In this document: positions 1-64,000 of the stretch, piece after piece
How positions within the stretch are numbered: position 1 is the stretch's first letter
How the letters are laid out: the number at the start of each line of letters is the position of its first letter
NCBI RefSeq assembly: GCF_008831285.2
Contig: NC_045147.1
Span: forward strand, 20,340,581-20,404,580
DNA from: Nymphaea colorata
Taxonomy: Eukaryota > Streptophyta > Magnoliopsida > Nymphaeales > Nymphaeaceae
Length of the DNA stretch: 64,000 nt
Reading direction: 5' to 3'
Position numbers and translations under genes: made by a program
The notes under the pieces: generated by a model
What the model was told of the DNA's origin: nothing
The model's database searches: none
What the model saw: only the letters and a program-made list of their open reading frames with translations

Positions 1-743
1 TGTAATATTAGTTTCTATCATGTATTGAAAGCTTGTATCTGTCGAATTGGCTGCGATAACATGAGTAAAGAACAGAAAAAAATATTATGTTAGGAACGTA
101 GAGTCTGATAGAGGGCCGTATTAGTCAATGGGCTGATTTGGCAAATGATGTGGGGCCATGATCCGGATTAATCTGGACCATCCTGTTCAGGAAACAAATC
201 ACTCCAGTATGATTAATTGGTGCCAAACAAGGTGTAAATAAGAAGCCAAATCTGCCGCAGTTCGTATTGTTGCATGATTATCTTCTGATCTCGTAAGGGT
301 ATGAACAAGGTGAACAAGAAATATGGATGTCTGGCCTTACTTAAGTTTGATATCTGATGAGCAAGTATACGTATATGATATTTTTAATGGCTGAGATTCT
401 GTTCTAAGCAGAGACAGCTTGAGCTTACAAGTCAGAGTTCAAATTTGGGGGCGGGATGTCCTCTTTTCCAGCTTCACAAGCACCATGTCATGTACAACAC
501 CATTCTTCTTGAGGGACATATTTGAAGGCTACCCAGCTTGGGGGCGGGATGTCCTCTTTTCTGCTAAAGGCCGTTCAGTTCTCCATCGGAAATAGCTTCT
601 CTAAAGGAAGAGTGCAACACATCTTTCATGTTAAAAGCAAGGGTTTTGCATTGATCAATGTTGGCTTAATCACGTTTAATCAGGAAGAATGAGATTATTT
701 AGAGGTGTATAAGCAGGTCCTAACACTGTCGAATTGAATAAAC
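1..743. other. No gene recognised; pair of 24-bp direct repeats
   Basis: I see no coding exon here. A 24-bp sequence containing GGGGGCGGGATGTCCTCTTT occurs twice in direct orientation, at 445-468 and 538-561, 93 bp apart. The rest is AT-rich. Confidence 0.5.
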
Positions 744-844
744 CTATCGTTGGGCTGAAGAAAACAATGATAGCAGATGCAAATAGCTCAACAGAGACTT
801 TTCAGAAGCTGTACAAATAGAGTATGGATTCTCAAACGCATCAT

Positions 845-971
845 CTTGGCCATCTCCATCCTTATGCTCCATCAGCGTATCATAAGCCAACTTAGCTAAC
901 TTTGGGATCACTTCCGTATCTGTGTCGCATTCAAACAGGAACCCGCATCGAACTAGCATCTCCTTCAGGTC
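845..971 (-). pseudogene. GFAT (glucosamine-fructose-6-phosphate aminotransferase) exon fragment
   Basis: On the minus strand, after a CATCAG splice acceptor ending at 972, the frame reads DLKEMLVRCGFLFECDTDTE followed by VIPKLAKLAYD. This matches the conserved glutamine-amidotransferase segment of eukaryotic GFAT, where DTDTEVIPKLAK is near invariant. GFAT makes glucosamine-6-phosphate, the first committed step to UDP-GlcNAc. Only this exon is recognisable. The N-terminal exon with the catalytic Cys should lie between here and about 1700 and is not seen. The next exon downstream (coordinates below 740) is not seen either, although part of a gene could lie beyond the window edge. The reading stays open to 744 but loses similarity after the DGDG stretch. 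Most likely this is a gene fragment. Confidence 0.6.
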
Positions 972-1447
972 CTGATGACGTACAAGGCAGAGAAACAAGT
1001 AAGACAAGATGGATGGCTGGACGAAGGTAAGCTCATGAATCATATTCGTAATTCGGTGAAGCTTAGCATATATCATCATCCAATCCAAACTTAAGTAGTG
1101 ACATAAACGCCACCAAATGACAAAATTATAAATACAAGGAAAATTCTAGTGAACCGATTAATTTCGATTCTCTGAAACCATGAAAATATACAGTAGCATC
1201 AAAAGAAGGAAACTCGCCTATTCACTGAAATAGGCGGAGTGTCGCCAATAATAATGCATTTTATCTCTTTCTTGCAAAAAGGACAAGGAAGAAGAAGAAC
1301 CACAACAATAAGAACAATAATGGTGGCAAATTCTAAAGCTGTCTATAAGACCAAAAGTCCGAACCACTTGTCGCTCGAATGAGCCTCTTATGGAGATTTT
1401 CACTTGGCGGCGGCTCTCTGAATACAGTAATGAGCATGCCTTGAATT

Positions 1448-1545
1448 ATAGCCACAGTCGGCTATTGAAGCTAATAAGCGTGCTTATTCAGTAACGATAG
1501 CCACAGTCGGCTATTGAAGCTAATAAGCGTGCTTATTCAGTAACG
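1448..1545. repeat. 49-bp perfect tandem duplication
   Basis: A 49-bp unit beginning ATAGCCACAGTCGG and ending CAGTAACG is repeated head to tail without mismatch (1448-1496 and 1497-1545). It lies just upstream of the truncated EXO70 copy. A perfect pair suggests a recent local slippage or duplication. Confidence 0.95.
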
Positions 1546-1755
1546 ACGAACGCGGGCTGACATTCTAGCTTTCCATTATTTGTGTTAAACTCAGAAGAAT
1601 TTGAGAATATTTTAGGACAAAGGACAATCGACCAGCCGCTTAGCAGCCCTTGCAACACGGTTGGGAGGGAAATCAGTAAGACTTTAACCGGAAATTGATC
1701 TGATCGTACTCTGAAAACCATTTTCTCATGTGAACTTGCAGGCATGTGTTCTTTA

Positions 1756-2260
1756 TCTGATGAGCAATTTGGAAGCCAAGACAAAGGCATACACAGACCC
1801 AGCACAGAGACACCTCTTCTTGATGAATAATTGGAGGTACATAGTAAGCAAGGTGAGGGATTCAGAGGGTCTAGCCTCCCTTCTTGGGGCGGAGTGGATC
1901 CGGAATCAGGGGGCGAAGGTGAAGCAGAACCAGGCATGGTATCAGAGGAGCGCGTGGGAAAAGGTGGTATCGACGTTGGTCTTGCAGGGGGCCACGGCTG
2001 ACGCATCGCTCGCTCCGAGAACGGTGGTGAGGGAGAAGATGAGAATCTTCAGTAATTTGTTCGATGAGAATGTGAAGGAGCAGTCTTGGTGGATCGTGCC
2101 GGATGAGCAGTTGCAGAGGGAAATGAGGAGCGGGGTGGCGGAGATGGTGGTTCCTCCGTACCAATTGAGCGGGAAAGGTGCCGTTGGTGAAGTATATTCC
2201 AGAGGAGCTTCGGGACCGTTTGGACGAGCTCTTTGCGGGTAGGCCTCCTGGCTGCTGATC
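1756..2260 (+). pseudogene. Truncated EXO70 copy (3' portion only)
   Basis: This stretch is highly similar to the last 180 or so codons of the intact EXO70 at 44094-45797. Similarity starts abruptly at about 1756, corresponding to codon 388, so the N-terminal two thirds is absent. Near the end the copy lacks about 27 bp that encode the FQEFLTKFR segment, then about 11 bp more. This shifts the frame, and the C-terminus reads out as unrelated residues ending at 2242. Missense changes also occur (for example GWVVPDE to WWIVPDE). There is no plausible start or promoter of its own. Homology continues past the stop into non-coding sequence, so the copy is a genomic duplication and not a retrocopy. 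Confidence 0.9.
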
Positions 2261-3455
2261 CCCCTTAGCTGTTCCCATTGGAGATGCTGATTGTTCCTTT
2301 TTCCTTGTCTTTGTTCATGTAAATTAAAATTCTGAGTTTAATTTGGCACGGGAAGACGGTGTAAGCAATGGTTCTATAGTGATTCTCATGTACATCATAA
2401 GGAAATCGGTTTTCTTTCGAAACGCTTTTGTTTCTTCAGCAGTGTTGAATTCGGAATGCTCGTAGTGAGATTCTGCAAATCTTCTGATTGCTAATCTCTG
2501 CGTTGCTTTTCTTAGTTATCGGCTGGATAAATTGTCACGATTCTTCAAATGTAAGACGGTGGCTAGAGCCCCACATCGTTGGTGTGTTTGATGTGTTACT
2601 GTATAAAGAACTATGGAAGCGCCAGACTTAGCGAAGAATATGATGATTTGGGGAGGGGCACGGAGAGGACATGATATTGTTGCTGGCGGCATAGGGAAAA
2701 GCATGACGAAATCCACTTTAGTGCAGTTCATTGTCGTAGCGAATAGAAGCAGCAGACTCTCTATGTGGCCATCTTTCTCTCTCTTCCTCTATCTCTATGT
2801 GCTGGCCACAATACAAGATTTGATCGAAGTGATTTGATGCAACTGGCGGCCTGGAGGTTTGAGGCCCTTCCTGTCACTTCTAAGGCTAGCGGCGAATTCA
2901 AGCCGACCGCAAGGCTGAAAGCTTTGAAAGACATCGTGAGTGCGGGAGAAAAACCCAATAGTAGCATCTGGCGAGATCTCATCAAGGAGATCGAGAAACT
3001 GGATAAAGGACAGCATTTGCATTTTATCAAAAGATTACCAATTCTCATCACAAGATTGCCTGGATTGGTCTCAACTTTCTGCTTTAAACAAAGCTCAACC
3101 TGACTTCAAAAAGAAAAAATTGTATGCCGTTTGTTGCAGCAAACTCTCTGCCACTCTGCATAATATGATGCAATGCATAACTCTATCACAATTGAGCAGA
3201 ACATTATGTATCAACATTTCTAACAAATCACCTTAACAAGGAGCTAGGATATTACAATCAAAACACCCACGGTACAAAATAGCAAAACCAAGTACAGAAA
3301 GCACCCTCAGTACAAAAATGGAAAGCAAAAAAATCAACAAAAGCACGCTGATTGTGAGTAAAACGAGTCCCTCTCACGAAGCAACACAAACACGAACTAG
3401 ATAGGTCATAAGCTCCCCCACACTTCCCCCCCATCCCTCCATAATACCAGACAGG
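2261..3455. repeat. Duplicated EXO70 3' flank (left copy)
   Basis: This is homologous to 45798-46970, the 3' UTR and downstream sequence of EXO70, in the same orientation with small indels. Between about 2892 and 3012 the left copy has sequence not found in the right copy, which instead has an unrelated stretch of about 85 bp at 46419-46496. That left-specific piece is open in the frame covering 2765-3103 and reads like coding sequence (LKALKDIVSAGEKPNSSIWR), but I do not recognise it. A short further block of homology, 3828-3870, pairs with 47569-47615. Confidence 0.85.
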
Positions 3456-3916
3456 TTTTTCCTCTCCACCATAAGGTCCAATCCTGTTTGGTTCTAATTT
3501 TTCAAGTCCTTTTCCCTTCCTACAATCAACCAGTCCTAGGATGGAGCAAAAAGTCCACCACTCAATTGTGGTGCAAAGTTATATTTCCCCCGCCTTCCCT
3601 CCCCTAAAGTCACCCAATCAAGTTGTTAAATCATCAAATAGTCTATTATATGCGGCTTACATAATTTATTTGAAAATCAAGAACCTCTGAAACATATGGT
3701 TTTTAAGGTATAAAAAAGAAAGTACATAAAAAATCAAACGGCTTACAATGCACCCAAAATTGGTGGGTACAAATCGATCATGTTACTTAAACAAGATTCA
3801 AAATTTGGGATTGTAAGAAAATAACTATGATGCATCTACCTAGGCCATTAATCAAGTGAAAATCTAGCCTTGGGACCGAAACTTGGGGAACACTACTCTC
3901 TCTGTCTCTCTCTCTC

Positions 3917-3954
<38 letters not shown>

Positions 3955-4198
3955 GAAAATCGTCATGCATACTCAAGTGCAACACGGTTTAGTTCGTATG
4001 GGAATAGTACCGTAAGAAAACAAATTGCAGTTTCTACCTTCAAATTCAAAATTAAAATAAAGCAAGCAAAATGAAAAGAACAAACACTTTGTTATGCATA
4101 TTTCCAGACAAAAATGGATTTTAGCATTTAGCATATACCCAGATATATATTTGATGTCACATGGGAATCATGACAATAGACATGAAATCAATGTCTTA
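3456..4198. other. Non-coding; compound TA/TG microsatellite
   Basis: Positions 3456-3815 are found only in the left EXO70-flank copy. A (TA)n-(TG)n microsatellite lies at about 3917-3954, preceded by a CT-rich run. No gene is seen. The CTATGATGCATCTACC at 3828 onward is the uninterrupted equivalent of the site that carries the 585-bp insertion at 46984. Confidence 0.6.
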
Positions 4199-4610
4199 AA
4201 ACCCCAGTGACTCAGGACTTGACTCGGCTGTTCGTGGCTCGGTGACTCAGACCGGGTTATGTTAACTTTTTTTTTAAGATAAAAAAATACATAACCTTTG
4301 TTTTAAGTTTTAATCATAAAAGGTTTACAAAATTACTTAATTTCACTTATACGATTAAACAATTCATCGTCCATGAATTGTTTGAATTGTTGCAGTTTCG
4401 GATGTTGATTTGAAGGACATTAAGAAAACTCAATTGATTTCATTAATATTGCTCAACTTTAACAAACTGAACTTGTATCTTTAATAAAGTAATAAACAGA
4501 ATTTATATGTTAACAAATGCAGTAAAACGAGTCACCCTACTGGGTGACTCATTAGGGAGGCGAGCTGAGCCGAGTCACCTGAGTCACCGGTTGACTCAGC
4601 CAGTTTTCAA
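4199..4610. mobile_element. Candidate MITE with GACTCGG-rich inverted ends
   Basis: The left end (4199 onward: AAAACCCCAGTGACTCAGG, then TTGACTCGGCT) and the reverse complement of the right end (AAAACTGGCTGAGTCAACC, then GGTGACTCAGGTGACTCGGCT) match as imperfect terminal inverted repeats. The right end carries an extra 11 bp or so. The interior is AT-rich with no ORF, about 410 bp in total. I could not define a target duplication, so family assignment is open. Confidence 0.5.
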
Positions 4611-5859
4611 ATGTTGCATGAAATACAGTTGTTTTTGTTTTTCAACAACAGAAGACAAATGGATTTAGCAAACACAATTTCAAATCAGAAGTCCCAAAGA
4701 TATTCATACAGGTGACAATTTTCTCTTGACAGCATATTTCATATGTATTTCTCACTAGATCCATTAAACTTAAAATTTTTGGACAGTAAAGATGTGAAAT
4801 AAGCAACTGAACGAGGGAACTAATATATACCGCCAAAAGCACGTTGAACATAGATTAAACTAGTGCAGATACGTACACACTGACAATCGAACATGCATGT
4901 TTCTCAAAGAGGCAGCAGCGCCTGAGAGCATGCTGCGCCATTGCATGTTTCTGCCAGAAGAAGCGAGAGTCTGAGGATCATCACTGCCTTGCCAGAAACT
5001 GTGACAACAGAAGGAGAGAAATCGAGAAGGGGAAAACTAAATCCCTTGATTGATTTGTTTGTTTTTAATTCTTTAACCAGAAATGGATCAAATTAGATTT
5101 CGAAAATGCTGAGCGAGTCTAACCTCTGGATTGCACATGCTCTGGACTGCATATCCAGAGTCCCTTAACTTTGTAGGACTCATCTTTCTCCTGAGATGTG
5201 TGTGCAGACTTTTGTGCAAAAACAATTAGTTGCAGTAACAGCATCCTGGTCAGTGTTACTGTTTTCCCTCAACACCTGCACCCAGAGTTTTTCAACATGG
5301 GAGCCCTGGCCCATCGGTAGAGTTAGTCGTGTTAACCTCTCCACCTCCCCCCTTGTCTGTGCGTGCAATTACAAGTTAAAACCGTTTATAATTGAAAATT
5401 TTGCATCTTTAATCTATAGTCAACTTGGCAAACCAGTCAACCCAAGCAAATGGCTTTTCAGTTGGCTAAGCTTACCCAGGCCTAGCCAGGTTATGCTACG
5501 GATTCAACCTAGAAAGTGTAAGAAGCAGCGACAGAGGAGAGAAAATTGGAGGCAAAGTTGGGATAACTTTGTCTTCTGAATCTAGCCAAGGACCTGGACT
5601 GCTTTCAAGCACCCAACTTTGCATTCTTTATGACTGTGTGTGTGTGTATGGGAGGGAGCTGGGTTGTCCAATCCCGGGAATGAGATGGGGCTGTCTTGGA
5701 TTATGAAAGTGAGAAATGTTAAAAGGAAATCAAATGAGAAAACAGGGAGACACTAGGTTGGTATGAAGTGTGAAACTGACTTTTAATTATAGCTCTAGGT
5801 TGAAAATCAACACTTCGGGTAAATTTATGATTTTTTTCTCGTTTTTCTTTTCCTTTCAG
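4611..5859. other. No recognisable gene
   Basis: One open frame of 127 codons (5196-5579, plus strand) matches no family I recognise, and its composition does not suggest a conserved protein. A short TGTG run lies at 5635-5648. Nothing else is supported. Confidence 0.4.
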
Positions 5860-5936
5860 GGGTACTTTCATTCAGCTGTTGATTGTAACGGTGCAGTCTA
5901 TGTTGTTGGTGGGCGTGACAGAAAGAGTTACTTGCA
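5860..5936 (+). pseudogene. Isolated kelch-like exon
   Basis: A TTTCCTTTCAG acceptor is followed by an open frame reading GYFHSAVDCNGAVYVVGGR and then DRKSYL, closed by a consensus GTAAGT donor at 5937. The pattern hydrophobic-x-VYVVGG is typical of a kelch beta-propeller blade. No other exon of such a gene is seen on either side. The presumed intron runs straight into the satellite, which begins about 260 bp downstream. It may be a gene fragment or one exon of a gene interrupted by the array. The kelch assignment rests on one blade-like motif. Confidence 0.35.
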
Positions 5937-6194
5937 GTAAGTTGTGCTTTCGGTCACTATGCTTCTTCCATCATTGAGTTCATTGCATAGAGAAGATTTT
6001 CTATGTTTTTTCATTTATAAAAGTTTTATTTTTATGGATGTAACGCTCAGGCTTTTCTGTTTTGCATTTTGTTCTGAGATTAAAAAGTTGTTTTGTTGAG
6101 AGCTTAACAACATTAGGCTGCAATATTTTTGCGAAGCTATTCTACATGTTGTCATGATGCTTATGGAGCAGCGCATCTTATTGGTATGATCATG

Positions 6195-6583
6195 TAAGGT
6201 TTGTCATTGCAAGTTTGTTCTTTTCATTAACTTTCCTTTCGTCTTCTGCCTAACTTTCTAAAACTGACTATTATACCAACGAATCTAGTTGGCCATGCAT
6301 TGGTTGTGTCAACCAGTCAGTCATTTATTTCAATTACATCTAATTGACATTTCTAACTTGACGATGGGCATGTTGCATCATCGAAATCCTAGAGCAGTTC
6401 TCAGGTCTCATAGAACTGTTTTCCCTTTTGTTGTACAAGGTTCATCGTATCTTTTGTGTGCAAAATGAGACAATCACATATCATTTACATCACATCCCTT
6501 GAGCGCACTTGTCTAGTATTGCATGCTTTTCATTGATATTTCTTTTGTCCTATGCATAACCTCCTAAAACTGACCATTATACT
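6195..6583 (+). repeat. Diverged satellite monomer at the left edge of the array
   Basis: Similarity to the roughly 303-bp satellite monomer begins around 6195, and one diverged monomer follows (CTAGTTGGCCATGCATTGG at 6288 onward). It is cut at 6583 by the hAT element. The monomer resumes at 10001 after the element and its target duplication. Confidence 0.85.
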
Positions 6584-6609
6584 CAATGTTATCCGTATCA
6601 ACAAAAACA

Positions 6610-6714
6610 ATACGATACGAGTTATACGCACGATATGCTATCGCCCGTATCGTGCGATACGGGCACCGTATCTTACGATACGGGCGATACACCCCCGTAT
6701 CGTATGATACGGGG
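6610..6714. repeat. Subterminal palindromic repeats of the hAT left end
   Basis: Immediately inside the left end lie several near-perfect palindromes of the form CCCGTATCGTGCGATACGGG, with core GTATCG-N2-CGATAC. At the right end (9910-9980) the same GTATCG/CGATAC word recurs in looser order. In hAT elements such arrays of short subterminal motifs are transposase-binding sites; that role here is inferred from family knowledge. Confidence 0.75.
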
Positions 6715-7016
6715 TTAAAATGAAAAAGGGGCACGACAACCCCTTTTTTGCTTCATCTTTTTAAAACCTACGCTCCTCTCTCTCTCTTCTATTGTTTCTA
6801 AACACTACAAGAGACGTGGGAGGGAGAGATTTTCTCCATTTGCATCAAGATCTGCCGGTGAAGAAGCTTTATTTGTTGTGGGGAGTCTCGGGACGGTGGG
6901 AAGCTTGGAGAAAGAGGGTTTTTTGGTTTCTAACACCAAGAAGGTAAGAAATAACTCATTTTTGCCGTTGAATCATTCATTTCTCTTATTTCCTACATTT
7001 ATTTGTATGTTTTTAC

Positions 7017-9568
7017 ATGTTTTGTGAAGATATAATGTCGGATCCTGCATGGCAGTGGTGTACAAGGGTGAATCCTAAAGATAGGTTAAGAGTTAAGTGC
7101 AATTATTGTAAGCAAATCATATCAGGAGGGATCTCTCGCTTTAAAAACCATATAGCTGGTACACACAGCGATGTGGCTGCTTGCAATGGCTCCCAAGAGA
7201 ACCCATTGCCAGCGTATGTAAAGCACCAGTGTATGGAGCTTCTTAATGCAGTGAAAGCAAATAGGATTGAAAAAGAAATGCAAGATGCAGAGGAAGGATA
7301 TGGGGACCCACATGCATAGGAAGAAAGTGAAGGTGAAGACGTTGAGCTTGAAGAAGAACATGTTGGTATAGTTTGGGAACAGCTAAAGGGAAAGACATTA
7401 TGCATACAAGTAGTTCTTCAACTGCAACCAAAAAAAGAAGAGGTGCAAGTGCAAGTGCAAGTACAGGTTTACGAGGACGTGGCAGGAGTGGGGGTCGTAC
7501 TGGTGTTGGTAGAGTACCTACTATGAAGTCAAGTAATATGCTGGTTCGATCAAGCATTTTTTTCCCAATTATACTACTGTTGGTGCTCACCCTGAGATTC
7601 GTACAGCCATGTGTTCAAAAGATATTGTTGAAGCAGCAGATGAAACCATAGGAAGGTGGTTCTATGACGCATCCATTCCCTTCAAAGCAGCAAACTCTTT
7701 TCATTTTCAGGCTATAGCAGATGTGATTGCTACTGTAGGCCGAGGGTATAAAATGCCCTCTTTTCATAAATTGCGAGGTAAAATTCTCAACAAAGTAGTT
7801 AGAGATGTCAAGGCATATTGTGATGAACTGAAATTGAACTGGAAAGCTACAAGATGCAGTGTAATGGCAAATGGGTGGACAGACATCAAGAACAGAACAT
7901 TGGTAAACTTCCTTGTATATTGCCCCCTTGGTACTATGTTCTTAAAATTAGTTGATTTGTTTGATACTCCTAAGACTGTTGATGTTTTGTTTGAGCTTTT
8001 TGATAAAGTTATACAAGAAGTTGGGCCTCAAAATGTCGTGCAATTTATCACTGATAATGCAGCAAATTATAAAGCTGCAAGTGAAATGTTAGCGGCATGA
8101 TATAGGACATTTTATTGGAGTCCATGTGCTGCTCACTGTGTAAATCTTATGCTTCAGGATCTTGGTGAAAGAGATGATATGAAGTTGACAGTTCAAAGAT
8201 GCCAAGAAATCACGAAGTTTATTTATAATCATGCTTATGTCTTGAATTTGATGAGGAAATTCACAAATGGGGCTGAATTGATTCGACCTGCACAAACACT
8301 GTTTGCTACAAATGTTTTGACTGTGCAGGGTATAGTCAAGCAAAGAACTCCTCTCAGGCAGATGTTTTCAAGTGATGATTGAGCTGCATATCCACATGCC
8401 TATAAAAGAAAGGCTACGACAGTTGTGGATACCATCTTCGATGCTGACTTTTGGGAATCATGTGTGCACTTATTGAAGATTTGTGTACCTCTAGTGAAAG
8501 TCCTCAGATTAGTTGATACTGAAGATAGGCCTTCTATTGGATATTTATACGAGTCTATGGACAGAGCGAAGGAGGCCATTAGAGATAATATGAAGGGAAA
8601 AAAGAAGTTGTACATGCCTATATGGAAGATTATAGATGAAAGGTGGTCTGAACAACTTCATCGTCCACTTCATGCAGCAGCCTACTACCTAAATCCTACT
8701 ATTAGATATCTTCCCACTTTTAAGAAGGACAGAGAGGTCGAGTATGGCATGTTGGATTGTGTTGAGGTATTAGTAAGTGATTATAAAGAACAAGACGCTA
8801 TCCATATGTCAATCAACAAATATGATACGGCTTTTGGTAGCATGGGGAGAGAGACAGCAATTCGATGCAGGTCAACTATGCGTCCAGGTATTAGAAAAAG
8901 AGACTTTATACTTTCCGGTTTATTTTATTTGTTGTTTAGCTTCTACCTTCTCATATATTTATTCTTTCTCATTTTTACTTTCCCTCTGTTATTAGATTTG
9001 TGGTGGGAAAGGTTTGGGCCTGATTGCCAGAATTAAGGAAGCTTGCAATTAGAATCCTCAGCCAAACATATAGTGCAACTGGATGTGAAAGAAATTGGAC
9101 TGTATTTCAGCACATCCACAGTAAGAAGAGGAATAGGTTGGAACATAAAAGGTTCAATGACCTTGTTTATGTTCGTTATAATATGAACTTGAGACAAAGG
9201 TAAACATTTGTTATGCAAAATAGCAAATTCTAATATATATTTTAATTTCTAACATTTTGTTAATTTGTTCTCTTGTTAGGCAATTAGAAACAACATCTAC
9301 GAGGAAGCATCACACTCAATATGATCCTATCAACATTGACCATTTTGATATATTAGACTTTTGGGTTGAAGAAGAACAATCTGTAATACTTGATGACCTT
9401 GAGGACGATTTTGATTTTTTGAACCTTGAAGGAGTAGCAGAGATTATTGAAGGAGAGGCTGGAAAGCAATGGAATGTTGGTGACATTCCATTTCCAACAG
9501 AGGGGATAGAAGCACTTAATGAAGAAAATGAAGATGATCATGAAGATGATGATGGAAATGACGATTGA
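7017..9568 (+). pseudogene. hAT transposase (BED zinc finger, DUF659, hAT dimerisation), disrupted
   Basis: Domains read in order. A BED-type finger lies at about 7085-7175 (CNYCKQ followed by HIAGTH, giving Cys-Cys-His-His). A DUF659 block lies at about 7620-8095 (VMANGWTD, TLVNFLVYCP, FITDNAANYKAA). A central catalytic region follows at 8425-8880, and a C-terminal hAT dimerisation region at 9012-9200 (SATGCERNW, RLEHKRFNDLVYVRYN). The tail to 9568 is acidic. Two introns are evident, 8888-8995 and 9200-9279, each with GT and AG. Disruptions are an in-frame TAG at 7318, a frame change between about 7320 and 7600, a TGA at 8098, a TGA at 8380 (where the family frame expects Trp), and a frameshift near 9034. 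This is a decayed transposase gene that would have excised and reinserted the host element. Confidence 0.9.
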
Positions 9569-10000
9569 CGAGGATTGTTGTTGTCAAAACTTGAATTGAA
9601 TGAATCATGATTGATAACTATATGTTCACTTTTGAACTTATGAATTGTGATGTAATCGAATTCTGTTCAGCTGCTTATTATGTTATTTTGAATGTCTGAT
9701 TTCTTATTTTGGAATGTGTTGTTCATAGTTCATAGTTCATACTTCATACTTCATAATCATATACATGAATGATGAATGTTCATTTAAATACATTTTTCTT
9801 GATTTTTTCTGATTTTTACTTGTTTTTTCGGATTTTTTTTGGAATTTTTATGATTTTTTGGAATTTTTTATGATTTTTTAATATTTTTTAAAAATTAAAA
9901 AATTAATTTTACGATATGTTACGATACGTTTACGATACGGCGTATAGGTCGGCCCGATCGATACGTGATACGCTACGCCAGTGATAACATTGATTATACT

Positions 10001-10598
10001 AACGCATCCAGTTGGTCATGCAATGGTCGTGTTAACCAGTCAGCCATTTACTTCAATTGCATCTAATTGACATTTTTAAGTTGATGGAGGGCATGTTGCA
10101 TCATCAATATCATAGAGCAGTTCCCAGGTCTCACAGGACTGCTTTCCTTTTTGTTGTACGGGGTTCATCGTACTTTTTGCGCTCAAAATGAGACGATCAC
10201 ATAACATTTACATCTCAACTCTAAAGCGCAATTGTCTAATATTGCATGTTTTTCATTGACTTTTCTTTTGTCTTACGCATTATCTCCTAAAACTGATCAT
10301 TATACCAATGCACCTAGCTGGCCATGCATTGGTCGTGTCAACCATTCAAAGATTTATTTCAATTGCATCTAATTGACATTTTTAACTTGATGGTGGACAT
10401 GTTGTTTCATCAAGATCTAAGAGCAGTTCTCAGGTCTCAAAGGACTGCTTTCCCTCTTATTGTACGGAGTTCAACGCATTGTTTGCGCTCAAAATGAGGC
10501 GATCACAAATCATTTACATCACATCCATTGAGCGCGATTGTCTAGTATTGCATGCTTAACAATGACTTTCCTTTTGTCTTACGCATAACCTCCTAAAA
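10001..10598 (+). repeat. Diverged satellite monomers between the hAT element and the HOR core
   Basis: This holds about two monomers related to, but clearly diverged from, the core. They lack the nine-monomer order seen further right. At about 10600 the sequence switches abruptly, mid-monomer, into the monomer-I type (TTCATGGTGGGCATG). That marks the start of the HOR core. Confidence 0.85.
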
Positions 10599-10835
10599 CT
10601 TCATGGTGGGCATGTTGCTTCGTCAAGATCCTAGAGCAGATCCCAGGTCTCACAGGACCGCTTTCCCTTTTGTAGCACGGGGTTCATCGCATCTTTTTCG
10701 CTCAAAATGAGGCGATCACATATGTTTTAAAACACATCCTTGAGCGCGCTTGTCTAGTATTGCATGCTTATTATTGACTTTCGTTTTTTCATACGCATAA
10801 CCTCCTAAAACTGACTATTATACCAATGCATCTAG
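10599..10835 (+). repeat. Partial HOR unit (end of monomer I)
   Basis: This is the 3' part of a monomer-I copy, nearly identical to 13328-13561, and is the leftmost piece of the ordered core. Confidence 0.85.
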
Positions 10836-13561
10836 TTGGCCATGCATTGGCCGTGTCAACCAGTCAGTCATTTATTTCGGTTGCATCTAATTGACATTTT
10901 TAACTCGATGAAGGGCATGTTGTTTCATCAAGATCCTAGAACAGTTCCCAGGTCTCACAGGACTGCTTTTTCATTTGTGGTGCGGGGTTCATCGTATCCT
11001 TTGCATATCACATATCATTTACATCACATCCCTTGAGCCCACCAAGCCAGTATTGAATGTTTTTCTTTGACTTCCCCTTTGTCCTACGCACAACCTCCAA
11101 AAACTGACCATTATACTAACACATCTAGTTGGCCATGCATTGGTCGTGTCAACCCGTCATTCATCTATTTCAAATTGCATCATATTGACATTTATAACTC
11201 GATGGAGGGCATGTTGCTTCATTAAGATCCTAGAACGGTTCCCAGGTCTCACAGGACTGCTTTCCCTTTTGTTGTGTGGGGTTTATCGTATCCTTTCCGC
11301 TCAAAATGAGAAGATTACATATCATTTACATCACATCCCTTGAGCGCATCTGTCTAGTATTGAATGTTTTTCTTTGTCTTTCCTTTTTGTCTTACGCATA
11401 ACCTCCAAAAACTGACCATTATACCAACGCATCTAGTTGGCCATGCATTGGTTGTGTCAATCGGTCAACCAATTATTTCAATTGCATCTAATTGACATTT
11501 CTAACTTGACGGTGGGCGTGTCGCTTCATCAAGATCCTAGACCAGTTCCCACGTCTCATTGGACGACATTCCATTTTGTTGTGCGGGGTTCATCGTATCT
11601 TTTGCGCTCGAAATGAGACGATCACATATCATTAACATCACATCCCTTTAACGCACTTGTCTCGTACTGAATGCTTTTCTTTGACTTTCCTTTTGTCTTA
11701 CGCATAACATCCAAAAACTGACCATTATACCAATGCAACTAATTGGCCATGCAATGGTCGTGTCAACCGGTCAGCCATTTATTTCAATTGCATCTAATAG
11801 ACATTTTGAACTTGATGCTACGCATGTTGCCTCATCAAGATCCTAGAGCAGTTCCCAGGTCTCACAGGACTGCTTTCCCTTTTGTTGTACGGGGTTCATC
11901 GTATTTTTTGCGCTCAAAATGAAACGATCACAGATTATTTACATCACATCCTTTGAGCGCACTTGCGTAGTATTGCATGCTTTTCATTGACTTTCTTTTC
12001 GTCTTACACATAACTTCCTAAAACTGACCACTTTACCAATACATCTAGTTGGCCATGCATTGGTCGTGTCAACCGGTCAGCCATTTATCTCAATTGCATC
12101 TAATAGACATTTTTAACTTGATGGTAGGCATGCTGCCTCATCAAGGTCCTAGAGCAGTTCCCAGGTCTCATAGGACTGCTTTTCCATTTGTTATACGGGG
12201 TTCATCGTATCTTTGCGCTCAAAATGATACTATGACTTATCATTTACATCACATCCATTGAGCGCGCTTGTCTTGTATTGCAGGCATACCGTTGTCTTTC
12301 CTTTTGTCTTGCGCATAACCTCCTAAAACTGACCATTATACCAATGCACCTAGTTGGCCATGCATTGGTCGTGCCGACCAGTCAGCCATTTATTTCAATT
12401 GCATCTAATTGAAAATTCTAACTTGATGGAGGGCATCTTGCTTCATCAAGGTCCTAGAGCAGATCCCAAGTCTCACAAGACCGCTTTCCCTTTTGTTGTA
12501 CGCGGTTCATCGCATCTTTTCCGCTCAAAATGACGCGATCACATATCTTTTACAACACATCCCTTGATCGCGCTTGTCTAGTATTGCATGCTTATCATTG
12601 TCTTTACCTTTTTCATATGCAAACTGATCACTATGCCAATGCATCTAGTTGGCCATGCATTGGTCGTGTCAACCGGTCAGCCATTTATTTCAATTGCATT
12701 TAATAGACATTTTTAACTTGATGGTAAGCATGTTGCCTCGTCAAGATCCTACACCAGTTCCCACGACCCATAGGATTGCTTTCCATTTTGTAGTTTGGGG
12801 TTCATCGTATCTTTTCCGCTCGAAATAAGACGATCACATATCATTACATCACATTCCTTGAGCGCACCTGTCTAGTATTGCATGCTTTTCATTGACTTTC
12901 CTTTTGTCTTACGCATAACTTCCTAAAACTGACTATTATACCAATGCATCTAGTTGGCCATGCATTGGTCGTGTCAACCAATCAGTCATTTGCTTCAATT
13001 GTATCTAATAGACATTTTCAACTTAATGGGGTGCATGTTACTTCGTCAAGATACTAAAGCAGTTCTCATGTCTCACAGGACTGTTTTTCTATTTGTTGTA
13101 CGGGGTTCATTGTATCTTTCCGCTACAATTAAGACTATCACTTATCATTTATATCTCATCCCTTGAGTGCACTCGTCTAGTATTGCACGCTTTTCATTGT
13201 CTTTCCTTTTTTCATATGCAAAACATCCTAAAACTAACCAATATACCAACGCACATAACTGGCCAAGCATTGGTTGTGCCAACCAGTGAACCATTTATAT
13301 CAATTGCATCTAATTGACATTTCTAACTTCATGGTGGGCATGTTGCTTCGTCAAGATCCTAGAGCAGATCCCAGGTCTCACAGGACCGCTTTCCCTTTTG
13401 TAGCACGGGGTTCATCGCATCTTTTTCGCTCAAAATGAGGCGATCACATATGTTTTAAAACACATCCTTGAGCGCGCTTGTCTAGTATTGCATGCTTATT
13501 AGACTTTCGTTTTTTCATACGCATAACCTCCTAAAACTGACTATTATACCAATGCATCTAG
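10836..13561 (+). repeat. HOR unit 1 (2,726 bp, monomers A-I)
   Basis: This is a complete nine-monomer unit with monomer lengths 293, 308, 306, 306, 305, 295, 305, 305 and 303. Monomers A and F-to-G junctions are shortest; G is preceded by loss of the CATAACCTCCTAA stretch. It shares the GCAGGCATACC variant in monomer E with unit 7. Confidence 0.95.
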
Positions 13562-16276
13562 TTGGCCATGCATTGGCCGTGTCAACCAGTCAGTCATTTA
13601 TTTCGGTTGCATCTAATTGACATTTTTAACTCGATGAAGGGCATGTTGTTTCATCAAGATCCTAGAACAGTTCCCAGGTCTCACAGGACTGCTTTTTCAT
13701 TTGTGGTGCGGGGTTCATCGTATCCTTTGCATATCACATATCATTTACATCACATCCCTTGAGCCCACCAATCCAGTATTGAATGTTTTTCTTTGACTTC
13801 CCCTTTGTCCTACGCACAACCTCCAAAAACTGACCATTATACTAACACATCTAGTTGGCCATGCATTGGTCGTGTCAACCCGTCATTCATCTATTTCAAA
13901 TTGCATCATATTGACATTTATAACTCGATGGAGGGCATGTTGCTTCATTAAGATCCTAGAACAGTTCCCAGGTCTCACAGGACTGCATTCCCTTTTGTTG
14001 TGCGGGGTTTATCGTATCCATTCTGCTCAAAATGAGAAGATTACATATCATTTACATCACATCCCTTCAGCGCATCTGTCTAGTATTGAATGTTTTTCTT
14101 TGTCTTACGCATCACCTCCAAAAACTGACCATTATACCAACGCATCTAGTTGGCCATGCATTGGTTGTGTCAATCGGTCAACCAATTATTTCAATTGCAT
14201 CTAATTGACATTTCTAACTTGACGGTGGGCGTGTCGCTTCATCAAGATCCTAGACCAGTTCCCACGTCTCATAGGACGACATTCCATTTTGTTGTGCGGG
14301 GTTCATCGTATCTTTTGCGCTCGAAATGAGACGATCACATATCATTAACATCACATCCCTTTAGCGCACTTGTCTCGTACTGAATGCTTTTCTTTGACTT
14401 TCCTTTTGTCTTACGCATAACATCCAAAAACTGACCATTTTACCAATGCAACTAATTGGCCATGCAATGGTCGTGTCAACCGGTCAGCCATTTATTTCAA
14501 TTGCATCTAATAGACATTTTGAACTTGATGCTACGCATGTTGCCTCATCAAGATCCTAGAGCAGTTCCCAGGTCTCACAGGACTGCTTTCCCTTTTGTTG
14601 TACGGGGTTCATCGTATTTTTTGCGCTCAAAATGAAACGATCACACATTATTTACATCACATCCTTTGAGCGCACTTGCGTAGTATTGCATGCTTTTCAT
14701 TGACTTTCTTTTCGTCTTACACAGAACTTCCTAAAACTGACCACTTTACCAATACATCTAGTTGGCCATGCATTGGTCGTGTCAACCGGTCAGCCATTTA
14801 TCTCAATTGCATCTAATAGACATTTTTAACTTGATGGTAGGCATGCTGCCTCATCAAGGTCCTAGAGCAGTTCCCAGGTCTCATAGGACTGCTTTTCCAT
14901 TTGTTATACGGGGTTCATCGTATCTTTGCGCTCAAAATGATACTATGACTTATCATTTACATCACATCCATTGAGCGCGCTTGTCTTGTATTGCATGCAT
15001 ACCGTTGTCTTTTCTTTTGTCTTGCGCATAACCTCCTAAAACTGACCATTATACCAATGCACCTAGTTGGCCATGCATTGGTCGTGCCGACAAGTCAGCC
15101 ATTTATTTCAATTGCATCTACTTGAAAATTCTAACTTGATGGGGGGCATCTTGCTTCATCAAGGTCCTAGAGCAGATCCCAAGTCTCACAAGACCGCTTT
15201 CCCTTTTGTTGTACGCGGTTCATCGCATTTTTTCCGCTCAAAATGACGCGATCACATATCTTTTACAACACATCCCTTGATCGCGTTTGTCTAGTATTGC
15301 ATGCTTATCATTGTCTTTACCTTTTTCATATGCAACCTGATCACTATGCCAATGCATCTAGTTGGCCAAGCATTGGTCGTGTCAACCGGTCAGCCATTTA
15401 TTTCAATTGCATTTAATAGACATTTTTAACCTGATGGTAGGCATGTTGCCTCATCAAGATCCTAGACCAGTTCCCACGACTCATAGGACTGCTTTCCATT
15501 TTGTAGTTCGGGGTTCATCGTATCTTTTCCGCTCGAAATAAGACGATCACATATCATTACATCACATTCCTTGAGCGCACCTGTCTAGTATTGCATGCTT
15601 TTCATTGACTTTCCTTTTGTCTTACGCATAACTTCCTAAAACTGACTATTATACCAATGCATCTAGTTGGCCATGCATTGGTCGTGTCAACCAATCAGTC
15701 ATTTGCTTCAATTGTATCTAATAGACATTTTTAACTTAATGGGGTGCATGTTACTTCGTCGAGATACTAAAGCAGTTCCCATGTCTCACAGGACTGTTTT
15801 TCTATTTGTTGTACGGGGTTCATTGTAACTTTCCGCTACAAATAAGACTACCACTTATCATTTATATCTCATCCCTTGAGTGCACTCGTCTAGTATTGCA
15901 CGCTTTTCATTGTCTTTCCTTTTTTCATATGCAAAACATCCTAAAACTAACCAATATACCAACGCACATAACTGGCCAAGCATTGGTTGTGCCAACCAGT
16001 GAACAATTTATATCAATTGCATCTAATTGACATTTCTAACTTCATGGTGGGCATGTTGCTTCGTCAAGATCCAAGAGCAGATCCCAGGTCTCACAGGACC
16101 GCTTTCCCTTTTGTAGCACGGGGTTCATCGCATCTTTTTCGCTCAAAATGAGGCGATCACATGTGTTTTAAAACACATCCTTGAGCGCGCTTGTCTAGCA
16201 TTGCATGCTTATTATTGACTTTCGTTTTTTCATACACATAACCTCCTAAAACTGACTATTATACCAATGCATCTAG
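13562..16276 (+). repeat. HOR unit 2 (2,715 bp)
   Basis: This is a complete unit. It is 11-12 bp short mainly because of a deletion at about 14100, where TTTGTCTTTCCTTTTGTCTTACG has become TTTGTCTTACG. This is slippage between repeated TTTGTCT words. A smaller loss occurs at about 13501. Confidence 0.93.
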
Positions 16277-19003
16277 TTGGCCATGCATTGGCCGTGTCAA
16301 CCAATCAGTCATTTATTTCGGTTGCATTTAATTGACATTTTTAACTCGATAAAGGGCATGTTGTTTCATCAAGATCCTAGAATAGTTCCCAGGTCTCACA
16401 GGACTGCTTTTTCATTTGTGGTGTCGGGTTCATCGTATCCTTTGCATATCACATATCATTTACATCACATCCCTTGAGCCCACCAATCCAGTATTGAATG
16501 TTTTTCTTTGACTTCCCCTTTGTCCTACGCACAACCTCCAAAAACTGACCATTATACTAACACATCTAGTTGGCCATGCATTGGTCGTGTCAACCCGTCA
16601 TTCATCTATTTCAAATTGCATCATATTGACATTTATAACTCGATGGAGGGCATGTTGCTTCATTAAGATCCTAGAACAGTTCCCAGGTCTCACAGGACTG
16701 CTTTCCCTTTTGTTGTGCGGGGTTTATCGTATCCTTTCCGCTCAAAATGAGAAGATTACATATCATTTACATCACATCCCTTGAGCGCATCTGTCTAGTA
16801 TTGAATGTTTTTCTTTGTCTTTCCTTTTGTCTTACGCATCACCTCCAAAAACTGACCATTATACCAACGCATCTAGTTGGCCATGCATTGGTTGTGTCAA
16901 TCGGTCAACCAATTATTTCAATTGCATCTAATTGACGTTTCTAACTTGACGGTGGGCGTGTCGCTTCATCAAGATCCTAGACCAGATCCCACGTCTCATA
17001 GGACGACATTCCATTTTGTTGTGCGGGGTTCATCGTATCTTTTGCGCTCGAAATGAGACGATCACATATCATTAACATCACATCCCTTTAGCGCACTTGT
17101 CTCGTACTGAATGCTTTTCTTTGACTTTCCTTTTGTCTTACGCATAACATTCAAAAACTGACCATTATACCAATGCAACTAATTGGCCATGCAATGGTCG
17201 TGTCAACCGGTCAGCCATTTATTTCAATTGCATGTAATAAACATTTTGAACTTGATGCTACGCATGTTGCCTCTTCAAGATCCTAGAGCAGTTCCCTGGT
17301 CTCACAGGACTGCTTTTCCTTTTGTTGTACGGGGTTCATCGTATTTTTTGCGCTCAAAATGAAACGATCACAGATTATTTACATCACATCCTTTGAGCGC
17401 ACTTGCGTAGTATTGCATGCTTTTCATTGACTTTCTTTTCGTCTTACACATAACTTCCTAAAACTGACCACTTTACCAATACATCTAGTTGGCCATGCAT
17501 TGGTCGTGTCAACCGGTCAGCCATTTATCTCAATTGCATCTAATAGACATTTTTAACTTGATGGTAGGCATGCTGCCTCATCAAGGTCCTAGAGCAGTTC
17601 TCAGGTCTCATAGGACTGCTTTTCCATTTGTTATACGGGGTTCATCGTATCTTTGCGCTCAAAATGATACTATGACTTATCATTTACATCACATCCATTG
17701 AACGCGCTTGTCCTGTATTGCATGCATACCGTTGTCTTTCCTTTTGTCTTGCGCATAGCCTCCTAAAACTGACCATTATACCAATGCACCTAGTTGGCCA
17801 TGCATTCGTCGTGCCGACCAGTCAGCCATATATTTCAATTGCATCTAATTGAAAATTCTAACTTGATGGGGGGCATCTTGCTTCATCAAGGTCCTAGAGC
17901 AGATCCCAAGTCTCACAAGACCGCTTTCCCTTTTGTTGTACGCGGTTCATCGCATCTTTTCCGCTCAAAATGACGCGATCACATATCTTTTACAACACAT
18001 CCCTCGATCGCGCTTGTCTAGTATTGCATGCTTATCATTGTCTTTACCTTTTTCATATGCAAACTGATCACTATGCCAATGGATCTAGTTGGCCATGCAT
18101 TGGTCGTGTCAACCGGTCAGCCATTTATTTCAATTGCATTTAATAGACATTTTTAACTTGATGGTAGGCATGTTGCCTCGTCAAGATCCTACACCAGTTC
18201 CCACGACCCATAGGACTGCTTTCCATTTTGTAGTTCGGGGTTCATCGTATCTTTTCCGCTCGAAATAAGACGATCACATATCATTACATCACATTCCTTG
18301 AGCGCACCTGTCTAGTATTGCATGCTTTTCATTGACTTTCCTTTTGTCTTACGCATAACTTCCTAAAACTGACTATTATACCAATGCATCTAGTTGGCCA
18401 TGCATTGGTCGTGTCAACCAATCAGTCATTTACTTCAATTGTATCTAATAGACATTTTTAACTTAATGGGGTGCATGTTACTTCGTCAAGATACTAAAGC
18501 AGTTCTCATGTCTCACAGGACTGTTTTTCTATTTGTTGTACGGGGTTCACTGTATCTTTCCGCTACAAATAAGACTATCACTTATCATTTATATCTCATC
18601 CCTTGAGTGCACTCGTCTAGTATTGCACGCTTTTCATTGTCTTTCCTTTTTTCATATGCAAAACATCCTAAAACTAACCAATATACCAACGCACATAACT
18701 GGCCAAGCATTGGTTGTGCCAACCAGTGAACCATTTATATCAATTGCATCTAATTGACATTTCTAACTTCATGGTGGGCATGTTGCTTCGTCAAGATCCT
18801 AGAGCAGATCCCAGGTCTCACAGGACCGCTTTCCCTTTTGTAGCACGGGGTTCATCGCATCTTTTTCGCTCAAAATGAGGCGATCACATATGTTTTAAAA
18901 CACATCCTTGAGCGCGCTTGTCTAGTATTGCATGCTTATTATTGACTTTCGTTTTTTCATACGCATAACCTCTTAAAACTGACTATTATACCAATGCATC
19001 TAG
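16277..19003 (+). repeat. HOR unit 3 (2,727 bp)
   Basis: This is a complete unit. Monomer H carries GGTTCACTGTATC at 18544, a variant shared only with the neighbouring unit 4 (20414). That points to recent local duplication of adjacent units. Confidence 0.93.
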
Positions 19004-20873
19004 TTGGCCATGCATTGGCCGTGTCAACCAGTCAGTCATTTATTTCGGTTGCATCTAATTGACATTTTTAACTCGATGAAGGGCACGTTGTTTCATCAAG
19101 ATCCTAGAACAGTTCCCAGGTCTCACAAGACTGCTTTTCCATTTGTGGTGCGGGGTTCATCGTATCCTTTGCATATCACATATCATTTACATCACATCCC
19201 TTGAGCCCACCAATCCAGTATTGAATGTTTTTCTTTGACTTCCCCTTTGTCCTACACATCCTTTGAGCGCACTTGCGTAGTATTGCATGCTTTTCATTGA
19301 CTTTCTTTTCGTCTTACACATAACTTCCTAAAACTGACCACTTTACCAATACATCTAGTTGGCCATGCATTGGTCGTGTCAACCGGTCAGCCATTTATCT
19401 CAATTGCATCTAATAGACATTTTTAACTTGATGGTAGGCATGCTGCCTCATCAAGGTCCTAGAGCAGTTCTCAGGTCTCATAGGACTGCTTTTCCATTTG
19501 TTATACGGGGTTCATCGTATCTTTGCGCTCAAAATGATACTATGACTTATCATTTACATCACATCCATTGAACGCGCTTGTCCTGTATTGCATGCATACC
19601 GTTGTCTTTCCTTTTGTCTTGCGCATAGCCTCCTAAAACTGACCATTATACCAATGCACCTAGTTGGCCATGCATTCGTCGTGCCGACCAGTCAGCCATA
19701 TATTTCAATTGCATCTAATTGAAAATTCTAACTTGATGGGGGGCATCTTGCTTCATCAAGGTCCTAGAGCAGATCCCAAGTCTCACAAGACCGCTTTCCC
19801 TTTTGTTGTACGCGGTTCATCGCATCTTTTCCGCTCAAAATGACGCGATCACATATCTTTTACAACACATCCCTCGATCGCGCTTGTCTAGTATTGCATG
19901 CTTATCATTGTCTTTACCTTTTTCATATGCAAACTGATCACTATGCCAATGCATCTAGTTGGCCATGCATTGGTCGTGTCAACCGGTCAGCCATTTATTT
20001 CAATTGCATTTAATAGACATTTTTAACTTGATGGTAGGCATGTTGCCTCGTCAAGATCCTACACCAGTTCCCACGACCCATAGGACTGCTTTCCATTTTG
20101 TAGTTCGGGGTTCATCGTATCTTTTCCGCTCGAAATAAGACGATCACATATCATTACATCACATTCCTTGAGCGCACCTGTCTAGTATTGCATGCTTTTC
20201 ATTGACTTTCCTTTTGTCTTACGCATAACTTCCTAAAACTGACTATTATACCAATGCATCTAGTTGGCCATGCATTGGTCGTGTCAACCAATCAGTCATT
20301 TACTTCAATTGTATCTAATAGACATTTTTAACTTAATGGGGTGCATGTAACTTCGTCAAGATACTAAAGCAGTTCTCATGTCTCACAGGACTGTTTTTCT
20401 ATTTGTTGTACGGGGTTCACTGTATCTTTCCGCTACAAATAAGACTATCACTTATCATTTATATCTCATCCCTTGAGTGCACTCGTCTAGTATTGCACGC
20501 TTTTCATTGTCTTTCCTTTTTTCATATGCAAAACATCCTAAAACTAACCAATATACCAACGCACATAACTGGCCAAGCATTGGTTGTGCCAACCAGTGAA
20601 CCATTTATATCAATTGCATCTAATTGACATTTCTAACTTCATGGTGGGCATGTTGCTTCGTCAAGATCCAAGAGCAGATCCCAGGTCTCACAGGACCGCT
20701 TTCCCTTTTGTAGCACGGGGTTCATCGCATCTTTTTCGCTCAAAATGAGGCGATCACATATGTTTTAAAACACATCCTTGAGCGCGCTTGTCTAGTCTTG
20801 CATGCTTATTATTGACTTTCGTTTTTTCATACGCATAACCTCTTAAAACTGACTATTATACCAATGCATCTAG
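19004..20873 (+). repeat. HOR unit 4, shortened by 857 bp (A/D hybrid monomer)
   Basis: Monomer A begins normally at 19004. At about 19255 (GTCCTAC joined to ACATCCTTTGAGCG) it switches into the 3' end of monomer D, and monomer E follows at 19359. The end of A, all of B and C and most of D are missing. The hybrid monomer is 355 bp, so the loss is not a whole number of monomers. Confidence 0.93.
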
Positions 20874-23596
20874 TTGGCCATGCATTGGCCGTGTCAACCA
20901 GTCAGTCATTTATTTCAGTTGCATCTAATTGACATTTTTAACTCGATGAAGGGCACGTTGTTTCATCAAGATCCTAGAACAGTTCCCAGGTCTCACAAGA
21001 CTGCTTTTCCATTTGTGGTGCGGGGTTCATCGTATCCTTTGCATATCACATATCATTTACATCACATCCCTTGAGCCCACCAATCCAGTATTGAATGTTT
21101 TTCTTTGACTTCCCCTTTGCCTACGCACAACCTCCAAAAACTGACCATTATACTAACACATCTAGTTGGCCATGCATTGGTCGTGTCAACCCGTCATTCA
21201 TCTATTTCAAATTGCATCATATTGACATTTATAACTCGATGGAGGGCATGTTGCTTTATTAAGATCCTAGAACAGTTCCCAGCTCTCACAGGAATGCTTT
21301 CCATTTTGTTGTGCGGGGTTTATCGTATCCTTTCCGCTCAAAATGAGAAGATTACATATCATTTACATCACATCCCTTGAGCGCATCTGTCTAGTATTGA
21401 ATGTTTTTCTTTGTCTTTCCTTTTGTCTTACGCATAACCTCCAAAAACTGACCATTATACCAACGCATCTAGTTGGCCATGCATTGGTGGTGTCAATCGG
21501 TCAACCAATTATTTCAATTGCATCTAATTGACATTTCTAACTTGACGGTGGGCGTGTCGCTTCATCAAGATCCTAGACCAGTTCCCACGTCTCATAGGAC
21601 GACATTCCATTTCGTTGTGCGGGGTTCATCGTATCTTTTGCGCTCGAAATGAGACGATCACATATCATTAACATCACATCCCTTTAGCGCACTTGTCTCG
21701 TACTGAATGCTTTTCTTTGACTTTCCTTTTGTCTTACGCATAACATCCAAAAACTGACCATTATACCAATGCAACTAATTGGCCATGCAATGGTCGTGTC
21801 AACCGGTCAGCCATTTATTTCAATTGCATCTAATAGACATTTTGAACTTGATGCTACGCATGTTGCCTCATCAAGATCCTAGAGCAGTTCCCAGGTCTCA
21901 CAGGACTGCTTTTCCTTTTGTTGTACGGGGTTCATCGTATTTTTTGCGCTCAAAATGAAATGATCACAGATTATTTACATCACATCCTTTGAGCGCACTT
22001 GCGTAGTATTGCATGCTTTTCATTGACTTTCTTTTCGTCTTACAGATAACTTCCTAAAACTGACCACTTTACCAATACATCTAGTTGGCCATGCATTGGT
22101 CGTGTCAACCGGTCAGCCATTTATCTCAATTGCATCTAATAGACATTTTTAACTTGATGGTAGGCATGCTGCCTCATCAAGGTACTAGAGCAGTTCCCAG
22201 GTCTCATAGGACTGCTTTTCCATTTGTTATACGGGGTTCATCGTATCTTTGCGCTCAAAATGATACTATGACTTATCATTTACATCACATCCATTGAGCG
22301 CGCTTGTCTTGTATTGCATGCATACCGTTGTCTTTCCTTTTGTCTTGCGCATAGCCTCCTAAAACTGACCATTATACCAATGCACCTAGTTGGCCATGCA
22401 TTCGTCGTGCCGACCAGTCAGCCATATATTTCAATTGCATCTAATTGAAAATTCTAACTTGATGGGGGGCATCTTGCTTCATCAAGGTCCTAGAGCAGAT
22501 CCCAAGTCTCACAAGACCGCTTTCCCTTTTGTTGTACGCGGTTCGTCGCATCTTTTCCGCTCAAAATGACGCGATCACATATCTTTTACAACACATCCCT
22601 TGATCGCGCTTGTCTAGTATTGCATGCTTATCATTGTCTTTGCCTTTTTCATATGCAAACTGATCACTATGCCAATGCATCTAGTTGGCCATGCATTGGT
22701 CGTGTCAACTGGTCAGCCATTTATTTCAATTGCATTTAATAGACATTTTTAACTTGATGGTAGGCATGTTGCCTCGTCAAGATCCTACACTAGTTCCCAC
22801 GACCCATAGGACTGCTTTCCATTTTGTAGTTCGGTGTTCATCGTATCTTTTCCGCTCGAAATAAGACGATCACATATCATTACATCACATTCCTTGAGCG
22901 CACCTGTCTAGTATTGCATGCTTTTCATTGACTTTCCTTTTGTCTTACGCATAACTTCCTAAAACTGACTATTATACCAATGCATCTAGTTGGCCATGCA
23001 TTGGTCGTGTCAACCAATCAGTCATTTGCTTCAATTGTATCTAATAGATATTTTTAACTTAATGGGGTGCATGTTACTTCGTCAAGATACTAAAGCAGTT
23101 CCCATGTCTCACAGGACTGTTTTTCTATTTGTTGTACGGGGTTCATTGTATCTTTCCGCTACAAATAAGACTATCACTTATCATTTATATCTCATCCCTT
23201 GAGTGCACTCGTCTAGTATTGCACGTTCATTGTCTTTCCTTTTTTCATATGCAAAACATCCTAAAACTAACCAATATACCAACGCACATTACTGGCCAAG
23301 CATTGGTTGTGCCAACCAGTGAACCATTTATGTAAATTGCATCTAATTGACATTTCTAACTTCATGGTGGGCATGTTGCTTCGTCAAGATCCTAGAGCAG
23401 ATCCCAGGTCTCACAGGACCGCTTTCCCTTTTGTAGCACGGGGTTCATCGCATCTTTTTCGCTCAAAATGAGGCGATCACATGTGTTTTACAACACATCC
23501 TTGAGCACGCTTGTCTAGTATTGCATGCTTATTATTGACTTTCGTTTTTTCATACGCATAACCTCCTAAAACTGACTATTATACCAATGCATCTAG
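20874..23596 (+). repeat. HOR unit 5 (2,723 bp)
   Basis: This is a complete nine-monomer unit with small indels, including a shortened monomer H/I junction at about 23221 where GCACGCTTTTCATTG has become GCACGTTCATTG. Confidence 0.92.
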
Positions 23597-26276
23597 TTGG
23601 CCATGCATTGGCCGTGTCAACCAGTCAGTCATTTATTTCGGTTGCATCTAATTGACATTTTTAACTCGATGAAGGGCATGTTGTTTCATCAAGATCCTAG
23701 AACAGTTCCCAGGTCTCACAGGACTGCTTTTCCATTTGTGGTGCGAGGTTCATAGTATCCTTTGCATATCACATATCATTTACATCACATCGCTTGAGCC
23801 CACCAATCCAGTATTGAATGTTTTTCTTTGACTTCCTCTTTATCCTACGCACAACCTCCAAAAACTGACCATTATACTAACACATCTAGTTGGCCAAGCA
23901 TTGGTCGTGTCAACCCGTCATTCATCTATTTCAAATTGCATCATATTGACATTTATAACTCGATGAAGGGCATGTTGCTTCATTAAGATCCTAGAACAGT
24001 TCCCAGGTCTCACAGGACTGCTTTCCCTTTTGTTGTGCGGGGTTTATCGTATACTTTCCGCTCAAAATGAGAAGATTACATATCATTTACAGCACATCCC
24101 TTCAGCGCATCTGTCTAGTATTGAATGTTTTTCTTTGTCTTTCCTTTTGTCTTACGCATAACCTCCAAAAACTGACCATTATACCAACGCATCTAGTTGG
24201 CCATGCATTGGTTGTGTCAATCGGTCAACCAATTATTTCAATTGCATCTAATTGACGTTTCTAACTTGACGGTGGGCGTGTCGCTTCATCAAAATCCTAG
24301 ACCAGTTCCCACGTCTCATAGGACGACATTCCATTTTGTTGTGCGGGGTTCATCGTATCTTTTGCGCTCGAAATGAGACGATCACATATCATTAACATCA
24401 CATCCCTTTAGCGCACTTGTCTCGTAGTGAATGCTTTTCTTTGACTTTCCTTTTGTCTTACGCATAACATCCAAAAACTGACCATTATACCAATGCAACT
24501 AATTGGCCATGCAATGGTCGTGTCAACCGGTCAGCCATTTATTTCAATTGCATCTGATAGACATTTTGAACTTGATGCTACGCATGTTGCCTCATCAAGA
24601 TCCTAGAGCAGTTCCCAGGTCTCACAGGACTGCTTTCCCTTTTGTTGTACGGGGTTCATCGTATTTTTTGCGCTCAAAATGAAACGATCACAGATTATTT
24701 ACATCACATCCTTTGAGCGCACTTGCGTAGTATTGCATGCTTTTCATTGACTTTCTTTTCGTCTTACACATAACTTCCTAAAACTGACCACTTTACCAAT
24801 ACATCTAGTTGGCCATGCATTGGTCGTGTCAACCGGTCAGCCATTTATCTCAATTGCATCTAATAGGCATTTTTAACTTGATGGTAGGCATGCTGCCTCA
24901 TCAAGGTCCTAGAGCAGTTCTCAGGTCTCATAGGACTGCTTTTCCATTTGTTATACGGGGTTCATCGTATCTTTGCGCTCAAAATGAAACTATGACTTAT
25001 CATTTACATCACATCCATTGAGCGCGCTTGTCTTGTATTGCATCCATACCGTTGTCTTTCCTTTTATCTTGCGCATAACCTCCTAAAACTGACCATTATA
25101 CCAATGCACCTAGTTGGCCATGCATCGGTCGTGCCGACCAGTTAGCCATTTATTTCAATTGCATCTACTTGAAAATTCTAACTTGATGGGGGGCATCTTG
25201 CTTCATCAAGGTCCTAGAGCAGATCCCAAGTCTCACAAGACCGCTTTCCCTTTTGTTGTACGCGGTTCATCGCATCTTTTAAGCTCAAAATGACACGATC
25301 ACATATCTTTTACAACACATCCCTTGATCGCGCTTGTCTAGTATTGCATGCTTATCATTGTCTTTACCTTTTTCATATGCAAACTGATCACTATGCCAAT
25401 GCATCTAGTTGGCCAAGCATTGGTCGTGTCAACCGCTCAGCCATTTATTTCAATTGCATTTAATAGACATTTTTAACCTGATGGTAGGCATGTTGCCTCG
25501 TCAAGATCCTAGACCAGTTCCGACGACTCATAGGACTGCTTTCCATTTTGTAGTTCGGGGTTCATCGTATCTTTTCCGCTCGAAATAAGACGATCACATA
25601 TCATTACATCACATTCCTTGAGCGCACCTGTCTAGTATTGCATGCTTTTCATTGACTTTCCTTTTGTCTTACGCATAACTTCCTAAAACTGACTATTATA
25701 CCAATGCATCTAGTTGGCCATGCATTGGTCGTGTCAACCAATCAGTCATTTGCTTCAATTGTATCTAATAGACATTTTTAACTTAATGGCGTGCATGTTA
25801 CTTCGTCAAGATACTAAAGCAGTTCCCATGTCTCACAGGACTGTATTTCTATTTGTTGTACGGGGTTCATTGTATCTTTCCGCTACAAATAAGACTATCA
25901 CTTATCATTTATATCTCATCCCTTGAGTGCACTCGTCTAGTATTGCACGCTTTTCATTGTCTTTCCTTTTTTCATATGCAAAACATCATAAAACTAACCA
26001 ATATACCAACGCACATAACTGGCCAAGCATTGGTTGTGCCAACCAGTGAACCATTTATATCAATTGCATCTAATTGACATTTCTAACTTCATGGTGGGCA
26101 TGTTGCTTCGTCAAGATCCTAGAGCAGATCCCAGGTCTCACAGGACCGCTTTCCCTTTTGTAGCACGGGGTTCATCGCATCTTTTTCGCTCAAAATGAGG
26201 CGATCACATATGTTTTAAAACACATCCTTGAGCGCGCAAAACCTCCTAAAACTGACTATTATACCAATGCATCTAG
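23597..26276 (+). repeat. HOR unit 6 (2,680 bp)
   Basis: This is a complete unit apart from a deletion of about 46 bp in monomer I at 26238 (GAGCGCGC joined directly to AAAACCTCC). Monomer B carries the ACAGCACATCCCTTCAGCG variant (24089), shared with unit 7 (26770). Confidence 0.92.
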
Positions 26277-29004
26277 TTGGCCATGCATTGGCCGTGTTAA
26301 ACCAATCAGTCATTTATTTCGGTTGTATTTAATTGACATTTTTAACTCGATGAAGGGCATGTTGTTTCATCAAGATCCTAGAACAGTTCCCAGGTCTCAC
26401 AGGACTGCTTTTTCATTTGTGGTGCCGGGTTCATCGTATCCTTTGCATATCACATATCATTTACATCACACCCCTTGAGCCCACCAATCCAGTATTGAAT
26501 GTTTTTCTTTGACTTCCCCTTTGTCCTACGCACAACCTCCAAAAACTGACCATTATACTAACACATCTAGTTGGCCATGCATTGGTCGTGTCAACCCGTC
26601 ATTCATCTATTTCAAATTGCATCATATTGACATTTATAACTCGATGGAGGGCATGTTGCTTCATTAAGATCCTAGAACAGTTCCCAGGTCTCACAGGACT
26701 GCTTTCCCTTTTGTTGTGCGGGGTTTATCGTATCCTTTCCGCTCAAAATGAGAAGATTACATATCATTTACAGCACATCCCTTCAGCGCATCTGTCTAGT
26801 ATTGAATGTTTTTCTTTGTCTTTCCTTTTGTCTTACGCATAACCTCCAAAAACTGACCATTATACCAACGCATCTAGTTGGCCATGCATTGGTTGTGTCA
26901 ATCGGTCAACCAATTATTTCAATTGCATCTAATTGACGTTTCTAACTTGACGGTGGGCGTGTCGCTTCATCAAAATCCTAGACCAGTTCCCACGTCTCAT
27001 AGGACGACATTCCATTTTGTTGTGCGGGGTTCATCGTATCTTTTGCGCTCGAAATGAGACGATCACATATCATTAACATCACATCCCTTTAGCGCACTTG
27101 TCTCGTAGTGAATGCTTTTCTTTGACTTTCCTTTTGTCTTACGCATAACATCCAAAAACTGACCATTATACCAATGCAACTAATTGGCCATGCAATGGTC
27201 GTGTCAACCGGTCAGCCATTTATTTCAATTGCATCTGATAGACATTTTGAACTTGATGCTACGCATGTTGCCTCATCAAGATCCTAGAGCAGTTCCCAGG
27301 TCTCACAGGACTGCTTTCCCTTTTGTTGTACGGGGTTCATCGTATTTTTTGCGCTCAAAATGAAACGATCACACATTATTTACATCACATCCTTTGAGCG
27401 CACTTGCGTAGTATTGCATGCTTTTCATTGACTTTCTTTTCGTCTTACACATAACTTCCTAAAACTGACCACTTTACCAATACATCTAGTTGGCCATGCA
27501 TTGGTCGTGTCAACCGGTCAGCCATTTATCTCAATTGCATCTAATAGACATTTTTAACTTGATGGTTGGCATGCTGCCTCATCAAGGTCCTAGAGCAGTT
27601 CCCAGGTCTCATAGGACTGCTTTTCCATTTGTTATACGGGGTTCATCGTATCTTTGCGCTCAAAATGATACTATGACTTATCATTTACATCACATCCATT
27701 GAGCGCGCTTGTCTTGTATTGCAGGCATACCGTTGTCTTTCCTTTTGTCTTGCGCATAACCTCCTAAAACTGACCATTATACCAATGCACCTAGTTGGCC
27801 ATGCATTGGTCGTGCCGACCAGTCAGCCATTTATTTCAATTGCATCTAATTGAAAATTTTAACTTGATGGAGGGCATCTTGCTTCATCAAGGTCCTAGAG
27901 CAGATCCCAAGTCTCACAAGACCGCTTTCCCTTTTGTTGTACGCGGTTCATCGCATCTTTTCCGCTCAAAATGACGCGATCACATATCTTTTACAACACA
28001 TCCCTTGATCGCGCTTGTCTAGTATTGCATGCTTATCATTGTCTTTACCTTTTTCATATGCAAACTGATCACTATGCCAATGCATCTAGTTGGCCAAGCA
28101 TTGGTCGTGTCAACCGCTCAGCCATTTATTTCAATTGCATTTAATAGACATTTTTAACCTGATGGTAGGCATGTTAACTCGTCAAGATCCTAGACCAGTT
28201 CCCACGACTCATAGGACTGCTTTCCATTTTGTAGTTCGGGGTTCATCGTATCTTTTCCGCTCGAAATAAGACGATCACATATCATTACATCACATTCCTT
28301 GAGCGCACCTGTCTAGTATTGCATGCTTTTCATTGACTTTCCTTTTGTCTTACGCATAACTTCCTAAAACTGACTATTATACCAATGCATCTAGTTGGCC
28401 ATTCATTGGTCGTGTCAACCAATCAGTCATTTGCTTCAATTGTATCTAATAGACATTTTTAACTTAATGGGGTGCATGTTACTTCGTCAAGATACTAAAG
28501 CAGTTCCCATGTCTCACAGGACTGTTTTTCTATTTGTTGTACGGGGTTCATTGTATCTTTCCGCTACAAATAAGACTATCACTTATCATTTATATCTCAT
28601 CCCTTGAGTGCACTCGTCTAGTATTGCACGCTTTTCATTGTCTTTCCTTTTTTCATATGCAAAACATCCTAAAACTAACCAATATACCAACGCACATAAC
28701 TGGCCAAGCATTGGTTGTGCCAACCAGTGAACCATTTATATCAATTGCATCTAATTGACATTTCTAACTTCATGGTGGGCATGTTGCTTCGTCAAGATCC
28801 TAGAGCAGATCCCAGGTCTCACAGGACCGCTTTCATTTTTGTAGCACGGGGTTCATCGCATCTTTTTCGCTCAAAATGAGGCGATCACATATGTTTTAAA
28901 ACACATCCTTGAGCGCGCTTGTCTAGTATTGCATGCTTATTATTGACTTTCGTTTTTTCATACGCATAACCTCCTAAAACTGACTATTATACCAATGCAT
29001 CTAG
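26277..29004 (+). repeat. HOR unit 7 (2,728 bp)
   Basis: This is a complete unit. It shares monomer B and C variants (for example TCGTAGTGAATGC) with unit 6, consistent with exchange between neighbours. Confidence 0.92.
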
Positions 29005-31731
29005 TTGGCCATGCATTGGCCGTGTCAACCAGTCAGTCATTTATTTCGGTTGCATCTAATTGACATTTTTAACTCGATGAAGGGCATGTTGTTTCATCAA
29101 GATCCTAGAACAGTTCCCAGGTCTCACAGGACTGCTTTTCCATTTGTGGTGCGGGGTTCATCGTATCCTTTGCATATCACATATCATTTACATCACATCC
29201 CTTGAGCCCACCAATCCAGTATTGAATGTTTTTCTTTGACTTCCCATTTATCCTACGCACAACCTCCAAAAACTGACCATTATACTAACACATCTAGTTG
29301 GCCATGCATTGGTCGTATCAACCCGTCATTCATCTATTTCAAATTGCATCATATTGACATTTATAACTCGATGGAGAGCATGTTGCTTCATTAAGATCCT
29401 AAAACAGTTCCCAGGTCTCACAGGACTGCATTCCCTTTTGTTGTGCGGGGTTTATCGTATCCTTTCCGCTCAAAATGAGAAGATTACATATCATTTACAT
29501 CACATCCCTTGAGCGCATCTGTCTAGTATTGAATGTTTTTCTTTGTCTTTCCTTTTGTCTTACGCATCACCTCCAAAAACTGACCATTATACCAACGCAT
29601 CTAGTTGGCCATGCATTGGTTGTGTCAATCGGTCAACCAATTATTTCAATTGCATCTAATTGACGTTTCTAACTTGACGGTGGGCGTGTCGCTTCATCAA
29701 GATCCTAGACCAGTTCCCACGTCTCATAGGACGACATTCCATTTTGTTGTGCGGGGTTCATCGTATCTTTTGCGCTCGGAATGAGACGATCACATATCAT
29801 TAACATCACATCCCCTTAGCGCACTTGTCTCGTACTGAATGCTTTTCTTTGACTTTCCTTTTGTCTTACGCATAACATCCAAAAACTGACCATTATACCA
29901 ATGCAACTAATTGGCCATGCAATGGTCGTGTCAACCGGTCAGCCATTTATTTCAATTGCATCTAATAGACATTTTGAACTTGATGCTACGCATGTTGCCT
30001 CATCAAGATCCTAGAGCAGTTCCCAGGTCTCACAGGACTGCTTTCCCTTTTGTTGTACGGGGTTCATCGTATTTTTTGCGCTCAAAATGAAACGATCACA
30101 GATTATTTACATCACATCCTTTGAGCGCACTTGCGTAGTATTGCATGCTTTTCATTGACTTTCTTTTCGTCTTACACATAACTTCCTAAAACTGACCACT
30201 TTACCAATACATCTAGTTGGCCATGCATTGGTCGTGTCAACCGGTCAGCCATTTATCTCAATTGCATCTAATAGACATTTTTAACTTGATGGTAGGCATG
30301 CTGCCTCATCAAGGTCCTAGAGCAGTTCTCAGGTCTCATAGGACTGCTTTTCCATTTGTTATACGGGGTTCATCGTATCTTTGCGCTCAAAATGATACAA
30401 TGACTTATCATTTACATCACATCCATTGAGCGCGCTTGTCTTGTATTGCATGCATACCGTTGTCTTTCCTTTTGTCTTGCGCATAACCTCCTAAAACTGA
30501 CCATTATACCAATGCACCTAGTTGGCCATGCATTGGTCGTGCCGACCAGTCAGCCATTTATTTCAATTGCATCTAATTGAAAATTCTAACTTGATGGAGG
30601 GCATCTTGCTTCATCAAGGTCCTAGAGCAGATCCCAAGTCTCACAAGACCGCTTTCCCTTTTGTTGTACGCGGTTCATCGCATCTTTTCCGCTCAAAATG
30701 ACGCGATCACATATCTTTTACAACACATCCCTTGATCGCGCTTGTCTAGTATTGCATGTTTATCATTGTCTTTACCTTTTTCATATGCAAACTGATCACT
30801 ATGCCAATGCATCTAGTTGGCCATGCATTGGTCGTGTCAACCGATCAACCATTTATTTCAATTGCATTTAATAGACATTTTTAACTTGATGGTAGGCATG
30901 TTGCCTCGTCAAGATCCTACACCAGTTCCCACGACCCATAGGACTGCTTTCCATTTTGTAGTTCGGGGTTCATCGTATCTTTTCCGCTCGAAATAAGACG
31001 ATCACATATCATTACATCACATTCCTTGAGCGCACCTGTCTAGTATTGCATGCTTTTCATTGACTTTCCTTTTGTCTTACGCATAACTTCCTAAAACTGA
31101 CTATTATACCAATGCATCTAGTTGGCCATGCATTGGTCGTGTCAACCAATCAGTCATTTGCTTCAATTGTATCTAATAGACATTTTTAACTTAATGGGGT
31201 GCATGTTACTTCGTCAAGACACTAAAGCAGTTCCCATGTCTCACAGTACTGTTTTTCTATTTGTTGTACGGGGTTCATTGTATCTTTCCGCTACAAATAA
31301 GACTATCACTTATCATTTATATCTCATCCCTTGAGTGCACTCGTCTAGTATTGCACGCTTTTCATTGTCTTTCCTTTTTTCATATGCAAAACATCCTAAA
31401 ACTAACCAATATACCAACGCACATAACTGGCCAAGCATTGGTTGTGCCAACCAGTGAACCATTTATATCAATTGCATCTAATTGACATTTCTAACTTCAT
31501 GGTGGGCATGTTGCTTCGTCAAGATCCTAGAGCAGATCCCAGGTCTCACAGGACCGCTTTCCCTTTTGTAGCACGGGGTTCATCGCATCTTTTTCGCTCA
31601 AAATGAGGCGATCACATATGTTTTAAAACACATCCTTGAGCGCGCTTGTCTAGTATTGCATGCTTATTATTGACTTTCGTTTTTTCATACGCATAACCTC
31701 CTAAAACTGACTATTATACCAATGCATCTAG
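29005..31731 (+). repeat. HOR unit 8 (2,727 bp)
   Basis: This is a complete nine-monomer unit with only scattered substitutions relative to units 3 and 9. Confidence 0.92.
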
Positions 31732-33530
31732 TTGGCCATGCATTGGCCGTGTCAACCAGTCAGTCATTTATTTCGGTTGCATTTAATTGACATTTTTAAC
31801 TCGATGAAGGGCATGTTGTTTCATCAAGATCCTAGAACAGTTCCCAGGTCTCACAGGACTGCTTTTTCATTTGTGGTGCGGGGTTCATCGTATCCTTTGC
31901 ATATCACATATCATTTACATCACATCCCTTGAGCCCACCAATCCAGTATTGAATGTTTTTCTTTGACTTCCCCTTTGTCCTACGCACAACCTCCAAAAAC
32001 TGACCATTATACTAACACATCTAGTTGGCCATGCATTGGTCGTGTCAACCCGTCATTCATCTATTTCAAATTGCATCATATTGACATTTATAACTCGATG
32101 GAGGGCATGTTGCTTCATTAAGATCCTAGAACAGTTCCCAGGTCTCACAGGACTGCTTTCCCTTTTGTTGTGCGGGGTTTATCGTATCCTTTCCGCTCAA
32201 AATGAGAAGATTACATATCATTTACATCACATCCCTTGAGCGCATCTGTCTAGTATTGAATGTTTTTCTTTGTCTTTCCTTTTGTCTTACGCATAACCTC
32301 CAAAAACTGACCATCATACCAACGCATCTAGTTGACCATGCATTGGTTGTGTCAATCGGTCAACCAATTATTTCAATTGCATCTAATTGACGTTTCTAAC
32401 TTGACGGTGGGCGTGTCGCTTCATCAAGATCCTAGACCAGTTCCCACGTCTCATAGGACGACATTCCATTTTGTTGTGCGGGGTTCATCGTATCTTTTGC
32501 GCTCGAAATGAGACGATCACATATCATTAACATCACATCCCTTTAGCGCACTTGTCTCGTACTGAATGCTTTTCTTTGACTTTCCTTTTGTCTTACGCAT
32601 AACATCCAAAAACCGACCATTATACCAATGCAACTAATTGGCCATGCAATGGACGTGTCAACCGGTCAGCCATTTATTTCAATTGCATCTAATAGACATT
32701 TTGAACTTGATGCTACGCATGTTGCCTCATCAAGATCCTAGAGCAGTTCCCAGGTCTCACAGGACTGCTTTCCCTTTTGTTGTACGGGGTTCATCGTATT
32801 TTTTGCGCTCAAAATGAAACGATCACAGATTATTTACATCACATCCTTTGAGCGCACTTGCGTAGTATTGCATGCTTTTCATTAACTTTCTTTTCGTCTT
32901 ACACATAACTTCCTAAAACTGACCACTTTACCAATACATCTAGTTGGCCATGCATTGGTCGTGTCAACCGGTCAGCCATTTATCTCAATTGCATCTAATA
33001 GACATTTTTAACTTGATGGTAGGCATGCTGCCTCATCAAGGTCCTAGAGCAGTTCCCAGGTCTCATAGGACTGCTTTTCCATTTGTTATACGGGGTTCAT
33101 CGTATCTTTGCGCTCAAAATGATACTATGACTTATCATTTACATCACATCCATTGAGCGCGCTTGTCTTGTATTGCATGCATACCGTTGTCTTTCCTTTT
33201 GTCTTGCGCATAACCTCCTAAAACTGACCATTATACCAATGCACCTAGTTGGCCATGCATTGGTCGTGCCGACAAGTCAGCCATTTATTTCAATTGCATC
33301 TACTTGAAAATTCTAACTTGATGGGGGGCATCTTGCTTCATCAAGGTCCTAGAGCAGATCCCAAGTCTCACAAGACCGCTTTTCCTTTTGTTGTACGCGG
33401 TTCATCGCATCTTTTCCGCTCAAAATGACGCGATCACATATCTTTTACAACACATCCCTTGATCGCGCTTGTCTAGTATTGCATGCTTATCATTGTCTTT
33501 ACTTTTTTCATACGCATAACCTCTTAAAAC
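31732..33530 (+). repeat. HOR unit 9, truncated in monomer F/G at the right edge
   Basis: Monomers A to F are present. The ordered core ends at about 33510, just before the non-autonomous hAT insertion (33531). To the right of the insertion only diverged monomers are found. Confidence 0.92.
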
Positions 33531-34314
33531 CAATGTTATAAAAGGTGTAGCGTATCGCGTATCGGTCGGGCTGACCTATACGCTGTATCGTAACGTATCG
33601 TAAACGTAGCGTAGCGTATCGTAAAATTAATTTTTAAATTTTAAAAAATATTTAAAAATCAGAAAAAAATAGAGAAAATTTATTAAAAATATGAAAAAAT
33701 AAACAAAAAATCAGAAATCAAGAAAAATATATTCAAATATAAAAAAGATCATCATACATAAGGAACATTCATGTGTGTCAACAACACATTCAAAAATTAG
33801 AAATTAGATATTCAAAATAACATAATAAGCATCCATCACAATTTTAAACTTGAAAATTTTATAGAATCTTAAGACTTAGAGTTTTAGGACTTAGAGTTTT
33901 AGGACTTATATTACATCACAATTTTACAAGTTCAAAACATATAGTTATCAACTTATCATCTTTCATGATTTAACGATAATATTTTCCAAATCGATGAATC
34001 CTTGGTTATTTTTTATGAAAATGTACAAAATCTTTCCCTCCTACGTCTCTTGGAGTCTTTAAATACAAGAAGAGAGAGAGGGAGGAGTGTTTAAACTTTA
34101 AAAAATAAAAAAATTTGTGTTTTAACCCGTATCGTACGATACGGGGGTGTATCGTCCGTATCGTACGATACGGCCCCCGTATCGCACGTATCGTGCGATA
34201 CGTGTACGATACGGACGCGTATCGTCTTTAAACAGCGTATCGTATAGGTTTTCTTGACCTATACGATACGTATCGTACGATACGCGTCCGTATCGTACGA
34301 TACGGATAACATTG
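33531..34314 (-). mobile_element. Non-autonomous hAT derivative, 784 bp, with 8-bp TSD
   Basis: The ends are CAATGTTAT (33531) and GATAACATTG (34305-34314). The 8-bp duplication CTTAAAAC flanks it at 33523-33530 and 34315-34322. Its left 400 bp resembles the reverse complement of the right end of the 3.4-kb element, including the AT-rich tail and the sequence just downstream of the transposase stop. Its right part matches the reverse complement of the left end. The whole transposase region is deleted. It is therefore an internally deleted, inverted relative of the element at 6584. The right subterminal block is a dense run of GTATCGTACGATAC-type palindromes. Confidence 0.95.
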
Positions 34315-34322
34315 CTTAAAAC

Positions 34323-35180
34323 TGACCATTACACCAATGCATCTACTTGGCCATGCATTGGTCGTGTCAACTAGTCTGTCATTTCTTTCAATTGCATCTA
34401 ATTGGCATTTCTAACTTGATGGTGGGCATGTTGCTTCATCAAGATCCTAAAGCAGATCCCAGGTCTTACAGGACCGCTTTCCGTTTTGTTGTACGGGGTT
34501 CATCGCATCTTTTCCGTTCAAAATGAGGCAACCACATATCTTTTACAACACATCCCTTGAGCGCGCTTGTCTAGTGTTGCATGCTTATCATTGTCATTTA
34601 TTTTTTCATACGCATAACCTCCTAAAACTGACCATTATACCAATGCATCTAGTTGGTCATGCATTGGTCATGTCAACCAGTCAGCCATTTATTCCTATTG
34701 CATCTAATTGACATTTCTAACTCGATGGAGGGTATATTGCTTCATCAAGGTCCTAGAACAGTTCCCAGGTCTCACAGAACTGCTTTCCCTTCTGTTGTGC
34801 GGGGTTCATCGTATCCTTTGCGCTCAAAATAAGATATCACATATCATTTACATCACATTCCTTGAGCGCACCTGTCTAGTATTGCATGTTTTTCTTTGAC
34901 TTTCCTTTTGTCTTACGCATAACCTACAAAAACTGACCATTATACCAGTGCATCTAGTTGGCTATGCATTGGTCGTGTCAACCGGTCAGCCATTTATTTC
35001 AATTGCATCGAATTGAAATTTCTACTTGTTGGTGGGCATGTTGTTTGATCAAGATCCTAGAGCAGTTCTCAGGTCTCACAGGACTGTTTTCCCTTTTGTT
35101 GTATGGGGTTTATTCATTGTATCTGTTCTGTTCAAAATGAAATGATCACATATCAAATACATCACATCCCTTGAGCGCTC
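34323..35180 (+). repeat. Diverged satellite monomers at the right edge
   Basis: About three monomers in the same orientation (anchors near 34349, 34652 and 34958) are too diverged to assign to HOR positions. Similarity stops at about 35180 after CCCTTGAGCGC. Confidence 0.9.
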
Positions 35181-36019
35181 CTTAAGTTATATGTGTCGCT
35201 CTCTCTTGCCAAGACAATGAAGCATGATGAACACGACTGTCAATAATAATGTCAAACAAAGTCTAATTTTGTTCATCACTATTCGTCAAGAATGCGCTCC
35301 CACATGCAGCATCCGCTACTTCCCACGACAAGCAGCATCGCTCACTGATTTCAACCAATATTTTGTCTTACCTTTCACTATAAAAGAAACAAAGATATCT
35401 TAAAGGCATCATATCCAAAACTCTAGATATGCACCTTATATTATATTTCAAGATAAAATTCAAAAAGTGGGCGACAAGGGTCCTCATGACATAACAAAAT
35501 AAAGTACAAAAGATACAGTGACAATAGTGTGCCAAATAATCATGATTGTATCATGACATAATACTATAAATCATAACAGAATTAGCACCTTTCCAAAATG
35601 AACAACTGCCAAAGCAACTAGAACATATAAGAAATTGAAATCGAAGGATAAAAACAGTTCAGAGAACATAAAGTACAAGTTTAGTCATCCTCCAAAAAAG
35701 GAAACAAGTGAACCAGAACTTGGTCATCTGTGCACATGAGCAAAGTTTTTAAAGTTTAAACCCATCGACCCAGGATTCAACCAGGAATTAATTAAGTGAT
35801 GACTCGCCGGATCAGTTTGGCAAATAAAATATTATAACATTGATATGCTACATATAACATGTATCATAATGTACATGTGTGTATAAAAGGAAAACTTGAA
35901 ATGAAAATTTTAGTAATATGTTCCCTAAAATCACATTATTAGTATGTCTGTTTTTCTGTAATATAGTAAATTTTGGTAATGTACTGTAGAGTGTATGTGT
36001 GTGTGACTTTGTAGAGATG
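35181..36019. other. No gene recognised
   Basis: This is AT-rich unique sequence between the satellite and the NUP214-like exons. I find no long conserved open frame, RNA gene or clear transposon end. Confidence 0.45.
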
Positions 36020-36868
36020 GTCATTACTTTGTATACATGGTGTTAGAGGGACTGTAGCAGGAGAACTTCTCCTAAACATAAAGCAGAAGCTATCAGCCAC
36101 AATGAAAAGGCAAATCATAAAGGTCAACTTATCTAAAAGAAGAAATTAATATTTTCTGCATGGCTTTAATGTTTGGATACTCAATATCATCAGAAAAATG
36201 AAATACTTACTTGGCAACACGGAACAAGGTAAGCATCCCATCAACAGTAAGACATAGCATAATGCAATAAGAAAGTTGAATCCTTCCTCCACCATCCACT
36301 TCAATTTCAAATTTTCCATCATCAACATTTAAATCCACACAGAAGCCCACTAACAAGTTTTCATCACCATTTGCTGCAACAAGAAAATGAAAAGAGAAAT
36401 AGAAGTAAGAGAAAAGCTGTACTTACAGATAGCAGCTAAACACTAAGGCCGTGACAAGCACATGCAACCATGCCCCTTGCTCAAATAAGTACAGCAGGTG
36501 AAGAATAAATATTCAAATAATGCATCAAACATATTTTAAAGAGGGATAAGAGGAAAAAATCAAAGTAAAGAAAGGGATATGCTAAACATTACAAAAGGAC
36601 AGACATTCAGGTTCCTTATTAAACCAAGGATCTAAGGTTGAACCATCGTTTTTTTGTGAATTGAGAGAAAGGATATTCATGAGGAAAAGCCAAGTAGAAG
36701 TTGTAACAACTTAAATGCCAATTTACACCTCTCATTTGAATCATTGGCATCCACTTGTCTTGCTGGAATTCCATAACTTTTGGCTCCTTCAGCTTCTGGT
36801 CTTCAAACCAGCCCAAGAAGACAATGTGATCGTCTATACTCTTCCTATTGGCAGCAATTAAAAGCTCC
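36020..36868 (-). pseudogene. NUP214-like internal exons (nucleoporin fragment)
   Basis: Exon 36729-36868 follows a TTGTCAG acceptor and reads ELLIAANRKSIDDHIVFLGW, then KVMEFQQDKWMPMIQMR. Exon 36211-36373 is in phase and reads ANGDENLLVGFCVD, an acidic loop, then SYCIMLCLTVDGMLTLFRVA. A third possible exon ends at about 36078 (KRSSPATVPLTP) and is also in phase. This pattern is what I recall from the N-terminal beta-propeller of plant NUP214, a nuclear-pore component on the cytoplasmic face. Splice sites and phases of these exons are intact, but I find neither the upstream propeller exons nor the FG-repeat region. I call it a gene fragment. Identity is from memory of the family, moderately secure. 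Confidence 0.5.
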
Positions 36869-37926
36869 CTGACAAGCACCACATGATTATAAACAATATG
36901 AAGTACTTGAAACATAGCAGTTTCACAGAAAGTTGAACTAGTAAAACTATAATATATTTCATGTTTAACAGACAAATTTTCATAAAAACTATTTACAATT
37001 CTGCTGTCCATGCACAAAGTTCTCATTGAGCAAAGTGACCTACAAAAAGTACTCGAACTTTGTTTTCCAGTTCACTCTCCAACTTTGCTTCATACCATGA
37101 TGATATTCCATTTTTCGTCAATATAATGTTTTATGTTGTCACAATTGGGAGGACCAGAAAACGTGATAATACAGTTCAGATGGCATGTAGCGGCTTTCAA
37201 GCAATTACAATCATGTATTGAAGATCCAATCTACCAGAAAACATTCCAGACGACAAAACATCATGGTGAATCAGTGATGCTCTAAAGATGACAGATTGCT
37301 ACCAAGCAATCTCAGAAAAGCTAAACTTTTCCTTAGACCTTGCAAGAATACAACTTTCAGATAGGCCTTTGCCCCCCTCATATTGGAACTAATGTCCATG
37401 TCTGAAAGCAAACTTTAATGTCTGGGCCTTTCAATGACAATCCTCCCCGGTTCAGTAGCCCTCTTTCACACGAAAGCCAGCAGCCTACAATGCATTGTCA
37501 CATGGGTACTGTCATAGAGACAGCCACCTGTACCAGTCGGGTAAGACACCAGTACTGGTAGTCATACGGTCCCGGATATGGCCTGGATACTGCCAAACAG
37601 TACCAGATACGGTCAATGTACCCGGGACCATATCCGTTCGCTCTAGGACTCAGTCAAAAGTTGACCAAGTCCTTTCCTTTCCTGTCTAAGATTTAGGGTT
37701 TCAGTTTTTTTTTACATCATTTTTACTCACTAAATGCATATAGAGCTGTGTTTCAAATAACGAATGTTATTAATATAAGTTATATAACTCTACATCAGAG
37801 TTTAATGCTAATATATGTTGGATTTTTAGTATGCTATTTTCATATTTTGTTCAATATTTTCTTCTTTAGAATCTACAAATTTTGAATCACGAATGTGTTA
37901 TTTTGTTTGTTTGAATTTTAATTTTT

Positions 37927-37929
37927 AGT

Positions 37930-37996
<67 letters not shown>
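37927..37996. repeat. Compound TA/TG microsatellite
   Basis: A short (TA)n run passes directly into a long (TG)n run of about 50 bp. It is likely to be length-polymorphic. Confidence 0.95.
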
Positions 37997-37998
<2 letters not shown>

Positions 37999-38571
37999 AA
38001 CCGTATCCCCGTACCCAAGTTTTTTTAAAATAGTCCAAACTCATACATGTACCTATGTGACATAGCTACAATGGCACCGCCCCCAAGCTCCAACCTGAAT
38101 TTTAGACATCCATCACCATTCCCACATTCACAACTCAAAGTTCCATGTAATTTCTTTGATTTGATATTTCTAAAGAATCCAGTTATATTATTGTATGTAA
38201 CATATCCAGTAAAACTTAATAATCCAGAACGTGAACTTTAATTTCATTTAAAAGAAAGCTATATTTTTTAAGATGTTTTAGGTGGTACAATATGTTTGCT
38301 CTTTCCAAGAGAAGAATATTCCATTCAAAAATATGTGTCTAGGATCCTCAAGCTTGTGCAAAATGCAGCCTTTGAATGCAGAATTTGTTTTAAAAGCTTG
38401 GCCTAGGGGTGGACCATTAAAATTTCTGATCCTTGGATTCCAAAGGCAGGAAGTAGACAACGGATGTGATCAGGAGCGAGTCCATGCTGCTAGCGGACAT
38501 ATATGTTGACCTTGCTGCTAAGAAGTGGTGACCCCTATTAGCTCCCCAACACATTGATGGCTATGTCACAT

Positions 38572-38671
38572 GGGTGCGGGGCACGGCAAGCTCCAAAAAA
38601 AATTGGGTGCGGGGCACGGCAAGCTCCAAAAAAAATTGGGTGCGGGGCACGGCAAGCTTCAAAAAAAAATT
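38572..38671. repeat. 33-bp unit repeated three times
   Basis: The unit GGGTGCGGGGCACGGCAAGC followed by TCC, an A-run and TT occurs at 38572, 38605 and 38638. The third copy has one substitution and one extra A. This is a small minisatellite in otherwise AT-rich DNA. Confidence 0.95.
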
Positions 38672-39085
38672 GGGCACTGGTGCAACGAGGGAATATATAT
38701 AAGTAATTTTATTTGTCCATATCTACGTGACACGGGTATGTAGGTTCAACCCACATACCCGCTCCGGTACGCCGGTACGTAGATCCGGATATGGGAAATG
38801 GGTGGGCACGGGTTGGATCAGGTCTGGGTCAGACCAACTCTAGGACTAGGCTAACTTGTCAAAAACTCTGTTGTCACGGCCAAAACTTGGATCACTGAGC
38901 CTGGTCATTCGAAGCCAAGTCTTCCCATTTCCTGATTCTTCCATTTTATTGACCAGATTGGAGACTAAACTACCAGGTCTTAGACAAATCAGTTGATTCG
39001 ATCAAGTTATTAAACATGTATAAAAAATCAAAACAAAGATAAATGACAATCCTGCACAATTAAAACAAGACAAGGAAGAGATAAC

Positions 39086-40540
39086 CTCATTCACTTTAAC
39101 ACAATTTGTGATGTGCTTAGCTCTACCAGCGAACTGCAAAGTCCCCTTTGTTTCATCAACATGAACCTATAGATAGATAATTGATTGCATGTAACTATGA
39201 GCTTTAATGGAATTGATCAAAAGAAAATACCTAGAAAAACCAGACTTAAGTTTTACCTCTTCAAGTGCAACAGTACAGATAATGGGAGTCTTTGCATTGT
39301 TTCCAAAAGCAGCCTGAAGAATTGCGGTGAGCTTGCTATCACGGTAAGGAATATGTCCTATGCAAATATGATATACCAGTGAGAAATTAGAATCCTAATA
39401 ATTATACCGCTTACAATGACAATTTAAGAGGACAAAGGCTACCCATGCCAGACCTTTGCCTAACACCACTATCACTAAGTCTGTTGATAACATTTCCAAG
39501 GGCCATTAAGCTTTTATTTTTGTATTTCCCTTCCTTCAAACGTATGCCACCAGCACCAGTCTTTGAATACGCTCTGAACCAGACAAATCTACCAAATTCT
39601 GTAAGAAAGAAAAAGGTTTGTATTTTAAACATCCAATATACTCTAAAACAAAAAAGAAATATTAAGAACTATAATGATCCCATATGCCATCATAAGAAAC
39701 ATATAGAAGATAGTTTCCAGAAGTCTGCTAGATCAGAAACCAAAACAGAGACACGGACAGCATCTTCAGTTGACCATATCCCCAAATGCCACAGATTCTT
39801 GTCCTCAGCTTTCTATAACCTAAATTGAATCTCAACATTAACCTCCATGGAGAAAAGTGTGGAAAGAGCTAATCATGAACCTCCATGTAACTATGAGCTA
39901 ATCTCAACATTAACCTAGATCGTTGATTTTTTCATTATAAACCTCCACACGATCTGTTGTCTAGTTTCAGAAATACAAGCAAACATCAGAAGAGAGAACA
40001 CCAATCTACCATTTTAAAGGTTGGTCTTTATAGCATTCTAGCAGTTATTTGTGCGATAAAACAACATGAAACCAATTAAATATGCCGAAAGACATTCTAG
40101 GACAGCCAGATGGATAACTCCTGGATCATTTGAAAAACCTTACATTGTGAAAGCTTTCCCACTGCTGGTCTGCCCATAAGCGAAAACAGTTCCTGCAAGA
40201 ATTGGGTACCACTTTTTAGAACAGTCAAACAGCGAAGCTCTCAGGCATGAGACTTCCTAAATAACCAAAACTAGTGTTGTTTGCTCTCGCAGCAGTTCAA
40301 ACAATGATTCAGCTCACAACGAAGTTACAAAGGAAACGTGGATGTGAACATGACCAAAATCGTCCAATCCTTGAAAATACTAAAAGAACAAAAACTAATT
40401 CAAGAGGTACCATTGAATCCCTTGACTGCTGCTTGGTTGACATCCTTCGTATGGCGCTCATAAACCCTCGAGTTCGTGCAAGTCTTGTCGAACACGTGAT
40501 CTGTACAGTCAGACCAAGAGCCCCGCTCAACGCTTTTGCA
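39086..40540 (-). pseudogene. Kinesin-7-like motor domain, broken
   Basis: Motor motifs appear in order on the minus strand. Exon 40411-40540 has DHVFDKTCTNSRVYE and AAVKGFNG. Exon 40144-40192 has TVFAYGQTSSGKAFTM, the P-loop with GKA in place of the usual GKT. A piece at about 39740-39800 ends DAVRVSVL. Exon 39454-39598 has NLVDLSGSERI, then TGAGGIRLKEGK and NKSLMALGNVI. Exon 39257-39349 has [10 protein letters not shown] and [14 protein letters not shown]. Exon 39086-39166 has VHVDETKGTLQFAGRAKHIT. The motor segment between the P-loop and DAVRV, which should carry switch I (SSRSH), is not found. One base is missing after GSERI, shifting the frame. The P-loop Thr is lost, and no stalk region follows. 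The resemblance is closest to plant KIN-7, from family knowledge. It is not a functional motor. Confidence 0.8.
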
Positions 40541-41300
40541 CTGTAAGAGGGAACCGCAGAGAAGAGAAAAACCTGCAGGACGGGAGGGCAAAAGGAGTTT
40601 ACCGAAAGCGAAGGAGACGCCTCAAATGGGAACAGAACAATGCGATCGTTAAACATACTTGTAGGGTTCTGTAGAATGTAAGAAAAAGATTGACCGATCG
40701 ATCGATCGCTAAGTGGTGAAATCGTGAACAATGAGGGACGGTGAACTCTCTCTGGAAACCTCTCCGTTGCCCTCGATCTACAAACGGTCATCTGTTTGTC
40801 GGCTTTCGATGGATCGATAGATCGACGAGCGAGGACCAAGGCCGATCGAACTCTTCTCCACTTCGTTCCTCTGTCTCTCGACCTTTTAGATGCCCAACCT
40901 TCAGTGGACCTAGCCATTGAGCAGCATTGTTCTTGTGGGTTGAAAAATACCCTAATGAGAGCAGAAAAAACAGAAAGAGCGAATGGAGGAGGGAGGAAAC
41001 GTAGTCTTACTCTACCACCAGAGGCAAGTGGAGAATCTGGTCTGGTCCGGCGAGAGGCTGATGGATAGGAGCTGCTGCTCGCAATTCCTAATGATGAACT
41101 GCGGCAACCCACGCCCGCAGTCTGTATCCTCCTTCCATCGTCGGCATGGCGCCATGGAGGATCCAGCCTCGCTCCCTGAGAGAGAGGGTGCTTTCCCTCC
41201 CTGGAACTCGCGGGAAAAAGAAAAACCTTCTTGAAACGGTAACGTTGAGAAGTTGCGTTTCTTGAACTTTATAACTGAAATTTTTAAAGCGTCTGTACAT
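40541..41300. other. Region upstream of the broken kinesin
   Basis: A minus-strand frame of 267 codons spans 40309-41112 but overlaps the kinesin exon in another frame and does not resemble a motor N-terminus. It is probably a chance open frame in GC-richer 5' sequence. The expected first kinesin exon (strand beta-1, VRVRP) is not seen. Confidence 0.4.
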
Positions 41301-43560
41301 AAACCAAAATTCTGAAGCCGCGGCTAATTAATGAGTTGCGGATAATTAGTGTGAGAATATCAATGGATCAAATTTGCATCAAATTTGCAGATGAGGTATC
41401 TTTACATCTAATTTATTGGATATTCACTTGTTTAAATTCAACTTCGAAACAAACGTGAATAAAAAAGAGTATGTATTATATTTGAATCCGACTTTTAATT
41501 TCACAATTAAACCCAAGCTGGGATCCACTTTTAAATTCATAACAACATCTATTTAAAATTATGATATGGTTTGAACTAGTTTCAAGGTATATGGATATTC
41601 GATGTAGTAAATTTTGCTTAATGCTTATTATCCAGTCATATACTTTTAAAAACTCGAGTCGAATATCATTTCTTAAAATTGAATCAAAAACCCATATTTT
41701 CCTGATCGAATGCTTTTTTTTCATATCTGGCAGATTTAAAGCAGTGTAGTCGGAATCAGATCCAAATTCAAATGTCGGGTCATGAGATTCGGGTCATTAT
41801 GGCTTCAAATAACGGTTTAGGCCTAAGCATATTCTAGTAATCCTTGTCGCTTGGATCAAAATGTATGGGCTGATTCCCTCCATTTTTTATTTTTAAATCA
41901 ATTTAAAATATTTTAAACTATTTTTAAATTTAATTGAGAAGTTAGCCCAACTCCATCTATATTTCATTCCCATGATTTCAGAAATTTGAGAAATAATGTG
42001 ACAACGTTTATTATGTATATTATGTTTATTATGTCTGAATGGTGTTAATGGTCCTATGCAAAATCAATTTTCTAACTAACTGATTTCCTAATGGCCCCGC
42101 CTTTTTGACCTACATTTCTCACTAAATAGATTTCCGTTATATTAAAAAAAAAAAGGTTTCGGTAAATTTGAGAAGCAGAAAATAGTAGTTATAATTTTCT
42201 TGCAATATTTTAATCTATGTAATTTTTCCTTTTCAAATGGCATATGGATTTGATAAAAGTGGAAAAGCATAAAGCTGTAATTTGAGAACACAATATTGAG
42301 AAAATGTATCTAGTTTTCTATAACGAAAGCTTACTTCGAAGACGTGATCTTTATTAGAAAACTGTGAGTAAAATTAAACACGAAAAGATAAATAAGCCTT
42401 AAAAAGAACTGAACAGTATTTATTACCCAGACCAGATTTTCACGCTATGCTCGCTCAGTTTTTCGTCTCTCTCGCTCTCTCTTGAAACCATAGACGACTT
42501 CATTATGAGCCATGGAAAACCACGGTTCTTGTCTGTTATTTCTCTAACCGTCGTCACGATCGTAAGGATGTTGGAGATGTGGGAAAGGAAACTGCCAAAA
42601 GCAAGTCTCGGTGCTCAGTTGGTTTGTTCATCACAAAAAGAAACTTGCCGGATTTGGTGATGAAGTGACAGCGGTGAAGATCATAGCAGCGTTAGGAGAG
42701 ATCTCCATTTAAGGAAGGCAAAAGCCAGGTATGTTGATGGGCAACTTGACTGTCTTGAATTGCTTCAAAAGAAGGAAGCTCTGAGTCAGCTAGTGTGGAA
42801 AACAAGATCATAATATTGGTAGGATCGTCGGAAGCTATCATTGGGTGCAAAAGATAACTGATCATAATCAAAGGAAAGAAGATTCATCAAAACACACTTG
42901 AGATTTCAGTAGGGTTTAATAAACTCCAAGCTTTTTTTGCCTTGTTATTTTGAACACAATTAAGAATTGAAAGAAACAAAATACCTCCTGATCATGATCC
43001 ATCAGATCCTCCCTTCTTAAAGTCAGTCACTCTTTTGGGCAACGACATCCCTCCAACCTCTGGCCATGGTTTTCAAACATAATACTTCTCTGGATCCTTG
43101 AAAGATTCTATCGTTTATGTGGACCACGGTCATACGGGATGATGCAGCAGTCTCAAGGCAAACGCTACCTTAAAAGATTAACAAACTTAAGGAATGCATG
43201 ACATGTGGCAACTAATTGAATATAATTGCCACTGATTGTGTTAGATTCAGCCGATTCAGGGCATTTTTACAACACTGGTCTCAAGTCCAAGAAAACCCAA
43301 TTATAGATTCAATACAAAAAACTGGAAGCTGAAGCTCCTCCTCCTTGTCATCATCAAAGGGATCGCTTCTGGTGCACTCTAAATATTTGCACAACAGCAG
43401 CAATGAATCTGCACTGTAAACTTTGTATCTAAAGTTTATATTCAATATGTTGAACTCTTTCGACTTTTACAAAAATATACTCAAAATGACAAAAGCATAC
43501 CAGTTTAAATAACAAAACAATTAGATGAAATAAAATTTTCAGGCTTGTCAAACGGCCTTT
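41301..43560. other. AT-rich intergenic DNA, no gene recognised
   Basis: I see no conserved frame, RNA gene or transposon ends. Short poly(A/T) runs are present and CT-rich sequence lies at 42466-42482. Confidence 0.45.
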
Positions 43561-43839
43561 ATAAAAAAAACCAGCAAAGCATTTTTGTATTTAACACGTT
43601 CCTCGCGCTCATTTTTCACATCTCCATGTCGGCTGCCTGCCGCTCGGCTCTTGGTCCGGCCGATCAGGTGCTAATTTGGAAATACAGAAAAGACTCCGGA
43701 GGTGATAGAAATTGGGAAAAGGGGACGCCCTGGTAGAAGATATCAGGTAAAAAGAGAGTCAGACGCGCCGTTTCAGGTTACGAGTGTGACCTCCTTTATT
43801 CTCCGCGGTGAGAGTGAGAGGGACTCCAAAGTTCAGATA

Positions 43840-43935
43840 GGGTTAAAGGAAAAAGAAAACAAAAAGAGAGAGGTGGGAGAAAAAGAAGAAGGGGAAAAGG
43901 AAAAATCAGGCGGCGAAGCCGTCTCGGGGTTGCAG
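43840..43935 (+). promoter_or_regulatory. Purine-rich leader upstream of EXO70
   Basis: A run of almost 100 bases is nearly all A and G (GGAAAAAGAAAACAAAAAGA and onward). It lies 160-250 bp before the EXO70 start codon and is followed by a C-run at about 44030-44041 and a CT-rich stretch. GA/CT-rich leaders are common in plant genes; a regulatory role here is only inferred. Confidence 0.3.
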
Positions 43936-44093
43936 AGAAATGGAAGGAGAAGGAGCAGACGCAGAGCAGGAAGGAGAACGAACTGAGTCTGTCGCTGACG
44001 AGGACGTTGTGATCGCAACTCGTTAACCCCCCTCCCCCCCCAACACTTTTCCTCTTCCTCTTCTCTTTTGGGCCTCGGTAGTTAGCAGCCACG

Positions 44094-45797
44094 ATGATGG
44101 CGGCAGAGAAGACGCTCCTCGCTCTAGAGCAGCGGCTCTCCAGGTGGACTCTCCTAGACTCCGCCTCCCCACACCCTCTCTGGCCCGATCCCTCCGAGTC
44201 CTCGGCCTTCCTCAAGGCCGTTGACCTCCTTCTCGGCACCATCCGCAGCTGGGACTCCGCCCTCTCCCGCGACGGCGCCTCCCCGACCCTTGCCTCCTGT
44301 CTCGACCGCGCCCACAACCTCCTCCACGCCGCCGTCTTCCGCCTCTCCGACGAATTTGTCTCCCTCGCCTCCGCCGGACAGCTGCAACCCTCCGACGACT
44401 TCGACGACCATGGCGAAGATGATGACGAAGAGGATATTCCGGTCGCCCAGCCGCTTTCTGATTTCGAGATTGCCATCGAGATCTTTCCACCGGGCGTCGT
44501 CTCCGACCTGCATGAGATCGCCAAGCGGATGGTGGCCGCCGGGTTCGCCGATGGCGTCTGCCACGTCTACAGCAGCAATCGGAGGGAATTCCTCGACGAG
44601 AGCGCGTCCAGGGTGGGATTTGGGGGCGATCGGCCGTACTCAAGTGGAGGAGGACGGGAGGAGGAGGGCGATGGTGATCTGCAAAACGGGATCGAGAAGT
44701 GGATCCAGGCGATCAAGCTCGCTGTCCATGTGCTCTTCCCTAGCGAGCGGCGTCTCGCCGATCAGATCTTCACCGGATACCCTTCCGTCGCCAATTACTG
44801 CTTCATGGAGGTGTCACGCGGCCTGATGGATCGGTTCCTGCAGTTCGCCGATGAAGTCTGCGTCTCGGGCCGGTCCGTCGAGCGTCTCTTCGAGGTGCTG
44901 CGAATGTTCGAGACGCTGACGGAGCTCCTCCCGGAGCTCGACGGCCTGTTCTCCGGAAGCGCCGCCTGCGCGTTCCTCTGCACGGAGGCCGCCGACATCC
45001 GCCGCCGTCTGGGCGACACCATAAGGGCGATTTTCCGGGAGTTCGAGGTCGCGATACAGCGGGATTCCAGCAAGCCGGTCCCCGGCGGGGGACTTCACCC
45101 GCTGACGCGGTACGTGATGAATTACATGAGGGTCGCCTGCGACTACAAGCCGACGCTCGACGTGATCTTCGCCCCTCCGAGCGGTGGCGGAGGAGCCGTT
45201 GGCGTAGCTCCGGAGGGTGGGTTGACGGCTGAGACGTTATGGATAATGGAGCTTCTGATGAGCAATTTGGAAGCCAAGACAAAGGCATACACAGACCCAG
45301 CACTGAGACACCTCTTCTTGATGAACAATTGGAGGTACATAGTAAGCAAGGTGAGGGACTCGGAGGGTCTAGCTTCCCTTCTTGGGGCGGAGTGGATCCG
45401 GAATCAGGGGGCGAAGGTGAAGCAGAACCAGGCATGGTATCAGAGGAGCGCGTGGGGAAAGGTGGTATCGACGTTGGTCTTGCAGGGGGGCGCGGCTGAC
45501 GCATCGCTGGCTCCGAGAACGGTGGTGAGGGAGAAGATGAGAATCTTCAGTAACTTGTTCGATGAGAATGTAAAGGAGCAGTCGGGGTGGGTCGTGCCGG
45601 ATGAGCAGCTGCGGAGGGAAATCAGGAGCGCGGTAGCGGAGATGGTGGTCCCTCCTTTTCAAGAATTCTTGACGAAATTCCGGCACCAATTGGGTGGGAA
45701 AGGTGCCGGTGGTGAGGCGGTGGTGAAGTATATTCCAGAGGAGCTTCGGGACCGTTTAGACGAGCTCTTTGGGGGTAGTAGGCCTCCTGGCTGCTGA
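44094..45797 (+). CDS. EXO70 family exocyst subunit (intronless)
   Basis: The frame encodes 567 residues in one exon. EXO70 is a subunit of the octameric exocyst, which tethers secretory vesicles to the plasma membrane; plants have many copies, most of them intronless. Residues 1-95 are helical and contain the LEQRLSRW segment. An acidic loop (DDFDDHGEDDDEED) covers about 101-114. The EXO70 helical-rod domain runs from about 200 to 555, with GIEKWIQAIKLAVHVLFPSE at its start, then YVMNYMRVACDYKPTL, NNWRYIVSKVRDS and WYQRSAWGKV as family landmarks. EXO70 domains usually end in a basic membrane-binding region; here the end is FLTKFRHQLGG then ELRDRLDELF. The coding sequence is GC-rich against AT-rich surroundings. 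ATG-ATG begins the frame and either could serve. A partial duplicate lies at 1756. The subclade is not assigned. Confidence 0.95.
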   Translation: MMAAEKTLLALEQRLSRWTLLDSASPHPLWPDPSESSAFLKAVDLLLGTIRSWDSALSRDGASPTLASCLDRAHNLLHAAVFRLSDEFVSLASAGQLQPSDDFDDHGEDDDEEDIPVAQPLSDFEIAIEIFPPGVVSDLHEIAKRMVAAGFADGVCHVYSSNRREFLDESASRVGFGGDRPYSSGGGREEEGDGDLQNGIEKWIQAIKLAVHVLFPSERRLADQIFTGYPSVANYCFMEVSRGLMDRFLQFADEVCVSGRSVERLFEVLRMFETLTELLPELDGLFSGSAACAFLCTEAADIRRRLGDTIRAIFREFEVAIQRDSSKPVPGGGLHPLTRYVMNYMRVACDYKPTLDVIFAPPSGGGGAVGVAPEGGLTAETLWIMELLMSNLEAKTKAYTDPALRHLFLMNNWRYIVSKVRDSEGLASLLGAEWIRNQGAKVKQNQAWYQRSAWGKVVSTLVLQGGAADASLAPRTVVREKMRIFSNLFDENVKEQSGWVVPDEQLRREIRSAVAEMVVPPFQEFLTKFRHQLGGKGAGGEAVVKYIPEELRDRLDELFGGSRPPGC

Positions 45798-46973
45798 TCC
45801 CCTTAGTGTGCCCATTGGAGATGCTGATTGTTCCTTTTTCCTTTGTCTTTGTTCATGTAAATTAAAATTCTGAGTATAATTTGGCACGGGTAGACGATGT
45901 AACCAATGGTTCTATAGTGATTCTCATGTACATCATAAGGAAATTGGTTGCTTCCTTTTGAAACGCTTTTGTTTCTTCAGCAGTGTTGAATTCGGAATGC
46001 TCGAAGTGAGACTCTGCAAATCTTCTGATCATCTCTGCGTTGGTTTTCTTAGTTATCGGTTGAATAAATTGTCTGGATTCTTCAATTGTTAGACGGTGGC
46101 TGGAGCCCCACATCGTTGGTGTGTTACTGTATAAAGAACTACGGAAGCGCCGGACTTACCGAAGAAGATGATGATCTGGGGAGGAGCACGGAGAGGACAT
46201 GATATTGTTGCTGGCGGCATAGTGAAAATCATGAAGAAATCCACTTTAGTGCAGTTCATTGACGCAGTGAATAGAAGCAGCAGACTCTCTATGTGGCCAT
46301 CTCTCTCTCTCTCTATCTCTCTGTGCCGGCCACAATACAGATTTGATCGAAGATGCAATTGGCGGCCTGGGGGCTTGAGGCCGTTCCTGTCACTTCTAAG
46401 GCTAGCGGGCGAATTCAAGAACTTCATGCAATTTCTTAATTTTGGAAATCTTGCTTTACATACACCCGAAAATAATCTTTGCGTCCGAACCCAACAGCAT
46501 TTGCATTTTATCAAAAGATTACCAGTTCTTATCACAAGATTGCCTGGGTTGGTCTCAACTTTCTGCTTTAAACAGAGCTCAACCTGACTTCAAAAAGAAA
46601 AAATTGTATGCCGTTTGTTGCAGCAAACTCTCTGCCACTCTACATAATATGATGCAATGCATAACTCTATCACAATTGAGCAGAACATTATGTATCTACA
46701 TTTCTAACAAATCACCACCTTGTTTCTAACAAATCACCTTAACAAGGTACTAGGAGATTACAATCAAAACACCCACGGTACAAAATAGCAAAACCCAATA
46801 CAGAAAGCACCCGCAGTACAAAAGTGCAAAGCAAAAAAATCAACAAAAGCACGCTGATTGAGTAAAAAGAGTCCCTCTTACGACGCAACACAAACACGAC
46901 AAACTAGATAGGTCATAAGCTCCCCCACACTTCCCTCGATCCCTCCATAATACCAAACCTGTTTTTAGTATAC
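45798..46973. repeat. EXO70 3' flank, right copy of a segmental duplication
   Basis: This is the 3' UTR and downstream DNA of EXO70, homologous to 2261-3455 in direct orientation 43.5 kb away. It differs from the left copy by small indels. One replaced block lies at about 46419-46496, and the segment matching 3456-3815 is missing. Confidence 0.85.
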
Positions 46974-46983
46974 TATGATGCAT

Positions 46984-47568
46984 TATGGTATCGGGCCGGG
47001 CCGGCTCAGCCTGGCCTGCCAACGCTCACGGCCGCCTTTCCCCCTCGCTGACGGCCGACCCCCTTTCCCCCTCGCCGACCCCCTTTAACTCTCCCGGCGG
47101 GCGCACCCCTCCTCCTCCTCCCACCACGGTGCCTTTTCTCCCTCACCGACTCCTTTTCCCCCTCCCCGGCGGTCTCGACCTGGCGCTCAACCTGCCAACC
47201 TGGCGTCAGAGGCATCGAGCATGTTGGCGGTGATCTGGCGACAAGATTGTCGCAGGCAAGGATGCAGCCCAAGGTTTCGGTGGTGGAGAGGCGCAGGGTG
47301 GGGCTATCACAGATTAGAGAGGGGAGGAGGAGCAGGGGACGAAGGAGGAGGGGAGGAGGGAGATAGAAGAGGAAGACGGAGGAGGGAGACAGAGGTGGAA
47401 CGGGAGATGGAGGAGGAAGACAGATGAGGAACGGGAGAGAGGAAGAGGGGGAGCAGGAGCGGGATATGGAAAGGGACAGGGAGACGGAGGAGGAGGGGGA
47501 GCGGGGGACGGAGGGCGGGAGGGGGAGATGGAGGGGTATTGAGCCGGGCCAGGCCCGATGCCTAGGCT
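46984..47568. mobile_element. GC-rich Mutator-like non-autonomous element, 585 bp
   Basis: The 10-bp sequence TATGATGCAT flanks the insert at 46974-46983 and 47569-47578. The ends are inverted repeats: left GGTATCGGGCCGGGCCGGCT, right (inverse) GGCATCGGGCCTGGCCCGGC, beginning a few bases inside the duplications. The paralogous site at 3828 reads CTATGATGCATCTACC with no insert, giving a natural empty site. A 9-10-bp duplication plus GC-rich ends suggests a Mutator-like superfamily; length and content give no coding potential. The interior is C-rich on the left and (GGA)n purine-rich on the right. Confidence 0.85.
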
Positions 47569-47619
47569 TATGATGCATCTACCTAAGCCATTACTCAAGT
47601 CAAGTGAAAATCAAGTGAA

Positions 47620-48457
47620 TTTATGTAAGAGAGACTTGCTTCTGCGCAATGCAACTTTAACCAATGCGCTGACCGCGGCATAATTTGTACACAAACTTTA
47701 GAATCCTACTTGAGGGCTTAGGACTGGGTCTGCCAGGGTAGAATGCGGTTCACTGTTCATGGTTTTCTTTTCCTGGGTTCCAGCAGTGAGAGATATAACC
47801 ACATACTACAGTTATTTGGATTTTTCGTGAGTAGCTTGCAACAAGTTTCATGCATTACATTGGAGGACATCATTTTTACAGGGATGGCTACGAGTCATCT
47901 TGGCATTGGCTGATAGGCGGCACTGCCCTTGTGACTAATACTGGAATCGATAAATGAACACGCAACGGAGGAAGTGGCAAATCTTCAGAAGCCTTGTTCT
48001 TTGAGATGGTTGGTCTATAATCTAATGGCATGTTGGGATATTAGGGACAAAAAGGGAACGCAGTTAGGAATCTCAACCTGATAGAGGGGCTTGCAGTTTT
48101 TAATGACAATGAAACCGTAGGCATAAGTTAGGCACGGTTACCCAAATTCCTGACCCTGAAGTCACAAGTACCATTTAGCTTGCCTTCTGACTGTTTTTGT
48201 GATAAACCCCTGTCCATAAGACAAATAGTGTCCCTATGCTGCCATATATTAATAGCAATACGAGCACACATAAGACAACATGAACTGCAAATAAAGGTAA
48301 CTCTGAGGTCAAAATAGAAAATTTAGTAAAAATTTCATCTCAAAGTACTAAAGATATGCCAAACGAAGTCAATAAATAAAGTCCCCTAGACATTAATTAG
48401 CTATGACCAAGTTCATGAAATGATGGACAGGCCTGTCAGGTCTCCTGGTGTAAATGC
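47620..48457. other. No gene recognised
   Basis: This is intergenic sequence between the duplicated flank and the 3' end of BADC. It likely includes the BADC 3' UTR (just below 48458). No conserved frame is seen. Confidence 0.45.
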
Positions 48458-51400
48458 TCACTGGATGTCGTGGAATGACGGCAGGACAGCAATAAGGGGA
48501 TCCCCATATCCAACTGGCTCTGCAGATGGTTCAAAAGTTAAATTGAGTATAGAGGAAACCAAATAAAATCTTATAAGCTAAAAATGATTACCTCCTTCTT
48601 TGTATAGAAGCTTAATGACCTCCCCAGCCACGTCTGACTGCTCAGAAGTAGAAGAAGTGCATTCAGCGAGAGAAAGAGGGAGTTAAAGTCACGTCCATAT
48701 CCACTTTTTAGGTGAAAGAAACATCAAAAGCGTGATGCATCAAAATGTCTAGAACTTGCAGGCCTATAATTGTCGTTCTTTTTCTGGGTGAGGACTGTGG
48801 AGGGGTGGCACCACAATATCAATAACATAAATATAGCAGATAAGTACCAATTTAAAAATTTCACTCCATCCAACCAGCAGGTAGAAAGATAGACATAAAA
48901 TAGCAAGCTTCATTTCTGGAGTCACAACCCCACTGCATATACCTTAGATTTTTATTTTGTTAACTAAGTATGCACGTGTTTAGATCTACAATAATGAGAA
49001 AGGAGCAGCTAGGAATGCCAGTTGAATGGAGTTGCTGATGAATCTAGAAGATTGTGTCCATGAGATGCACTTTTAATTCAATAGAAAAAGGAAAAAAGAG
49101 AAAAACACTCCGTATTTGTATGTATCTTTAACAAATCAGGTGTCCACAGCCATGTGAAACAAAGAAAGATAACCACAAAATTGACTATGAGGGTAATAAA
49201 ATCACCTTCACAGGCAGCTCTGTGCCAAACTGGTCCAGATATCCAATTACCTGCCCTTCCTTGATCGTATCCCCCTGTTTATTTAAAACAAAACAATGTT
49301 TAACACACTGAAAATTAATGATTCTTGCAAAAAGTGAAGTAGAATATAGAGAAAGATCCCAAGCAAATGAAGCAATTAATGTGAAAATTTTACAAGTAAT
49401 TTCCAAATTATCTTTCAGGAAGAGAACAAAATTTCTTCTTAGGCAAAAATCCTTCTCTTTGGCATTTACAGAACAAGTGCATGCAAAAAGACGGCTACCA
49501 CTTAGCTATGAACTGTTTCTAAACCTGAGAAAATTACTGCAACAAAAGCATATGCATTTGAATACCTCTTTACATATGGGCGCTTGTTTCTTCCCTTTAA
49601 TTGTTCTTCCTCGACGAAATGAGCCAACCTGATATATGGATGAATGCATTACTTAGATTAACACCTGCTACAACCAGAAAAGTACTAGAATACAAACACA
49701 TACCGTAGGAGAATGTACTAAGACATATGCATTAGTTCCAATCCCATTTAGAGCTGCAAGTTTTGAAGCTTTGGCTGGTGGAGCTTTTGCAAATGGATTT
49801 GCTGAAGAAGGGGAGGATTTCTCTGGTGTAGCTGGTGGTGAAGGAGCACCAGAGTCAACCATTGGCTCAGATGGTATAGGTGGTACAGTGACGGGGGATA
49901 CAATATGTGATGGAGCTCTTGCTGATGCTATATCCCTTTTGAGATGCATCTCAAAGTTCCCCACCTGCAGAAACATATAGGATGTGATGGAATGGAACCC
50001 TAACGATAGATAGAGATTAAGCCACAAGTCCATTCAAACAACACTATATCCATGTAAAACTTCAAAAATTAACATTTATACCAGAAAACAAGCCCAAAAT
50101 TTGAGAATTAATTAGCCGAAACATTTTCATTTGGAAAGAACTATCGCACAAGGCAAAAGCTGTTTATAATCCATATGCATATACAAAAGTGTGTAATTGC
50201 TTCATGCTTTTAAAGGAAAATGCCAAAATTTGTACAGTCAATGTAAGATCGCAGAACAATTTTTTTCATAGCTTGCATGGTAGAAACTAAGTGACTGACG
50301 TGCAGTCAAAAACTTCCTAGATATTGCCTAGTATATCTGAGCAGCCATATTCTTTCACCTAACTTGCTGACAAGCAGAGAAACTTATCTAACTAAATGTA
50401 CTACCAACTCAAAAAGAATCCCCAACTATGTGAAAGTTCAAAAGCCTCCTCATGAGAATTAAGGTTATAAAATTAACCTAAGACATGTGAATAAATACTT
50501 AAAATTTAAGCTCTGCAATATATGCATATACAAAAGTGTGTAATTGCTTCATGCTTTTAAAGGAAAATGCCAAAATTTGTACAGTAAGATCGCAGAACAA
50601 TTTTTTTCATAGCTTGCATGGTGGAAACTAAGTGACTGACGTGCAGTCAAAAACTTCCTAGATATTGCCTAGTATATCTGAGCAGCCATATACTTTCACC
50701 TAACTTGCTGACGAGCAGAGAAACTTATCTAACTAAATGTACTACCAGCTCAAAAAGAATCCCCAACTATGTGAAAGTTCAAAAGCCTCCTCATGAGAAT
50801 TAAGGTTATAAAATTAACCTAAGACATGTGAATAAATACTTAACCTTTAATTTAAGCTCTGCAATATTGGTCTCATCACAAACTTCCAACATCAATGCCT
50901 GTAGATAAAACCACACCCATGTGAATTACATGACTTGGCAGATCTGGCAAACAAAACTGTGAAGAAAGTGTTGACAGAGAGCAAGCAATACAACTCCAAG
51001 AAATATAACATAATATTAATAGGATAACAGTATAGTATATATACGTTACAGTATTGGCCAACAAGTTATACCTCAAACCCACTAGGAAATGTTGTTTTGT
51101 TCAGGTTCCGCTTATTCTGACCCTCTATACTCTTCTCTGAGATACCTACTGAGATAGATTAAGATACATGAGAAAGTGCATAACACTAAAAATTGTGATA
51201 CACCATATGTTGTAGGGAAAGGTTAAAATTATAGTTGTCCTCAAAGAGAGGGGTGTTAAAAGACAACCGGTTCAAAGATGAATATAACCAGATTGCGAAA
51301 GCTAAAGATCAAGAATAAACTCACTGTCAGATGTTACCCCTTGTGAAGTTTCTGAGGCCTTTATAGGAAGCAAGAATGCGCTTTTGTTGTTCATTGTTGA

Positions 51401-52842
51401 AGAGATCAACGAGCCACCAAAACGTTGGGATGAATTATGGGACCAAACGTTAACTGTATATCGTACACTAGACATACCATAGAATGAAAAGGGGCGTACT
51501 TTTGTGCCGCAAAACCCTGTGTTTCATAGTGAAATAAACAGTCAGCAGTGCAGTAATTTGAACCAAATTACACATACAAAGCACAAAGCAATAATGTTAA
51601 CTGGCTACAGGCAAGCAAAACAAGAATGACAGAACGGTAGGCACTATTGATGACAATGAAGACCAGATTTGTTCCTCATCCATAACATAATAACGAGAAA
51701 AGTTTTTCAGATTAGAATTTCCTTTTCATGAAAGTTCGCAAAATGACAAAATAGAAAACGTAATGAAAGTGGAAAAAGGTTACGACTTCAGCACGGTGGG
51801 TAGGAGTGGGGGACAAGAGACTTACGCCACAGGAAGATATCAATCCCCAGATAAGCAGCAATCTTTTGACCGAGGTACTAAAAATACTCACCGAAGCTAA
51901 AGTTTATTGTCACAGAAAAGAAAATCACCACATGAACGTCAAAAAAGCCAAGTAACGAAAAAATATGTCAGACTAAACAAAAACTAGCTGAACTAGCTGC
52001 TTCCCGTTCCCACATCGTCAACTTCAGCTTTCTCAAATAGAGAGCGAGAGAGAGAGAGAGATAGAGAAAGATGAACTTCCTCACCACATCTTAAGTTCTA
52101 ATCTGTACAAATTAACTTTTCATTCTCCTGCCATGACAATCCCATGAAGCCCGGAGGTCATGTATTTTGGTAAGATTATGACCTTTTGTTTCTTTCATTT
52201 CCATGAATACTCTGTCTGCACTTTGCACATTATGCATAGAAGATTATTATGGCAAGGAAAAGGACTTCCTGACACGAACTGTGATAAGGTTCAACAAAAC
52301 CAGTCAAAAGGCTGATGGGGACCTTTCTTTGGCCTTAATGAATGAAAATGTTATCTCTTGATCTCATCCAACCTTCATGATTATTGCTTCATTCATTTGT
52401 GGGCAGCCATCTTCTGCCCTCCTAATTAGCGGTATGCACCAAATGCAACCTGGACGAATAGTTATTAAGAATGGCAGATCTTCAACATTGCGAAACTAAC
52501 GATGTCGTCTTCTGTAATCGAGCTCGACATTCCAAAATGCAAGACGACGACAATGAAGAACATCAAGGAACCTCTGAAATCCTAAACCGTTGCAATTATC
52601 TGGGATTAATGCTGACATGTGATGAATCTAAAGTGTGACCAATAAATCGACAACCATCGCACCAATTTCTACTGAAAAAAATGGTAGCGATTTAGTTTGC
52701 TACAAGTGACAAGTCGAAGAGACATGAAGAAAGGGAATGCAAAAGGGAAATCAACAAGAAAACATGCGAGCTCAGAGGAGAATGGAAAACCCCGCATCCA
52801 AGAACAATACAAGAGAAAAGGTGAGGGCCTCCATTGTTTGAG

Positions 52843-52892
<50 letters not shown>

Positions 52893-52930
52893 TTACCTTG
52901 AGCTGAAGAGAGCGCAGCAGAGGCTTCCAT
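48458..52930 (-). CDS. BADC: BADC: biotin/lipoyl attachment domain-containing protein, plastid ACCase regulator
   Basis: Nine exons with GT-AG borders and matching phases give 263 codons: 52897-52930, 51325-51453, 51072-51145, 50845-50898, 49704-49964, 49566-49628, 49206-49274, 48592-48637 and 48458-48519. Residues 1-45 are Ser-rich and fit a plastid transit peptide. ALMLEVCDETNIAELKLKVG and FEMHLKRDI lie at 80-105. A Pro/Ala/Ser-rich linker follows, and a biotinyl-like domain spans about 183-263 (GDTIKEGQVIGYLDQFGTEL, GYGDPLIAVLPSFHDI at the end). At the position of the biotinylated Lys in BCCP (motif AMKM) it has GYLDQ, with no Lys. That is the mark of BADC, which replaces BCCP in heteromeric acetyl-CoA carboxylase and lowers plastid fatty-acid synthesis. 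The gene appears intact. Intron 4 carries a tandem duplication that includes part of exon 4. Confidence 0.93.
50175..50867. repeat. 347-bp tandem duplication in a BADC intron
   Basis: Copy 1 starts at 50175 and copy 2 at 50522, both with ATGCATATACAAAAGTGTGT. They are nearly identical, with about 11 bp missing from copy 2 (near 50585) and about 7 bp missing from copy 1 at the donor. The end of the unit, in minus orientation, includes the last 23 or so bases of exon 4 (50845-50867). In copy 1 the donor sequence AAAGGTTAAG is destroyed. Confidence 0.93.
52846..52889. repeat. (GA)n microsatellite beside the BADC exon 1 donor
   Basis: A (GA)n run of about 44 bp is separated by only one base from the GTAAGC donor of exon 1 (52891-52896). 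In the transcript it is a (CU)n tract at the very start of intron 1. Confidence 0.95.
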
Positions 52931-54462
52931 GATGGATCTCAGAAAGAGGCTTTACAAGCTTCCTCACTCACACACTGCCCTCACTTTCTGCCTTCTGCAA
53001 GTGGGTATGTCGAAAAACGAGAAGAACCAAAAACCTGAGCGAGAGATAGAGAGTGGAGATGGAAACGGTTGGATGGATCGTCGTAAACTCCGCCGCCCCC
53101 ACCCTTCCTCTCTTTCTTCCGTCCCCTCCCACCTGTCCCTTCCGGAGGCCTTGGGGATGACGTCAAATCCAACCAAGATCATGACCTCCGGGCTTCCGCA
53201 AAATCATGAACTTCGTCACCTTCTTCGTGAAAGAATACAACTCGCCGCTGGGCACTGGGCAGCGGACAAGAACTCGATCGTAGGCGTGAATAAATTTCGG
53301 ATTCTCAAAAGTGGTAAAACACGTTTTGCAGAAGCCATGAAACCAAATGATGATTAAATTTTTTTGAATCCACAAATGTTAACATATAATCGGATACTTC
53401 CATGAGTTCTCTAAGATGACTCGTCAAAAGCTACTTAGAAATATTACCTTTACTTTGTTGGGGAGTTTTTCTGCATCGAGCGGATCAACCTTCGTGATCA
53501 TTTCCGAAAAACATTTCACCTTCCAGACACTACACTTGATCTTGCCAAAATGCCAAGAAAGATATGAAAAAAAAGCCTTTCACTGAAAAATTTTAAATGA
53601 AGGCTTGAAAGGAATCTCCACTAATTTGATAGCCAAATCTTTTTCTCGACGTTATTTTCCATTAAATTACAATATTATTATTTTTACTCGCACAATTTCT
53701 ATTTTGCTCTTTAAACAGTAAGAATATGATTTAATGTAAAAGACAATCACAAAAAAAATTTTTTTTTTTCCAAAAGTACCAACTTTATTAAAAGAATCTC
53801 ATTTCACTTTTTAAAATTAAAAGGAAAATGTAGAATAAAATATAAATCTTTCTTTATTTTAGTGCTTGTTAGTGTTTCATGAATTTACCTTAAAGGTTAG
53901 AATAGATTTGTCAAACACTTGTTCTAATGCTCCACAAATATGTCACTGCTCCACAAATATGTCACTTTGAGGCAGGTTTATAGAACATTTACATAATGTT
54001 TTGCTGCCACCTCTAAATATGCCAACTTGTCCACTTGAAAAAAAAAAAAAAAACAACTGAAGTATTAAAAACCTAGCATGTGCCAAATTGCAGTATTTGC
54101 ATGTCATATATTAAGTTTGATTGCTTGAATCAGTTATGCAAGTAATCTACCAAGCAACCATGTCACGTAAACGACTAGAAGAGCTATGAGAAACTTGAGA
54201 TGCCTACTGCTTTGCTTATCAATGAATAATATTTATGGTTGCCATGTTTTCACCGGTAGTATCATCATTTATGGTTGCCTTTATTTTTTCACCAGTAGTA
54301 TCCTTTTTCACTTATTTTTTGTTGGTCATTCTCTCACACAAATTTTGTATTAATAACATTTTCCAAAGATTTACGATGAAAACTTTCATCTTGATCTTCT
54401 TCCATTAGGGATGTTAGTATATTCTCTATTATCCGATCGAACCATTCTAAAAAAATTAGACA

Positions 54463-54496
<34 letters not shown>

Positions 54497-55611
54497 ATTG
54501 AGAAATCGGATCAAATTTGAATTTAAGTCATTTCATCCGATCAGATTCAAATTCAGATTTGGATATATCAGATACAGATTCAGACCAAATTTATTCAAAT
54601 TCAGAAGTGAATGTAAAATTTGGATCGAATTCGGATTATAGAATCGAATTTGATTTTAATTCTTATCCGAATATATGAAAAAGTATGTCCGATTTAAATA
54701 GCTCCCATATCAAAAAAGGACAAATACAAATGAATGAGATATTGAGATTCCGTATGCATTACGCGGAAATATTATCAGACCTAATAATATTTCCCACTCT
54801 CCTAAAGCAAAGCGTATATCAGATCCTATATCTCCTATGCTGTTAAAGTGTTTTGCAGATGTCAGTCTAACCCGGGCATTGGGAACGAAGTTCTCACTTT
54901 GTACAGTTAAAATTAACGATGAAAGACTCCGGACTAACGAAGGGGCTCAATCCGAAAGACCGAACCCTATTCTTTTGTAAATAAATATCATTCCTTTAAA
55001 GAAATAGTTTAAAGGATTAGTTTTTTGGCAGTTTCATGAATCTATCTAGCTCAAATATTGGAATAACAAAGATCGGAATGGATTCATAAAACACTAAAAT
55101 TAATCTGCCCCAATCACCCCATTTTTAAGATTTATGGAGCACTTGAATACACTTGAGTGTTCATTCTAAGCGTTGTCTAAGTAAAGAGACTACCCAAGTT
55201 GATTTTACTCGAGAGTTGCCAAAGGAAACATGGCTTTTCTCATATCTTTGGAACAAAAATCATTTTTATACGCTATAGCTTTTGCGCTCTTACCCATTCA
55301 TATGCTTCAGAGCTTGGCAAATGTTTGTTGATCACGAGTTTTGATTTACTTGGAATCTTGATATCTTGGATGATTATGTATGAAAGGAACATGATGAGCT
55401 TTAATATAAGAAGAGCAGCCACTTAGAAAGGAGAAGAGAAGAAAATAACTCTGCCAAACCATCGCCGACGATGAAAATTAGGTGTCCTCCATAGCCCTTG
55501 ATTCTACCTCCAGGGATGTGGGCACAGAGTGCGTTTATGTCCTACCAACAACCCAAATCCGAGCTTAAATTACAAGCGATCAACAATCACAAAACCCAAG
55601 AAGCTAGCTCA
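52931..55611. other. Intergenic, no gene recognised; TA microsatellite
   Basis: The first 200 bp is probably the BADC promoter and 5' leader. A plus-strand frame at 52929-53357 (142 codons) overlaps it and resembles nothing I know. A (TA)n run lies at 54465-54493, followed by repetitive (A)TTCAAATTC-type words to about 54640. Short A-runs and T-runs occur around 53750 and 54038. Confidence 0.45.
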
Positions 55612-57062
<1,451 letters not shown>

Positions 57063-59646
57063 TTGCTTATACTTCTCCGACTTCCCCCTGTCTTTGGACT
57101 TGATCGCAACAAAAGACTCTGCTTCTCGACTGCAGAGCGCAGGGTTTGCATTTGATGTGAGAGTTGGAAGAACGAAGGCACCTTTTCCAGAATAGACACG
57201 TAAGCTTGTAACGTGTTGAACAGGGCTCAACGTGTAAGGTAGAAAACTGATGCTTTCAGCTTCGTCTCACACGCGGCGAGAGATATGTACGATGAAGAAA
57301 AAGGATACAGGGAGCTGTTGGAAGGGGAGAAATGACACGGGCAGTAATGGATCTCACTGATCTTTGATATTTCGTTTCTTTGACTCATCCTTATTTTCAT
57401 GTTTGTCTTTATCGTTTTTTATGTTTGAATTCTAACATAATTTGATCTAAAGAACCGCGAGGAAGTACAGAACCCGTTCATCTTTCTGGATTTTGACATT
57501 TAGGTTCCAGCAACTATTAGGAATCCTGCAAGTTTGAGGGCACCTGCAAAACTTGCTGTATTGACGGTTATCGATTAAAAGGTCTACAGACAGGAAAGAT
57601 GAGACCATCCAAAATACAGAGAGGAAAGATGAAGCAACCACTTCCTTCAGCCTAACCTGCTTCATCACTTTCATGTGAGCAAATAAAATGAATGAGGTCA
57701 GACTTCAGATGTTCAATTTGAAGAGGGTCAACAGTTGAATAATACCTAAATTATATATCCGTTGGCATAATCACTACGATAGGCCTATGAGGATATGTGA
57801 GAATCATTTTTCAAGTCCAGGTGAGGATTATTCTGGAAAGGGCCGTTCCTCACGACGCCATCACAGGAGACAGATTCGTTCTAGGAAAAGTAATCTAATT
57901 TTAGAAGCCAGAGGCCTCATTCTAAACCCCGTTTCCTCACATAATTATCAGACAGGTCTACGTTCCCGGCTTTAATAAGCAGTTTCAGACAAGCTTGTTG
58001 AGTCGTGGCAAAAAGAATTCCCGACGACTTTCTCAGGCACAGATGCCTACTTCTGATCAGGTGAGAATCCAATTCATGGCGGATCCTCTTCCTTGCAAAA
58101 AAGACCCCCTTTCATGGGAAATTGCGTTTATGAAGGGGTTGCTGGAGCATCGTTTTCTTGAAAAAAACTAAGGCCTTGCATTTAGTGAGTTGGTTCCTCA
58201 CCCGCTTCCGACGCTCTGTTTCATCTACCATGAGAAAAAGATTCCAATTTCAGTTAAAAAGTGGGCCTTTTTTACGAGAAAAGGATCGACAGGAATGCCT
58301 TTTCAATGGATTCACCTTAGACAATCCGTGGAAAGAAAGCCCATAATTTTGCAGTATCATTCACGCTGCAAAGGCGGCTTTGGCTGTAAAGGAGAAAGAG
58401 AAGGCTGGCATGATGAGTGTTGAATGAGGGAGGATTCGGTCACTTTGTATCATTTACGAGCCTATAAATTAAGCAAGATGCATGGGAATCAGGCTTCTGC
58501 CATCCAGCTGCACGTGGGTCTATCAAGACGGCGAATCCGACACTTGAAGAGCAGATTGCAAAATCTATGAGCAAACTTTTGTTATCTGTTATTTTAAAGG
58601 ATCATGTTTCTGCCATGAATGTAACTCTTAAATAGAGCCCAAACACACCGCAAATTCTTCCATTTACAGGGTTTAAAGTTTGGGAGCTCTTCAAATATAT
58701 ATAGTTTTTGGAGTTTCCTGTGTCTTTTTAGCCGCAGCGACTTGGTTTGATTTCGATTTCATATAAGAATTTAGCTGGTCTGGGTTCAGACCATGTGCAG
58801 AAGCAGATAAAGGGTAATGAATTTCCATGGCCACAAAAGCACCGACACAGTAGCGCACATCCCAGATCCCTCAAAAGCCACTTATTCCAAAGCCATTATT
58901 TAATACACAACGTGCTATGCTTGAACAGATGGGGAGCTTCACATCTCAATACGGCCAACTTATTCCCAGGACCCCACACCCCAATCATTTTCATGCCGCG
59001 TTTGGCGACTGTCACTTGGATACTCGAAAATTTTCTGTCAATTTATCAAACAAGAAAAAACCTTCGATCTTAATATCTCCTTTAGAGAATATTTTATTTA
59101 CAAGTACAACCCTGATCAGCAATAAATAAGAAAAAACAAGAAACTTAAAAGCCTTTTTATCATGAAGCAATACAAAACCCTAGTGAGCAAAAAAGGGTAA
59201 CACAAGAATTTTAGGAAGAAGCATTCACATCACATTGGAAGGAACATGTTCAAATAATGTAAGAGTGTGCGCCCTTCACCTCGGTTCTGAAAGTATTTGA
59301 AATGAACTCTTGCAAAGAGAAAAAGCATACATTTGATCAAATATACATGAACCAGTTCAGATTATCAGAACCATAGTTGTGATAAAACTTTTATAAAAAA
59401 CTGTAAGAACGGTTGACACTTTCACGAGAAGAATGTGATGGAATGAAAGAGATCTGTCGGGTCTTTTAGCCACAACATGACATCTCTCCAATTTTAACAA
59501 GTATTAACATGTTAATTTTCAAAACCAATTTTTTGTTTTCTTTGTATATGTATCCAACAATTACAAAAGAAACAGGGGGATTATTACATGGGTTGTAAAA
59601 GTAAAGTACAACACTGACATATTCACCTGAAACAATGAGAAAGACA
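57063..59646. other. AKR upstream region and intergenic DNA; an unassigned open frame
   Basis: The AKR frame stays open upstream to about 57270 without an ATG. From about 57984 to 58170 (plus strand) a frame reads TSLLSRGKKNSRRLSQAQM and then IQFMADPLPCKKDPLSWEI, ending in a TAA. It follows a TTTCAG. Its composition looks protein-like, but I do not recognise it. The frame at 57787-57975 is Arg/Ser-rich. These may be remains of a retroelement or gene fragment. Nothing is identified in 58450-59646. Confidence 0.35.
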
Positions 59647-59694
59647 CCATCCTATGTGACTCCTTCACCACCATCCTATGTGACTCCTTCACCA
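59647..59694. repeat. 24-bp tandem duplication spanning a stop codon
   Basis: The unit CCATCCTATGTGACTCCTTC plus ACCA occurs twice without mismatch (59647-59670, 59671-59694). On the minus strand each copy begins TGG-TGA, so the methyltransferase stop codon is duplicated; the protein itself is not changed. Confidence 0.95.
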
Positions 59695-61263
59695 CCACTG
59701 ATGAACTAAAACACCATTGTCTCTTAAAGAAGTAAATATATGCAAACATTCAGAGTATGTTTTCTGATACTTCTTAGTCCTCTCAGGGCTGCTTCTCTGC
59801 CACCGATTGTAATGGCACTCCAGGAAGATCTCATCGATCAGGCATATCGCCCCCGTCTCGATCAATCTGGGGATGAGGTCGAATTCAGCACCCTCCACAT
59901 CCATCTTCATCACAACGAAATCGACCTCACTCACAGTCCCCATTAGCCATTCTGCAAAATCAAACCCCTGAACCTTCATCACTTCTTTTGATTCCCCTTC
60001 CTTCCCAGTCTGCTCCCCAACAGGCTTAATTCTACCCATTCCTCTTCCCTTCTCCCCATTAGCAGCCCCACCACCATCGACCTCAAACAGCAGTGTTTCA
60101 TTCCTCAACCATGCAGCGTAAGGCAAGAGCTGCACCCCCTTCTTCTTCCCATACTCTTCATGGAATGCATGGTCCGCTTCGATCGCAAAAACCTCGAATG
60201 TCCTGTTCTGCACAGGATACTGCTTTCTGAACCAACCTCCAATGCTTGATCCGTAGGACCTCGCACCAACGTCTACGTATATGTACCTACGCTTATAGGC
60301 GATGCCCACCATTGACGAAAGGTACCTAATATTTTTGATGTTTCTCTTCAATGTGAGCCATGGTTTTAGTGGCTCTTCCATGATCAGAGGCTCCGCCTTT
60401 TGGACGAATTCCTTCTTCCATGCAGGAACAGAGCAGATGCTGCTATTATTGTTTGAATTGACATCGCCGGGGGCCACATTTCCGGCCCCGCTGCGACCGT
60501 CAAGAAGAATATGCTTCTTCAAAATGAATTCCGTAAAAGAACCAGACTGACTACTCCTCAGAGCTCTACAGCAATCGAATAAACCTAACAAAGAATTTAG
60601 GCTATATGTATCTTTGACGGCAAGAGCATGGATTACCGCTATCCCTCCTGGCCTGAGCGTCCGTCCAATCTCTCTGGCGAAGACCGCAGCATCCTTCGGC
60701 CTCGAATCAATCCCGCCCTGTCCGGCGAAAACGAGACCGAAGGTCCCCTCTTCGAAAGGCAGGCGACGGAACGGGTCGCCCGAGAGAACGAGCGGTCGGC
60801 TCGGTTTCTTCCCTACGCCGATGGAATCGACCACCCCAATCTCCTTCAGGGCGAGGACCTGCTGGGCTGCCGCCTCCTCCCCGTCGCCTGCAGCAATGAC
60901 GAGCGTCTTCGACGCGGCTGAGAGAAGGCCTTCGCGGGTAAGGTTCTGGAAGAAAGCGGAGTAGGCATGGATCCCCTGCCTCCACTCCTTGCTGGTCCAT
61001 AGCTTCCGAACGGCAGCATCGACTGCGAATTGCTCCGCTGTGGCCGATGAGTGCGACGGTTGATCGAGGTTGAGCTTCCGTGAGGCAGAGAGAAAACAGA
61101 AATCGCCGGAGTCGCAGGAGAAGCCAGCTCCGTCCTGAAAAGAGGCGGTGGTCGATATGACGTACATGAATCGGAGGAGAGCAATGACGACGCCGATAAC
61201 GAGGATGCGGACGACGGCGTTTCGGAGAGGCTTGGTCACTTTGTGACCTCCCAACGGCTCCAT
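59689..61263 (-). CDS. FkbM-type SAM-dependent methyltransferase, membrane anchored
   Basis: A single exon encodes 524 residues from the ATG at 61261-61263. The frame is open further upstream, but MEPLGGHKV followed by a membrane segment is the natural start. One membrane helix lies at about 16-37 (VVRILVIGVVIALLRFMYVI), so it is likely a type II protein of the endomembrane system. A first Rossmann-like region covers about 119-215 (TLVIAAGDGEE, LRPGGIAVIHAL). The FkbM methyltransferase domain lies at about 325-485, with YVDVGARSYGSS, FAIEADHAFHEEY and VVMKMDVEGAEFDLI as its motifs. Plants have a small family of these two-part proteins whose substrate is, to my knowledge, not established. Length and motifs are complete, with no frameshift. 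The 3' end overlaps the 24-bp duplication. Confidence 0.88.
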   Translation of the reverse strand: MEPLGGHKVTKPLRNAVVRILVIGVVIALLRFMYVISTTASFQDGAGFSCDSGDFCFLSASRKLNLDQPSHSSATAEQFAVDAAVRKLWTSKEWRQGIHAYSAFFQNLTREGLLSAASKTLVIAAGDGEEAAAQQVLALKEIGVVDSIGVGKKPSRPLVLSGDPFRRLPFEEGTFGLVFAGQGGIDSRPKDAAVFAREIGRTLRPGGIAVIHALAVKDTYSLNSLLGLFDCCRALRSSQSGSFTEFILKKHILLDGRSGAGNVAPGDVNSNNNSSICSVPAWKKEFVQKAEPLIMEEPLKPWLTLKRNIKNIRYLSSMVGIAYKRRYIYVDVGARSYGSSIGGWFRKQYPVQNRTFEVFAIEADHAFHEEYGKKKGVQLLPYAAWLRNETLLFEVDGGGAANGEKGRGMGRIKPVGEQTGKEGESKEVMKVQGFDFAEWLMGTVSEVDFVVMKMDVEGAEFDLIPRLIETGAICLIDEIFLECHYNRWQRSSPERTKKYQKTYSECLHIFTSLRDNGVLVHQWW

Positions 61264-62170
61264 TTGCTGTAAAAAGAGAAACCGAAAAGGAGGAAAAACA
61301 GAAAAAAGAGAAAATGGGATTGCTGTCAAAAAGAAGAAAGAAGAATTAGCTTTCTTTTTCTTTGATTGCTTTCTTGGGTATCTGTTTATCTGTACAGATT
61401 CAAAAGAGAAAGGAAGAAAACAGGAAATTCGATGGTTATCGGGAGCAGAATCGAGCAGAGGTATGGTTGGCTCCAACGAGAGAAGGAGGGAGGAGGGAGG
61501 GAGAAGCGATTCGATTCCACAAAACGACTGCCAGGGAGAAAGGATCCATGGCTTCTCTTTCCCACCTTCGTTCCCCTTATCACCTCGGCATTGCTCCGCC
61601 CGGTTTTTGCTCTTTCTATGGACAGCATGCACCTATGAGGCTATGAAGGAGGGGAAGGGAAGGAGGGGAAGGCATGCCTCATATAATATCATTTTGGGTA
61701 GTTGGTAACGGTAAAGGGGTTTGTTGAACAAGGGTAGTTACTCTTCTTCTTATTATATATTACGAACATAATTTTTAACATGCTTTGTGAGTAGATGGTA
61801 TCTATTCTGGACACATATGGCAAGATCAATGGCGCGTTTAATTGGTAAGAAAAGTGAGATTTCATAAAGGAAGGGAGGAGGAAGGAGACGAGAAAAGTGG
61901 GATTTCATATAGGAAGGAGACGAGAAGAGCGATCGGTGGCGGATCTCCAGCTGGGTATGACGGAGACGCAAATCCGCGGACGCAAAGGAGGGGGGCGATA
62001 GATAAAACGAAATATAGAACAAAGGAGAAGCAAGACAAGAAAAACAATGAAGTCAATGGATAAATGAAAGAGAGAGGTCCTTTCCTTTCTCCGTCGTCTT
62101 CCGTTACCTTTCCCTTCAAAAAAAACCTTTCATGGTATCCTAGTCCTACGGTCCAAGCCGAAGAAACGAG
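61264..62170. other. Methyltransferase 5' region, no further gene
   Basis: This is probably the promoter and 5' leader for the minus-strand methyltransferase. It contains purine-rich blocks, including two imperfect repeats (AAAAGTGAGATTTCATAAAG at 61851 and AAAAGTGGGATTTCATATAG at 61894). Confidence 0.4.
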
Positions 62171-63711
62171 AGAGAGAGAGAGAGAGAAGAACGGTCACAT
62201 ACAGGGTTGGAAAACGGCAGGTAGAGGGCCCTGAGTCCTCCGACGAAGGACGTCGACTTTCCCCGTGAGAGACGTCGGGTCCGGTGGGTTCCACAAAACC
62301 GTGCCTCCTTCTCCCACTAAAACTTATTCCAATTTCATGAATATGTACTACATTTCATATATAAGAGCCGTAATTTTTACAACAGAAATGTATATTTTAC
62401 AAAGATTTGACTCAGAAGTAAACGTATAGAAAAAGAAGACCACCGGAGAATTGACTGCTGCATCCTTTGATTTGCTTTGATCTGTAGTCGCGAATTGGAA
62501 GGCATGAACACCGGAAAAGAGTTCACGTGTGGGGCCTCTCTCTCTCTCTCTCTCTTCATTTTTCAAGTTCTCCCCTTCGTTTTCTTGGTTGGCGATTTGT
62601 CCGCGTCCCCTCCGCGGGGTGGGCGTCGGCCACCGACCCGAGGTTACGAGTTACTTCCCTTTGGAGTTGGATCCCGACGGGATCCGGAATTTCCTCCTCC
62701 TCACCGCCTCCTCCGCCGGCTTGGATCTAACCGTCTCGGATCCTGCAGAGTTGCATGCTTCCCAAGGCCCAAAATGTACGCCCACTTGGCACAGATGTAA
62801 TGAGACGTTAACTGGTACCGATGCTGGGGGCTTTCCACATTCAGATACCAAGTTCATGGATCCCTAATCCAACTAGAATCATCAGACCCGTTCTCCGAAT
62901 ATTGAGTTGATTTCGGGTCAATGGCAATAGAGCAGAGTTGGAAATCAATCCTGGAGGGCCTTTTTTTTTGTCCTTCTCATAAAGAAACCGGGGGCTCTTT
63001 TTGTCTTTGGCATGGCCAAGCTTACGTTTCAATGCATTGCATTGGCAATTATAGATACTAAATGACACCTCACATGTCATTATGCTCAGATTTACAATAA
63101 AATGGAATGCGTTCCAGAAGATTTTCAGTCTCACGATCTTTCCAAACCGGGCAAATTAATAACTTCTTAATTACTGCATATCATTTTATGATACTTGGAT
63201 CACTAATTGAGTGATAGAACACAGAAGAAATACCGTATAATTTCGCCTTCGGTGTATGATCTTTTTCAGTTGAATAACACAACACACATGAGGTTCAACC
63301 CATTCTGCATCTTTTCTTTTTTTCTGTTGAGGATCATGATTACTTTAAGACATTGATAGAAGCAAGGAAGATATCTTATCAACTAAAATGTAGTGCATCT
63401 ACCATTTACAATTCAATCAGCACTGAGTCGTCGTCTATCCAGCCACATAAACTAGCAGGCACTGCGATGTAATTGGTGGAAAGGAAATTTTATGAAAACC
63501 TAATAGGGTTTGGTAACGAGGAAAAAGGGCCTAAGCCTAACTAATATTCTGCTGGATACCCATAAAATCAAATTATATATATGGACGGTTGATGAAATTT
63601 TTGTAGTTCACCCACCGTCGACCTTACTTTCAACTAAGATCCACCAACTTTCCAACGCAAAAATTATACAAACATCTTTCCTTATTACAAAATTTAGGGA
63701 TTGACATTTGG

Positions 63712-63757
<46 letters not shown>

Positions 63758-64000
63758 GATGTTTAGGTTGTTTATTTGATGCAATCCTAACCAACAGTTT
63801 TGTTAGATGAGTCAAATAGTTTAATAAAACTGGTTTAAGATCATCTTTCTGAATCGACTTTACGATCTGTTGCCGTATATTGACAACATTAATGGTTCTG
63901 TGAATTAAGGTCCCATTGAAATGCAAGCTATAAAATGTAAAGAGCCGGTATGGAAATGGGACCCGACTCTTTAATTAGAATTCAGAATGCTGGAGCGTCG
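62171..64000. other. No gene recognised; microsatellites
   Basis: Short (GA)n and (CT)n runs lie at about 62169-62187 and 62537-62555. The moderately GC-rich stretch 62570-62800 is open in several frames, but none resembles a known protein. A long (TA)n microsatellite occupies 63713-63756. The end of the window is AT-rich and unassigned. Confidence 0.45.

Follow-up and report, generated by a model that had tools for sequence, protein, structure and literature searches.

The monomers of human alpha satellite are about 171 bp long and those of the Arabidopsis centromeric satellite 178 bp, compared with about 303 bp in the satellite family described here. According to the available portions of two reports, human alpha-satellite higher-order repeats (HORs) consist of near-identical blocks of divergent monomers, with divergent monomers at the edges, and their units are mostly specific to a locus or a chromosome (PMC8997354; PMC8122249). 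These properties recur in the present array. The same portions place alpha satellite apart from it in sequence, in extent (megabases, compared with tens of kilobases here) and in the identity of neighbouring monomers (50-70%, compared with 83% here).

HORs are also on record in plants, and the rarity ascribed to them in the first-pass annotation of this DNA was overstated. In Arabidopsis thaliana, CEN2 contains an eight-monomer HOR, R18L8 (chr2:4,800,609-4,844,007), described in the available part of its report as centromeric and as reusing four monomer classes in the pattern 2-1-3-4-2-3-4-1 (PMC10053651), whereas the unit described here consists of nine classes, each used once. In Salicaceae, the satellites Palv148 and Salix180 likewise form plant tandem arrays off the centromeres and are organised in HORs, as far as the available text goes (PMC12046899). 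In that text, Palv148 has 182,323 copies in one haplotype and its monomers mix between chromosomes (PMC12046899), whereas here few arrays were found and their monomers cluster by locus. The Vicia satellite subfamily VG-V also has a homogenised multi-monomer unit, a 186-bp HOR of five monomers; it differs in its 38-bp monomer and, in the part of the report available, is known from eccDNA gels and not from an assembled array (PMC2543021).

Unequal exchange and break-induced replication have been described as sources of HORs (PMC8997354), and satellite-derived circles in multiples of the HOR length have been described in plants (PMC2543021), in both cases within the available portions of these papers. 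The origin of HORs has mostly been studied in megabase-scale centromeres, which combine kinetochore effects, drive and difficult assembly. In the open-licence literature, judging by the matches listed and the text available, no description was found of the ~303-bp family or of private HORs that formed independently at several loci off the centromeres, and no title on a water-lily satellite was among the literature matches listed. Plant HORs are already known; new are the ~303-bp family and the repeated occurrence of HORs that are private to their loci and lie away from any identified centromere.

The array lies in a 64,000-nucleotide stretch of Nymphaea colorata DNA, herein referred to as the window (the whole stretch analysed). 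In total, 83 monomer pieces were detected in the window by monomer search, up to position 35181, and the whole array, two hAT-like insertions included, covers about 29 kb (6206-35181). Clustering at a 10% cut assigned the window monomers to fifteen types, A-O, of which D-L recur in one set order. The complete order is ABC on the left, then (DEFGHIJKL)x3, DE-HIJKL, (DEFGHIJKL)x4 and DEFGHIJ in the core, and MNO on the right. The features are listed in Table 1.

Table 1. Features of the satellite array and its surroundings (window positions).
Feature	Position	Strand	Basis and details
Left array edge: divergent monomer A and an incomplete monomer (model 251-306)	6206..6569	+	Monomer search, clustering
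hAT-like element inside the array, between A and B	6584..9992	+	By eye; DUF659 on ORF 7537-8097 (Pfam)
Divergent flanking monomers B and C	9993..10598	+	Monomer search, clustering
Nine-monomer HOR core, types D-L, unit 2,727 bp	10597..33529	+	Monomer clustering, spacing, consensus lengths
Seven-monomer segment HIJKLDE, probably duplicated in tandem recently	17162..21144	+	Clustering, seam reading
Site of a ~47-bp deletion near the D/E boundary, unit 7	26235..26256	+	Seam reading
Shorter hAT-like element, right edge of the core	33531..34314	.	By eye; 8-bp duplication CTTAAAAC
Divergent flanking monomers M, N and O	34315..35181	+	O ends at monomer position ~242
Right flank common to other loci	35182..36037	+	F1 35182-35336, F2 35337-35490, remainder; long matches 86-92%
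~2.8-kb block	36038..38835	.	Missing between the same neighbours in 5/5 other copies read across
Kinesin pseudogene block	38836..42978	-	Motor-domain pieces 39170-39394 and 39411-39668; copied to many loci

The core comprises nine units with 9, 9, 9, 7, 9, 9, 9, 9, and 7 monomers, or about 8.5 copies of the nine-monomer block. The consensus lengths of D-L (305+293+307+306+306+305+295+305+305) add up to 2,727 bp, which is also the most frequent distance between shared 20-mers in the window. This period is the one given in the first-pass annotation, whose nine-monomer HOR at 10599-33530 agrees with the core to within 2 bp. With gap columns excluded in all comparisons, mean identity is 0.984 within types (minimum 0.959, 292 pairs), 0.827 between types (maximum 0.933, 3,111 pairs) and 0.829 between adjacent monomers (range 0.757-0.877, 79 pairs). 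The earlier description of same-type monomers as near-identical and of neighbours as distinct is borne out by the values of 0.984 and 0.829, and monomer clustering leaves identity within units clearly unequal to that between units. All 84 monomer matches in the window are on the plus strand, head to tail. By its structure, the array is among the HOR satellites: equivalent monomers are far more alike than neighbours, follow one another in a set order and lie on one strand.

Unit-to-unit identity in the core is 97.6-99.0%; with such divergence between units (1-2.4%), a collapsed assembly of the array is therefore unlikely. The D-L array is non-coding satellite DNA. A reading as functional RNA or tRNA was rejected, with no Rfam matches at gathering thresholds and no tRNA genes in the window. 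Location of the array in an intron of a kelch-like gene was also rejected: for the putative kelch-like exon at 5860-5938, no rightward continuation was seen (both by eye). A super-repeat of 12,728 bp, hinted at by the 20-mer spacings, was discarded as well, as no unit pairs at that distance stand out (identities 0.976-0.990); this spacing is probably a by-product of unit 4 being short and of unit 7 having lost sequence.

The earlier description of a clean 9-mer HOR is supported, with 75 of the 76 neighbour steps in the core following the D-to-L cycle. The array is not uniform: unit 4 has seven monomers, unit 7 bears a deletion, the first D is truncated (unit 1 starts inside it, at the seam with C) and the last unit ends at J. 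Unit 4 is the variant DE-HIJKL, for which the best reading is that the segment HIJKLDE was later duplicated in tandem: compared with unit 3, its I and J match exactly and its K and L at 99.7%. The seam at 19255 places E directly before H, off the regular register and with no more than 1 bp in common. This seam shows that monomers were joined almost without homology in at least one of the later steps.

The edge monomers (A-C to the left of the core, M-O to its right) are single and 85-91% identical to their nearest neighbour. The longer hAT-like element is bordered by the 8-bp duplication ATTATACT (6576-6583 and 9993-10000) and has the termini CAATGTTATC/GATAACATTG (by eye); its DUF659 match is to a domain linked to hAT transposases. 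The terminal motif of the shorter element is identical to that of the longer one (by eye). Other window ORFs match Exo70, aldo-keto reductase and DUF7870/methyltransferase in Pfam.

The family extends beyond the window. A 26-base core motif, with up to two mismatches, had 588 matches in the 408-Mb assembly and none for the reversed control; the fetched loci together with the window cover 449 of these matches, and 139 are outside. Besides the window, whose array lies at C10:20.35-20.38M, arrays were found at least on the contigs C1 (32.73, 34.93 and 35.06-35.09 Mb), C3 (several at 15.89-19.96 Mb) and C10 (19.58-19.62 Mb) and on the unplaced contigs C37, C466, C505, and C641. This list is a lower bound, comprising the best 21 of 506 and the best 14 of 591 candidates scored in DNA searches; the output of the former search did not include the window's own core. 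Three monomer pieces were found at C2:28.70M, and related pieces occur more generally on C2, C4, and C6. The array is thus part of a larger family, as had been suggested earlier.

The nine-monomer HOR looks private to the window locus, judging by the comparisons that follow. A tag for type F (36 bases, up to three mismatches) had eight matches in the assembly, all inside the window array; this genome-wide test covers type F, and the other eight types were compared with the arrays read. Against those arrays, no window monomer exceeds an identity of 0.898, and for 77 of the 81 long monomers of the window the closest relative is in the window itself. No colinear match to the D-L order was found in nine of the ten other arrays (300 shuffles). 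In the tenth, C10b, the match is borderline, with 0.047 of 300 shuffles as high, uncorrected for ten tests. Inheritance of the D-L order from an ancestral array common to the other loci, considered as a candidate, is unsupported in the former nine arrays and borderline in C10b.

HORs with other units were found at two more loci. At C1:32.73M the unit is 1,765 bp long; when the array was divided at this step into ten stretches, identity was 99.9-100% among eight of them, 98.8-98.9% for the first and 88.7-89.7% for the tenth, which lies beyond the regular run. Neighbouring monomers at this locus have a mean identity of 0.900 (39 pairs). At C10:19.58M the HOR is of about 3.2 kb, with starts recurring every 3,075-4,066 bp; four 3,190-bp stretches are 94.8-97.2% identical, with those starting at 20670 and 27811 (of six) excluded. 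Several arrays appear to have evolved different HOR units separately. Longer periods were also seen in C641 and in parts of C3 and C1.

Monomers of the family cluster by locus. A tree of 143 monomers (at most three per window type and 12 per other array, at least 5% apart), made by a quick search that left 62 of 140 inner branches open, requires 8 label changes for six locus groups, compared with 84 for shuffled labels (0 of 200 shuffles as low). The six groups were pooled after the similarities had been seen, with C1b, C1c, C505, and C641 as one group and C3a2, C3d, and C466 as another. On this tree, C1a and the main C3 group each form one side of a branch; the changes needed are four for the window, two for the pooled C1 group, four for C10b and three for C3e. 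The flank monomers M and N group with core types, M with D and J and N with E and F, and this places the origin of the unit among local monomers.

The right end of the array is common to several loci. Of 17 array stretches, four (those of the window, C1b, C1c, and C3e) finish at position 242-243 of their last monomer, as does an early fragment of C1a; some of the other stretches are clipped by the limits of the sequence read. The right flank of the window matches C1b and C1c at 90% over 648 bp and C3e at 86% over 920 bp; in C1a, the first 155 bp of the flank (F1) are 95.5% identical to the window, closer than the rest. In the whole assembly this flank had 73 matches, self included. No such flank was found at C10b; a different one follows the main C3 arrays, which stop near monomer position 229. 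The left flank of the window (4500-6230) is not common to other loci: a search with it gave only itself and 17 short matches to its first ~126 bases. Monomers at the array ends are no more alike between the window, C1 and C3 loci than other monomers are.

A kinesin-derived block was found beyond the right flank at the window, C1a, C1c, and C3e, that is, at four of the five loci with the common flank; none was seen beyond the flank at C1b. The C3:15.9M array has part of the flank and a kinesin block about 24 kb away. In the window, two ORFs match the kinesin motor domain (Pfam), one of them under the curated cut-off. The first ~1.4 kb of the block that separates flank and kinesin sequence in the window is 92% identical to C1:35239317-35240719. 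A genome search with the kinesin block gave 92 matches (self included) on C1-C6, C9, C10, and unplaced contigs, and for many of these matches no known array is near. From the common junction and flank, we infer that the array was probably copied between the five loci within larger blocks and not transposed.

An array internal to a transposable element, such as a gene-capturing Helitron or a MULE, with joint movement of array, flank and kinesin fragment, would likewise explain a junction and flank common to loci on C1, C3, and C10, the presence of a gene fragment in the block and the many flank matches that end at one point, near window position 36037. However, this stop is due to the block present only in the window: all five other copies read across continue after 13 bp into the sequence of window position 38836, and 36037 was rejected as the end of a mobile element. 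Moreover, the copy at C1:13.15M begins inside F1, copy starts differ, and neither fixed ends nor target duplications were seen in the parts of the copies read. Movement inside such an element is unlikely; copying within larger blocks is preferred.

Derivation of the array from a centromeric or pericentromeric family, as an outlier or relic whose HOR was produced by centromere-specific turnover, is also quite unlikely. The homogenised core with divergent edges does resemble alpha satellite, and the short-monomer arrays are located in one region per large contig (15.9-20.0 of 30.9 Mb in C3, 19.6-20.4 of 24.9 Mb in C10 and 32.7-35.1 of 44.0 Mb in C1). However, arrays are present on at least three large contigs and on unplaced ones, with 588 motif matches in 408 Mb, the arrays read span tens of kilobases, and the Exo70, aldo-keto reductase and DUF7870/methyltransferase ORFs lie within the same window. 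Assembly gaps at real centromeres and the lower-bound list of arrays limit these counter-observations. No positive evidence of a centromere was found from sequence at the window array.

In the kinesin sequence, the frame is broken between the DLAGSE-like and SKTG motifs in all four motif-bearing copies among eight stretches scanned. The copies at C4, C10:21.02M and C1:13.15M are 97-98.5% alike, and the break is therefore common to two lineages, not four. The kinesin fragment was probably dead before spreading. Maize Kindr and the knobs are the comparison system of kinesin-driven satellites. By analogy, a linked kinesin moving the satellite at meiosis would fit the kinesin-derived blocks beyond four of the arrays, and kinesins have been raised for non-centromeric Salicaceae arrays in the available text of that report (PMC12046899), but the identical break in every motif-bearing copy and the several blocks unlinked to any array (e.g., C4, C10:21.02M) make this extremely improbable.

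With high confidence, we regard the array as a satellite grown in place, whose family would have spread in duplicated blocks at the flank-sharing loci, with later local formation of the HOR and separate units elsewhere. Initially, diverged ~303-bp monomers would have formed an older array next to a kinesin fragment that was already dead, and block duplications would have carried both, with the flank, between the window, three C1 loci and one C3 locus. In the window, nine neighbouring and already divergent monomers, D-L, would then have been duplicated as one 2.7-kb block, about 8.5 times, most likely through recurrent unequal exchange between sister chromatids or through break-induced replication. 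Of these routes, exchange in the 2.7-kb register is favoured with moderate confidence, break-induced replication being the main alternative; reinsertion of circles is possible by analogy, and the three routes look the same in one assembly. The two hAT-like elements would have interrupted the array afterwards, and other arrays would have reached different units independently. The window HOR is, on the divergences compared, younger than the spread of the family among the flank-sharing loci, because flank divergence is ~8-14% in the long matches (4.5% in the C1a piece), compared with 1-2.4% between units. This is in line with the young interstitial satellite proposed in the first-pass annotation, the HOR having apparently been homogenised after divergence from its relatives elsewhere. 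Function is unnecessary to explain the array; its expected effects would be local copy-number change and possibly silencing.

A broader reading is held only tentatively: the family may have spread in pseudogene blocks and formed distinct private HORs (the 1,765-bp unit, the 2,727-bp nine-mer and the ~3.2-kb unit) site after site without a centromere. If so, HOR formation would be the default outcome of such tandem arrays, and the three loci, with between-copy identities of ~99.9%, 98.4%, and 96%, would be natural replicates at different ages. The arrays here are short and assembled, that of the window is located among genes and gene fragments, and several loci of the family appear to have made HORs separately and at different ages. 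Thus, the need of a centromere for HORs can be tested by comparing loci, individuals and related species.

The common right junction and flank, the kinesin-pseudogene blocks and the other private HORs at sister loci are additional to what had been annotated before. On C2 and C6, monomer pieces alternate with the flank pieces F1 and F2, a pattern that may preserve an earlier form, with change in either direction. Four of the eight spacings between monomer starts on C2 are 860-897 bp, and the others are 380-716 bp.

Arrays closely related to each other were found, in both orientations, at three loci of the C3 contig and in the unplaced contigs C37 and C466. The best monomer matches between these arrays are 97-100% identical. 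The arrays probably represent segmental duplications, although C37 and C466, being unplaced, may instead be alternative haplotypes. The greatest uniformity among the satellite arrays read belongs to a higher-order repeat (HOR) of 1,765 bp on C1, with 99.9-100% identity among eight stretches. On C2 and C6, pieces of the 303-bp monomer are interleaved in tandem units with F1 and F2, the first two pieces of the shared right flank; these compound units are possibly an older form of the 303-bp repeat. On the left side of two other C1 arrays of the family (C1b and C1c), copia RNase H-like sequence, read by eye, stops at the array edge.

The EXO70 gene region lies to the right of the window array and includes an ORF matching Exo70_C; a partial copy lies to the left, with 88.5-89.5% identity to the right-hand region. 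An additional block of ~2.8 kb in the window is missing in all five other copies read across this position, and its opening ~1.4 kb has a match on C1 with 92% identity. A copy of the kinesin pseudogene block, located ~1.6-5.5 kb from the end of C4 (27,693,492 bases), is 98.5% identical to the copy on C10.

Coordinates of the described features
Feature	Location
Related arrays	C3:15.89-15.91 Mb, 16.49-16.66 Mb, 19.95 Mb
Related arrays, unplaced	C37; C466
1,765-bp HOR	C1:32.732-32.748 Mb
Compound units	C2:28.6855-28.6940 Mb; C6:91.5-95.0 kb
EXO70 paired stretches	window 1756-3460 (left), 45254-46966 (right)
Exo70_C ORF	window 44082-45797
Additional block	window 36038-38835
Match to its opening	C1:35239317-35240719
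Stretch with kinesin-block copy, C4	C4:27687500-27692499
Kinesin-block copy, C10	C10:21.02 Mb
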